NCBI RefSeq assembly: GCF_963576615.1
Contig: NC_088708.1
Span: 67,000,672 to 67,064,671 of the forward strand
Direction: 5' to 3'
DNA: 64,000 bases
Source: Watersipora subatra
Lineage: Eukaryota > Bryozoa > Gymnolaemata > Cheilostomatida > Watersiporidae
Shown: piece after piece, positions 1-64,000 of the stretch
Position numbering within the stretch: the first letter of the stretch is position 1
Layout: the number at the start of each line of letters is the position of its first letter
The notes under the pieces: generated by a model
The model's input: the letters and a program-made list of their open reading frames with translations, nothing else
What the model was told of the DNA's origin: nothing
Database searches by the model: none
Translations under genes and position numbers: made by a program

Positions 1-94
1 ATATTATTTTGTTTTTAGATCTGTTGAAAATATTTTAGAAAACAAACTTTTGAAACCAACGAATATAAGACATCTTGCTTCATGTTTTTTTCAG

Positions 95-249
95 ACTGCC
101 GAACACTGCTGTTTCAACTGATAGAGCCGCGATCTGAATTACGATTGACCATGCTCCAAGTTGCTAATCATGGCTGGATAACAAGAGAGGGTCAAGAACC
201 CGTTGCTACTAATGAAAAGCCTGAGATAGACAGACCTCTTCACACAAAG
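95..249 (+). CDS. Kinase exon: end of catalytic domain
   Basis: Acceptor TTTTTTCAG, donor AAAG|GTTTGT. It enters with two bases of a split codon and ends in phase 0. It encodes subdomain XI of a protein kinase (LRLTMLQVANHGWIT) and then an acidic linker, REGQEPVATNEKPEID. The usual Pro of HPWI is Gly here. Confidence 0.7.
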
Positions 250-3200
250 GTTTGTCTAGGACACCGAGGTACTTGTTCTGTGACCTTCCTCCTTAAATAA
301 TGTTTCAGGGCCTGGGGTGGCAGTCAGAGGGTCTGGGTATCTCTAATTAACACTTCCAAAGTCCATATTGTATATAAGCAAGTCCCCTGATCCTGGATAG
401 CATTAACAACCTTCCATCGACTGTGAATGCACTTAAAACTGAATATCATATTGAAGCTCCAAGCTTGCAAAACTCAATGAAAATGAAAAAAACAGAGAAA
501 TCAAACAAAGTAAATAGATTTTTTCACACTTTCTAAGCAGTGTTGTTTTATAGGTAACTGAAGAAACCTAATGATAGCAGTTCACAGCGTCTGATAGAGT
601 CTGATAGAGTCCGATAGAGTCCGATAGAGTGTGTATATTTGTTATGTATAGAAGAACAACTAGTTTTAGTGTAAAACTTTTGGTGGTGAAAAGCTTTGTC
701 TCTTGTGATTATTCATTACCAAGAATTTTGATCAGTGTGTCATTAACAACTAGTGTTGTGTCAGTAGCTATTTTTAATTTCTTGGTCAGTTAGAAGAGCC
801 GTCGGTATCTTGGCGATATCTCAAGAGCCTTAAACCCAATTGACTTAAAACTTCATCATTAGACTAGAAACCTATTACTCACAAAGTGGCCAAAATTTCA
901 TAACTCTACGTAAATCGGAAGTGCAAAAAAGAAAAGCAAAACTAGTGTGCCGGGTCTGCTCAGGTGTAGGATCTAGTGGAAATTATAATTCCCCAAGTTA
1001 TCTCCAGCATAAAGCTTTAAAATGTTAAACATTTAGCAGAATGAAAAATTGTCTGCTCTTGGAAGTAGGTCATCACATATTTTATATTATTTTTATTGTT
1101 TATACATTTTATACTTTTGACTTTCAGGTTTCACAACCTTTTCTTCCTTACTTGGTAACAAGCTACAAGATAAACATATCATACATCCGCTCATCAAATG
1201 TGTGAAAAGAATATTTAAACGATTTAAAAGCGGTGTTTGCAATCGCAAGATATGTACTGAATTTTATATCCACAAAGTTCTTTCGCTTGCCAAGTACAGT
1301 CAAACATGGATAACTCGAACTTCACGGGACCGAGCGAAAGTGTTCGAATTATCAGAGCGTCCAAGTTATCAGAGCACTGTCACAAGTCTATGTATTTACT
1401 TATTTATTAGTAGATACATGTACATATACAAACTATAATATAAATCAAAAGCACAAATGGCTTGTTTCAAATTAAATGCTTCTAATGTAAAGTTTAAAAC
1501 GTTTTTATTAAAAAGTATAGAGATTTTTCTATCACTTGAGATTGGTTTGTTGTTTGAGGTGATGTTATTGCCAAGACGTTTTTAGATTGACATTGGCAAA
1601 ACTTGATCATTGTTGAAATGCTCAAAAGAAAAGACATCAGTACATATACAAACTATAATATAAATCAAAAGCACAAATGGCTTCCTTTTATACTTTTTAT
1701 AACAAGCGATATCTTTTTCAAATTTGTTTTAGCATCTCCGATTACGTTAGTAAGTCAAAAAATGTTATATAAAATGAAAAGGTCTTTGGTCTAGGGATTA
1801 GTATTTTCACATTTCCTTGCTATCAACCATATTGACTAGTTGTAGATAAACATAGCCTGAACATAAAAATTCATGTAAATCATTTCCCATCCAAAATTAT
1901 CTGATTAGAGCAACTGATTAGAGCACAGGCTATATTTTATCAGGTAATTGAGAAGTTAGCAAAACTGCACAATATCCAACCTGAGAAGTTAGAAACGCAA
2001 GTCAGCGAGTTCAAATATGACAGCACCTCTTCTGAGTACAACATGCTGATGGACCGCTACAGCTATTTACGAAGAGGTCAGTACCGTTCTTGAGTCAGGG
2101 AAATCAGTGTTCTGTTTTAGCCTTCTCTCTTTTGAACCTTTAGTCACCATGTTATACAAACCTCTTTAAGCGCTCGCCAAATCTTTTTGGCCAAAATACA
2201 CGCCAGCTCTGTACTGTAGGCTCGGTTTGCAGCATTGTCTTCTGGTAAACTTCTAACTAGCTAACTTAAATCTTTATTTAAAATACAACCACAATGCAAA
2301 TCTATATAATGGCTTTAAACAAAGGATATAAAATATTTGATTACATTATAGCTGATAAACATGCTAAACAGTTAAAACTGTACTCACTGTTTGTTGCTGC
2401 AATTTTCAGACAGGAAGCCAACTCTATAGTTTTTGCTATCTTTTTTCTGAGACATTATTTGTAATGATGCAATCTGTCTCTATCTATTTCACCTCTGCAG
2501 TTATTCTTTGGCAGCTATAATGGGTTTCTACAGGTGTAGAGATCCGTACCTGACATGATCTAGTAATCTCATGTCTGTTGGAGAGCCATTATGTAATTGG
2601 CATTTATTTCAGTAACAGTTTAAATATTATAATAAAATATTTTATACTGCAATAAACCTAATAGAGAGATTCACTTATTAAACCTGACTTTGTCATTAAC
2701 GGTGTATTTTCTGCAAATACTCATAAACAGCTCACCAATCACATTCTGGATGTTTTTCTGTAGAAACTAATATTTAGAATTTAGAACATACTGAAATATC
2801 GATGTGTGAGGTAAGATGCTTGTATAAGCCGAGTTTCTATAAACTAAAAACTGTTAGATCTGTTATACCATAACTTGCTAGTTAACCCTCCTATCTCTCT
2901 CTACTGCTGTTCCATGTACATTGCTCTTACATCTCTTCCATCTCTTACATATACATCTCTTCCTCACCTCTCTCTACCTCCCCTCTCTCTTCCACCCTCT
3001 CTCTTCCTCCCCTCTCTCTTCCTCTTCTCTCTTCTTCCCCTCTCCCTTTCTCCCCTCTCTCTTCCTCTTCTCTCTTCCTCCCAGCTCTCTTCCTCCCACC
3101 TCTTTCCCTCCCACCTCTCTCCCTCCCACCTCTCTCCCTCCCACCTCTCTCCCTCCCACCTCTCCCTTCCTCCCACCTCTCCCTTCCTCCCACCTCTCTC

Positions 3201-6200
3201 TTCCTCTCATCTCTTTCTTCCTCCCCTATCTCTTCCTCCCCTCTCTATACCTCCCCTCTCTCTCTTCCTTTCCTCTCTTTACCTTCCCTTTCTCCCCTCT
3301 CCCTTTCTCCCCTCTCTCTTCCTCTTCTCTCTTCCTCCCAGCCTCTCTTCTTCCCACCTCTCTTTTTTCCACCTCTCTTTTTCCCACCTCACCTCTCTCC
3401 CTCCCACCTCTCTCCCTCCCACCTCTCCCTTTCTCCCACCTCTCTCTTCCTCCCATCTCTATTTTCCTCCCACCTCTCTCTTCCTCCCACCTTTCTCTTT
3501 CTCCCACCTCTCTCTTCTTCTCCTCTCACTTCTTCCCCTCTCTCTTCCTCCCCTCTCTCTTCCTCCATTCTCTCTTCCTCCTCTTTTTCACTTTTCTTTC
3601 TCCCCTTTTTCTCTTTTCTCCCTTCTCTTTTTCTCTTTTCTCTCTCCCTTTTTTCTCTTTTTTCCCTTCCCTCTCTCTCTTTTCTTTCTCCTCCCTTCTT
3701 TCTCTTTTCCTTCCCCGCTTTCCATTGTCTCTTTCCCTCCCCTTTTCCTCTCTCCTTTTTCCCTCCCCTCTTTCTCCCTCTCCTCTTTCCCTTAATCCCC
3801 TTTTTCCCTCCCTCCCCTCTTTCCCTCTCGCCTCGTTTCCCTTTCTCTCCTCTTTCCCTCCCTCCTTTCTTCCTTCCTTTTCTCTCCCTTTCCTTTCTCT
3901 CCCTTTCTTTCCCTTCCCTTTCTCTCCCTTTCCTTTCTTTCCCTTTCTCTCCTTTCTCCTCTTCCTCTCTCCCCTCTCTCTTTCTGCACTCCCTCTGTCT
4001 CTCCACTCTCTCTCCCCTTCTCTCTCCCTCTCTTTTCTCCCTCTCCCCTCTCTCCCACTCTCTACCTTTCTTGCGTCTTTCCCACTCTCCCCCTTTTTCC
4101 CCCTCTCTTGGCTCTCTTTCTCTAATTTTTCTCAAGCCCTCCCGCTCTCTCCCTCCTCTCTTTATTTTTTTTCTTTACACTAAAAGAGACCATTCTAGAA
4201 AAACAAATGCGTGTTTTCTATGTTATTTCTGATAAATTGGTATTATTGAGGTAGCGTATCATTCATGTAGATAATGAAGTAAAAAATTACTCTAAATAGT
4301 AATGATAAAATTCAGGTTCAATTGACTTCTTTAAACTTTGCTGCATAAACTCAGTTTTTCTTTTTGGTGTACGATTCAATCTCTGCATTGTACTGGTTTA
4401 CAAAGTGTTAGCTGCATAGAGCAAGGTTAGAAGCTGAAATAGGCAAGATATGAACGTTGCGCGTCGTAGGATGAATTAGTTTTTTAAATCCTATCAAATA
4501 ACTACTCTAATGTTTATACAGTTTGAATGGTCATCCATGTAGTGCGGTGTATGTCAATAGGTCTTTCCCACAGCCCAAGTAATGCATGTTTCAGCACAGA
4601 TGTAAAATAAGTAAATTATCAGAAATATTTTCTTTCAACAGTAAAATAAACACCCCTGTTTATTGAAATGTGGTGGTTTTAATTGCTCAGTTTCTAGGTC
4701 AGACTTCTACCAGGTTAGATATGTATTCTGATTTAACAACTGACAGCTGAGAGCAGGTGCCCACAGTTGGCATACTATCCCCTTAGCATTGAGAGCATAT
4801 CATGCAGACCACTCAAGTAGCTGGTGAGGTTGGAAGCGAAACAATAGGGCCTTTTAAGATGTCGACCTTTTGATGCCCCCAGACATTCTAATTGACTAAC
4901 ATTCACCCGTACCTTAGCTGCGGGCAAGATATAACATCTTCACTTAAGACGCATTCATGTAGCAACTGGCCCCTCTAGTCGTAGAGAAAAAACAGAGACT
5001 TTTTACAACCACTCAGAGGCACTGCAGAGCAAATTATCACATATATACACTGGTAACATTACAAATCTGTTCAGAATTCAAACTTTATTCAGCGTAAAGT
5101 AGTTCATAGCACAAACATGGCATTGCAGTGATGCTATTTTTTAAAATGTGCACAATTGGGCTTAGCACATCTGTCCCATCATATTCTTACTTTAGAAAAC
5201 ATTGGGGTTTCCAATTGGCCATGTAAACAGAAACTGCAAACTTGTTAAAAGAAAATACAAAAAATATTGATCTTAATATATGAACATACAACTGTTATAG
5301 ATTTCAACGGTTGCAAGCGGGGCAGCAGTAGGATCTACAGTTTTACAGGACATTACTGCTAACTGAGGCTTGTGCCATTATGACATTTTGTTTGAGCTGT
5401 ACACTCATTATTGTTTACTCTTACCAGAAATTGTTTTTTTTATTTTACAGCCATTAACCTATTAGCTAAGGTAGTTGACTTCCCCTGACCCTTTCTTTTC
5501 AACTAACACAGAATTTTGTGAAGGCAACTACTACCATGTGGTACTTGCATTAACTGATGTTACCATGTGGTAGGATCTAGCATGGAAAAATATGATCAAG
5601 ACTCTCAAGAAAAAGTCAAGATGGTCAAGACAAAAACCAAGAATCTTTATGTTTTCAGATTGTTTTTACAGCCCGAAATATCACAAGCCCGCCAAAGAAG
5701 TACCAAAGAAAATTATGCATTGCAAGTACCACACACCTTGCCCCAAGATACAAAAAGCCAAACAGTCCTCCATCACGTATGAAGGCTATACTTGGAAGTG
5801 ATGTTAAAGATGACACTTGTGTTGGGCTGACACACGCAGTAAGTGCTTGCCATCTTTGACACCCTTTTAGACTGCGGTATTGCTTGTGGTGTATCGTTCA
5901 GACATGTAAAACAAGTGCCCTTATGGCTCAAGCCTCATCTTTAGAAAGGCGTTTGTGTTTGGATTACTTGTCCATCGGTTGCGAAAGTTACATAAGTGGC
6001 TGAGACTTCCTTTTTTGGGGATGAATAGCTATTAAATGTGCATGCAACAATACACCGGTCTTATAACACCTGTTGACTGAATAATGAGTGTTTTACTAGA
6101 AATATTAATGGTTTACATTATGAATATATGTTCTGCACATATATTGCATGCATAATTTCATCCAATATCCATATTTGTCACTGACACAATATAATTAGCT

Positions 6201-9200
6201 ATATAATTCAGTCTTACAACATCTACCACAACCAGCAGTTCTCTTCACCCACCTGCTCCCCGTGACACGCTTTTCTCCCCTAACTTATTATTTTGCAGTG
6301 ATTTATTTCTGTAGAGTATGCTCCATTATAACCAGCTCAATGGAAAGTCTGCGAAGGAACAGCATTTCATAACTGCTTCTGATATTGGTAACTCGGGAGC
6401 CGAGGCTAGGCCATCAGGCACGCAGTATGTAGATCAGTTGTTAATGTCGCTTTACTCCAGAGGATGTCAATATTGTTGATGTTTTGCTGGCTTTCATCCT
6501 TTTAAATAATTTGTAGGTTTTATCTGCAGCAGCTGATGCATTTAGCCTCCAATTTAGAGTGTCTGTTGAGTCCAGTGTTGCTGATGAGCAGAGCGTATTA
6601 GCGTCAGAAATAAGTGTCTTGTTAGCATGCCGTACTTCATCCGTTGTAGACCATAAATGATCTAGTTATCTCCCTTTACTTATGCTAGTCGTTAGTGGAC
6701 TAGAAGCTTTATTCATTGAAGGAGAGTGATATTTCTATTGATATATTTGCAAATATGATCAGGTTTTGTAAACATTAAGTTATGTACAGTAGCCATCATG
6801 CTCTATTAAGCAATAATATATTATTATATATGATACAATTAATGAGGTATTTTAGTGTTCTCATCCATTTATTCAGCATAGAGAATTTTTATGTCAAGTA
6901 GTACAATTAGAAGAACATGTTGATAGCTATTTTAGATGAATTATGGTTGTAAAGGTCAAAGAACAAGAGATATCAAGGTAAACTTGTTCGGTTACTGCTT
7001 TGCAATAGTTTTACAGCTAACCTGTCTATTTATGATAACAACCCTTTTGTTAGACGCTTCTTATTAGATGTTTTCCATCAACAATTTAGTGGACTGAAAT
7101 TTCATTTCACAGCATCTATATTAGAACTACACTATCTCCTTTTTCTAAGATTTCATACTGTTTAAATGAACTCACATACTTTTTAAAGATATGCTAGACT
7201 ATATTTGTATTTTCAGCAGCGGCAGCAGTGTGAAGGCAGATCAGAAAGAGGGTGGAGTCAAGAATGAGTCAATGATCGAAAGTGACTGCGTGGTTAAAGT
7301 TACCGCTGTGAGTTGCCTTCTCCCTCTCTCTCCTGTTAGCGCAAGCTTAGGGTTGTTGGAACGTTAGCATAAGTATTATGTCACAGGTTATCTTCAGCAT
7401 TTTGATTCCATGAGCTATCGACAAGTACATATATTGAGAATTAAAATATCGCTGTGAACATTCTAAAGTAAGTCGTCATAATTCAAGCAGTACAAGAAAA
7501 AGTCACATAGCTTTTCAGAGACTCACTAAAGGCCTTAATAAATATGTGGGATACATGATTACTTCAGCAGACATACATTTTATAAATCAAATAATCGTTT
7601 TAGTCAAAAAAAAGTTTCACTGACAGAAAAAAGAATTTTGGTAATTTGAGTAGTCAGTAAATCTGTAGATACACACATTTAATACAGTCATAGTTTTAAT
7701 TGATTTACCTGCCAAGCTACCTGTCATCAGCATTACAAGTAGTGAGTCAATTGTAAACTACATATTAGATATTCCTATAATTTATAGTCTATAAACTAAC
7801 CCTTGGCATATTTCATCTTGTTGGCAAGTACGTCATATATAAGTAACTCGTAACCCAGAGGCCTCTGAGATGTTAAGAGTTAAGCATAAAGTCAGTGTTT
7901 TACTGCCATAAAAAGTGCGTTGTTTTAGACACAAGGATATTGAAATATAAGGATTATAAGGATTAAAATGATAGTATTTTGTATTTTTATTTATTTCTGT
8001 AGAGTTCCCTGCTGGATACCGCAATGTGTTCATTTCAGGAATAGCAATAATTTTTGAGCCAATTGTAACAATTAGTTTTCAGATTAAAAAGGTCAGAAAA
8101 AGGTCAGCTCTGAATAGAGGTCTAAAGAATGAATATTACGTCAAATTTACAAACTCTTCGCACTTGATCAGGTAGTAGAAATAGCTGAACTTACAGGTTC
8201 ACTTTTACACAAGTGAACTAAGGTGGACTAGAATGCCATACAGAAGTATGGCCGGACGTAGGTCCATCTCAGTTTCATCTGCCTTTCTTAAGTCTTTTGG
8301 TTGATTTACTTAATCAAAATTCTCTAGATTAAAGTAAAAACTTAAGTTGTCAAGGTTGTTTTTAGTAAGACTGCTCGCAATAGTATGGCCATAGCCTTAG
8401 CTTTTTCTTGGCACCTTCGAGCTGTCATACAGCAATTAAATTCAAACTTTGCTATTAGGATAGGAATTATTTCCCTGAGGTCATTTAGAGCTAATGCTAA
8501 GGAGGAATGTTCAACCCTGTCAGTCGTAAAGCCCTATAGAGTTATCATAGATAGGCAGCTTACATGTACTTAGACTAGGGATTCCACCTGAAAGTGAAAT
8601 AGCGCGAACATTGCCAAGGGAAATTGTTTCATGCGATGTATGATCAGCCGGAAGCATGTTTCTGCTCGTTCAACGGTGACAGGCAAATTTATTTAATAAC
8701 ATTTGACGTCTTGGACTTAAGACTGGTTTTTTATCGATTACCGACATAGAATAATTTGCGCTATTTTCGTTCACCGTTGATCTAGTAATTAACCAAGTGC
8801 CAAAGTTGGCAATTGAACATAAAAATATATTTTAGACATTAATGGACTCTTAAAATATGATTGATTACTTTTTCATTGCCATTTATAGTGTTTCAATTTA
8901 TTTGCTTATAAATAAAGCTCGTGTTTAACGGCTTCTGACTAACTTTTTACGTGTTGGACTGTACGTAAGATCGTTTCACTGGCACTCTTGCATCAACTCG
9001 CAGAGATTTACATTCTGGGTTTGCTGATGTGTCTGTCATGTTCAATTGCAATACATAACCATAATTCGATGTTATGGATTACTTGTAACTTATACAGTTT
9101 CTCTGTCGCAATGCTGATACCAAGGTGTCGGAGAACAGAATGGGGAGAGGTTAAGGTTGCAGTTGCTCCTCCCATTAACATAATAATGTGGTATATATGC

Positions 9201-12200
9201 GCATATGATGGTAATGGATATAAACTGCAATATTAACGATTAGCTGTTGTGTTACCTAGGCCCTGTCATTCTTTTATCCAACAACTCCTTCACGAATACG
9301 CAATTATTTTAATCTTTTTGTTTTGATGGATAGACAATAGAAATGTCGGAAGGAGAGAACTTTGCTAGGCCATGTCGAGCTGCATACGCAATAGAGGCAT
9401 CTGCTGCGGTCTCATCACGGTTCATTTTTCTCATATTCAGCGTCAAAGAGCTACGTTTGTAGCGGGCATGCTATAGCCTATAATCTAGAAAAACAGAGAT
9501 TACAACTATTTATCTGTGTTGATCGTCACTGTGGTTTTATATGGAGGTATGAGATCATCTTCCAATGACAGATGTTGCTTTGGTTGTGCCTCTGTAATAA
9601 AATCTGCTTAGAAATCCATCAATGATCACCTGGAATCTATTTCTCAATATGACCTAATTCGCCCTATAAGAAAGTTTTGTATGTAGCAGTGTTTTGCATG
9701 TGGTTTGAAATTGAATCTCTTTTGCAGGAAATCTGCGCAGATAGTTGTGGACCACAGTCTATCGATAGTTCAGACGTCAGTGCGGTGGAGGAGGATGACC
9801 ATGGAGATAGGAAAGATGTTACACTTATACCAGGCCACTCAAAATGGACACTTACACGTGGGTTTCACAACTTACGTAATAATAAGCATATTAAAAATAT
9901 AAAAAAGAAAGCAAAAAATATATGATGTAATCTAAACGTAATATAATGCAACAGTATAATATGAATGATAATAGTATTACTATTATGTAGTATTGTGGCA
10001 GAATAAAGCTACAAATAATCCTGATAAAAGCGATACGAAAGATATGACAGTATCTGCAGTAAATATAGTATGAGATAAATTATATCACATAGGAAATGAC
10101 TTCAAAATCACTAATTTTAAAGAAAATTTAATGCACTTCCAACTAGCATTGATGGGTCGGCAGTCAGGAGTGCTTTAGATATTCATCTACCCTAGGGCAC
10201 TTATGTATTCGCGTCAGCTAACTTTCTCATTTTCGCGGAGTCATCCTCTCGCGAAAATTTCATAGAAACTAAACTATCATAACGAACGAGCGAAAACGCG
10301 AAATTAAATAGCTTTTTTCATTGATAGTCTAAGCAACAAATGGCAGCAAGCGATCAAATCTAATTATCGATCTCACCCACACATTTCTACCTGCGGTTCA
10401 TAAATACAAACTAGTCCCAAATTGAAAATCTTTTTCTTACCAGTGAATTGGACCTGAGGAATCTAATTACGTTTGTTCCACTGCATTTATTTTCACATCA
10501 CTATATTTTCGCACTTATCAGAGCCGCAAACTTAAGTTGCAGTGAAAATTTACTCTGTATGCTACTCACGAAACTAAATACTAGCGAAATATAAGTGTCC
10601 TATGGTAGTCGAATGCTCATCTGATAATTATATGTATGTTTTTTAACCATTATGTTGATGTGGCATCTAAAACAAGGAACAATGATACTTATATTAGCTC
10701 TGGGAGTAGAGGCATCACAGCCACCATTTTTGCATCGAAGCTGAGATAACTTGCAGCAAGGCATCTCCATTGCGTTGTAATATATGCATGAATGCCTTTA
10801 CCTCCGTGGCTTCACACATATGTATTAGCCTTGTCGCTATTAAAATATTTTGCATGGAAAAAATGTCGAACTTCAAATAAAGTGAATCTTTAAGCAAGCA
10901 GTGTGTACTCCCCCTTACTGGGTAAAGGGCTATAATCACCATTCTAATGGCGCATAGAGATATGTAATAGAGTATTAAATACATTAAGCAAGACTCAGAG
11001 CTACTTTTTAGTTTCCTCTTTCTTAAGAGATGAAGGGCTTTGAAGCTGACTGCTAACGTCTCGATGAATAGAAATTACACTTCTATAAATAATTTGGAAT
11101 CTCAACTGAAATTGTCTCCCTTGTGTAATTTTTTGGGTTCTTACTTCGCCTTTTCTCATTTTACGTTTAGAAGATCGCAGCTGTCGGTATATATGTTTGA
11201 TACAAATAATGCTTAGAAGCAAATTAGCTAGTAAAACTCCTGGCAGTGCCACTGAGGTAAAAATTTTACAAGGCAGGGGCAACTATTAAACTTTAAGCTA
11301 GCCTGTGCATGACATAGAGCTATTATAATTGCAAAGGTTAAACTACATATGTGGGTCAGTATGGTGTACCTATTGTGATTTCAAAAGGAAAAAGGCAAGC
11401 AGGAGCGGACAAAACCACCTTATAACCTAAAGAACAAAAGAGCTCATTCATTTTTCCTTGCACAGACTGGACCACTCCTGGTAATATCTTTTAACTGCGT
11501 CAGAGGACTGACGCACATCAAGTGCTTCATGAAAACCGCCTTTATGCCCTTTCCTTGAGCTTTACAAAGAATTTGTTTCTGTATGTCATTTGCAGTATGA
11601 AAATACTTTGGCTGCGGGCACCTTAAATGGTGAAAATCGGCTTATTTATATTATTTGTTCAGCCAAAAATAACTCGTATTGACTAGGTGATTATAACACA
11701 AGCAAGACATTGCTTCTGGAAGGTGGCCATCTCTGTTGGAATATGCACAGTTGCACAAATGTGAAATGGTGAGGGCCCAAAAAAATGCAGTAGGAGAGGT
11801 TAAAACAAGCGAATGGAAAAGATAGAGGTTGCATGTTTTCTGCTAGATCTCTGGCTAAGAATTTTGATGGTTGTGAATGGTTGATTAATATTTCCTCTGA
11901 TGAGTTCGTTGTCCTTCATTTTCCTTTTAAATAAAAATTGTAATAAAAATTCAAATAATCATGTATGTTGAATTGATGGCTGGACTTCGATTGGACTCGG
12001 GCTTTCATCTTCTTTGTACAATATCATTAGTATTTTATTTTTCTGGAAATATTTTAATTGACTAGGGAATCTTATGGCGAGGGACCTGCTCAGCCACTTC
12101 AAAAAGATCTGAAGATGTGAACCGCAGCCTGATTGCCTTGATAATGTTTCAGCAGTCAGTCATAATCGTTATACAAGACTAACTAGGACAGCGCCACTGA

Positions 12201-14217
12201 AATTATTCATTGCGTAACTAGTACATGAGTTCTACTGAGACAAATATACTAGCCTTTTTGAAATGATGGAGCTCAAAGAGCTGTTGGTACAGGTTTTTCA
12301 CAATACCCTTTGCTATCCGGGAAGACTAGTTAGGCTAGTATTATCCAAAGCTATAAAGCATGGGTAGTCTTTCTCCTTCACCTTCACCCCTTCCAGTTCT
12401 CTTCTAGCAGGCTGGGCATCCACCACCACCTCGATGTTTGTGGTAAACAAGAGACTAGACTTTCCAACAACCTGTATGTTTTGCCAAAAATATGTGTAAA
12501 ACAACTCTTTTAGATCCACTTTGATAGTCTTTGATAATGTATGGCAAACACTTACTGTCCTTAGGGTCAGCCGGTCATGGTTCTTTCAATCCCTGATGAT
12601 TCGCAACGAGGGTATCAATCTCACTTTACCCGCAGCTGACGGCTGTCACAAGTATTCCGCTGATTCTCAAGTATAGGTCAGACTGCATACATAACATGTT
12701 TTGCTATGTTTGTAACAATCAAAGGACATCAATCTGCAATAACATCTATTTTTAGAATCTCACAGGAACTTACTTTGTCAATAAAAAAAACATTGCTAAT
12801 TGCTTATGCAGGAAGCTTGACATAAGGTGACCAAAATGCTCCCAATTTTCTAGATATTATTCATTGCTACTCCTTAACAACTTGATGGCCACTTGATTAA
12901 ACCACAAACTGAACTGCTGTAGACCACCAGAGTTTCAGATAAGGTTTCCCCATCAATCAAATTGCACGGAACCCTGCTATAAATAGTAACGTACCCTTGG
13001 ACTCCTGAGAACCCAACCACACGATCTTGGTCTAGCTCCATCATGTTGGTTACTGGACTTTGATGTCTTTCGGCCTTCTCAAAGACCTTTGGCAAGACCG
13101 GTTTGAAAAAAATGTTAATAGGTGGCCCCATCACACAGTGGATAGTAGTTAATTTGTGTCAACTTTGCGACAGCACATAGGTGGAGCAAAGGCTTATTCG
13201 AAACTGCACAGATTCGATGAAGTAATTGCAATTCAATTCGACAATGACAAAACTTTTTAGCGCATCCCTGTCGTTTCTTATTTTAGGTTTATTGCATAAA
13301 ACAATTTCAAGCTGTAGATTCTTATGCCATTACACTGCAAAAGGGGATGGACAGTGTCATTCAGTTTAAAAATGGCTATAATATTACCAAATGTTTGGAG
13401 CTTACACTCAATAAGATTGTAAATTATAAACGCATTAAGTGTCCTTGCACTAGTTTATCGAACTAGTAGAACTAAGATGGACAAGTTCATGAAAAACGTC
13501 CACAAATTTGGCTATATGTTGATGGTTTGTAAGGTATGTATTCTTGTCCAATGTTTAAAAATGACAAAATATGTTGTTTTTAGTTCTTGAATTTGTAATT
13601 GCTTCAATTAAGGAAAATTTCGGACATCACCTCTTTGTATCTGTTGCTATAGCCTAGAATTTTCATCTAAGACAATTACGATCAGTGCAAACCTATTCTA
13701 GAGTCTAGAGTAGTAGGTAGTAGTTGCTAACCAGATTACTGAATTCAATTATAAATTATGTTTTTTCATTAACTAGACAGTTGAACTAAGAAGATTATTT
13801 AAGGCTTCATCAATATTACAGCTGCTTCAAGCAGTGATGCCGAGGAGTTGTCTCACTCTAATTCTAGGACTCCCCTTGTACACTCCAACCTCTCACAGGC
13901 CAGCCATCGGCAACACGCTATCAACAAAGCTTTGAGAGAAGACTCCCCAGAATCGCTCAGGTAGTTCCTACCTCTATCGATATACTTGGCAAGCGAAAGA
14001 ACTTTGTGGATACAAAATTCAGTATATATCTTGTGATTGCAAACACCGTTTTTAAATCGTTTAAATATTTTTTTTCACACATCTCATGAGCGGATGTATG
14101 ACATTTCTATCTTGTAGCTTGTTACCAAGTAAGGAAGAAAAGGTTGTGAAACCTGAAAGCCAAAAGTCTCAGACAACAAGACTTAAAGACTGGCTGAAAA
14201 CAAAATCTTCAGAATAA
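95..14217 (+). CDS. CAMK/AMPK-related Ser/Thr protein kinase, C-terminal part (8 exons; 5' end outside window)
   Basis: Exons 95-249, 1944-2076, 5659-5776, 6317-6424, 7217-7307, 9728-9857, 13822-13960 and 14118-14217 join with continuous phase into about 324 codons ending in TAA. The first exon has the end of a kinase domain: the arginine and His-x-Trp-Ile pattern of subdomain XI (LRLTMLQVANHGWIT). The second exon gives a helical segment resembling the UBA-like domain that follows the catalytic domain in MARK, SIK, BRSK and SNRK kinases. The rest is a Ser/Lys/Glu-rich tail without a recognised domain, ending RLKDWLKTKSSE. Catalytic loop and ATP-binding parts must lie to the left of the window, so activity cannot be judged. 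Family inferred from two short stretches; a CaMKK-like kinase is an alternative. The gene runs tail-to-tail with CDKAL1. Confidence 0.68.
1114..1297 (-). repeat. Inverted copy of 13983-14168 (kinase last intron and start of last exon)
   Basis: Reverse-complemented, this stretch matches 13983-14168 at roughly 90 percent by eye, including the acceptor CTTGTAG and the first 50 or so bases of the terminal coding exon. It lies about 12.7 kb upstream inside an intron of the same gene, so a transcript carries both arms. Confidence 0.85.
1298..1400. mobile_element. Possible Tc1/pogo-type terminal remnant
   Basis: The stretch after TACAGTC reads AAACATGGATAACTCGAAC and then an imperfect inverted GTTCGAATTATC. 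This layout is typical of TA-flanked DNA transposon ends that start CAGT. No second end was found with confidence. Confidence 0.3.
1944..2076 (+). CDS. Kinase exon: UBA-like segment
   Basis: Acceptor TTTTATCAG, donor AGAG|GTCAGT, 133 nt, phase 0 in and phase 1 out. It encodes IEKLAKLHNIQPEKLETQV and YDSTSSEYNMLMDRYSYLRR. The spacing and the Tyr-x-x-Leu-x-x-Arg end recall the UBA-like domain of AMPK-related kinases. Confidence 0.7.
2930..4180. repeat. 1.25-kb homopyrimidine (C/T) tract
   Basis: The plus strand is almost pure C and T, built from degenerate CTCTCTTCCTCC and CTCCCACCTCTCT units. It grades from C-rich units at the left to T-rich units around 3590-3700. It lies in the kinase intron 2077-5658. 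Long open frames on both strands (Ser/Leu/Pro-rich or Arg/Glu/Gly-rich) are by-products of composition. Confidence 0.95.
4190..5658. other. Remainder of kinase intron
   Basis: AT-rich intron sequence between the pyrimidine tract and the next exon. No conserved frame, repeat or RNA gene recognised. Confidence 0.6.
5659..5776 (+). CDS. Kinase exon: basic tail segment
   Basis: Acceptor TGTTTTCAG, donor ATCAC|GTATGA, 118 nt. Entered in phase 1 it reads DCFYSPKYHKPAKEVPKK and so on, leaving phase 2 for the next exon. A nearer acceptor at 5671 also gives an open frame but breaks the phase chain. Confidence 0.55.
6317..6424 (+). CDS. Kinase exon: Ser/Gly-rich tail segment
   Basis: Acceptor CTGTAGAG, donor CGCA|GTATGT, 108 nt, phase 2 in and out. 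It reads MLHYNQLNGKSAKEQHFIT and ASDIGNSGAEARPSG. Starting two bases earlier, at 6315, would meet a stop, so the second AG is preferred. Confidence 0.5.
7217..7307 (+). CDS. Kinase exon: acidic tail segment
   Basis: Acceptor GTATTTTCAG, donor CCGCT|GTGAGT. It reads SGSSVKADQKEGGVKNESM and ends in phase 0. No domain recognised. Confidence 0.55.
7308..9727. other. Kinase intron, nothing recognised
   Basis: 2.4 kb of AT-rich sequence. I see no repeat array, RNA gene or convincing coding segment in it. Confidence 0.55.
9728..9857 (+). CDS. Kinase exon: acidic tail segment
   Basis: Acceptor TTTTGCAG, donor ACAC|GTGGGT, 130 nt, phase 0 in and 1 out. It encodes SIDSSDVSAVEEDDHGDRKD, an acidic Ser/Asp-rich stretch. 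A second open frame across this exon would break continuity with its neighbours. Confidence 0.6.
10190..10605. mobile_element. MITE family A, copy 1 (416 bp, TA-flanked)
   Basis: Terminal inverted repeats begin CCCTAGGGCACTTATGTATT and, from the other end, CCATAGGACACTTATATTTC. TA flanks both ends (10188-10189 and 10606-10607), as expected of the Tc1/mariner superfamily. The interior is rich in TTTTCGCG and CGAAAA motifs and codes for nothing. It lies in the kinase intron 9858-13821, and a second copy is at 46644-47062. Confidence 0.9.
11001..11282 (-). CDS. Unrecognised antisense open frame with one membrane segment
   Basis: 93 codons inside the kinase intron, on the opposite strand. Residues from about 11 on form a hydrophobic stretch (VALPGVLLANLLLSIICIKH) followed by a basic cluster (RQLRSSKRKMRKGE) and a polar tail ending in a stop. 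This resembles a single membrane helix with a cytoplasmic basic stop-transfer signal. No family is recognised and no full model could be built. It may be a decayed gene, or chance. Confidence 0.25.
   Translation of the reverse strand: MPLPCKIFTSVALPGVLLANLLLSIICIKHIYRQLRSSKRKMRKGEVRTQKITQGRQFQLRFQIIYRSVISIHRDVSSQLQSPSSLKKEETKK
11455..11545 (-). pseudogene. Short open segment, possible gene relic
   Basis: On the minus strand one frame reads GFHEALDVRQSSDAVKRYYQ then EWSSLCK, which looks coding. It faintly recalls the N-terminus of METTL27-type methyltransferases, but no further methyltransferase motif was found nearby. Very tentative. Confidence 0.15.
12313..12519 (-). CDS. Unrecognised antisense open frame
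   Basis: It reads NIEVVVDAQPARRELEGVKV then KEKDYPCFIALDN on the minus strand of the same kinase intron. Composition looks coding, but no family is recognised, no start or splice partner is established, and the plus strand is also open here. Confidence 0.2.
   Translation of the reverse strand: MDLKELFYTYFWQNIQVVGKSSLLFTTNIEVVVDAQPARRELEGVKVKEKDYPCFIALDNTSLTSLPG
12874..13155 (-). CDS. Unrecognised antisense open frame, about 90 codons
   Basis: It contains MGPPINIFFKPVLPKVFEKA and ELDQDRVVGFSGVQGYVTIY and ends in a stop at 12874. Regular codon texture suggests a gene fragment or old mobile-element relic. Family unknown; the frame is closed upstream by TGA with no clear acceptor. Confidence 0.25.
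   Translation of the reverse strand, partial: KLTTIHCVMGPPINIFFKPVLPKVFEKAERHQSPVTNMMELDQDRVVGFSGVQGYVTIYSRVPCNLIDGETLSETLVVYSSSVCGLIKWPSSC
13822..13960 (+). CDS. Kinase exon: Ser-rich tail segment
   Basis: Acceptor ATTACAG, donor CTCAG|GTAGTT, 139 nt, phase 1 in and 2 out. It encodes ASSDAEELSHSNSRTPLVHS and on to LREDSPESLR, a Ser-rich stretch with several Ser-Pro or Arg-x-Thr-Pro sites that could be phosphorylated. Confidence 0.68.
14118..14217 (+). CDS. Kinase terminal coding exon
   Basis: Acceptor CTATCTTGTAG. It reads LLPSKEEKVVKPESQKSQ then TTRLKDWLKTKSSE and TAA. An AATAAA at 14213-14218 overlaps the stop and could serve as poly(A) signal. The start of this exon and the preceding intron recur in inverted form at 1114-1297. 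Confidence 0.72.
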
Positions 14218-14398
14218 ATATGTCATGGTCTGCCAAAAGCTTAATATTTGATATAGAATCGCCGTAAGGTCTCATTGTTGTTTGCTCATAGTAAAAACAA
14301 TCCATTGCCATTCCCGCTCCGCTTTTTAATGCATGGTAACTACATAAACAAAGTGCAGCTACTGCTGAAATGTATTAAACAGCCTACTTATTGCTTGG

Positions 14399-14400
<2 letters not shown>

Positions 14401-14428
<28 letters not shown>
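14401..14428. repeat. (AT)n microsatellite
   Basis: Uninterrupted TA dinucleotides, about 14 units. Confidence 0.95.
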
Positions 14429-14433
<5 letters not shown>

Positions 14434-15746
14434 ACCTCATCTCACTGCACAGTCCACCTATCGTATGTATTTCATGGTTCTTTTACCTCCGATGCACTAT
14501 CCGACCCACCTATGTTATATTTCAATATAGCCTGAACTCTCAGCTATTAAATTTAGTATAGCATGTTTGTTTACATTTGCGCCCTCATGCTTGTTCAGCT
14601 ACAATACGACTTTCATGGGCGAAATGCGTTCAAATTCTCATGGTTTTTAGCCAGCGGCCTCGCAGCTGGTACATTTTATAGATAATCTAATTACAAACAG
14701 TCAGAGAAGTAGACAAGTTCACAAACTCCACCGCATCTTCGTTTCTTGACCTCTCCATTGCGAAATGACAGCTGAAGATGTTGTTTACTTTTTAATCCCA
14801 ATATAATTGCTTTTTTATGATGCCTCTCATTCATATCACCTTGACATACAATCTAAACATCGGCTGTTTGCTTTTGCCCTCGTGTTGCTCAATCTTTTGA
14901 CAACATCTAAAATTACTGCCACTGACCGATCTTTGTCAAGGTTTTTTAGTTGTTAAGCATTTTGATCCACTTTTATAATTAGTGTTTGTCAAATTTTAAG
15001 ACCCGAGATACATAAATATATATGTGTGTATTTGGACTTTGCGCATCCAGTTGATAATCAAAACCAACAACTGGTTAGTGCAGCCTAGTTTTAGAGAAGA
15101 TACACCACACTGCCCATGAACAACACATGGTGTAGTGCAAGTTTTCCGGACAAATGTTTTACTGTTATGTTACAAAGGCTAAACAATGAAAAACAGGGTA
15201 TAAACTGCCAATTAGAAATCACAAATAATGGAAAACGCATTTAAAATAATTATTCAAAATTTGGATCTAATAAAGTAATAAATGGTAAATAGAAATGTTA
15301 ATATGACAACTCCTTTGCTTGTAATTTTGTCTGCAAAATTTAACTTCATTCAAATGGCATTAAAATTCTTTAATTTTTTCTGTTAAAATTCTGCATATTT
15401 CATCTATTTAGCTGGCAGTTAGCCTTAATAGATAACCTATGAAGTTGAATCATTAGCTAAAATTTTAAAATTCTACATAACTCAACGCAAGATATCATCA
15501 CGATGATTTAACCATTGGTTTCAATACGCAGAGGGTAGTCACCATACAAGTGTGATGGTTGTAGAAGACTACCTAGCATGTAGTCTTGGTTATGCATCTG
15601 GAAGTGCCCATTGAGCAAAGCCGACAAATTTTTTCTGCATCTCTTCAAAGAGACATCTGCTTATTAGAAACATAGACCAGTAAAACTTCTTCAGTTGACT
15701 AGTCCATACAAATACTAGTTATATTGGCCAGCACAAGCTTAAAAAT

Positions 15747-15752
15747 TTTATT
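15747..15752 (-). other. Likely CDKAL1 poly(A) signal AATAAA
   Basis: Canonical hexamer on the minus strand, the first seen downstream of the CDKAL1 stop at 16022. Use is inferred. Confidence 0.45.
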
Positions 15753-16021
15753 GCCGTGAAATTTAGTTGAATATGAAACAGAAATGTTTACATTGTACGT
15801 GGTAAGACTTACCTGAGTGTTGACTCGCGTTAATGACCTCTTTTCTTTTCTGCATTCATTTGATCAAAATCTAACAGTCGCAAAAAAACTGGTCAATAGA
15901 CTGCAAAAGCTTATATAAGTGCAAAAGCTTATATATTTCATTAATCTACAGTATATCTGTATGCATAAAATTGAATATAAAGAAAATGCACACATAAGGA
16001 AATTTGTGAGAATTAAGAAAC

Positions 16022-16321
16022 CTAGTACACTGGACTAAATGACGGCTGTGCAAAGGCATAGTATAGTTTTAACAACAGTGATATGGCTATAACTAGGAGA
16101 CTCAAGATGAGCAATGGATGGGTGCTCCCTGGCTTCTCAGCTAGGGAGTTCTGAACTCCCGCACCAGAGAGCTGACCAGGTTTTAGTGGTTCCGGCAATC
16201 CTTCTGGGCGTGATGCTATGCAATTGTCTAGAAGGGAACATTTCATGTAATGCTTGCCAGCACTTGTTATTCGTACGGTTAATTTCTTACCCATGAAGTC
16301 ACCATCCATGGGTACAAGTAC
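16022..16321 (-). CDS. CDKAL1: CDKAL1 exon 9: end of TRAM and membrane anchor
   Basis: Acceptor ATATTTTAG, 300 nt to TAG. It reads [20 protein letters not shown] and then, after a linker, the hydrophobic helix [20 protein letters not shown] with a short tail [10 protein letters not shown]. Confidence 0.95.
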   Translation of the reverse strand, partial: VLVPMDGDFMGKKLTVRITSAGKHYMKCSLLDNCIASRPEGLPEPLKPGQLSGAGVQNSLAEKPGSTHPLLILSLLVIAISLLLKLYYAFAQPSFSPVY

Positions 16322-19300
16322 CTAAAATATAACATGGCCAGGTAATTTTAGCCTCGTTCTTATTTGGGAACATGTGGCCACAACAGTTGATGCATACACG
16401 CTGCATTCTTCAGTCATTCCATATGTAGATACATTCCGTGACGCATTTCGTGGTGTCACGTCACGGCTCATGCTTGTGAAGTTTACAAACATGAGCTGAT
16501 CTTATCAAATAAACTTTTATGTGTTAAATAATGTGCAACTATAAATTAGGAGTAACCGAACAGAGAGAGTTATTCAACCAGCATAAAGTCAAACTTTTAG
16601 GATGATTCAATATTTGGATACCTTGTTTTCAAAATGGTAGAGTCGTTGAAAATATATAAACTTTTTGACAAGAAGCAAATTAGCACATTATAGCACATTA
16701 ACGATGGAAATAGTAATTAAAAACTTTGACTCTCGTCTTAACAACAAATATTTCAGGGGTTTCTACGTGTACCATAGAAGGTTACGTGCGACAAAATATA
16801 TAAACAAATGTAGGCCTATATCGTGGTATGGATAGGTATTTGTTTAGTCGTACTCAGGTCTGTAAACTTGGAGTTATCTTCTACTCGCTGCTCTCAACAA
16901 TATATGGCCAACACAGTAGTTAATTATTCTATCAAAGGCTACTAAAAGTTTTTTAGCACATCCTGAATGCGCTTGCTATAGTAAAAGCGTTGGGTTATTG
17001 TATCCTATAACAACTAAAATATTTGGTAAAGATCTCAGGCCATAGCTTTTGCAGACGTCGAAACATCGACTTGTCCGCTATCAATAGTTCTTACCGACTC
17101 AATTGCCGTTTACCATCATGTTTCCCTATTAGGTCAACAACTATTGTATTTCTCCTAAAATTGGTGGTATGCCTCCTGCGTACCTAATCATAGCCCCGAC
17201 GCGTAGGAAGTTCAAATGCACACTAAACCTAATAATAACAACAAATAACAAGGAAGTAAAGTAATGAAATTACCTGATCATAAGATTTGTTGTGCCCTAC
17301 ATAGAAGCATTTATCAGTAGAGAGTTCAGTGATAAGGACATCTTGTTGTTCCCCAATCTAAAAAATAATGACGCAATTCTGCATATTGTCTTCTCGTGGA
17401 TCAATGTAAATGTCATGGAAAGGCAACCCATAAAATAATTTGTCCATGTCAAAGGAACTAGAACACAACTCTGCTGATAACAACCAAAATGATGTTTCTG
17501 ATACACCAGCAAAATTGTTTCTATCACTACATGGAAAATTCAATTGCCTAAGCAAGAGATGGCCTAGCTAATTAAAAACCACCCAACAGACTAAACATGC
17601 ACCACTACCTAAGGTGAGATGAACCCGCCAGTTCATCTGCAAGTGCAGAAAAACCAGGTATAACAAATTTTATAGTAACCCACTACTTTATCACATGCAA
17701 GCATATTTACACTCATTTCCTACAGCAGTTGATTTTTAGTACTACATAAAACTAGATGGGGCCTAAACAAACTAGATGAAACACCAATCCCCTGAGGGGT
17801 TATACTAGTTCATGGGAAGGCCTTTCTAAAGCAAACTACACTACTTCAACCTGATATCTGCTAGGGCATTGAGTCAAATATTTACTGATTATGGGTTGGA
17901 CCGGTACAAGCCTGCTTCTTATTGGATAGTGTAGCTGACACAGTAGGTCTAATATCAACCTCCTCTACAGTAAATGTGTATAACACCACCCCCACCTTCT
18001 CTACATGTTGGCCACCACTGCTCATTTGGTGATTAGCCAGTGTTACATAGCTCTTGATTGGTAGCACAAACCACCTGACTATTTGCTAGCGTTACCTTGC
18101 CACTGATTGACTAGCTAGCGCCACACACCTGGTGATTGTACGGAAGGTAAGATTGAAAAAGCTCTGAAACTCTCTTGGTTCTCTTCTTGACGATGTTAGC
18201 TGGAATTCTCTGCATTTTGGCAGCAGGAGTGCCGGGACGCGGGAAGAATTGGTTGATGAACAGACTGGCGAATTTGTACTGCTCAACCAATTGCATGGTA
18301 CCTTCGAAGTCCTCCTCAGTTTCTGTAGGGAATCCGCATATTAAATCTGTGGCTATGTTCACACGTGGAACCCTGTAATGTGCAGCCATTACAGATGCCA
18401 AGAAACAACCTCCTAGAGAAGTCACAAGTCTGCTTTTCAACAGACTTTTTGCTCCTATTTTCAAACAAAATTTTTCTACTAAATATACCCATAGACATTG
18501 ACTAGGGAGGTCATAGCCATGAAGTAGTTTGATATCTTAACAGTGGTTGTATGAAAGAGTAGTAGTTGTCCTCTATATGAGCAAGAGGAAACAACTCACA
18601 ATGATTAGATAGACAACAAGCTGTCTTCGATACTATACCTTTGAAGCTCGGCAAGCAGAATGCTTGAAGGAGCCTTTGGAACAGGATTATTGTACAGCAG
18701 CCAGCAAAAATGGTGAAAACAAACGATAGCTGACTTGATATAAGTCCCGGAGCAGCTAGCTCTATGTCACCAATCTCACAAAAATAATCAGCTTTGCTAT
18801 CTAATGTGACACCTAAACTTATTGTAGAATTTATGTGGTCATATATCATTACATTCGAATTCTATTACATATTACATTAAATTCTATGACAGGCTATACC
18901 TAAACCAGCATAGCTGGATAGGTCTGAACAACTCCTCACCTCTTCTTGAGGAAATCCACAACATGCCTAAAGTCCTCGACTGTATACTCCCGCTTCATAT
19001 CAAAGAGCACATTGTCTGATCCAGCTTGCACCGGCACATGGAGGAAGGAGTAAACCTTCGGATGATTGAGTATCTTTGCTACTTCCTGCAACAGATAACA
19101 TTTCTCTGCACACAACTGCCTTATTGCCAAATGAAAAACATTCGCAAACTTGCAGTGCTCTAAGCTTCCACACTACAAAAGCAATGTAATTATTTTTCTG
19201 TTTGTTCTAATCTCATTTGCTTGGGCAAAAAATCAATTTTTAAAACGAATGCACATGGAATAACTTCCAGCACACCAACATGATAAGCCACAAAGAAAAT

Positions 19301-22300
19301 AAATGATATAGTTTTATCATAATTTAAAGTAATTTAGAGAAAAGAAACCAAAAACTTCTTTGTTAAAAAAACTGTTTCTAACATGTAACTACTGTACATT
19401 GATATCAGTTTTGAGCTCGTATAACCAGAGCTGTTCTCGTTAAATATTCAAAAAGACAATCAACACCGGGATTGTAGGTTGTGTTTGTTGCTATTATAGT
19501 ATTATAGGTACGTTAGTATTATAGGTACATGCATCTGAATTTAAACAGACGTGTGGATGTTTCTGGGTGTGAAGTCTATATTCAGAGACAAAATGTACAT
19601 AAGGGTTGGTTATAAGAACGAAAACACAGATGGCTCATAAGACGATAGGTAATTGAATAAGGATTTGCATGGTTTTACATTTGTGCTCCTAACAACCAAA
19701 CACTGCATAACTTCTGGTAAACCTTTTGAATTAACATTTATTAATGATTAGGTGAATACCCGGCATCACTTGGGTAATAAGATAGTCTTTGCACAGAAAA
19801 TTTATTTTTATTAAACATATTACAACAGTTAGCTACCAACTAATTTCTAAGCTTTATATCATGAGAAAAGTGTCTTGTGCAGTTCAAATAAATTAAAAAA
19901 AAATAAAACAATTGCAAAGGTCTTTAACTGTAAAATAATTAGAAAGTAGTAGGTACATACAGTCTGTTTTGCTACAATTATTATCAAAAATAATTTGATA
20001 ATGATACAATTAATACGAACTGGGAAAACAAAATAATAATCATGAATATGTTGAATTAATAATAACAATGAGAGTGTGTATAAAAAGTATACTGTTGCAG
20101 CAGAAGCTATCCATCAGAACTTCTAATACGCCGATACTGGTACCTCTCAATACTGGTACAAACGTAAAAATGAGATATCAGACTGTCTTCGTCTGATACT
20201 TTGTCTGACCGAATGAAGAGAGAACGTAAAGACAATTCCTATTTCAGATAATACAATTGTCCACATGAAAAGTATTTAGCTTTTACAGATTTAGCGATCG
20301 AGTCTTAAGAAAAACCGGAAATAGGAATGTAACGGCACATTTCAAATTGAAACAGCCCATTTGAAAAATACAAATTAAAAAAAAAGGTAATCAGTAATGG
20401 TAAAAGAGCTTGTAAAGAAATTTCTAAAGAAAAACGAACGCAAAAGATAATATTAATTAACAATAAAAAGTTCATGTTTAGCGTGTGCAATCGCGATAAG
20501 AATAGATAATTTAGAATGTTAAGTACGTCTTAGCCTAATGGTGACGCACGCTTATCAGTGGACGTGCATTTTGAATGTCGCGAGTTCAAATCCAGTACGA
20601 TGGTGATTTTTCGTCGTTATAAATATGCAGACTTACGACTGACAGACAGATGCTGTGATTTATAGATAATGAGAGACCAATATCAAACGCAGAATGTACC
20701 GAGAACATATGCTACTGGCATTCATCCAATTAAATGATTAGACTAAAGTGAAATCTTCCATTCATAGATATAGCAATAGGTATTCGAGTTCTACTTTTCA
20801 TTCACTTGTTTTTGTGTTCAAAGACGAAATTGACTGCTCCATGCATTTAGCATCTTGCCAAGTAAGTACATTTGAATCAATGAAATTAATGATTAGGCCT
20901 ACAATTGTGAAATATTGCTTTTTATTTGTTGAATCACAGTCTCAACTCTAATCTTTCACTTTTACTCAGTCTTGACCATTTATTCTGTACGTATTCAACA
21001 AAGATTATACAGCAAACTTGTAAAAAAGGTTATAAAATTTAACAAAGGCCAGTAGATGAACTGTGTGATTTCGAAGTAATATCCAAAAGTTTCTTGTCAT
21101 TTTTATACAACTCTGACTCATAACTGAGTGAGTATCCTGACACAGAATATCAAAATATAGAAGGTGAGTTTGATAATGCTGCAACTGCAGTTACAATTAG
21201 TTTTAGTAGGGCCATTCAGAGTGTGGTGAAACCTGAGGTTGAGAGTCTGTCAAGATCGGGCCTGGCTTATGTCCAGTTGACCATATGACTACACACTAAC
21301 ATGCACACTTGACCCAGTTTAACATGAAACATTTTAGGACTTCAGACATTTGTTATTAGAGAACCGGCGTTGGGTCGGAATCAAAAACTTGAAACTTAAC
21401 ATTAAAAAGGTTAACGCAGGGAGGAAGCTATAGAGACACAAAAACAAAGAACATTCCAAGAGCCATACCTCGAGGTGCTCAAGTATGTAGGGAGGATTGG
21501 TCATGCCAAGCCTTAGCATACACCCATCAGGTATAACTTCTACCAACTGCCATAACAGCTGGGGAAGAGTAACTCCAATATCTTTTCCATAGGCACCTGT
21601 GTCTTCTGAGGTTAACCATAGTTCAACAACTCCCTCTAGTAATATAGTTCAACAACTCCCTCTAGTAATATAGTTCAACAACTCCCTCTAGTAATATAGT
21701 TCAACAACTTCCTCTAGTAATATAGTTCGACAACTCCCTCTAGTAGTATAGTTCAACAACTCCCTCTAGTAATATAGTTCAACAACTCCCTCTAGTAATA
21801 TAGTTCAACAACTCCCTCTAGTAATATAGTTCAACAACTTCCTCTAGTAATATAGTTCAACAACTCCTTCTAGTAATATAGTTCAACGACTCCCTCTAGT
21901 AATATAGTTCAACAACTCCCTCTAGTAATATAGTTCAACAACTCCCTCTAGTAATATAGTTCAACAACTCCCTCTAGTAATATAGTTCAACAACTCCCTC
22001 TAGTAATACAGTTCAACAACTCCCTCTAGTAATACAGTTCAACAACTCCCTCTAGTAATATAGTTCAACAACTCCCTCTAGTAATATAGTTTAACAACTC
22101 CCTCTAGTGATATAGTTCAACAACTTCCTCTAGTAATATAGTTCAACAACTCCCTCTAGTAATATAGTTCAACAACTCCCTCTAGTAATATAGTTCAACA
22201 ACTCCCTCTAGTAATATAGTTCAACAACTCCCTCTAGTAATATAGTTCAACAACTCACTCTAGTAATATAGTTCAACAACTCCCTCTAGTAATATAGTTC

Positions 22301-25300
22301 AACAACTCCCTCTAGTGATATAGTTCAACAACTCCCTCTAGTAATATAGTTCAACAACTCTCTCTAGTAATATAGTTCAACAACTCCCTCTAGTAATATA
22401 GTTCAACAACTCCCTCTAGTAATATAGTTCAACAACTTCCTCTAGTAATATAGTTCAACAACTCCCTCTAGTAATATAGTTTAACAACTCCCTCTAGTAA
22501 TATAGTTCAACAACTCCCTCTAGTAATATAGTTTAACAACTCCCTCTAGTAATATAGTTCAACAACTCCCTCTAGTAATATAGTTCAACAACTTCCTCTA
22601 GTAATATAGTTCAACAACTTCCTCTAGTAATATAGTTCAACGACTCCCTCTAGTAATATAGTTCAACAACTCCCTCTAGTAATATAGTTTAACAACTCCC
22701 TCTAGTAATATAGTTCAACAACTCCCTCTAGTAATATAGTTCAACAACTTCCTCTAGTAATATAGTTCAACAACTTCCTCTAGTAATATAGTTCAACGAC
22801 TCCCTCTAGTAATATAGTTCAACAACTTCCTCTAGTAATATAGTTCAACAACTCCCTCTAGTGATATAGTTCAACAACTCCCTCTAGTAATATAGTTTAA
22901 CAACTCCCTCTAGTAATATAGTTCAACAACTCCCTCTAGTAATATAGTTCAACAACTTCCTCTAGTAATATAGTTCAACAACTTCCTCTAGTAATATAGT
23001 TCAACGACTCCCTCTAGTAATATAGTTCAACAACTTCCTCTAGTAATATAGTTCAACAACTCCCTCTAGTGATATAGTTCAACAACTCCCTCTAGTGATA
23101 TAGTTCAACAACTCCCTCTAGTAATATAGTTCAACAACTCCCTCTAGTAATATAGTTCAACAACTTCCTCTAGTAATATAGTTCAACAACTCCCTCTAGT
23201 AATATAGTTCAACAACTTCCTCTAGTAATATAGTTCAACAACTTCCTCTAGTAATATAGTTCAACAACTTCCTCTAGTAATATAGTTCAACAACTCCCTC
23301 TAGTAATATAGTTCAACAACTCCCTCTAGTAATATAGTTCAACAACTCCCTCTAGTAATATAGTTCAACAACTTCCTCTAGTAATATAGTTCAACAACTT
23401 CCTCTAGTAATATAGTTCAACAACTTCCTCTAGTAATATAGTTCAACAACTCCCTCTAGTAATATAGTTCAACAACTCCCTCTAGTAATATAGTTCAACA
23501 ACTCCCTCTAGTAATATAGTTCAACAACTTCCTCTAGTAATATAGTTCAACAACTCCCTCTAGTAATATAGTTCAACAACTCCCTCTAGTAATATAGTTC
23601 AACAACTCCCTCTAGTAATATAGTTCAACAACTCCCTCTAGTAATATAGTTTAACAACTCCCTCTAGTAATATAGTTCAACAACTCCCTCTAGTAATATA
23701 GTTCAACAACTTCCTCTAGTAATATAGTTCAACAACTTCCTCTAGTAATATAGTTCAACGACTCCCTCTAGTAATATAGTTCAACAACTTCCTCTAGTAA
23801 TATAGTTCAACAACTCCCTCTAGTAATATAGTTCAACAACTCCCTCTAGTAATATAGTTTAACAACTCCCTCTAGTGATATAGTTCAACAACTCCCTCTA
23901 GTAATATAGTTCAACAACTCCCTCTAGTGATATAGTTCAACAACTCCCTCTAGTAATATAGTTCAACAACTCCCTCTAGTAATATAGTTCAACAACTTCC
24001 TCTAGTAATATAGTTCAACAACTCCCTCTAGTAATATAGTTCAACAACTTCCTCTAGTAATATAGTTCAACAACTTCCTCTAGTAATATAGTTCAACAAC
24101 TCCCTCTAGTAATATAGTTCAACAACTTCCTCTAGTAATATAGTTCAACAACTCCCTCTAGTAATATAGTTCAACAACTTCCTCTAGTAATATAGTTCAA
24201 CAACTTCCTCTAGTAATATAGTTCAACAACTCCCTCTAGTAATATAGTTCAACAACTCCCTCTAGTAATATAGTTCAACAACTTCCTCTAGTAATATAGT
24301 TCAACAACTCCCTCTAGTAATATAGTTCAACAACTTCCTCTAGTAATATAGTTCAACAACTCCCTCTAGTAATATAGTTCAACAACTTCCTCTAGTAATA
24401 TAGTTCAACAACTTCCTCTAGTAATATAGTTCAACAACTCCCTCTAGTAATATAGTTCAACAACTCCCTCTAGTAATATAGTTTAACAACTCCCTCTAGT
24501 AATATAGTTCAACAACTCCCTCTAGTAATATAGTTCAACAACTCCCTCTAGTAATATAGTTCAACAACTCCCTCTAGTAATATAGTTTAACAACTCCCTC
24601 TAGTAATATAGTTCAACAACTCCCTCTAGTAATATAGTTCAACAACTCCCTCTAGTAATATAGTTCAACAACTCCCTCTAGTAATATAGTTTAACAACTC
24701 CCTCTAGTAATATAGTTCAACAACTCCCTCTAGTAATATAGTTCAACAACTTCCTCTAGTAATATAGTTCAACAACTCCCTCTAGTAATATAGTTCAACA
24801 ACTCCCTCTAGTAATATAGTTCAACAACTCCCTCTAGTAATATAGTTCAACAACTTCCTCTAGTAATATAGTTCAACAACTTCCTCTAGTAATATAGTTC
24901 AACAACTTCCTCTAGTAATATAGTTCAACAACTCCCTCTAGTAATATAGTTCAACAACTTCCTCTAGTAATATAGTTCAACAACTTCCTCTAGTAATATA
25001 GTTCAACAACTCCCTCTAGTAATATAGTTCAACAACTCCCTCTAGTAATATAGTTCAACAACTCCCTCTAGTAATATAGTTCAAATGACATTAAGTGATA
25101 CCTGCTCATACCTACAACTTCTGTAGAAGTGACAGACATGTACTGCATGACATAAATGTACTGCATGACATACATGTACTGCATGCCATACATGTACTGC
25201 ATGCCATACATGTACTGCATGCCATAAATGTACTGCATGACATACATGTACTGCATGCCATACATGTACTGCATGCCATACATGTACTGCATGTCATACA

Positions 25301-28300
25301 TGTACTGCATGACATACATGTACTGCATGACATACATGTACTGCATGTACTAGAAAAACATGTACTAACAAGTTGCACAATGCTCATGTATGTAAACATT
25401 GTCATAGCCAAAACCTTAACCAGCAACCCATTATTTCTGACGATTACATTTTAAGCTGCGTAGTACGATATAATATTATAATTTTCCTAATTTTTAAAAA
25501 TAGGTTCCAAAATTTGATACTCTAACTATTGACATAGAAAATGACATAAATTGGATTACTATCGATAAAGATAATCCAGATCTGACTGTAACTAATACAT
25601 TTGACGTTGAAATTCTAAAATTTAGTGACACCTAAAATCATTAAATACAGTATACAATAATGCCGACGCCAGCTATACTGTTATGACATATTTATGAGAA
25701 GTGAACTGTGATTTGAAGAGTTGTACACCTAATAATTAACTTCTCAACAAAAGCTAGGTATGCTATTGAGAACACAGCTCCGACGACTAAAGTGAAGACG
25801 CAATGAGGGAATATATTTAGCAGCACATTACCTTCAAATGACTGTACAGCACGCGCGACTATCTCCTCTGGGGGATAACTCCCCAGCTCTCCTCTGGCAT
25901 GCTTTGTTTTACAATATGTGCACTGATTTAGGCACCTGTAAATCAGTAACACCATAATACGATCTCACAAACACATATCTATGCGCCTTTCATAGCAAGC
26001 CCAGCAGGCTAGTGTCAACTATCCATGACATGGTAATACCACTTGTGAGCGACTCACAACCATAGTAACACTCAGAAGCCCTAGAGCAAGGAACAGTCTT
26101 GAGTAAAATAAAAGATAGGCCTATAAGCCAACCCACCCAGTGTTAATAGCTATAATCTCAATGAGTGGATTCTTTCTAATTTTAGGAAGATCGAGACGAG
26201 CGCCACCCAGCTTTCGACCCTCTGCTTTTTTCGAGCCATATAATCGCACTGTGTGACCTTTGAGAGTTTCCTCGACAACTTCGACTACTCTGTCAATCTG
26301 CTGTACTCCTATCACACTCAGACCCTGCAATGCATTCTGGTATGTAGAGAAAAGATAATCGCAGCACTTACAAGCTCTGACATAAGCGCATGACTCCGCT
26401 GTAGGCCAACCTTTTTTGATGTTCTAACGCGGTATGAACAATACTTTTACTCTATATCTCTCACACTGCATAAACAAATTGATCCATGTATAGCCACTTA
26501 TCAAACCTGTAAATAGCCAGATTTCTTCTCTCCTTGAGGCACACAACCCGCCACGACAACTTTCTTGTTTACACTCTGTGCCAGTTTAATCTCATTCCGG
26601 AAGTGGTCCTCCGCTGGGTTCTTTACTGTGCAGCTATTGAGAAGCCAAAGGTCAGCATCCTGTTTCGAACCTGACAGCGAGAGATGACCCTTTAAGAGCT
26701 TCAAATGCATCTACATTTAAACTTATCCAATAGCCTTCGCTCATACACATAAAGCACATAAATTACATAAGTACTGTTTCAGCTTATTCAGGTTCTTCAA
26801 TACCTTGGCTTTTAAATGAGCCATTGTTTAACATGGTGAGACAGATATTGGTTGGGGTTTATAGGATTCCCCAGAGCACTACTGCAGAAATCTTCAATGG
26901 TATAGGCTCGGAAATTGTGACACCACAATTTTCATATTCGGTGTTGTAAGCTCTTACCGCTTATTTTATCGCTTACCACTTATATTTATAAACTACAATA
27001 ATGACGCTAGTGTCATGCAAAGGTAGGACAACACCAGAAAACCAATGAATATGACAAAGGAATCAGTGTCATCAGCTCTCCATGTGCAGATTATTTTTAT
27101 GATAAATAACAGATTTCAAGCAACATACTATATTTTCCCAAATATTATGCACTAGCCCTCTCTTTTTATTGTGATGTTGAGGGACACGACTGAGGCTAAT
27201 TAAGTCTAAGCATTGCGTGATCGCGCAGGAGTGCAATTTACACATAGTCCTAGGGCCACTCGACTGTAGGTCACAATTTAATCGATGTGATTTCATTACC
27301 TTTACCACCATGGGTTGTAAAAGTCAATTGAAATAAATCAATCATTGGGGTTGACTCACTGCACTCCGGGATTGTTCAAAACAGAGAAGCCTACTGAACC
27401 AACTTAATCTGCCTTTAAGCTAGTATCATACAGAAAACGATTTATTTAACTGTCCGATACACCTGTTTTCTATTTTCCATATACTGTAATTTATTCGAAT
27501 ATACGGTAATATCAATATTGTAATTTTTATATTTTTTATATTTAATTACTAATTAGTCATTAATCAAGTTATTAATCATTTCTGTATGGGACAAACAATT
27601 CCATCATATAAAACGATGTGATAATAATTACTATAAATGTTTAAAATGAACGAAAGGATGAAAAAATTAAACTCTAACAATCACCCGAAATCTATAAACC
27701 CCGAACATATGTTTTATTATTAGCGCTCTCTGGGTTTAAGAGCACCGATTGTCCCAGAAAAGTGCAGCCTCAATGGCAGCGAAAGGAATTGACGATTTAA
27801 GGCTAAATGATAATTATGACATAACATTGTAGGAACCCCAACCAAGTGTTTATTGCAGGACATACTTTTGACACCCTGTTTTTCATAGTTCCATTATTCT
27901 TTGTGTATTGAATATAGGCTCATTTGAAAGCCAAGACTCCGATGTATTGAAATATAAGACTAGAAATTCCCCTGTCATACTGCCCATGACCAAAGTGATA
28001 TTGGAAAAATGAAAGGGTACTGATAGTTGAAAAATGCAGTATTAGCAATCAAATGGCACTGCAGTGCAATAGGATAACTGCAATGGTGGCTGCAATGGTA
28101 GCTGTAATGTACTGGGTGTTATTATGTACAACAAACAGCATTAATGAAAGGACAAGATTATGTTTATATCTCCCCTTGCAATAGGAGAAATGCAATATTA
28201 GAAGTAAGATGCACTGATATTATTATAATAACCAATATTATTAATATAGTAATACAGTAATAAAAGAAAACCAATGCACAATTTTGTTTACATTTCAAAA

Positions 28301-29871
28301 CGCCATAGCAACCAATATCAAGAAGTTGTGATATTTATCTAGATTTTTAGAAAATCTATTCAACAAAATTATTTAGAAAAAATAATAACAGTAACATATT
28401 GCCCAACATTGGTCACTATATACTTCGATCTTGTAAATTCAAATGACTATTCTTAGAATTAAATCTTAAAAAATCGAATAATTATTCTTATAATTAAACA
28501 TCGTGATAATCTTATAAGAATCGTTAGAAAAATATCATCATCATTTCCTTTACTTTCACTGCTTTGGAAATCAATTTGAATACCAAAGTACTCATTATAA
28601 GTGTCCAAAATGTCAGTTACTTTGAAATCGGCAAAAAAGAAACGATTACTTTTCAGTACTTCTACGTTAGTTACAGAAACCTTCGGCAATTTGACAATGC
28701 TATAGACTGGTGAAATGTACACGTTTTTCTCGTGAAATGCGAACGACTTAATGGTTCTACTCAGTCTCACGGCCTTCTTGGCGTTTCGTTGGCCAGTCTT
28801 AATTTTGATTAAAAAAGGCTTGTCAGGTTTTAATGGCGATTTTAGGCCAAACTAATCTGTCTAAGTATGTATTATCCGATCAGATGGGTAAGATTACGAT
28901 ATTGTCTCAACTTTTCAAAGACTTGGTAACATATTTAAATAGGTTTATATGTGTTGTGTATCATTATTACACTTACACGACTCTATATGGAAATGGTTAA
29001 ATTTTTTCATGGGATTTTTGTACAAGGGTTTGGTTACGTTCATTGACGGATAAGTTTTCGGGAGTTGTGTGCACATATGCATTTATCATAAAGCTCCCGA
29101 ACAACCGCTTCGGGAACAATCGCTCGGATAAAAGTACTTATGTCATTGATGTGCTTTAACAGCATCTCATTGGAGCTAATTGAGTAAGCCATAAGCAATA
29201 ACTTGCATGTTCGTTACAATCTAACGGGACTGTACATGTACTACCAAGCTTTGCATGACTTTTTCATGGCCCTTTGATTTACCCTGTGTCAGTGTAGCTA
29301 CTTTAACTAAAGTGATACATATATCATTATTGTCATTAGAAGGATATAGTTCTTGATTACCATGTGATGGCCACCCATAGTTTCACCGATTGCAATAGGT
29401 GGCTTTATAGAAATGTTCAACTTCCTTTATAGTTTAAAGCAATTTTTAACTTCATCACATTCTTAAGTTATAGAGTGAGTCATAATAAGTAGAAGAACTA
29501 AAAGGCTCAAGTCTTGCCATATCTCAGCTATGTAGACTTAGAGCGTATGTCGGCATGGAGCAATGGCTATAAATACACTTTCTTAGAGAGAGTCAGATAG
29601 GAAATTTATAATGCGCACCAACAATCTTGTAGCCATAAGATGCCAGTTGACCAGCCATATATTCGCCATCAGAGTTGTTATGGGAGCAGCCCCAGGTCTT
29701 TACATAGATACTCTGAGTTCCGGGGATCACGCTGTCCGCATTCGGAGCCAGCACATCACCATTTTCTTTCTTGTTCAAACGTTTGAACTTTGGTACAACC
29801 AACTTCCTCGAATGGTACCGCTCATTTGGTGTAACATCATCCTCCCCGATAAGATCTTCGATGTCATCCAT
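16022..29871 (-). CDS. CDKAL1: CDKAL1: threonylcarbamoyladenosine tRNA methylthiotransferase (complete, 9 coding exons)
   Basis: Coding exons in order: 29871-29619, 26670-26507, 26324-26137, 25935-25832, 21635-21469, 19085-18940, 18372-18129, 17357-17274 and 16321-16022. They sum to 1650 nt (549 residues plus stop; human about 579) with consistent phases. The enzyme is a radical-SAM methylthiotransferase that turns t6A37 of tRNA-Lys(UUU) into ms2t6A37. Visible: the three cysteines of the N-terminal MTTase domain (Cys62 in [12 protein letters not shown], Cys98 in [10 protein letters not shown], Cys127 in AGCVPQG), the radical-SAM CxxxCxxC (Cys203, 207, 210), a TRAM region, and a C-terminal membrane helix (about 519-538) matching the ER tail anchor of the vertebrate protein. 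Start chosen at MDDIEDLI, which aligns with LLDDIEDIV in human. Intron 4 is swollen by minisatellites, intron 5 by a Helitron. Confidence 0.95.
17274..17357 (-). CDS. CDKAL1: CDKAL1 exon 8: start of TRAM region
   Basis: Acceptor ATTTTTTAG, donor GATCAG|GTAATT, 84 nt. It reads [20 protein letters not shown] then GHNKSYDQ, matching IGERQQVLVTEESFDSKFYV of human. Confidence 0.92.
18129..18372 (-). CDS. CDKAL1: CDKAL1 exon 7
   Basis: Acceptor CATTACAG, donor CACCAG|GTGTGT, 244 nt. It encodes [20 protein letters not shown] and [16 protein letters not shown], classic MTTase signatures, up to SYLPYNHQ. Confidence 0.96.
18940..19085 (-). CDS. CDKAL1: CDKAL1 exon 6
   Basis: Acceptor CTGTTGCAG, donor AAGAG|GTGAGG. 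It encodes [20 protein letters not shown] and then [20 protein letters not shown], the radical-SAM barrel. Confidence 0.95.
19748..20666 (-). mobile_element. Non-autonomous Helitron, 919 bp
   Basis: On the minus strand it starts TCTATAAATCACAGC after an A. It ends with the hairpin ACCC...GGGT (19757-19776), then CTAA and a host T. This is the Helitron pattern: 5' TC, 3' hairpin plus CTRR, insertion between A and T, no duplication. Its 5' part shares a tRNA-like block (20521-20600) and other stretches with the Helitron at 48039-49274. The exact 5' end is inferred. It lies in CDKAL1 intron 5, same strand as the gene. Confidence 0.72.
20521..20600 (+). repeat. tRNA-like block inside the Helitron
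   Basis: Box A-like TAGCCTAATGGTG and box B-like GAGTTCAAATCC about 50 bases apart, as in tRNA-derived SINE heads, but no cloverleaf closing stem is seen. It is antisense to the Helitron. The same block occurs inverted at about 48110-48210. Confidence 0.6.
21469..21635 (-). CDS. CDKAL1: CDKAL1 exon 5
   Basis: Acceptor ATTACTAG, donor CTCGAG|GTATGG, 167 nt, phase 1 in and 0 out. With the preceding G it reads [20 protein letters not shown], aligning with [20 protein letters not shown] of human, so the acceptor position is well supported. Its first 15 bases are the exonic part of the 26-bp repeat. Confidence 0.95.
21621..25084. repeat. 26-bp minisatellite, 133 units, each copying the exon 5 splice acceptor
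   Basis: GTTC recurs in register every 26 bases; 21621 and 25079 differ by exactly 133 units with no net indel. Read on the minus strand, each unit is 11 bases TATATTACTAG followed by 15 bases AGGGAGTTGTTGAAC. The unit at the array's left edge is the real junction: its TAG ends intron 4 and its 15 bases begin exon 5, where the sequence then diverges into TATGGTTAACC. Units vary mainly by transitions: ACTCCC/ACTTCC, GTAATA/GTGATA, GTTC/GTTT and CAAC/CGAC. Confidence 0.97.
21636..25831 (-). other. CDKAL1 intron 4, almost entirely tandem repeats
   Basis: 4196 bases, of which about 3.46 kb are the 26-bp array and about 0.22 kb an 18-bp array. The remaining 0.5 kb next to the donor is ordinary AT-rich intron. 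Confidence 0.9.
25136..25355. repeat. 18-bp minisatellite, 12 units
   Basis: Units of the form CATGTACTGCATGCCATA, varying mainly at the CC position (GACATA, GTCATA) and at the first C. The period is a multiple of three and stop-free in some frames, giving MQYMYG-type open frames that are a by-product. It lies about 55 bases from the 26-bp array. Confidence 0.95.
25832..25935 (-). CDS. CDKAL1: CDKAL1 exon 4: radical-SAM CxxxCxxC
   Basis: Acceptor GATTTACAG, donor GAAG|GTAATG, 104 nt. It encodes [20 protein letters not shown], the 4Fe-4S-binding triad, then [14 protein letters not shown]. Confidence 0.96.
26137..26324 (-). CDS. CDKAL1: CDKAL1 exon 3
   Basis: Acceptor GCATTGCAG, donor ACTGG|GTGGGT. 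It encodes [20 protein letters not shown] and [20 protein letters not shown] equivalents (here [20 protein letters not shown]), leading into the radical-SAM domain. Confidence 0.95.
26507..26670 (-). CDS. CDKAL1: CDKAL1 exon 2
   Basis: Acceptor TCGCTGTCAG, donor TTACAG|GTTTGA. Residues 85-139, including [20 protein letters not shown] and [10 protein letters not shown] (second and third MTTase cysteines). Confidence 0.95.
27700..29618. other. Distal CDKAL1 intron 1
   Basis: AT-rich. It contains an unassigned minus-strand open frame at 28459-28851 and otherwise nothing recognised. Confidence 0.5.
28459..28851 (-). CDS. Unrecognised 131-codon open stretch in CDKAL1 intron 1
   Basis: Same strand as CDKAL1, open from just after a TAG at 28852-28854 to a stop at 28459. 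It reads [20 protein letters not shown], then [20 protein letters not shown] and [18 protein letters not shown]. It has low-complexity-free, coding-like composition in an AT-rich intron. There is no in-frame ATG near the start of the open stretch. Splicing into CDKAL1 from the exon 1 donor would give a stop within ten codons, so it is not a CDKAL1 exon. Probably a gene or mobile-element relic; family unknown. Confidence 0.35.
   Translation of the reverse strand, partial: FGLKSPLKPDKPFLIKIKTGQRNAKKAVRLSRTIKSFAFHEKNVYISPVYSIVKLPKVSVTNVEVLKSNRFFFADFKVTDILDTYNEYFGIQIDFQSSESKGNDDDIFLTILIRLSRCLIIRIIIRFFKI
29619..29871 (-). CDS. CDKAL1: CDKAL1 exon 1 (first coding)
   Basis: Met at 29871, donor GTTG|GTGCGC, phase 1 out. 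It encodes residues 1-84, with a variable acidic/basic N-terminus and then [20 protein letters not shown], the first MTTase-domain cysteine. Confidence 0.93.
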
Positions 29872-32841
29872 TGAAAAGTCACAAATTCTCTTCCATATTT
29901 ATTTTCTGGCAAAAGACAAGCTTTGATGAGTATTTACATTCTATCACTTAAAAATTGGACATGCATCTATTTTCAATAACATTGTATGTACCTTATTTTT
30001 CTCGATATCTTTGATTAATTTCTATTCACTTATGAAGCGATTTATTGGCCAGATTAACCTTCAGCAGCAAATCTTTAGAAAACTACCTTTCCACACACTT
30101 GTTACTAAGTCTTATTTCAATCTGAATAGCAATACTTCAAGGTTGCATAGAGAAACTTTTGCTTTAATCCATATGCCACATACTGTGACAACTACTGCAT
30201 AAGGTAGACTATCACATGCAACCGCAAACAATTTACTAAAAGCTAAAAAACTTATAAAATATTTGTATTTCTTGCATGCATAAAGTTTTTTAAGCTCAAC
30301 AGAAAAATGTAGACAAATACCTTGCAGTAACACTTCAAGCCAGATATTTATTTTTAGTGTGTCTGTTGTACCATACAGTATTTGTATATAGAGTCAAACT
30401 TCAACTCAAAACACAAATGTTCTAACACTCAATGCAAAGTTTGAGCAAACATTTGACTCTTGTAACACAGTGCAAATCTTCACTTGGTAGCATTTTTAGG
30501 AGAAATAACATTAAACAGTGCCTCATACATCCCTTTTTCATGGATTCCAAAAAGTAGTGCTGAAAAGAAGACAATTTTTTCCTTAGAATTACAGCAGGAA
30601 ATCACCATAAGACATGTGCGGGCATCTTTGAATCATTTTTTTCAGAAACCCATGAAACCTGCTAGCAATTATAATACAGAAAGCAGTAAAAATGTTGCAA
30701 AAAAGCTTTAGATGGACAAGGTGGAAAGGCTGAATGTAAAACATATATAATATAAAAGTAAACAATATAAATTAAGCAGTTCTTCTACAGTAAAGCAATA
30801 ATGTTTAAACTATTTACAATCATTGAGAGTTAATTTTAAACTATTTTGATGGTGGGTATATTAGGTACATAGTTATCAAGTCTCATGGATCCTGCCCAAT
30901 CCTCCCAAGATACGAACTAAATTAAAGTGTATGTAGTCCGTATGTAGTCTAAATAGAGTACCTATGTATTTCTATCATCACCTCTATTTACATGGTTCAT
31001 TTCCTGTACACCCAAAGCTCCACATACAGTTGAACAAACAATAAAAATCACTTATCAAATTATTACTGGATTTTTTCCTCCTACACAATTTAATTTTTCA
31101 AGTGGAGCCTTTTAGTTTTATTTAATGCATAATTTGTTTTAATGCAATATGTACAGTATTATTTCCCCAAAGCATTTATCAATAGGCTTTTGATCAGTAG
31201 AACAGATTAAATGAAATCCAGTGTATTTTATGACAATGTGCTGTAAAGGTTTTTACAAATGAAAACAATATTGGAACAGGCTAAACTCCTGTATCATGTT
31301 GTGCAGTATAAACTTTATATGTTCCTCAAATAACTAGTAAAATATTTACTAGCAAATTTCTCTCAATTGCAATCACAGCCACCTGCCATGCAGGTCAAAA
31401 GTGTACTAACTGTTGGGGCAAAATTGGCCGATTTTGGCTTTCATGCCATTTAGGGAAGCAATTTGATTTGACATCTTAATATTTTCATACCACAGCCTGC
31501 TGTTGCATACAGTCACTATAGGGAAGTTTAACAGGGCATACCGTAATTATGCAGGAACATTTACTCAATACTCCACTGTAATTTGTCTGCAAGCAAGATT
31601 ACAACCATAAGACTACAAACATAAAAAATATATATCTAACAGCTTGCGGGCAGCAATGCTATTGATACATTACAGCAATCATCTTGTTTAATAAACACAA
31701 TATTACGGAGACTTGAACTAAATAGGAAACACCTGCTATTAATACATTTTATAATGTATTCAAGTAGTTCGATTATTGACAAACTGCTTTTAAACAATTA
31801 TTTTCATAAGTCATAGAGGATATTAATAGTTTACTAAGCTTATATTATATGTTGATTTATTAAAAGTAAAACCATTGATTAGAATTGACGTTATAGAGCT
31901 GTAGACCCATGATTATAAATCATGAAGTAAAGATGTGCACAATCATTTTGGACGTCAAAGTACTATAGGTAGAGAACTTCACTTAGTACTGTTTTTTTTC
32001 GTTTAGGCAAACGCCACAACAAAGACTTCACTCGAGCACAGTTAGCTACCTTTGAAACTGTTTGAAAAGGCCTGTCTTAACCAGAAGGCAGAGAGCCTTG
32101 TCTAAAATTACCCATTTCTTGGACAGTTGTAATCTGGTAACATATCTATAAATGGTAAATAAATCTGATTATTTACTATAAAGATAAGTAGTTGTGATAG
32201 GGTTACGACAGGGTTGAAACATATTTCACAATCACAAGAGAATTATCAGCATTGGTAAATCATATGTATTTCCTACCTGCAAGAAATATAGCAAAAGGTT
32301 CAACATTGCATTGGAAACCATTTAGTCCCAGATGAAACACAATTGCGTTGTTATATTCAATTAGATTACTAGATTTTTAGTTTAAAAGAGCTAAAATAAA
32401 ATTTTAGTACCCTGTAGGATGAAAATATTCGTTGGTTATAAAAATTCGCGATTTCGCGAACAGTCAATCCCGTGAATTATTAAATTCCGTGAATAATTAG
32501 TTCTATTTTTAATCACAAGGGAGAATAACTACTGCATCAAATTCAAAACTAGCCGCTAGGCATAAATACTAAACGTAGTTGAGTTCTAAAACATTTTTAA
32601 AACCATTGCCTGGGCTTTGAGCTAACACCATTGCCAATGCAACACTTTTCTTTACAAAATTATTCAAGGTTGTCACAAGATATGCAGAATGGCGTCATCA
32701 CAAAAATAGCCGCTAGGCAGAAGTACTAAACGTAGCCGAGTTCCAAAACCTCTTTAAAATCATCGCCGGGGCTTCGAGTTTTATTGCCATAGCATCAAAC
32801 TTAACAAAATTATTCAAGGTTTTCACAAGTTATTCGGCATG

Positions 32842-33168
32842 GCTTCGTCATCGCAAAAAATTTCCTAGTCTTTTTACATTGAAATCAACTCCATCAATCT
32901 CTAATACCGAAGTTGAGGACGATCATGATTCTGATCTGGACATTATGGTATGTATTTGATTTGCAGGGTATATACGTTTTTCCATAATTAACTGCATTAG
33001 TTAATTCTTTTGTTTAAAAACTGATCGCTTCCATTAAATACTTCAGCTATTGTTTTTTCACTTCTGCACCACAGCAAGTTTTTGCACTTTTGCCCTTATT
33101 AATATGTTTTCTTTTTTGTGTTTACTGCAGATTGAGAATGAAACGACCTACTCCGATTACGAAAACTA
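32842..33168 (+). pseudogene. Possible two-exon small gene inside the TIR element, frame broken near its start
   Basis: One frame reads FPSLFTLKSTPSISNTEVED then DHDSDLDIM up to a donor ATG|GTATGT (about 32948). An acceptor TTTACTGCAG at about 33130 gives IENETTYSDYEN and TAG in matching phase 0. An ATGGCTTCGTCATCG just upstream is out of frame by one base across a run of six A. The acidic peptide is not recognised. Confidence 0.3.
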
Positions 33169-33338
33169 GAGACAAGTAGTAATATTCATCAAGGCAGGAA
33201 TATTGGCAGAGAAGCAACCAGTCAACCTAAACAACACCTTCATCGACAACAACTCCTTGATACCGCTGCAGCAAAGATGATTATATTATATATTTTATTT
33301 CATGTATAGATATATTATAATTTATTACAAACTTGAGT

Positions 33339-33785
33339 CTACAAATAAAATATTTCAAATACAAATAAAACTTTACAAACGATGAATGGGGTAAATATAA
33401 AGTTTAGTCCATATAGCGGTTGGCTAGCAATAAAAAAAACTGGTACTCTTGATAAGTGAATACTAGCGTGTAATGGTGCTCTCTGACTAGTTATCTTGGT
33501 AATAGCAGCTCTGTCGCTGTCACAGTCTTGGGTAGATGTTAAAGGCGATTCTCTCGCTACCACATGACTGGTAAGAAAGTTATCATCAGAACTCTCCTCT
33601 TGGCTTACTATTGCAATGTTCTGCCGGTTGGCCAAAACTTTGTGCTCGTAAAGACGTTTTTGTTCCTTTTTTAAAACAGATATATTCTTCTCGTTAGCAG
33701 CTGCGGTCACTTCTACCTCAATTTCAAGACCTCCCTGAATGATAAGTGATCTTCTAAGAATGACATCTACCACCCTTGCAGTCAT
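33339..33785 (-). CDS. Unrecognised 148-residue open frame inside the TIR element
   Basis: Read from an internal ATG at 33785 it starts MTARVVDVILRRSLIIQGGL, then EIEVEVTAAANEKNISVLKK EQKRLYEHKVLANRQNIAIV SQEESSDDNFLTS. The middle looks like a charged helix or coiled coil. The frame is open a further 30 codons upstream to 33875. No transposase catalytic residues or known domain are seen. It may be a protein of the element, a captured host exon, or chance. Confidence 0.4.
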   Translation of the reverse strand: MTARVVDVILRRSLIIQGGLEIEVEVTAAANEKNISVLKKEQKRLYEHKVLANRQNIAIVSQEESSDDNFLTSHVVARESPLTSTQDCDSDRAAITKITSQRAPLHASIHLSRVPVFFIASQPLYGLNFIFTPFIVCKVLFVFEIFYL

Positions 33786-34062
33786 TGTGCTTCTGTGTAT
33801 GATGAAAAATCTCTCTCTCACACTAAAACAAATGAAGCGGTAGGGATGGAAAAAATAAATATTGCGTTTTACCAAAAACCAAAGTAAAATTCAACTAATT
33901 TAGTAAATGGTTTTGAAAAATTCATGACTTACCACAAATTGTTGGTTCATCAAAGGCCTCCAAATCGATGAATATTCGTGAAAACCTCTCAACACAGCAA
34001 AAAATTATAGCTTAGCATAATCGACTTGTAGTTGCAAGCTGTGGTGTACATAGCGTTTCGGT

Positions 34063-34104
34063 GTATGCGCACACCGAAACACGCGGTGTGCGCATGCGTA
34101 GGGT
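34063..34104. repeat. GC-rich hairpin near the element's right end
   Basis: TGCGCACACCG and CGGTGTGCGCA form a perfect 11-base stem over seven bases, unusually GC-rich for the region. Part of the TIR element's subterminal region. Confidence 0.6.
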
Positions 34105-37100
34105 TAACTCTATAGCTAGCTGCAATAGAGTTAACTCGTCATAGAGAGTGACTGTGTTCAGTCGCGAATAAATTAATCCGCGAATATGCATGAAAAAGCA
34201 ATTTTCGCGAAATTTAACTCCGCGAATAAATTCATCCTGTAGGGTATTACTCGCTAGAGATTTGTTTGTAATGGCGATAATAATGGTTAAAGAACTTTGC
34301 GAACAGGCTCGATAAGATATGAGATCCACCATACTAATACAAAATGTTTTAGCGCTTCTGACTCTATAAAAATAAGTAAGATAACAGCCACAAAAAACAC
34401 ATACAACGAGCAATGTTTTAAGACTGGTGCACTGATGTTTGCTAGTCCAGAGTTCAATGGTGATAGGTGAAAATGACCACATCCAAGACGTAATTTAACC
34501 GATTTTTAAACTATTTCACGTGATTTATCAATACTAAGCTAACTGCAGGTTGTGCAACTATTACAGCGTTTCAGCTTTTCGAACCTAAAAGCAGTCTTTG
34601 AAGAAGTGAAATGACAAATGCATTCGACGAATCAGCATCGATCCAATTATGAAATAGTGGCATTTTGTGTAATAGCATGTTGGATGCTCCACATGTCTAG
34701 TTTATCTAACAAAAAATATATTGCTGTACATATTTAAAAATCATTTGTTATAACATTTTGTTTAAATTTAAGCGTATAAATTTATTTAACGTAGCTTCAG
34801 GGGCCCTACAAGCTCATTTCTTATTTATTACATATGGTTTATTGTTCAATAACAGTTTGCAATATCGCTAAATTATTTTACCAATGGCTTACCTTAAATG
34901 ACTAGCTATCATTAGAATAGTGCTCAAACAACTTACATTTGCTCTAAAACCTATTTATCAATCATGCATTATAATTATAGCAGTGTTAATAATTTCGTCA
35001 GTCATTTAACGGTTAAGTTGTTGAATTTTTTCATTGAAGTAATGAGTATACAATTTATTCATCAATGCTAATCTCACTCTTCCTGTAGGAAAAAATTAAG
35101 ATTATTTCAATAGGGTATTATGAATTAAGCATAGCAACAGATAATGAATATGTAAACAAAGTTTAGCAGCAAAAAATTAATTGTTATTGAAAAAGGCATT
35201 CACATTTTAAAGTGTGCTCCTGGAGATTTTGAAGCAACAGATTTGAGACAGAAAGCTAAGATATGGAAGAAAAGCTTTCACGCAACACTAAAACCCCAAA
35301 TTCCGAAATATGGACCAAATTACTAATTTTATAGTTGCAGGCTTCAATTTGGGCAATACCTATGGACGTTGAGTAAGTTTGGCAGCTTTTGGTGACAATG
35401 CAGCAATTAGCCATAACCCATAGGCTTATTTTTGTTTGGCAAACCATTGTTCGTACGCATTCATCTCCCGTCTCAACCTCACCGAGGTTTAACAGCACAT
35501 GTATGTTTGGATGTCTGCTAAAAATTTGGTCCTTTATTCCACGAGTAAAGGACCATTGACTATTGACGTGCAATTACCTTTCAGACTCACACATTGATTT
35601 TTGTGATGCTATTGTTGAATACTTGAGACGAATGTAAAATAATATTTAATGAAGTCTATTAATTAAGAATACATATACAGAACATGGTTTTCATTAAAAT
35701 ATGGAGATCCAATCATACAATTATAATCTAAAAGTTTATTGTTTCACAAGTAAAATAAAAGACAACCTAGAAAGAACCACTATTCAAATGCGTAAACATA
35801 GGATACAATACCCGCCAAAAATCAAACACCTATACTCCATATATAAGAACTAATGTATTCTATCAGTCCTTTTGGCCCCGTATACTAAGAGAGTTAAGAT
35901 CATGATAAGATGAATCCTTACGACAGAATAAAACAAATGTATGTAAAAATATATATATGTATTTATAAATAAATAGAAAAACAATATAATTAAAAAAAAA
36001 AATCTTATTTTGAAACCACTTATTAGTGTAAACACACCGTGTTCTAACGCCCCTTACGCACCTGCTGTGCGGTCTAAGTGAGGAAAATATAATAATAATA
36101 AGACTAACAAGCTTGAAATAAAGTAATATTTGGGAATATATAGGTAGTATGCGCAATATACATGAAGGTATGTGTGAACGAACTTGTTTCATCAGCAAGC
36201 ACATTGTCTTTAATGAGCCCAACTGTGCTATGTGCATTTTTACCAACGCAATCACTTATTCGTCTCAAGATATAGCTCGCAATTATAACTTTTGTCCCGT
36301 CACTGAGAAGGAGGCACCCACTGACTATCGCTTTGCTCATAACAGGATGCATAGCGGTTGGGCTATTTGTGCGTACGTAAACCACCTATAGAAAGACTCT
36401 AGGAAAAGAAAAAATCCAAGTTGTATACCTAATTTGAAACGCATCATGAAAACATAGTTTTCTCAATGGAATTCTCACATTTTATTTTTACATATTTTTA
36501 TATCACGCAATGAGATTTCACATAATAAATATCAATTCCAGTTCTATTGTAGCAATCAGATTATTCAAGTTTAGACGGAATTGAAATATGTCTGTAGAGG
36601 CAATACGACATGTTGGTTAATTACGTAGTACTCAGAGCTTATTGTGAGAGTGAATTTAGTTTGTGATGTTATATTCTTTTCAAAGAATTAATTTTCAAAT
36701 TATCTTGCGAGTAGAAAAGCTGTTGCAAAAACTCTCGGCCTTCTACGCAAACATTTGCCGAAGCGAATCTTTAGATTGTGACCTACTGCGATGATCTGTA
36801 AAAACATTCTATGTGTCAGTATTTCAAGACGGGTTATTGGTCTGAAATGCATTACGTTGTAGCACGCTTTTGAACAATTAAGTATACGAGAGTGCCACAT
36901 ATGTGCTTAGTTTGCTAAATGGTGATATACCACAAGGATAACTGCATCTTGCTGTTAGGGTTAGAGTTATTTGTGGCCATTCGTTGTCTAAAATTTACTG
37001 AGAATATGAATATGGATCAGTGTGATGTTCAGTAGTGTTGGGTATGGTTCATGTTCTCCACATACCCCTAGATCTTTTGGGCAAGAAACTATTATCATTG

Positions 37101-38697
37101 ACGTCTGAGGAATTACGAACAAATGTTAATTATCCTGTAGCAGCAGAGCTGACTGGTTGTCGTAGTCTTCAGGGAAGAGCTGTTCATGTTCGTCATGTTA
37201 TCATCATGATTTTGTCATCAAAATTTTATGGTCTGCGGACCTAACTCACTCTGAAAGGCACTTATATTTTGTGCCTTCAAGCTTGCTAATAATGCTAACA
37301 GCTCTATTTGTTGTATAAATTAGTACACTTACATGTATTGATGTGAAGAAGAGGAATCCTCCGTCTTTCGTTACCCTTCCTTATATCCTTCTCATACTGC
37401 CTTATACTACCTAATCTACTCGCTTTACCCACTAGCCTTATTCGCTAGCTTTATCCAGCTTTATTCACTCATCGTAATTGCTAAGATCACCTGTGGGCTC
37501 AGAGGCCAATATAGCCTGAGCCTAACAAATCTCATAAAATAACACTACTCTGTATATTATTTATTGCCTTAAAGGTAGTTCTTAAGGCTTGATCCAAACC
37601 TATATGTTGTTATTTTTAGCAACATATCAAATATATTAAAAATGTTTAAATTTTACTCAGAACTGGACCCAGAGCAATTAAAGTGAAGAACTGAGAGAAA
37701 AAGAAAAACTTTTTTAAAGGAACAATTAAATTTGCAGGAACTTCTAGCAGACTTTCTGCAGTGGAAATATCAAACTGCTAAAACCTTGCGCTAGTTATAT
37801 ATACTGATAAGATAATAGCAATACGAAACACTGTTGATTGATTGACTAAAAGCTTAAGCTCACTGATTTATTCTGTTGCTCCATTTACATGTATCTTTTT
37901 GCAAATATTGAAAACTTGAAACCTTCAAATTTACTTTTTTGTAAAAAAATTTTAGCGGTAGATTTGTAGAAAGATTCAGGCGACTGATTTGAATAAATAC
38001 ACTTCAGAACCTCACTTCTAAAATGATACACATCTTGCTTTCACATGATACTAATATAATTTTGATTATTGAAATTTATTTAGGCATCATTTAGATTTGG
38101 TTGAACGTTTAACAACAAACATTGAAAACAACTGCAACTGAGCTATTATACAAATAGTAGTCGTGAAAATCCAAATTTTGGGCAATTGAAGATAATATCA
38201 GATTTGGCTACCAGTGATTTTTGTACCATTTTAAATTTCATAGCGGTATAATCTGAAAGCATCGTTATTTAGCATAAGCATTATGATATGATTTTGTTAG
38301 AGGATCTCGAAGAACTTTTATAATTTTGTTTAGGTAGCTCATGATTGGAATAGTGTCATTTTTACTAGGATCAAATCATTAACTTTTTGTTTCATTTCAC
38401 CTTGTAACTGGTGAAAGAGGCAAATGGCACTAAAGACAGTGAAGCTCATTTTGCTGGCTTTATTTAGCCATCCAGGCTCTCCAATAATGATATTTAATGA
38501 ACGACAATAAAATTGTTACAAACCAGCTCAATTATTGTAAATCCTGAGATCAATATACTATATATCAAATATAATCCATTTGAGAACTATTTCAATAATA
38601 TTTTATGTTTGTGCTTTTGAAACTCCTTAATGATGTAATTGAGTTTTTTTTAGAAGGTAAAGATTTTTCAACTCTTTATGTTGTATTCAATGTAGGT

Positions 38698-38747
38698 TTA
38701 TAAGTTAGTAAGTTAATGTTATAAAACTTTAACTTACTAACTTATAA
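38698..38747. repeat. Perfect 19-bp stem-loop
   Basis: TTATAAGTTAGTAAGTTAA at 38698-38716 is mirrored exactly by its complement at 38729-38747 over a 12-base loop. Confidence 0.85.
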
Positions 38748-39221
38748 TTAACTTAAGCAGTTCCTTTAAACACAGTTTTATTCGACAGTACTTTAACAAT
38801 AGGTATAAGCAGTTCCTCATTTTTTTAGTTTTAAATCATTGGTCTAAAGAAAATTAATGCGAGTGGTAGTGTTTGTGAGAAAAGGAAGAAGGTAATACTT
38901 TCCTTAAGATAAATTTAGTTCTTTAAAAAAATATGTTTTACTATCTAATATTCATCATGAGGAAGCAAGTGAAAGTCATTGAAGAAAAAAAAACAAATTA
39001 TTAAAGGAGGGAAAGGGGAAAGACTGTCATTGACAATTTATGATAAGACGTAAAAACTATCTAATCTAAAAACAGAAGATATACAAATAAAGTGTGTTAA
39101 TTTAAACTTTGCATAGTCGCGGTAAAAGTCTCACTTTTAGGGGTTATTACTTTGGATTGACATAGTTTCACATAATGCATTTGTTTTAATGCTGCACATA
39201 GCTTTTAGAAAAAAGTTTTTC

Positions 39222-39440
39222 TCAAGTTTGGTCTGTAGAACAATTTAAATTAATTACACTGGGAGTGTTTGCTCTAACGTAGAATTGTTTTGAGTTAGAA
39301 GTAACTTCAGAACGAATTGATTTCATATGTCGAGATTGGACCGTGTCCGAATTAGTTTTGATGTAGTGAGCATCACGAGCATAACGAATTTGATTTTGTT
39401 TGCTGTTTGCATTCCATGATGGTAAATTAGGTTTATACAT
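39222..39440 (-). CDS. Possible small single-exon gene, 72 residues, unrecognised
   Basis: Starts with ATG at 39440 and ends in TGA. It reads MYKPNLPSWNANSKQNQIRY, then DAHYIKTNSDTVQSRHMKSI and FYVRANTPSVINLNCSTDQT. Polar and basic, with no membrane segment and no domain known to me. The texture is better than random AT-rich sequence, but there is no support from context. Confidence 0.28.
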   Translation of the reverse strand: MYKPNLPSWNANSKQNQIRYARDAHYIKTNSDTVQSRHMKSIRSEVTSNSKQFYVRANTPSVINLNCSTDQT

Positions 39441-40721
39441 TGTTTATGGATATATTATGAAGCTAAAATAAAACCTTAAAGCGTTTGCAATAATCTCAGG
39501 AAAGTCGAAGGAGCAATGAAAGTTTTTGATACTAAAAACACACAATCTTTTGATACTTAACATTGTAATTTTACCAAAACACACAGAGTGTGACTGGTAT
39601 ATAGGGGAAAATCAAACCAGTTTTACAGAAAGCCTTTTTATCATCAAACTTATTTTTGCAAATGAGGTGAACAATTTTTTATTGAGTTTCAAAGCGGTTT
39701 TTTTGGGTTTTACGGTATTGCGCGTCTTTAAAAAGTAAGTTATTTATTTACTTATTGCTCTTATCAGGAGTCTAAGACCTGTTTTTTCTAGTGATCGAAT
39801 TCTAAATTATTCTTTTGGCCATAACAATCAGCAAGTTATGTGATCTTCTGATGTCACTTCAACAAAAGACATCAAAGTTAAACGGAACTAGCGTTTTGTG
39901 CACTAAATATATATATGTAGCGTAGTACTGGAATACATGGGACTAGCAGAGTTAAAATACACCTTTGGAGAATGTACATGACAATAGAATGCTGGTTTAG
40001 GTGGCCTTAGCTGCTTCACAAGGATGTCTTCTTGATTGTGTCCTTTTAACCTTTTGCGATTGATATAGCTCTTACTTATAGTAATACATTTTTTTATGAA
40101 TCCCAATGCATTATGAGATTGTTGCATGAGCGGCAATTTGTTACCCAAGTTTGTTAAAAAATATGTGCTGTTATTTTACATTCATTCAATATTGTGCGAT
40201 ATCTGCAGGCTTATTTTTCGTAGCATGACACCATGCCATGATGCGGCCCATAATCTGCAATTTTGTTATAAAATAAAAGGTACATGATATATATGAAGTA
40301 TGCGTAGAGGAAATCAAAGTGTGAAAGCTGAAGTACATGTACATTTATGTTGTTTTTTTTATAATTGACTATGCAAACACGTGTAGAGGTTTACTGTTGT
40401 CAATCATTAATAATCTATGACGAATATTCTGTTTGAGGCAAAGTTGCTAATGTTTGAACAGAGAACTTTTTGGACTAATAATAAAAGAGCTCGTTACTTG
40501 CAGTACCCTATCTTACATGCTTTTTGAGCAATCAGTAGCCATAAAATTGGTTTTAAATGGTTTCTGAAAATTATACACGCGTATATGCAAGTCTTTAGGG
40601 GCTATTTTTTGGTCATTCCGCAGGTAATCAAGAAGCGAGAAAGTTACAGTCATATGCAAGTCAAAGGTTACGAAAGTTTGTAAGCTAGACACTTTGACAG
40701 TATCAATTTGAAGTTGCCACA

Positions 40722-40807
40722 ATGGATGCTTCATGGAGTTATCGGTTTCTTGAACCACGTGATATTGATGAAGTTAAGGACCTTTGTCGAATTTGGTTTC
40801 CCGTGAG
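40722..40807 (+). CDS. NAA60: NAA60 exon 1
   Basis: ATG in ACAATGG context, donor GTGAG|GTGAGC, phase 2 out. It reads MDASWSYRFLEPRDIDEVKD then LCRIWFPV, shorter at the N-terminus than human. Confidence 0.88.
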
Positions 40808-43800
40808 GTGAGCACAGCTTTAACCTGATGCACAATTAAACTATATCAATGCAGTAAAATGTTTTGGAATAGCCGGTGTATGTTCTATTGATTGATTGCT
40901 TGATACCAACTTCAACTTGCTAGTTTGTAGTGTATGATGTTTACTTGGCTTTTCTTAACAATCAAATACATTTAATGTACATTTATTTTTTTGTTTAAGC
41001 TTCAAGTATGCAACATGATTGTTAGAGCCATTCGTAATTAGGTATCTGTACATGCTCCTATCGATATTGGTGCTATAGGTATCCAGAGTTTTGGTATCAA
41101 GACGTGACCAGTGCTGAGAGATATTATTCCCTTGCTGCCACACATCCAGTTGATGGACATATTATTGGAATGATTGTGTGTGATGTAAAGTCTCTCAAAC
41201 AGGTTAACAGAGAGGTAGGTTTTGGTCTCAATTATAGTTTCATGGAGAGTACTTCTGGTCGGTTGGTCCCATTTACTACTGTGTTCAGGGTTGGAAAAAA
41301 TCATTTTGTAGAAAAAAATATTGGATTTTTTTCATAAAATTAATTATTCAATGCCAATGATGTTTTAGAAAAATTAGATCAAATAACTGTAATGTGAATT
41401 TTGTTGCAAGTCAACCTTCAAGCACATTTTTTTGATGTGATCGATGCTGTGGATCATGCAAAGTATTATTGCCAACTTTTCCAGTACCTAGCCAGTTTCT
41501 TATTTTTAATGAATGAAACCAAAAGTGGAGAATGCTTGCAGTTGAGCACTTTTGAAAACTGGACTAGGTACAGATGCTACCTCACAATTATTCCTGTTTT
41601 GCGGCTTTCTGTTTTGTTACTGTGTTAACATCAATCTTGTATGCTATTGTATACTAATTCATTCTATTTACTACTGTTTACTAGTCTATCATACTACTGT
41701 ATACTAGTTTATCATATTTACTACTGTGTACTAGTCTATCATATTTACTACTGTATACTAGTATGTCATATTTACTACTGTATACTAGTTTATCATATTT
41801 ACTACTGTATACTAGTCTATCATATTTACTACTGTATACTAGTCTATCATATTTACTACTGTATACTAGTCTATCATATTTACTACTCTATACTAGTATG
41901 TCATATTTACTACTGTGTACTGGTCCATCATATTTACTACTGTGTACTAGTATATCATATTTACTACTGTATACTAGTATATCATATTTACTACTGTATA
42001 CTAGTCTATCATATTTACTACTGTATACTAGTATGTCATATTTACTACTGTATACTAGTCTATCATATTTTCTACTGTGTACTAGTCTATCATATTTACT
42101 ACTGTATACTAGTATGTCATATTTACTACTGTATACTAGTCTATCATATTTACTACTGTATACTAGTCTATCATATTTACTACTGTATACTAGTCTATCA
42201 TATTTACTACTGTATACTAGCATGTCATATTTACTACTCTATACTAGTTTATCACATTTACTACTGTGTACTGGTCCATCATATTTACTACTGTGTACTA
42301 GTATATCATATTTACTACTGTATACTAGTATATCATATTTACTACTGTATACTAGTATATCATATTTACTACTGTGGACTGGTCCATCATATTCACTACT
42401 GTATACTAGTCTATCATATTTACCACTGTGTACTAGTCTATCATATTTACTACTGTGTACTAGTCCATCATATTTATTACTGTGTACTATTCTATCATAT
42501 TTACTATATATCAACTTGCACCTACTTGATGTTTTCTGGAATTTTCATGTAATGCGAAGCAAAAACTTTACATACCGTAAAACCTCTAATTGAACGCCAT
42601 CTCTATTTGAACGTCACCTCCAATTGACCGCCAACCTGAGAGAAGGATTGAAAAATAGACTGCCACTCTCTAATCGAACGCCACCTCCATTTGACCGCCA
42701 CTTTGACATTACTTTATCTTTACGAGTCCATAATATCAATGACCAGTCGCAAAGTGTCCACAAAATCGTGAATCTTTCACATCAATAACAATTAACTCTC
42801 TTGGGGTCCAACTCTAAAGCTTTTCATTTTATTTCCCTTAAAACTTTGAAAGCAACACCACAAAAATAATTAATAACTGTCTCAGGCTAATAGTAGTTCC
42901 TTATAGTAGATACTTCGAAGTACAAGTATATAAAATCGGTTTACATTTACGATGGCACAAAGGTTACGTTTAGCGAGCAAAACTTTTACGCGTTGCGTTT
43001 GCGTTAAAAGCAAAGCATAAAATTTTTGCTTTGCCAAAACATTGTTTGAAAGCTAATATCGACTAGCTCAGCAGTGCAGAAGAAAAGTTGAGGTCAGAAG
43101 ACATTGTTGGGGGGTACAGTACAACCAAAAGCTGTTCGTTCCATCGAAAGCAACAATCAGAACGCAGCTGTCAGAGCGATTGATGGAAATATTTTTGTTT
43201 TTAAACATCAATTTCTGTTTCTGCATGTAATATAAGTATGGTTCATTTATGTCACTTGTTCATGAATATTTGTATCATTTGATCAATTATCATTATATAA
43301 CTTATAAATATGCAGATTTATCTCATATTATTTAATAGCATCCTCGTGGTTAGCTTAACACGGCTTACAATGAATGTTTTATTTGCACATAAAAAGCTCT
43401 TTTATTGCACATAAAAAGCTAGTTTTGGCTGCAAACTGTAGCAAACATATTGATGAGTACAATGAGCTTTTATTCAATATTGTTAAAAGTAGATATAAAA
43501 TAAAAATATGCCCCCAAATTTAGAATGAGATTAAAAATTGAATGCTCTAACAAATTGCCAAGCAAGGCTATAATATCATCGCAGATTAATTGCAAGTAAT
43601 AGATAACCACTAGTAGAGCTATCCTTTCGCTTTCCAATGCATATTTTATTTAGACATCTTTGACAAGTTAAAGGTAAGTTAGCAGATTCCAGTTAGTAGG
43701 CTAGCCATCAGCTCCAGCATACTAATCTCCGCATTCTAGCAGAATCTTCTCAGTTCATCTCTTGGCCACACATAGTCTATCATATGATCGAGACTAACTT

Positions 43801-46800
43801 CTTTAATCATTTTATCAAGAAATTCATATTTCAATTTATGGAAAGTTTGCAAATATACGAAGTAATGTTACAGTTGTCATTTTATTTTGTAGCATTACAG
43901 TACAATTACAACAACACAAAAATTATTGTACCAATAATTAGCATGAGAAGTGGAAACGCTTGCAGTGCGACGCTCTAGTATCTGGTGCAGTGCTCTAACA
44001 TCATTAGCGAGACGGCAAAATTTATCACATGACTGAAGTAAATGTATGACTTCTCATGCAACATATTAGAAATTTTTTATGTATCAAATTTAGAAAGAAA
44101 TTGCTGGAAAACCTCTAATTAAACGCCACCTCTATTTGAACGCTATCTCTATTTGACCGCCACTACGAGAGCTGGGTTGAAAAATAGAGCGCCAATTTTT
44201 ATTTGAACGCCAACTCCATGTGACCGCCACTTTGACTATGTTTGATTTTTATGAACCCATAATATCAAATGATCAGTAGAAGTGTCCATAAAATCGTATT
44301 AATAATGAATCGTTTACATCAATAACAATCAATTCTGTCGCTGTCCAACTCTGAAGCTTTTCAATTTTTTGAAAGCGATGCCATAGAAATAATCAATAAT
44401 GGTCTCAGGCTAAAAGTAGTTCCTTGTTTAACGTGGTCGTGATACTTCGAAGTACATGTACCTATATAAAAACGGTTTAAATTTACGATGGTAGATGAAC
44501 TTTCAAAGCAACGAAATTGAAATAATTACTAGCTGTTTCAGGCTAATAGTAGCTCCTTGTTTAACGCGGTCAAAGAGTATGCATTTAAAAATGGTTTGCG
44601 AGTTTTGGGCCTAACGTTACGTTTAGCAAGCAAACATTTACACACTGCATTTAGGCTAAACGCAGCGCGTAAAAGATTTGCTCTGCCAAAAAATTGTTTG
44701 GATGCTAATACTGACTAGTTCAGCAGTGCAGAAAAAGAGTTGAGGCGTGAAGATATTGTGGAAGGTATTGGAGAACTAGAAGATGTTCGTTCCATCGAGA
44801 ACAAAAATCAGAATCCAGCTATCCTAGCAAACGATGGAAACATTTTTTGTTTTAAAAATGTACATTTTTGCTTCTGCATGTAATATAAGTATGGTTCATT
44901 TATGTCACTTTTTCATGAATATATATTTGTATCATTTGATAGATTATTGTCATAGATATAATGATAGGTTTGTTATATCTATGATTATTATTATTATATA
45001 ATCTTATAAATATGCAGATTTATAGCATGTTATTTAATAGCATCTTTGAGGCTATCTTAACACAGATCTTACAATGGATTGATGCTCATAACTCCACTTC
45101 TATTGCACATAAAAAACTAGTTTTGGGTGCAAACTGTAGCAAACATATCAATGACTGCAATGAGCTTTTATGCAACATTGTTAAATATAGATATAAAATA
45201 AAAATATGTTTTCAAATTGAGAATTAAATAAAAATTGAAAATGCCGACAAATTGCATAGAAGGACACAGGCTACAATATCATCGCAAGTCAATTGCAAGC
45301 AATAGATATCAACTGGTAGATATATTTCTCGGTTTTTTGATGCATATTTATTAAGAGATCTTTGTCAAGTTGGAGGTAAGCTAGCAGATTTATTGCATCC
45401 AAAAGGTTTAATATAAAATATAGGCGACATTCGCTTCGCCTGTAATAAAGCTAAATTTATCTTTCTAAAGTTCTGACGAGCTATTTGAAAACTACACAGC
45501 CAGCCTCTATTTGAATGCCACCTTTAATTGACCGCCACTATAGAGGAAGGGTTGAAAAATAGAGCGCCATGGCGTTCAATTAGAGGTTTTACGGTAAATT
45601 CTTTGTGTTAACTTGAATTTACGTTATAGGAGCTTCACGATATAAGAGCGTCCACAGTAACTGTATCATTATCTGTGTGTAAGCCCACCTTAGCTATAAA
45701 TGTTCTCTATCTACATTTAAGGACCACAGCCTACTTTCTAGAGAGCATTGTACCGAGGATTCACGAGTTGCATACATCCTCAGTCTTGGGGTCGTAGAGT
45801 CATTTAGGCGCAAGCGTCTTGGTAAGTTGTTTAGTTCCGCTCATCAACTGCCATCGTTATAGTGTTCCTTGGCCGTAACTGTGACTTGTTACGAGCAACA
45901 TTACTGGCTGTTTGATGCAGGATCAGCCCTTTTGAACAAGCTGATTGAGTACCTGACATCTCCCGTGAAGCGGCACGTCAAGGCAGTCTATCTCCATGTG
46001 CTGTTTTCAAATATGGCTGCTACTTCCTTCTACAGGAAGCATGATTTCAGGGAGCATATGTTTCTGCCTTTCTACTATCATATTAATGGTGAGCCAGATA
46101 AGATAATGTCGACGATCAATCATGAAAGTGTGCACTAGATAAGGGTATATGAGAGGCAATGGTAAATTTCACCCGAGGATCTGCCAAGCATTGTTTTTAG
46201 TATTACAACAGTTGGAATCGAGGAGTAATGGCGCGTCCTGTTGTACGAAATGATTCATGGTATGTTTTGACTGTTGGTAAAACGGGACATAGATCAGAAA
46301 AGATGATTCTAATATTTTGTATATTTCTTCTTAGTTACTGTAATAGTCGTTATAGTTGTAGCATCTATTCATCTTAACTGGTCGGCAGGCATCTACTGTT
46401 TCCTTACACTTTCCTTCTAATCGTCACTATATCACACAATTTTCACTCAAACTTATGAATCACAGCTGCGTTATCGTGATAAGCTTGTAGTATAGGAGAT
46501 GCTGTAGAGCCCTTTTCATGTAATATAACAACGATTTGCTCACAACGATAGAAAAGCTCAGTTTACTTATTTTGCACACTAGCTATTGTATGCTCCTAGC
46601 TGATCATTACGCTGTTGATGCTGTAGTTACCATGAAACCTCTACCCTAGGACACTTATGTATTCGCCTCATCTAACTTTTGCGTTTTCGCGGAGTCATCC
46701 TCTCGCGAAAATTTCATGATCGAAACTAAACTATCATAACGAACGAGTGAAAATGCGGAATTAAATAGCTTTGTTCATTGATAGTCCAAGAAACAAATGG

Positions 46801-49800
46801 CAGCAAGCGATCAAATTGCATTATCGATCTCTGCCCTACAATTCTACCTGCGGTTTACAATTACAAACTAGTCCCAACTTGAAATTTTTTTTCTTGCCGG
46901 TGAATCGAACCTGAGGAATCTGATTATGTTTGTTCCACTGCATTTATTTTCACATCACTATATTTTCGCACTCGTCAGAGCTGCAAAATTAAGTTGCATC
47001 GAAATTTAACTCTGTATGCTACTCACAAAAATAAATACTAGCGAAATATAAGTGTCTTAGGGTATGTGGATGCCACCTTTACTTCAACGGTGCTTCTATT
47101 TGACCACCACTAAAAGGAGAAGGGTTGAAAAATAAAGTGCCACCGTTTAATTGAGTGCCACTTCCATTTGACCGCCACTATTTGACAATCTTTGATCTTT
47201 TCGAACCCGTCATAGCGATCAGTAGAAAAGGGGTCCGCAAAATGGTACTAATAATGACTAGGTTACATCATTAACAATTAATTCTTTCATGGTTGCTGTT
47301 CATATGGAAGTCCATTTTCTAGCTACAAAGCTTACAATTTTTCTTTAAAACTTTTAAAGCAATGCCAGAGAAATAATTAATAACTGTATTGGGCTAATAG
47401 TAGTTCCTTGTTTAGCATGGTTTTGATACTTATAGCTATATGGAAAGCGGTTTACAATCACGATGCTATCTGTAGTACTATTTTCAGGCTATAAAACTAG
47501 TGCTTAGCATGCATGCGGCTAAACGTTTATCATCATTTTCAGAAAAAGCTTTTTAAATAAAAACTCATAAAAGTTTTGCTTTGCTAAAAAAATTTTTAGA
47601 CCCTAATATCGACTAGTTCAGGGGTACAAATAAAAAGTCGAGATCAGCAGACATTGCAGAAGGTATTGAAAATCGGAAGACGATGGAATGGCTCTAAATG
47701 AAAGCAGCAATCCGAACGCAAGTGGCCGACCAAATGATGAAAATATTTTTGTTTGAAAAATGTTAATTTTTGTTTCTGCATGTATTATAAGTATGGTTCG
47801 TTTATGTCACTCGTTTATGCATATACATGTATGTCTGTAGCATTTGATAAGTTATTATTATATAACTTATAAATTTGTAGTTTTATGGCATATTATTTGA
47901 TAGCATCATTGCAATTATCTAAACTCGGCTTACAACGGATAACTTATTTCATAACTGTTCTTCTATTGCACAGTTTTGGCTGCAACCTGTAGCTAGCATA
48001 TCAATGAGTGAAGTGAGCTTTTATGTAGCATTGTTAAATCTATCTTCTAGTTATATACATCTCAATGTGTGTCATTTGTTTGTCCCACTATAGCGATAAA
48101 GTTTTAGTGCCGAAAAATCACTTACTGGATTTGAACTCATGGCATTCAAATCGCAAGTCTGCTAACAAGCGCGTATAACCACAAGGCTAAGCCTTACTCA
48201 TCGCACGCATTGCCCTTATCATATACTGTATATCCTTATGCAATTACACACGCTAAATGTGTACATACTTTTTGTTATTAATTAATACAGCGTGTTCTCG
48301 GGTTATGATGCCCCTATTATAAGATTTTTCTTGTCTTGCTATATGGAACGCGAAGTTTTTTCGTCCTTGCCATACGAGGGCAATTTTTTATATTTTTCCA
48401 TAATATGATATCAATAAAAATTTCTCTCGAAATTAAAATTTGGTAGACGGTGTACTGCTTAAGACGAAATAACGAAAATGCCGATATGCTTGTCATTGAA
48501 ATCCCTCCTACAACACTTGCAACAGATACTATATTCGCTATCTCAGTTCAGCGTTATTCCTTATAAGTTATAGTACAAACGAATTCGAAAACAGATAAGT
48601 AATGAAATTTTAGCCTATGACAAGGTTGAAGTTTAGTTTAGTAAAATACATACTAAAACTTAGATTCAAGTGTGTATTTAGTCAGCTAAATTCATTTAAG
48701 TTAAATTCAACATTTACAGTATGTTATATGTATGTCTCGAAGGTAAGAACTCCCCACGATACGTACTGCGCGTAGTACATTGTAAAGTTACTTTTTCTTG
48801 TAGATCATAACTGCTAAATACACTAAAGGTAAAGTCTTAGGTAACTATAGTTACTAAGGTTAATATATTTTTTGTTACTAATTTTTAACATGTACAGTAC
48901 GTATATAAAATTTTGATGATTTTTACTAGGGGATGTTTGCATTAGATAAATACTATGGGTTTCTATACCACTCTACATGATATTTTCGCCTCACGATGCC
49001 AACACTGAAACGAATTGAAATCATATAATTGTATACCAAATATTTTTTGTAATCTTAGCAAAACAGACTTTAGTTAGCCATTATTTGCTAATTATTTCAC
49101 ATTTGCAACCTTTGCAAGTTTGTTTTTCTCGTAATTTATTTGAACTGCACAAAACACTTTTCTCATGATATAAAGTTTGAAAGTTAGAATGGTAACTGTC
49201 ATTATATGTTATATAAAAATTAATTTTCTGTGCAAAGACTTTCATTACCCGGGCAACGCAGGGAATTCAGCTAGTATAGTTATAAAATAAACATTTGCCT
49301 TCAAATTTAGAATGAAATAAAAAGTTGAAAGTTCCAACTGATTGCAACGCAGGCTGTAAGATCATCGTAGGTGAATTGCAAGCAATAGATATCAGTTGGT
49401 AGAAATATTTTTCAGCTTCCCAATGCATGTTTATTAAAGAACTATGACAAGTTGAAGGTAAGCTATGACCGATATAGTGCATCAAAAAGGGTTAATGCCG
49501 CTTGGAGAAGGGTGCAAATAAAGGCGACATTCGCTTCGTCCGTAAAAAGGGTTAAATTCAGCTTCCCAAAATTGTGAGGATGTATTTGAAAATACAACGC
49601 CACCCCTTATTTGAACGTCACCTTTAATAAAACATCACTATAGGTATAGGGGAAAGGTTAAAAATGAAAGTTTTGCAGTATATTACATAGTAAAGATTGT
49701 CTTCACATATGTTAAAGAGCAGACAAATCCAATTTATGATAAGTTCTAATTGAGTAAGCACTGGACATTCCTATTGATGCATTTCTTACTTTTTGAACTT

Positions 49801-50242
49801 TCTACTCTCCCCCCTCATCACTTAATATTAGTCTAGGTTTAATTGAGAGCTCGTTGAAAGTCACTCGCTTGTATATATCTTTTGTAATCGATGAACTGAA
49901 TCTTATTGCTATGTCGGTCCTCTGCTAAGTCATTGGCGTTGTGTATCATGTTTGATGTAAAAGGTAGTTTGCTAGTTTATAGTGGGTAGTTGAGAGGATT
50001 CTATTCCAGACTCTTCAGCACGGCTGTAAATTAGACGCTGGTTCAGAATATATGCTGCCTTAACTAGCACCTCACGTCGTCTGCTGATTGATTTTACAGG
50101 AAGATCAGCAGATGCATGCAGTTATGTACGATATATTAATGGTGGAACTCCACCCAAGACTATCATATATCCTTTATTCTACAACTGTGTTCCGGTACTT
50201 GTTTGTTACATTGCCCTTTTATTGCAAACAATTTTCTATTAG
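40722..50242 (+). CDS. NAA60: NAA60 (HAT4): Golgi-associated N-alpha-acetyltransferase, 5 coding exons, 3' end uncertain
   Basis: Exons 40722-40807, 41079-41214, 45722-45821, 45921-46088 and 50100-50242 join in phase to 210 residues (human 242). NAA60 acetylates the N-termini of membrane proteins facing the cytosol. The GNAT fold is clear: WFPVRYPEFWYQDVTSAERY, YYSLAATHPVDGHIIGMIV, RVAYILSLGVVESFRRKRLG, AVYLHVLFSNMAATSFYRKH and SYVRYINGGTPPKT all align with the human protein. The Tyr of VAYILSLGV and the His of YLHVL, the residues I take as catalytic in human NAA60, are kept. Odd: the acetyl-CoA loop is RRKRLG where human has RKHGIG, so the first glycine is lost. The last exon diverges after INGGTPPKT and ends in a hydrophobic tail. 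A further exon near 50727-50829 is possible. Confidence 0.9.
41079..41214 (+). CDS. NAA60: NAA60 exon 2
   Basis: Acceptor GTGCTATAG, donor AGAGAG|GTAGGT. It reads YPEFWYQDVTSAERYYSLAA then HPVDGHIIGMIVCDVKSLKQ. Confidence 0.92.
41641..42506. repeat. 27-bp minisatellite, about 32 units, in NAA60 intron 2
   Basis: The unit combines CATATTTACTACTGTATA with CTAGTCTAT. Variants: TAGTATGTC, TGGTCCATC, GTGTAC. The period is divisible by three and stop-free in two frames, giving long YHIYYCILV or SYLLLYTSL repeats. A 13-unit higher-order spacing is visible: TGGTCC at 41921 and 42272, each preceded by CTACTCTATAC. Confidence 0.95.
42575..45594. mobile_element. TA-flanked TIR element family B, tandem dimer (3020 bp)
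   Basis: Outer ends are CCGTAAAACCTCTAATTGAA and its inverted complement, with TA at 42573-42574 and 45595-45596. Inside are two head-to-tail units, about 42575-44107 and 44108-45594, with the same internal order (a GGTTCATTTATGTCAC block at about 43239 and 44893). Ends are packed with GAACGCCACC and GACCGCCAC sub-repeats. No coding capacity was recognised, so non-autonomous. It fills NAA60 intron 2 to within 127 bases of exon 3. Confidence 0.88.
45722..45821 (+). CDS. NAA60: NAA60 exon 3: acetyl-CoA-binding loop
   Basis: Acceptor ACATTTAAG, donor CTTG|GTAAGT, 100 nt. It reads DSRVAYILSLGVVESFRRKR LG. The RxxGxG motif of GNAT enzymes appears as RRKRLG. Confidence 0.92.
45921..46088 (+). CDS. 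NAA60: NAA60 exon 4
   Basis: Acceptor GATGCAG, donor AATG|GTGAGC, 168 nt. It reads GSALLNKLIEYLTSPVKRHV and then AVYLHVLFSNMAATSFYRKH up to FYYHIN. Reading through the donor would add only 16 codons before a stop. Confidence 0.92.
46644..47062. mobile_element. MITE family A, copy 2 (419 bp), nested in family B
   Basis: Same TIRs and interior as 10190-10605; flanked by TA. The left flank AAACCTCTA and right flank TATGTGGATGCC are the two halves of the family B terminus, so it inserted into that element's end. Confidence 0.92.
48039..49274 (+). mobile_element. Non-autonomous Helitron, 1236 bp, with visible empty site
   Basis: Starts TCTATCTTCTAG after GTTAAA and ends with a decayed hairpin CCCGGGCAACGCAGGG, then CTAG, followed by TATAG. 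The related family B unit at about 45180 reads GTTAAATATAGATATAAAAT without the insert, so the element sits exactly between A and T with no duplication. It carries an antisense tRNA-like block at about 48110-48210. Confidence 0.88.
50100..50242 (+). CDS. NAA60: NAA60 exon 5 (end uncertain)
   Basis: Acceptor GATTTTACAG, phase 1 in. It begins RSADACSYVRYINGGTPPKT, aligned with TYVLYINGGHPPWT in human, then a hydrophobic run CVPVLVCYIALLLQTIFY to TAG. That run does not resemble the human tail. A donor at CCG|GTACTT (about 50194) or another one could lead to later exons. Confidence 0.7.
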
Positions 50243-50500
50243 AATGCATGATGCAGTATCCTATAGCGTGATTACATTAGTCATAATGTTGCTAAAAGTC
50301 AAAGTTGTGTCTAAGGGTTATTCTGACACTGCGCTAGCTGTCGGCATATTCTATTTTTATGGTGAGTAACTCTATTCCAATTATATTCTGATGTATATAT
50401 TGATCGGGCACATTAATTGCTAAGCGATCTTTCATAGCAGTGGCTAGCAAGTCGTTGTAGGATATTATCCCTGTGATAATGATCAATGCTTGCTCATGAG

Positions 50501-50533
50501 TGCTATACCAGTGATTTTTGAACTGGTATAGCA
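50501..50533. repeat. 12-bp stem-loop
   Basis: TGCTATACCAGT and ACTGGTATAGCA pair over a nine-base loop. Part of it (GTGATTTTTGAACT) recurs some 40 bases on. Confidence 0.8.
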
Positions 50534-51096
50534 TACCATGGTGCGATACCAGAGTGATTTTTGAACTTGATGTCTAGTCTGACACATTGTCTGCAAGAAC
50601 TTTTAACCAAAACCTTTTACGATTCTAGGCCAATCTGCGAACACATAATTATTTTGCAAAATCAGTTAATTCTAGTTTGGGACATTTTCTCCTTGACCAT
50701 GTAATACGGCCAGTTTGTCACAGTGCTTTTATGGGCTTGCTTCAACTACCTTCAAAGTCTTGACTTATCCTGGTCGACTCGCATACCAACTTGCTCTGAG
50801 AGGCACAGCTCTTACTCTTGGCAACTGGAGGTAAAAGAGGGCAAAAGTAGACTTGAGGCAGGAGGAGATGTCAGGATGTGGTACATTCTCTTTTAGGTTG
50901 GTTCTTAATTATGGTTACTATGAAAGACATTTTTTTCAGAATTAAAAATTATATCATCTTTGGTGTACTTTTGAGGTGATGCATCGACAGGCTGCGCTTT
51001 CACAACTTTTTAGAAGAAATCCTTTCATAATGCTTAATTTGTAAAAATATATTTGTTAATGGTATGTACATGTAGTAGTCTAGTTCTTCATCTTAA

Positions 51097-51632
51097 GGCT
51101 GGTTCACACTAGATCGCTGTATCTCAGCCTTGATGCCACAATACTTTGGTGATCGTCAGTGATAACAATGTTCACGCTATCACAAACCCATTCACGTTTG
51201 CATCAGCAAATACTTCGCTACGCAGTGTGATTGTTTTTCTTTTTGATTTTTCACAAAGGAACCTCTTTGTTGCCGCATGCTGGAACTAAATACTAGTCCC
51301 GCAGCAACTATCATAAACGGAAATAAATAGAGCACACTATCTGTGACTGCAAATTACTATCGCCTAAATAATGCACATTGCACAGGCTAAGGGAAAGTTT
51401 GACAGCTGCAAACTTTCCCGACGTATCCGCATTGCTTCGTCAAAGCCCAGCGCCTTGACTAGCAATGCTACTGCGCAGTTTGGGCCTCATCATTATTTCT
51501 TTTGTTGTTTTTTCTGTTTTCATATCTTTTGATGAAATAAAACAAACGAAGCCATCGGTTTCCGGCGCACATAATCGACGATAAACGCCGAAAGGACAAC
51601 TCCGACATACGGCCGTCTAGTGTGAAGGAGCC
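51097..51632. mobile_element. MITE-like element with GGCTGGTTCACACTAGA ends, 536 bp
   Basis: Left end GGCTGGTTCACACTAGATCG; right end, inverted, GGCTCCTTCACACTAGACGG. The flanks TAA and TCA suggest a three-base target duplication (imperfect), which would fit PIF/Harbinger, but this is tentative. Non-coding. Confidence 0.6.
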
Positions 51633-53279
51633 TCAAGTATGGCCTGTTACAGTTTTTGTCATGCTGCCTGATGTTCGTGCCAGTTGAGCTTCTCACTTGT
51701 GCAGGTTGTTATGTTCTCAGTTCTTATGCAAACAGTTTCACAATTGGGCAGCTAGCTTCAGCTGTTATCTAATAATATTGCTGCATCGTATTGGGCATAG
51801 AGCCAATCATAACCAATGTCTGTGTTGTATTTATATAAACTTTGGCTTCATGTCTTGTTCCGTTCTCTTGACTCGTTCTCTTGACTCGTTATAACCCCTA
51901 TCTTACTGATTTACTTCCAGCTTCCATTTCAAATATTCGTATAAGGCATGCATCACAATCGCTGCTTTCGAAATAGCGAATCCATTTTCTTTAGCGTTAG
52001 TATTAATTAATTATTTTGCAAATATAATTACCACTAAATTTGTGCGTTTCTTTACATTTCTTAATGTGTCTTTGACCTAGCACATTGTTCTACAGTATGT
52101 CAAATGTTTGAGTGTTTAGCAGAGCAAACACGGAGTGAGGCAACTGTCCCCAATACATTTCAATAACAGCGCGTAGCTCTCTGTATGAAAATCAATATTA
52201 TGCGTATTACACTAGCCTGACCTGCAGAGCGTGCAGGAAACAGCTGACTGTGGCTTTAGCATTAGCTCTATCCAACAGGCCAGCTGGAACGTTTCTCTCG
52301 CCTTCTTTCGTACACTTATGAAGGGAAATGATGACTAGACAGGCACTCATTTGACGCCTCCCTTCAAACCAACTGGGTATAAAGGTAGGTTTTGCACAAT
52401 TGGAGTATAAGAGGCATGTGCAAATCTTGTATTTATGCAGAGGTGCAGTATGTTTAGAAATAACATTGTGTTACTATACTTAGCAGAGGTCTAGAATGTC
52501 CGTCCGGCTTATCGGGGCAGGGGGATGCGTGAGTAATTTATCTGTCGTATATAACCATCCTTTCCTCTTTGCAGAGACTTAGTGCGGTGTGTGAACTCCT
52601 GTGGTCACATCTAATTGCTTTGAGGTTTGTTACATAAAACCATCTGCGGTAGCTGTGTTTCGGTTTTATGTAAAACTCGCAAGAGTTATTTTATTATTGT
52701 TTAAATGTTTATGATAGATAATTTAGCTAAATTATGGAGTATTTACGGATTAGTATTACGGATTAGATAAACATACTCGGTTTATAGCCAGGGTGAAGCA
52801 ACTCAAAGACTACTAAAATTCAGCCTTTCATTTTTCGATCAGTTGGGATTCTGTTTATATGTCAAGATTCTGTGTTAAGTTTAGCTAATGTTTCATTAAG
52901 TGACAGTTCGAAGTTTTATAGAAGACACTAGAATTATTATGTCTGATTGCCCTCATTGCAGGCAGCATTTATGTATGTGTTACCATGGTTGCATTGTAAA
53001 TGGTTGGTGAGTTTTATGATATTCGTCTTTGTTAAGAATTTTACACAAAAAATTGCCAATATTCAGTTTGAAATTCAAATTAGAAAAAAAACTCTCGTTT
53101 AGTGTGTGGTAACGAGGGGTGAAAACTTTACAAATTTTGTGCACTACTGTTTGGCCAGTTCACTTTCTCATTAGCGATTCTGGCAGTAACCTATTTATAT
53201 TGATAGTAAAAGGGGAGAGGGGCTAAGGGCAAAACAGAGAAAGCTGTTAAAGTGTTGTGAGGGTGAGCTGAAGGGAGAA

Positions 53280-53427
53280 ATGGTGCAGCTCCATGACTCC
53301 CCTAGCAAGAGTCCAGGAGGAAACTCTAAGCTTGTTCAGTCAAAGGATGGTGAGGACGCCACCTCCAACTATGTGTCGTCTCACAACTCCAAAGCTAAGC
53401 CTGAGCACCTCGATTCTTCTGATGACC
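53280..53427 (+). CDS. SLC16 exon 1: cytoplasmic N-terminus
   Basis: ATG in AGAAATGG context, donor GACC|GTAAGT, phase 1 out. It reads [20 protein letters not shown] and ends EHLDSSDD; polar and Ser-rich. Linked to the next exon only by phase and the QNWEDY join. Confidence 0.75.
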
Positions 53428-56400
53428 GTAAGTCATGTCTTAGAAACCTGCTAATAGTATTATATTAAAAATATTTTCTATAGAAGCCTTCCTTTGAATA
53501 GGAATTAATTATTTGAATCTGTACAGTTGTCATGGTTATAATTTAGACTTAATTTTTTTATTTTGGGCTTTGCGCTATCTCTTAACCTCAGGCTGCAAAT
53601 TAAATGTTGTAGAATTTGCAAATGACGCTTCGTTTGGAGTTTTATTGTGGTCAAACCTTAAGTTTGTTTAGAAAAATTCAAATGACACTTGTAAGTTATT
53701 TGTTCAAACTTTATTAAAGATCATCAGTGCATAAAATGTAACTTGTTTTTCATGGTACTGTTGGACATGTTCAGGTAAAACAATTCGTTAACGCTGTGTT
53801 GTCACATCAAGCTTCTTGTGTAGAATCACCAAGTTTCATGGCATTTGAATAAGCAGTATTTTCAGAATTCACATGGCCAAATTTTACGCGCATATTTGAA
53901 CAAGACTTCAAAAATGACAACGGTCTTGGTCAGTCATTTGATGACCTATATAAAGAATTGCACTCTACTATTTAAGGCACTTGACGATGAAATAACTGCG
54001 TTCAAACTTTCACATGTAGAACAATCAAGCAAAAACTGATAGCTGAATTTCTCAGTTATCCTATGGAATAATGCTTATTGACCGCCAAGACAGATAAAGG
54101 ACTATCTTCACTGACATCTTCTTTGATCATCTATAATAGTGTCGCTCTTTCAATGAGCTTGTATACTTCTAAAAAGAAAGATATTCTAACGATGCGTGGG
54201 CGGAGTTTATCGTTCAAGGTCAAATATAACTCTAGTTTCACTAAATGTTTCCGCTGCCTGTACGAATGTATCGCTGAAATGCTCTGTTCATTCTACTAGC
54301 AAGAGTCTTTACTCTAAAATTAGCTATAATTTTTTGATTTAGTAACTCTGCTTAATATTTTGTAAACAATCGTGTGCAATTCCTATTATGCGTCATCAAA
54401 TAACCCGTTGAGACTATATTGTTTTTCGAGCTGCGGCCTAATAATTTTAGTCAGTTATGAGAAAACTAACATTTCAAATAACTTGAAACTTGCTGATTGA
54501 TTCTACATAAAATACTCTGCCTAACAACATAGCGTTAACATATTATTATAACAACGTAGCATTAACATATTATTATAATAACATAGCGTTAACCCTTTCA
54601 CTGCCATCCATGTACAAATTTAGCTATCGGCCTACTGCCAGCCATTTTACCGAAAATTGCCGATATTGCTTCATGATGTGTATACAGTATTTTTTCAATT
54701 TCAAACTTTATTTAGAACATTTTTGTTACATATTTTATTTTGCCAACATTTTAACCAACACTGCTATGCAAAAAATTCAATGTATCTGTACTTTGTGCGA
54801 TGATAAAGCTATGTGAAGCTACAACCGCTTCGAAGCTAAAACGATCCTCCACAATGTTACTTACTCTTACAAAACTATTACTTTCACCACTATCAGTGCG
54901 GCTACTTTAATTATCTGTATAATCACGAAGATCTAAATCGGAATTGGCTATAATGTCATCAACATAAGTAATTACCTATTTTCTGACTCGCGCGATACTT
55001 AACAGAACTTAAACAAAAAATGTTTGTTTTTGGTTTGAAAATTCTCAAACAAAAATTTTAAATTGCTTCGTCATTTTAGGCTAGTTTTATAACGAAATCT
55101 TCGGACAACACTGTAAGTATCATAAAAGTCCTAAAGACCATGGGTTATGTTGTCAACGAATAATCAAATTCAGTTACTACGCAATTGCTGGGAAAGTCGC
55201 AAAAATGCGTCTACGGCAGTCGACCATAGAAAACGCATAAATGCGTCTACGTTAGTGAAAGAGTTAACATACGGTATTATTACACTTGAAAATGGCCCAA
55301 CAAGACCTTTAATACGCTTTCTTGATGTAACAAGTTTTATACAAAACTAGTACATTGGCAGTCTCGTGCGCTGCGTGAGATTAGCTTGTGTAATAAATAT
55401 CAGCACAAATATTCCGCAATAAGCTAAGGCAGTTGAGTGGCGCAGTTGTTAGTTTGCCTGGCTGCTGAGCCGAATATCTGAGTTTGATATCCTGTGTAAT
55501 GCTTTTTTTCTTAAGCTCTACGCATGACTTCAGGCAGACGGATGGGCATGACTCCTATTATAGTAAGGATTACTTTGTTATGGGAAACATACTTTTATAC
55601 ATACAGTAATACTTCAACTTACGAGTGCTCCAACATACGAGAAACTTGAGATACGAGCCAGCTTTTAAGCAAGTGTTAGCACTAACATACGAGCCATGTT
55701 TGAGATACGAGCACGTGGATCACGTGCCAAGTATGCCGGAGGTGTTTTATGAGAACAGCATCACTCTGTATTTTTCAACTGCTCAGGTTATACTTTTGTA
55801 TCGTGTTTTTTTTGTGCGCGATTTTCAGTGCAGAATTATGTGAATTAAAAGTACTGCGCGTTGACCGAAAGTTTGCCAGTAAAATGAAAAATAATGCAAA
55901 GAAAAAGCGAATGATAACAGTTGATATTAAACGGGAAATTATTGAAAAATATGCAAAATATATATGTGAGATTGAGCTAGCTCAGCAATTTGACAGAAAT
56001 ACATCCACAATTATCAAACAGAAGGATAATATTCAGGGCATTTAGTTCGCAAAAGGACTAACGATAGTTTATAAACGGCACAGCGATCTTCACGACCGCT
56101 TATGGAGAGACTACACAGACATTGGTTAAAAGATAAACAATGGGCCGGTGACAGCGTACTGAAACGATGCTATGTGAAAAGGACGGGTGCTATCTATCAA
56201 AACTATAAAAATTGACATTCTGACAAGTTGGCTAGTGGTCGTGCATTAACCCTTTGTGACGACACCTGTGTTCATCCTATTCGCAACATGTTGAAATGGC
56301 GACAAAGGCAAACGTCCTTAGATAGGTTTATCTTAAAACGGCTGGCTGGTCGTGAAAGCGAAACAAAGGAAAAATTAGCTAACCAGCGAGAAACTTCAAA

Positions 56401-59400
56401 CTATGAACGCCAAAGAAATTTTAATTATGTTAAGTTGAAAATGAAAGTTTGCTTTTAGGTTTGCTTCTAAGTTTGTCTGTTAAGACATTGATAAAATCCA
56501 AATTTATCAAAGTCAACTGTCGTAATGAAGGATAACTTATATTTCCCTCCCTGGCAAATGCTAGCGTTAGCTGCTATTGTATGTATTTAATTTTACATTT
56601 TAATTAATCACATTTCCTTGCATTATTTTTTAATTGTTGCTTTTTAAAAGCATGTGGTAAGTTAGGACAATAACCAACATGTTCTTTCTATTACAATATC
56701 TTGTTTTGAGTGTTTTATTTGCATTTTTTAGAGTATGGAAACCAATCAATATATATTTAATTGTTCTATATATAAATAAATTGCACCAACATGCGAGCAA
56801 ATTAACATACGAGCTCAGTCTCTGAACGCATTAAGCTCGTAAGTTGAAGTATGACTGTACTTATATACCCTTATATTCATATATGGGTATTCTAATGTTT
56901 TCAGAATTACATATGATGGTGATGATCTTGACCTATTCCATTTAAGTATTATTACTGCCATACACTCGCTTACTGTTCTGCTACAATTGGGGTTTACAGA
57001 CTAGTCACCCCACCTCCCACCTGCTCTATATCTCCCTATTTCCTTTTTTAGACCACTAAATCGTGAAACCAATTTACTCAACTTAGAATTGTGGCTCTAG
57101 TAAAAGATACCTGACTTTTTGTTTAGCATAGATATAAGGCCATATCAAAGAAATGGCAATCATATATATCTACACGTATTTATATATAATTAAAATTAAA
57201 TAAGATGAAAGTTTAAGTCAAGTTTAAACCGATTTTGTTACTAATAGTATCATGTCACAATAATCATCAGGTATGATATGTATATATATATGTATATGTA
57301 ATATATATATGTATATATCATACCTGATGATTAATAATAATAATATAATGTAATATATATATATACATATCATACCGTTATATAGATATATATATGTAAT
57401 ATATATCATAATATATTTTATATTTGGATTTATATATATATATATATGTATATATATTATGATATATATATTATGATATATATAAGATATATGCGTATAC
57501 AGTATATAATTTGTCCAGATGCGTTTGTTTTGGTCAATTGATTTCCTAGTTAAATTTAGAAGACTTTACAGTTAGTGCTACGTTAGGTGTTGCTAATTCA
57601 TCATAACGGACGAGAGAGGTAATTCATCATAACGGAAAAGAGAGGTAATTCATCATAACGGAAGGGAGAGGTAATTCATGATAACGGAAGGGGGAGGTAA
57701 GTCATCATAACGGAAGGGGGAGGTAATTCATGATAACGGAAGGTGGAGGTAATTCATCATCACGGAAGGGGGAGGTAAGATAACTATTTTAAGATGAAAG
57801 GGAAAGCATAAGCTCAAGTATTTGGATATATTCACAATGAAAAGATGGGATCTATGTTCGATATCTGTTTGATCTGTTAAGTCTATGTTTGATAGTAGCT
57901 TTATGTAATAGCGTTTTATTAGAAAACCAAAATTTTTTCATGTTAACTTCAGTGTATATTTAACACAACGTACTCATTGTCATTAGTGTTTTGAAAATAT
58001 GAAAATATATAGATCACGGTTTTAACGAATGCATTTAAATCGCCTGCGAGTCCTCAAACATTAAAGCGATAGCTTTCTTTGCAGGTGTTAATACCACGCC
58101 ATTTACTGATGCTGATCATGCTAACATTCTTGTCTTGCTATTTTTGGTTAACAGAACTTGGTAATTGCGTAATGCTGCTGCATGTTTACAGCTTCTCACG
58201 TTGCACTTTTGATATCTATAGAAATAACCACAATAATGTGAATATGAGACATAGTCATTCGATGAAGGACACCGATCTATTTATATATACAAACACATAG
58301 GCAACCACTTCACACAAAAAATCTGGCAAACCACCGAGGAGCAAGGTCAATATGCAAAATGCATACAAAAGACTACAACTCAGATGTGGACCAGGACATA
58401 AAAAGGCAGCAATGATGCCAGAGCTGTCAACAACAAAGAAAAAAATATTTCTTTTTAGGAGTTAAATATATATATGTATATATCACTGTATAAAGAGCCA
58501 AAAATGTGGTCATAAAGAGTTGATAGAAGGCTAAACAAAATGGCTACTAACCACACTTTACTACAAATTGTTTCATGTAGTGTGGACAAAAAAGTTGTTG
58601 CAATTACGGTTTGTCACCACAATTGACAGGTACGGGTGTTTTATTAGAAAGTAGCTCATCAGCTATATATATATATATTTACGGTATATAGTGATTATAT
58701 ATATATACAGTATATTGCAATTATGTATATACGGTATATAGTAATTATATATAGGGTAGATTTTTTATACAAATTTTTATTTCAAAAGTTTTGCAAACGT
58801 TGCGTTTTATTTCTTGGTCTGCCAAACAATGATAAAGTGCCTTTTACGAGGTCTGATCCAAAAGTTCCCGGACTTGAGTTGTATACTCGTGCATATTCAC
58901 ACGATGGAAAAACCCATTGCAGGGTTGGCTGGGAAACACCTCTGGAGTGTTGTCACAAAATTTCAGGTTGCTATGACAATGCGTTCTCATGTGAGCTAAC
59001 GATATGTCAAGGTCTGTCCGGTGTTTCCATCTTTTTTAAAAAAAAATTTATCATCATGTCTAATAAACCAGAACAGCGCATTTGCATTAAATTTTGTGTG
59101 AAATTAGGAAAAACAAGAATATTACGACCTTTAAAATAAAGTTTTGAACATTCTTGAAAGCTTCCTTAAAATCGTTGCAAGTGGCATCCGGAGCTCGTTT
59201 TGGTCATCAGTCAGCAAGCTTGGCACGAACTTTGCTGCGACTCGTTTAATTTGTTAAAAAATTGTTTAAATTGTTAGTTAAAACTTTTTGAACAGTTCCA
59301 AAAATAAGTCCAGTCTCTCAAGATATCTGTAATGGTTAAACGTCGATCTGGCATGACTAGTGACCTCACACTGTCAATTTACGAGCAGGTTCTTGCCGAC

Positions 59401-62400
59401 GCTGGTCTGCCAGACCTCGCGTCATCTTCAGTGCTGTCTCTACCTTCACAAAAACGTTTGTACCACTCAAAAAATTGTGTTTTTATAGACCAGCATCTTT
59501 AAAAGCAATAGTTAACATTTCAACTGTCTGAGTACTTGTTTTCCCTAATTTCGCACAAAATTTAATGCAAATACGCTGTTCCGATTGATTAGGTATGACG
59601 ATAATTTGTTTAAAAAAAAGACGGAAGCACCGGACAGACCTTGACATATCGTTAGCTCACATGAGAACGCATTGTCATAGCAACCTGAAATTTTGTGACA
59701 ACACTCCAGAGGTGTTTCCCAGCACACCCTGCAATGGGTTTTTCCATCGTGTGAATATGCACAAGTATACAACTCCATTCCGGGAACTTTTGGATCAGAC
59801 CTCGTATTTCTCATTTATGGATAGGTCCACACACATTCGCGCATATTGCTCCATTCACGTTCCCTAAAACCTAATCGAGCTATAATTGTACATTTTAAAT
59901 GTTTTCAAACTTTATTTCACTTTTTTTTAGATCATTCGGCTCAAATATTTAAAATCTATATTAAATCTATAAATGATATCGAAATAATGAGGCCTCACTG
60001 AGTTCTGTTTTAAAATCACTAAAGATTTATGTTGTTTCCAAATTTCCTACCTTCGAGATGATAAATTCATCAAAACAACAAATGATCTGATCTCACTGCA
60101 GAATTCATGGGCTTAAATTTATCAATACATTAAGATCTGCATTTATTCTTACCGTAGTTGCCGCCTTTAAAAACTATGCCCTGCTTGAGTTTAGACATAA
60201 TACTGTTGTTGTAAAAGTCTGTACCATTCAAACTCGCATACCAACTTGTTTAGACTATGTTTAGACTATTAAAATGGCATTCGTAACCAACACTCCTAAT
60301 TCTATTTCAAAGTTAATAACTGGTAACGTAAGTGTAGCTATAGACTAACCTTGTTTTCTTGAAGAATATTTGAAAAAGCTGGTTTATATTTGTCACCAAG
60401 ACAACCGCTAGCGTTTGTGGTTTATTCAAAATCAAAGTGGTATTTTTCAGCAATTATAGTTTTTAACTACACGCTTGCGTTTTTTTGTTAAACGTCTTCG
60501 AAGGTGTTGACTTGAATGGACTGTTTTGCCATGCCTTGTTGTACTCTTGTATCTTAATAAGGATTTACATTCCCGTTGAGTATCGATAAATACCAACTAA
60601 TAAACGAATGCGTTTAAACAGAGAACTGGGAGGACTACATACCTGAAGCACCTGATGGAGGTTATGGCTGGGTCATCATGGTCGCCTCTTTCTTTAACAA
60701 CTTCATATTGGATGGGATTGCTTACTGCTTCGGTGTTTTCCTGCTCGAATATTCCCAGTACTTTGGCTCAACATTGGCTGCCACTAGTCTCGCAAACTCT
60801 CTGCTGTGTGGAGTCTACCTGTTAGTCGGTTTGTAATATGCTTTCCTTACGTTGGTCTAAAAAAATTATTTGAGGTGTTTAGAGCTGGCCCAGTTTTTAA
60901 TCAGAGTACTGTCTATTCAGTGTAGAAAGTAACCACTTTTTTTCACCTTCTGTAAAAATATTTTGCTCGGTCAAACTTTCTGTTTCCACCTTAACATCTG
61001 GTACAGCTTTATGTAGTATTGATGCTTTTGATTTTTCTCTACATATAACACTGTTACAGGCCCTGTGGTTGGAGCCTTGGTGAATAAGTTTGGATGTCGC
61101 GCTGTCGGCATCTCCGGATCACTCATCAGTGCCTCAGGTTTTCTACTCAGCTCTGTTGCACCAACCATAACCGTATTCCATTTTACTTACGGAGTCATGG
61201 GTGGTAAGCATTCTCCATCTTTTCTGGCAATCTGGCCAACAAAAATGGCAAAAGATTCTAGCTATCACTTTTCTGGAAACTGTTAGTGTCTGTATATGTC
61301 ATGTGACTTGTTTATAATAGTTCCTTGAACTTTGCCTTCACACGATTGATGAGCCGCATATCACTAATATATTTAGACCAGAGCCTTATGTTTGTGAAGT
61401 GAAATTGCCAAATATGTTTATCAAGTTATTATCTCCTTTTGGTGCATGGCCTTAACGTCTAGGACACCAGTTAGCTGTTCATCAGATTTGGCAATTAAGA
61501 GTGTATCTTGAGCTGACAATCAAACCATGTACAGAGTCGGATCAAGTTGCGTCACAGGATCCTAAACACTCATTAAACTTTTCCATAAGTTTGTTAATGG
61601 TTTAACTAATGTTGCTTTTTAGATGTCGTTCTCAAAGTGACTCTGTTTTAGGAATTGGTTTTGGATTGATGTACTTGCCGAGCATTGTCGGGGTTGGCTA
61701 CTATTTCAAAAAGAAACGAGGTCTTGTCGTCGGCGTTTCCGTTTGTGGCACCGGTATCGGCACCTTATGCCTAGCACCTCTTGCAAAAATCATACTCGCA
61801 TACTACGGCTGGAGAAGTGCTCATTTCCTGATAGGTATGACTGCACAGTTTACCTTCCCTCTTTTGCTGGTGTCTCATGTGAAGACAGAAAATTCTTAGC
61901 TTGAGTCAAAATGTTGTATTTTTCTAAACATTTGGATGGCCACCCATGTTACAAGTTTATTTTCATTGGCTCTTTGCCTGAATATACTCTCCTTTCCTAA
62001 TTGGCTTCACATGTTTTTTGTATCAATATATGTTGAGCATTGTCTATAGCTTCCGCAGCCTATCTATACGTGTTGCCAGTGGTGTCATCCGCTTCTCACT
62101 TCCAGCGTACCTCTAGAGTACGTCTGGCACACCTTTAGCGTCGTTTGAAGAGAATGTTTTAGCTAAAGTTGTATGAGTTCCCGAAGGGAGCAGTTGAGAG
62201 TTCTAGCAGTATGAGAGTTGTTCTCTCTCATCACATTTGAGGCATTCTTAAACTTACAGCCGGGCTCATTCTACAAGGCTGCATCTCCTCTGCGCTCATG
62301 CGTCCTCTCATAGCTAGGAGACCCCGTAGCACCACTCTTACTGGTAATGGAGCTGCCGGCAAAAGGGTGTCTGATGACTTACCTAGGAATGGCCATGACT

Positions 62401-64000
62401 GTAATGGGGAGGTGTCTCCCAAGGAGGAACGGATGACACTTATATCTGGGAGTCAAACAGCATCAGGAGCTGTGAAGGATCCGTATAGTCTGAGAAACAG
62501 GTTCCTCTTTCAGTGTGACCGCATGGTGTAATACTCTCAGTTCTCTATTCAGTTAATTCTATGGTACCAAGGACACATAACTCCTCAGACAACTCACCTA
62601 GAACTGCTAGGTGTAATACTCTCAGTTCTGTATGATTAACTCTATGATACCAAGGATGCATAACTCATTAGACAACTCCCCTAGAACTGCTAGCTGTAAT
62701 ACTCTCAGTTCTGTACGGTTAACTCTATGGTACCAAGGATACATAACTCATGAGACAACTCACTTAGAACTGCTAGGTGTAATACTCTCAGTGTCGTACA
62801 GTCAACCCCAAGGTACCAAGGATGCATAAGTTCTTAGATAACTCAACTAAAACTGCTAGCTGTAATACTTTCAGTTCTGTACGGTTAACTCTGTGGTACC
62901 AAGGATGCATAACTCCTTAGACAACTCACCTAGACCTGCTAGCTGTAATACTCCCAGTTCCGTACAGTCAACTCTATGGTACCAAGGATGCATAACTCCT
63001 TACACAACTCACCTAGAACTGCTAGCTATAATACTTTCAGTTCTGTACGGTTAACTCTATGGTACCAAGGATGCATAACTCCTTAGACAACTCACCTAGA
63101 ACTGCTAGCTGTAATACTCTCAGTTCCGTACAGTCAACTCTATGGTACCAAGGATGCATAACTCCTTACACAACTCACCTACAACTGCTAGCTGTAATAC
63201 TCTCAGTTCTGTATGGTTAACTCTATAGTACCAAGGATACATAACTCCTTAGACAAGTCACCTAAAACTGCTAGCTGTAATACTTTCAGTTCTGTATGGT
63301 TAACTCTATGGTATCAATGATGCATAACTCCTTAGACAACTCACTTAGAACTGATATTTTGAGAAGAATTTTTTCTGATAAAATTTAAATAAAACTTTGA
63401 ACATCTCAGTGCAAATCTACTCTAAAATTAAAAACTTAGTATTATATTTTTGGAATGTTTTGGAAATTCTCTAAATCATTTTCCAATTTGGCATGAATAA
63501 TTAGCTCATTTTTGTAGAGTTGAGTATAGAAATTTGCATGTTACGATAAACAATTAAATAAATTGCTAAGAGTTCGGTTAGCTGACTATATCTTCACATC
63601 TCTACCCTCTTTACAATATTTTATCATTACTCAAGTTAATATTATCCATCAAACAAGGCATTCTAGGTTGTCGCGCTTTGTTGATATTTAATTGAAATTT
63701 AGATGAAGCTTGATGTACTGAAAACTCTTAAAAATAGAGATTTACAGGTTTTATTTGTCACTTTGGCAAACCACGGTATTTGAAATAAAAAACTGGGTAA
63801 TCTCATTAAATAGAACTCGAAAAATTTTCGATTTTGTAAGTTTTAAAAAGTCACCGTTATATACTGTATGCGTGTTATCAGTAGTGTGAGGAGCTCATTC
63901 AACAGCATATTCGTAAGATGTGGGACAGAGGGTGTTGAGGCATCGGTGTCCAGTTACTCGTGTCCATCTAATACATTGTCTGATGCTGTGTTGGTAGTGA
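53280..64000 (+). CDS. SLC16 (monocarboxylate transporter) family gene, first 6 coding exons, 3' partial
   Basis: Exons 53280-53427, 60622-60828, 61060-61203, 61652-61834, 62260-62500 and 63885-64000 (cut by the window) join in phase. A 50-residue Ser-rich cytoplasmic N-terminus leads to [20 protein letters not shown], the DGGxGW signature at the start of TM1. TM2-TM4 follow, then [20 protein letters not shown], the second MCT motif before TM5, TM6, and after [14 protein letters not shown] a long hydrophilic central loop. MCTs are plasma-membrane 12-TM transporters moving monocarboxylates with protons; some members take other substrates, and the part seen does not settle which. The C-terminal six helices lie beyond the window. 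Intron 1 is 7.2 kb and full of transposons. Confidence 0.93.
55430..55575 (+). repeat. Possible tRNA-derived SINE
   Basis: Box A-like GAGTGGCGCAGTTGTTAG and box B-like GAGTTTGATATCC about 40 bases apart, then an unrelated tail. The sequence does not fold as a good tRNA. Different from the tRNA-like block of the Helitrons. Confidence 0.4.
55604..56857 (+). mobile_element. Tigger/pogo DNA transposon, internally deleted (1254 bp)
   Basis: TIRs CAGTAATACTTCAACTTACG and CAGTCATACTTCAACTTACG in inverted orientation, TA on both sides. Two coding relics remain in order. An N-terminal helix-turn-helix (55878-56040, [20 protein letters not shown] then [19 protein letters not shown]) is typical of Tigger/CENP-B-like transposases. 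A C-terminal end follows (about 56283-56350, [19 protein letters not shown]). The catalytic middle is missing, so it is not autonomous. Confidence 0.9.
57261..57333. repeat. 73-bp AT-rich palindrome
   Basis: TAATCATCAGGTATGATAT and its exact complement at 57315-57333, with alternating AT sequence between that can also pair. It is followed to about 57490 by more ATATAT/GATATA repeats. Confidence 0.85.
57595..57776. repeat. 26-bp minisatellite, 7 units
   Basis: Units of AATTCATCATAACGGA followed by a purine-rich AGGGGGAGGT-type end, variants GATAACGG and AAGTCATC. Exactly 26 bases each. Not related in sequence to the 26-bp array in CDKAL1. Confidence 0.95.
58847..59804. mobile_element. Mariner-family element with two head-to-head 5' ends (958 bp)
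   Basis: Both ends read inward as CGAGGTCTGATCCAAAAGTT, with TA on each side. About 250 bases from each end are near-identical inverted copies that include the transposase N-terminus ([15 protein letters not shown] on plus, [20 protein letters not shown] on minus). The minus arm continues with [33 protein letters not shown] and [14 protein letters not shown], standard mariner segments, broken by stops and frameshifts. The DDD catalytic domain is absent. Confidence 0.88.
60622..60828 (+). CDS. SLC16 exon 2: TM1 and TM2
   Basis: Acceptor GTTTAAACAG, donor GTCG|GTTTGT. It reads [20 protein letters not shown] and then [20 protein letters not shown] up to CGVYLLV. Confidence 0.95.
61060..61203 (+). 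CDS. SLC16 exon 3: TM3 and TM4 start
   Basis: Acceptor CTGTTACAG, donor GGGTG|GTAAGC. It reads [20 protein letters not shown] then [20 protein letters not shown]. Confidence 0.95.
61652..61834 (+). CDS. SLC16 exon 4: second MCT motif
   Basis: Acceptor CTGTTTTAG, donor GATAG|GTATGA. It reads [20 protein letters not shown] then [20 protein letters not shown] and [11 protein letters not shown]. Confidence 0.95.
62260..62500 (+). CDS. SLC16 exon 5: TM6 end and central loop
   Basis: Acceptor AACTTACAG, donor AACAG|GTTCCT, phase 2 out. It reads [20 protein letters not shown] then a basic/polar loop [20 protein letters not shown]. Confidence 0.92.
62529..63354. repeat. 83-bp tandem repeat, 10 units, in SLC16 intron 5
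   Basis: TAATACTCTCAG (or TTTCAG, CCCAG) recurs at 62529, 62614, 62697, 62780, 62863, 62946, 63029, 63112, 63195 and 63278, i.e. every 83 bases after a first 85. Each unit also has GGTACCAAGGATGCATAACT and ACTGCTAGCTG blocks. The array starts 28 bases after the exon 5 donor. Confidence 0.95.
63885..64000 (+). CDS. SLC16 exon 6 (partial, central loop)
   Basis: Acceptor TATCAGTAG. With AG carried over from exon 5 the frame is open to the window end: [20 protein letters not shown] then [16 protein letters not shown]. The phase fits; the loop is not conserved enough to prove it. Confidence 0.6.

Follow-up and report, generated by a model that had tools for sequence, protein, structure and literature searches.

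A 26-bp minisatellite of 133 units across the intron 4/exon 5 boundary of CDKAL1 in the bryozoan Watersipora subatra

Introduction

In the bryozoan Watersipora subatra, the junction between intron 4 and exon 5 of the CDKAL1 gene forms part of a tandem array of 133 nearly identical 26-bp units, each of which carries a splice acceptor. The array is a real feature, far beyond chance. We will argue that it is probably a boundary-spanning minisatellite of the "mirage" type that has expanded locally, at an ancient intron of CDKAL1, and that it is most likely a tolerated by-product and not a regulator.

The term mirages stands for minisatellite-like duplications of intron-exon boundaries in the globins of amphioxus, with Adh3 and other genes cited as further cases, in the available text of PMC3087553; the Adh3 data and globin RT-PCR given there suggest that regular splicing is undisturbed by them. 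The accessible part of PMC3902484 adds TnC and PGBD5 to these cases and states that the Adh and TnC mirages yield no aberrant mRNAs. In the human gene IFI6 (6-16/G1P3), a minisatellite gives rise to multiple splice donors (Turri et al. 1995, as cited in the available portion of PMC4526556; also PMC3618361, likewise in part). Rival acceptors at a much smaller distance are represented by the NAGNAG sites, where the spacing is 3 nt and the choice of acceptor alters the transcript by three bases (PMC3250501, from the text available).

Results and Discussion

The DNA analysed, referred to below as the window, is the 64,000-nucleotide stretch C1:67000672-67064671 of the 783.7-Mb W. subatra assembly. 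On its minus strand, nine coding exons of CDKAL1, separated by GT-AG introns, were traced between 29871 and 16022; the reading frame stays open for 549 codons and then reaches the stop. The traced gene model is as follows (the share of the array in intron 4 being obtained by arithmetic).

29619..29871, minus strand, CDKAL1 coding exon 1
26507..26670, minus strand, CDKAL1 coding exon 2
26137..26324, minus strand, CDKAL1 coding exon 3
25832..25935, minus strand, CDKAL1 coding exon 4, ending ...TCA TTT GAA G, followed by the donor GTAATG
21636..25831, minus strand, CDKAL1 intron 4, 4,196 nt, about 82% of it array
21469..21635, minus strand, CDKAL1 coding exon 5, 167 nt, donor GAG|GTATGG
18940..19085, minus strand, CDKAL1 coding exon 6
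18129..18372, minus strand, CDKAL1 coding exon 7
17274..17357, minus strand, CDKAL1 coding exon 8
16022..16321, minus strand, CDKAL1 coding exon 9 including the stop

The 549-aa product is identical to the NCBI W. subatra threonylcarbamoyladenosine tRNA methylthiotransferase-like protein (P0001), which bears out the gene, strand, junction and phase assigned in the first-pass annotation. Against the t6A methylthiotransferase model TIGR01578 it scores 515.8 bits (cut-off 314.7). We take the gene to be CDKAL1, a name given by the first-pass annotation and by ourselves, and one that is also the source name on some relatives among the matches listed.

The array and its two outermost units have the following positions.

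21618..25084, minus strand, 26-bp minisatellite across the intron 4/exon 5 boundary of CDKAL1, 133 full units plus 9 bp (TRF and unit reading)
25053..25078, minus strand, first (intron-side) unit; the first base after its acceptor is 25067 (unit reading)
21621..21646, minus strand, last unit, the junction that gives the intact protein; AG at 21637-21636, first exon 5 base 21635 (gene model and NCBI model)

For 21618-25084, TRF gives a period of 26, 133.3 copies and 0 indels. When the minus strand is read in fixed steps of 26 bp, 133 head-to-tail units are obtained, each being TATATTACTAG plus AGGGAGTTGTTGAAC, that is, the 11 last bases of intron 4 and the 15 first bases of exon 5. The two readings agree with each other and with the 133-unit minus-strand array of near-identical acceptors described at first pass. 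Over the 3,458 array positions there are 68 substitutions, corresponding to 98.0% identity to the consensus, and 11 unit types occur, with the consensus type accounting for 68 of the 133 units. The acceptor AG that ends the intronic part is retained in all 133 units, and TAGAG is present in 132. This retention is weak evidence for selection, because 17 of the 26 unit positions never vary and variation is found at the other nine. The array reaches 18 nt into exon 5, and these 18 nt (21635-21618) are coding.

The unit types are not evenly placed. Five rare types are represented by six units, every one of which falls within the 29 units closest to exon 5, with a permutation p of 0.00035, which becomes 0.0006 when the other two-copy type is added (one of its units is far off) and 0.002 for the single-copy types alone; these tests were chosen post hoc, with the data already seen. 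Given this clustering, the exon-side end of the array looks older or less homogenised. The available text of PMC3087553 describes the boundaries of the amphioxus clusters as escaping homogenisation. No higher-order repeat structure is evident: the longest series of unit types to recur has a length of 8, compared to a mean of 7.97 and a maximum of 12 in shuffles. Another array of the window, with an 83-bp unit and located at 62527, does not begin at the stop codon or donor of MCT14; according to the NCBI protein P0241, it is intronic.

Tandem arrays are error-prone in assembly, and one amphioxus mirage was wrongly assembled in a draft (PMC3087553, in the text available), so an artefact with inflated copy number or a misplaced array has to be weighed. 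However, the HiFi data amount to 13.30 Gb in 2.20 million reads (available part of PMC12902671), or by arithmetic ca 6 kb per read, which can span 3.5 kb; moreover, the variant units are interspersed in non-uniform order and the coding sequence flanking the array is intact. We therefore regard an artefact as extremely improbable.

We turn now to the origin of the array. A search of the 783.7-Mb assembly with up to 3 mismatches returned at least 133 matches to the unit, which equals the number of units in the array, and 0 for the reversed control. All match places among those listed lie in the array, every array unit is within 2 mismatches, and the unit was not found elsewhere in the window at up to 7 mismatches. 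A mobile or dispersed satellite origin was rejected, since the matches listed for the assembly and those in the window all lie at the CDKAL1 locus, and the array therefore probably grew in place. Its two ends have a 9-bp sequence in common (end comparison).

25076..25084, minus strand, intron-side copy of the 9-bp direct repeat TTGAACTAT
21618..21626, minus strand, exon-side copy of the 9-bp direct repeat TTGAACTAT

From this arrangement, the single-copy ancestor most likely held the 9-mer twice, 26 bp apart. In the 56,017 bases of the remaining window, there are 8 cases of 9-mers repeated at a spacing of 26, some other repeats included. Short flanking direct repeats are a familiar starting point of minisatellites. 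To judge by the array ends, the junction would originally have read TTGAACTAT ATTACTAG|AGGGAGTTG TTGAACTAT, with the repeat present once on the intron side and once on the exon side; the 26 bp may then have been doubled by slippage, or by an unequal exchange, between the two 9-bp copies, with subsequent expansion to 133. The sharing of TTGAACTAT by the two ends thus speaks for the duplication across the junction that had been suggested as the origin.

Which of the acceptors is the true one can be assessed from several sides. The end of exon 4 is in phase 1. Joined to the acceptor of the last unit, it yields S-F-E-E-G-V-V-E-L-W; among the 133 acceptors, this last TAG alone keeps the frame. The NCBI model, which might itself derive from protein homology, agrees at the protein level with splicing at the authentic boundary. 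With the 244-aa product of an upstream acceptor (see below) as the query, the best 120 of 1,025 matched relatives were compared for their exon end. The K-T/A-K-H-A-R-G motif is present in 90 of these 120, and 14 of the 90 stop short of the next conserved motifs. Six of the 14 short CDKAL1 fragments depart from the common sequence exactly at the exon 5 junction residue, with a G-initial codon; the departing residue is G in the human isoform X7 P0128, the Brachyhypopomus fish P0156, P0213 and P0237, and V in P0186 and P0233. A codon of this kind is what a departure at a phase 1 intron calls for when the base before the intron is G. The other eight do not show the shared exon end: in P0173, P0176 and P0191 the divergence sets in a few residues past the junction, P0227 differs before it, P0134 terminates exactly at the junction residue, and P0157, P0165 and P0175 terminate before it. 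At the level of sequence, the position of the boundary is fixed by the phase, the NCBI model and the exon end that some vertebrate products have in common with it; the last two of these argue against a start of exon 5 elsewhere, an objection that the first-pass annotation had itself raised.

The exonic part of the unit was also compared with the relatives of the full protein. Among the 120 listed (the query's own entry included), 78 match the motif of the array region, with E in 77, G in 78 and V in 78, followed by C in 48, V in 29 and T in 1, the 42 relatives that do not match the motif being left out of these counts. EGVVEL/EGVVEI is common in the relatives, and the exonic part of the unit therefore goes back to ancestral coding sequence and not to a satellite.

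A join of exon 4 to any repeat unit would read the exon 4 end plus AGGGAGTTGTTGAACTATATTACTAG. For 131 of the 132 upstream acceptors, the stop ends 26 nt past the join in silico, and the product has 244 residues, which is the E-G-V-V-E-L-Y-Y followed by a stop that had been predicted for all of them; in the remaining case, the unit with GAGTGAG, the stop comes even earlier. An early stop, as a poison acceptor should give, hence follows from 132 of 132, with four exon junctions of the gene model remaining downstream. Skipping of exon 5 and retention of intron 4 both end early as well, in silico. The second AG (TAGAG|GGA) was rejected as the acceptor, as it leads to a frameshift and an early stop in the last two units, which were the ones checked. 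Transcripts with an early stop and exon junctions downstream are expected to undergo nonsense-mediated decay. No truncated W. subatra protein is found among the best 120 of the 1,025 relatives of the 244-aa product, the closest identity among the matches listed being 81%; databases rarely hold such proteins.

Next, we consider the strength of the acceptors and the candidate branch points, of which two were located by motif match.

25090..25094, minus strand, TTAAT, full yUnAy match, probable original branch point
21665..21669, minus strand, ATTAC (UnAy match) in the penultimate unit, A at -31, candidate branch point for the true acceptor

The pyrimidine content before the array acceptor is 0.56, with values of 0.50-0.69 for the other CDKAL1 introns. 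In a position matrix built on a tiny set of 11 other acceptors (seven of CDKAL1, four of MCT14), the array acceptor scores -13.3, while the leave-one-out scores of the 11 range from -18.6 to 6.9. Ten of the 11 outscore it, and among 590 background AGs it falls at the 20th percentile. A higher score (-8.1) is reached by the AG that follows two bases later, yet that AG would shift the frame. The low score argues against any one unit, even the true one, being strongly used.

Counted from the acceptor of the first unit, the A of TTAAT is at -24, and counted from that of the second, at -50; it is more than 3.4 kb from the real acceptor. This is consistent with the earlier proposal of a displaced branch-point region, the probable original lying before the first unit, 3.4 kb away by motif match. 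There is no full yUnAy match in the unit consensus; UnAy is kept in 132 of the 133 units. With the only full match near the array acceptors that far off, the true acceptor would need the ATTAC of the repeat. The AG of the penultimate unit lies 4 nt past its ATTAC, and an AG at so short a distance from a branch point is generally considered to be skipped. The available text of PMC7317903 deals with human NF1 and its AGs in the vicinity of branch points. The scan discriminates poorly, given that four of the seven other CDKAL1 introns have no full yUnAy in the stretch 15-60 nt ahead of their acceptor. A masking of the acceptors by RNA structure is not supported: the last units and the start of exon 5 fold worse than 200 of 200 shuffles (z +2.77).

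With these results at hand, the functional alternatives can be compared. In a regulatory scenario, controlled use of the upstream acceptors coupled to nonsense-mediated decay would let the array length or the levels of splicing factors set the output of CDKAL1. The uniform early stops, the AG kept in every unit and the position of the best branch-point match before the first unit all agree with such poison acceptors. However, the truncated product is absent from the relatives compared, the array acceptor is weak in the small matrix model, the amphioxus counterparts are reported without aberrant mRNAs in the portions of those papers available, and AG retention means little when variation is limited to nine positions. 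What supports the regulatory idea is the arrangement itself and nothing further; it is not supported so far, and we judge it very improbable. Slightly more improbable still is a length-encoded rheostat, in which the length of the array of 133 poison acceptors would vary among colonies as well as inside a single colony and set the fraction of CDKAL1 transcripts escaping decay; if this were true, array length would set the level of the tRNA modification made by CDKAL1 (2-methylthio on t6A).

Another option is that upstream acceptors are used often and without control, such that the array lowers the yield of CDKAL1 mRNA and is a mild burden. Many near-identical rival acceptors in a weak context would be compatible with such noise, but the amphioxus precedent, in the text available, is one of regular splicing, and the NCBI model is of an intact product. 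We find this option unlikely.

The mirage-type reading, in which the array is tolerated, can be put together as follows. The coding copy would remain intact while all other copies have been turned into intron. The branch point for the true acceptor is probably supplied by the preceding repeat unit, as the motifs suggest, and the spliceosome would mostly pick the last acceptor, because this acceptor and exon 5's own donor together may define the exon. As the other 132 acceptors give an early stop, transcripts that use them are expected to be lost to nonsense-mediated decay. On this reading, the array is most likely a side product of the growth of the repeat, tolerated and without a regulatory role.

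The comparison with known systems points in the same direction of a mirage. As far as the available texts go, the amphioxus cases (Adh3, the globins BflGb6/BflGb9, TnC and PGBD5) share with the CDKAL1 array tandem units across an exon-intron boundary, many units with a splice signal, an authentic boundary unit at the edge, and edge units that escape homogenisation; the BflGb6 unit, like that of CDKAL1, consists of the 3' end of an intron and the 5' part of an exon. Minisatellite-like tandem duplication, a unit across the boundary and cryptic splice signals in the repeats, which characterise mirages, are all found here. The amphioxus examples are, on the other hand, cephalochordate, with 3-6 units of 150-160 bp in BflGb6 and units of 10-72 bp in Adh3 (PMC3087553, in part), whereas the present array is bryozoan and has 133 units of 26 bp with an AG in every one. 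IFI6 likewise has an exon-boundary minisatellite that multiplies a splice site, but on the donor side, with downstream units used and isoforms made (PMC4526556, in the text available), while the CDKAL1 array is on the acceptor side and gives dead-end products in silico. The NAGNAG sites resemble it in having rival adjacent acceptors, as in the TAGAG of most units, and differ from its 133 sites 26 nt apart with stops. In period, purity and likely mode of growth, the array is like an ordinary intronic minisatellite, except that it enters a coding exon by 18 nt.

Conclusion

Repeats spanning exon-intron boundaries are already known from amphioxus, with a donor-side analogue in human IFI6. What is new in CDKAL1 is the occurrence in this phylum, the number of copies and the early stop that every upstream acceptor leads to, and the array looks like an extreme new case of mirages, not a new kind of switch. 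A literature search of partial coverage with few terms found such an array mentioned neither for CDKAL1 nor for any bryozoan; PMC13326412 has no mention of tandem repeat, minisatellite or intron, and PMC2206037 none of mirage.

The finding suggests that mirages occur outside the cephalochordates as well. It also offers a natural test of how the spliceosome chooses one acceptor among 133 that are nearly identical. For a globin gene, the amphioxus finding of no disturbance rests, in the text available, on three to six units; with 133 units and a stop for each wrong choice, exon definition, branch points supplied by the repeat and clean-up by decay become measurable, possibly from existing RNA-seq.

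Dividing the 13.30 Gb of HiFi data by the assembly size of 783.7 Mb, we obtain a coverage of approximately 17-fold, whereas the W. subatra genome paper (PMC12902671) puts the same data at about 39-fold.

In intron 4 of CDKAL1, the 26-bp array at the exon 5 boundary has a second array a short distance upstream of it, at 25130-25347, which consists of 12 copies of an 18-bp unit and carries 12 CAG trinucleotides on the minus strand. At the other end, for the segment comprising the last 26-bp units and the start of exon 5 (21560-21739), the predicted degree of RNA structure is lower than in all 200 shuffles, with a z of +2.77.

Further tandem arrays are found elsewhere in the window. One of them, at 41644-42506, has approximately 32 copies of a 27-bp unit, and its plus strand is open in two frames over some 300 codons. 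Another, at 57594-57778, has 7 copies of a unit that is also 26 bp long, with a consensus unlike that of the CDKAL1 array. A third lies in the monocarboxylate transporter 14-like (MCT14-like) gene:

62527-63353: array of an 83-bp unit, approximately 10 copies, in an intron of the MCT14-like gene (NCBI protein P0241)

This array begins approximately 26 nt beyond the donor AACAG/GTTCCT of the gene, and the donor-like motif GTAATA is present in 9 of its 10 units.

As regards base composition, approximately 1.1 kb at 2956-4062 is nearly all pyrimidine on the plus strand, and within this tract the GC skew reaches −0.97 (3001-4000).

Finally, the MCT14-like gene (60622-62500) has at least two relatives among the matches listed, the proteins P0243 and P0244, both assigned to a contig whose length is likewise 79,350,317 bases, and it is possible that these genes constitute a local family.
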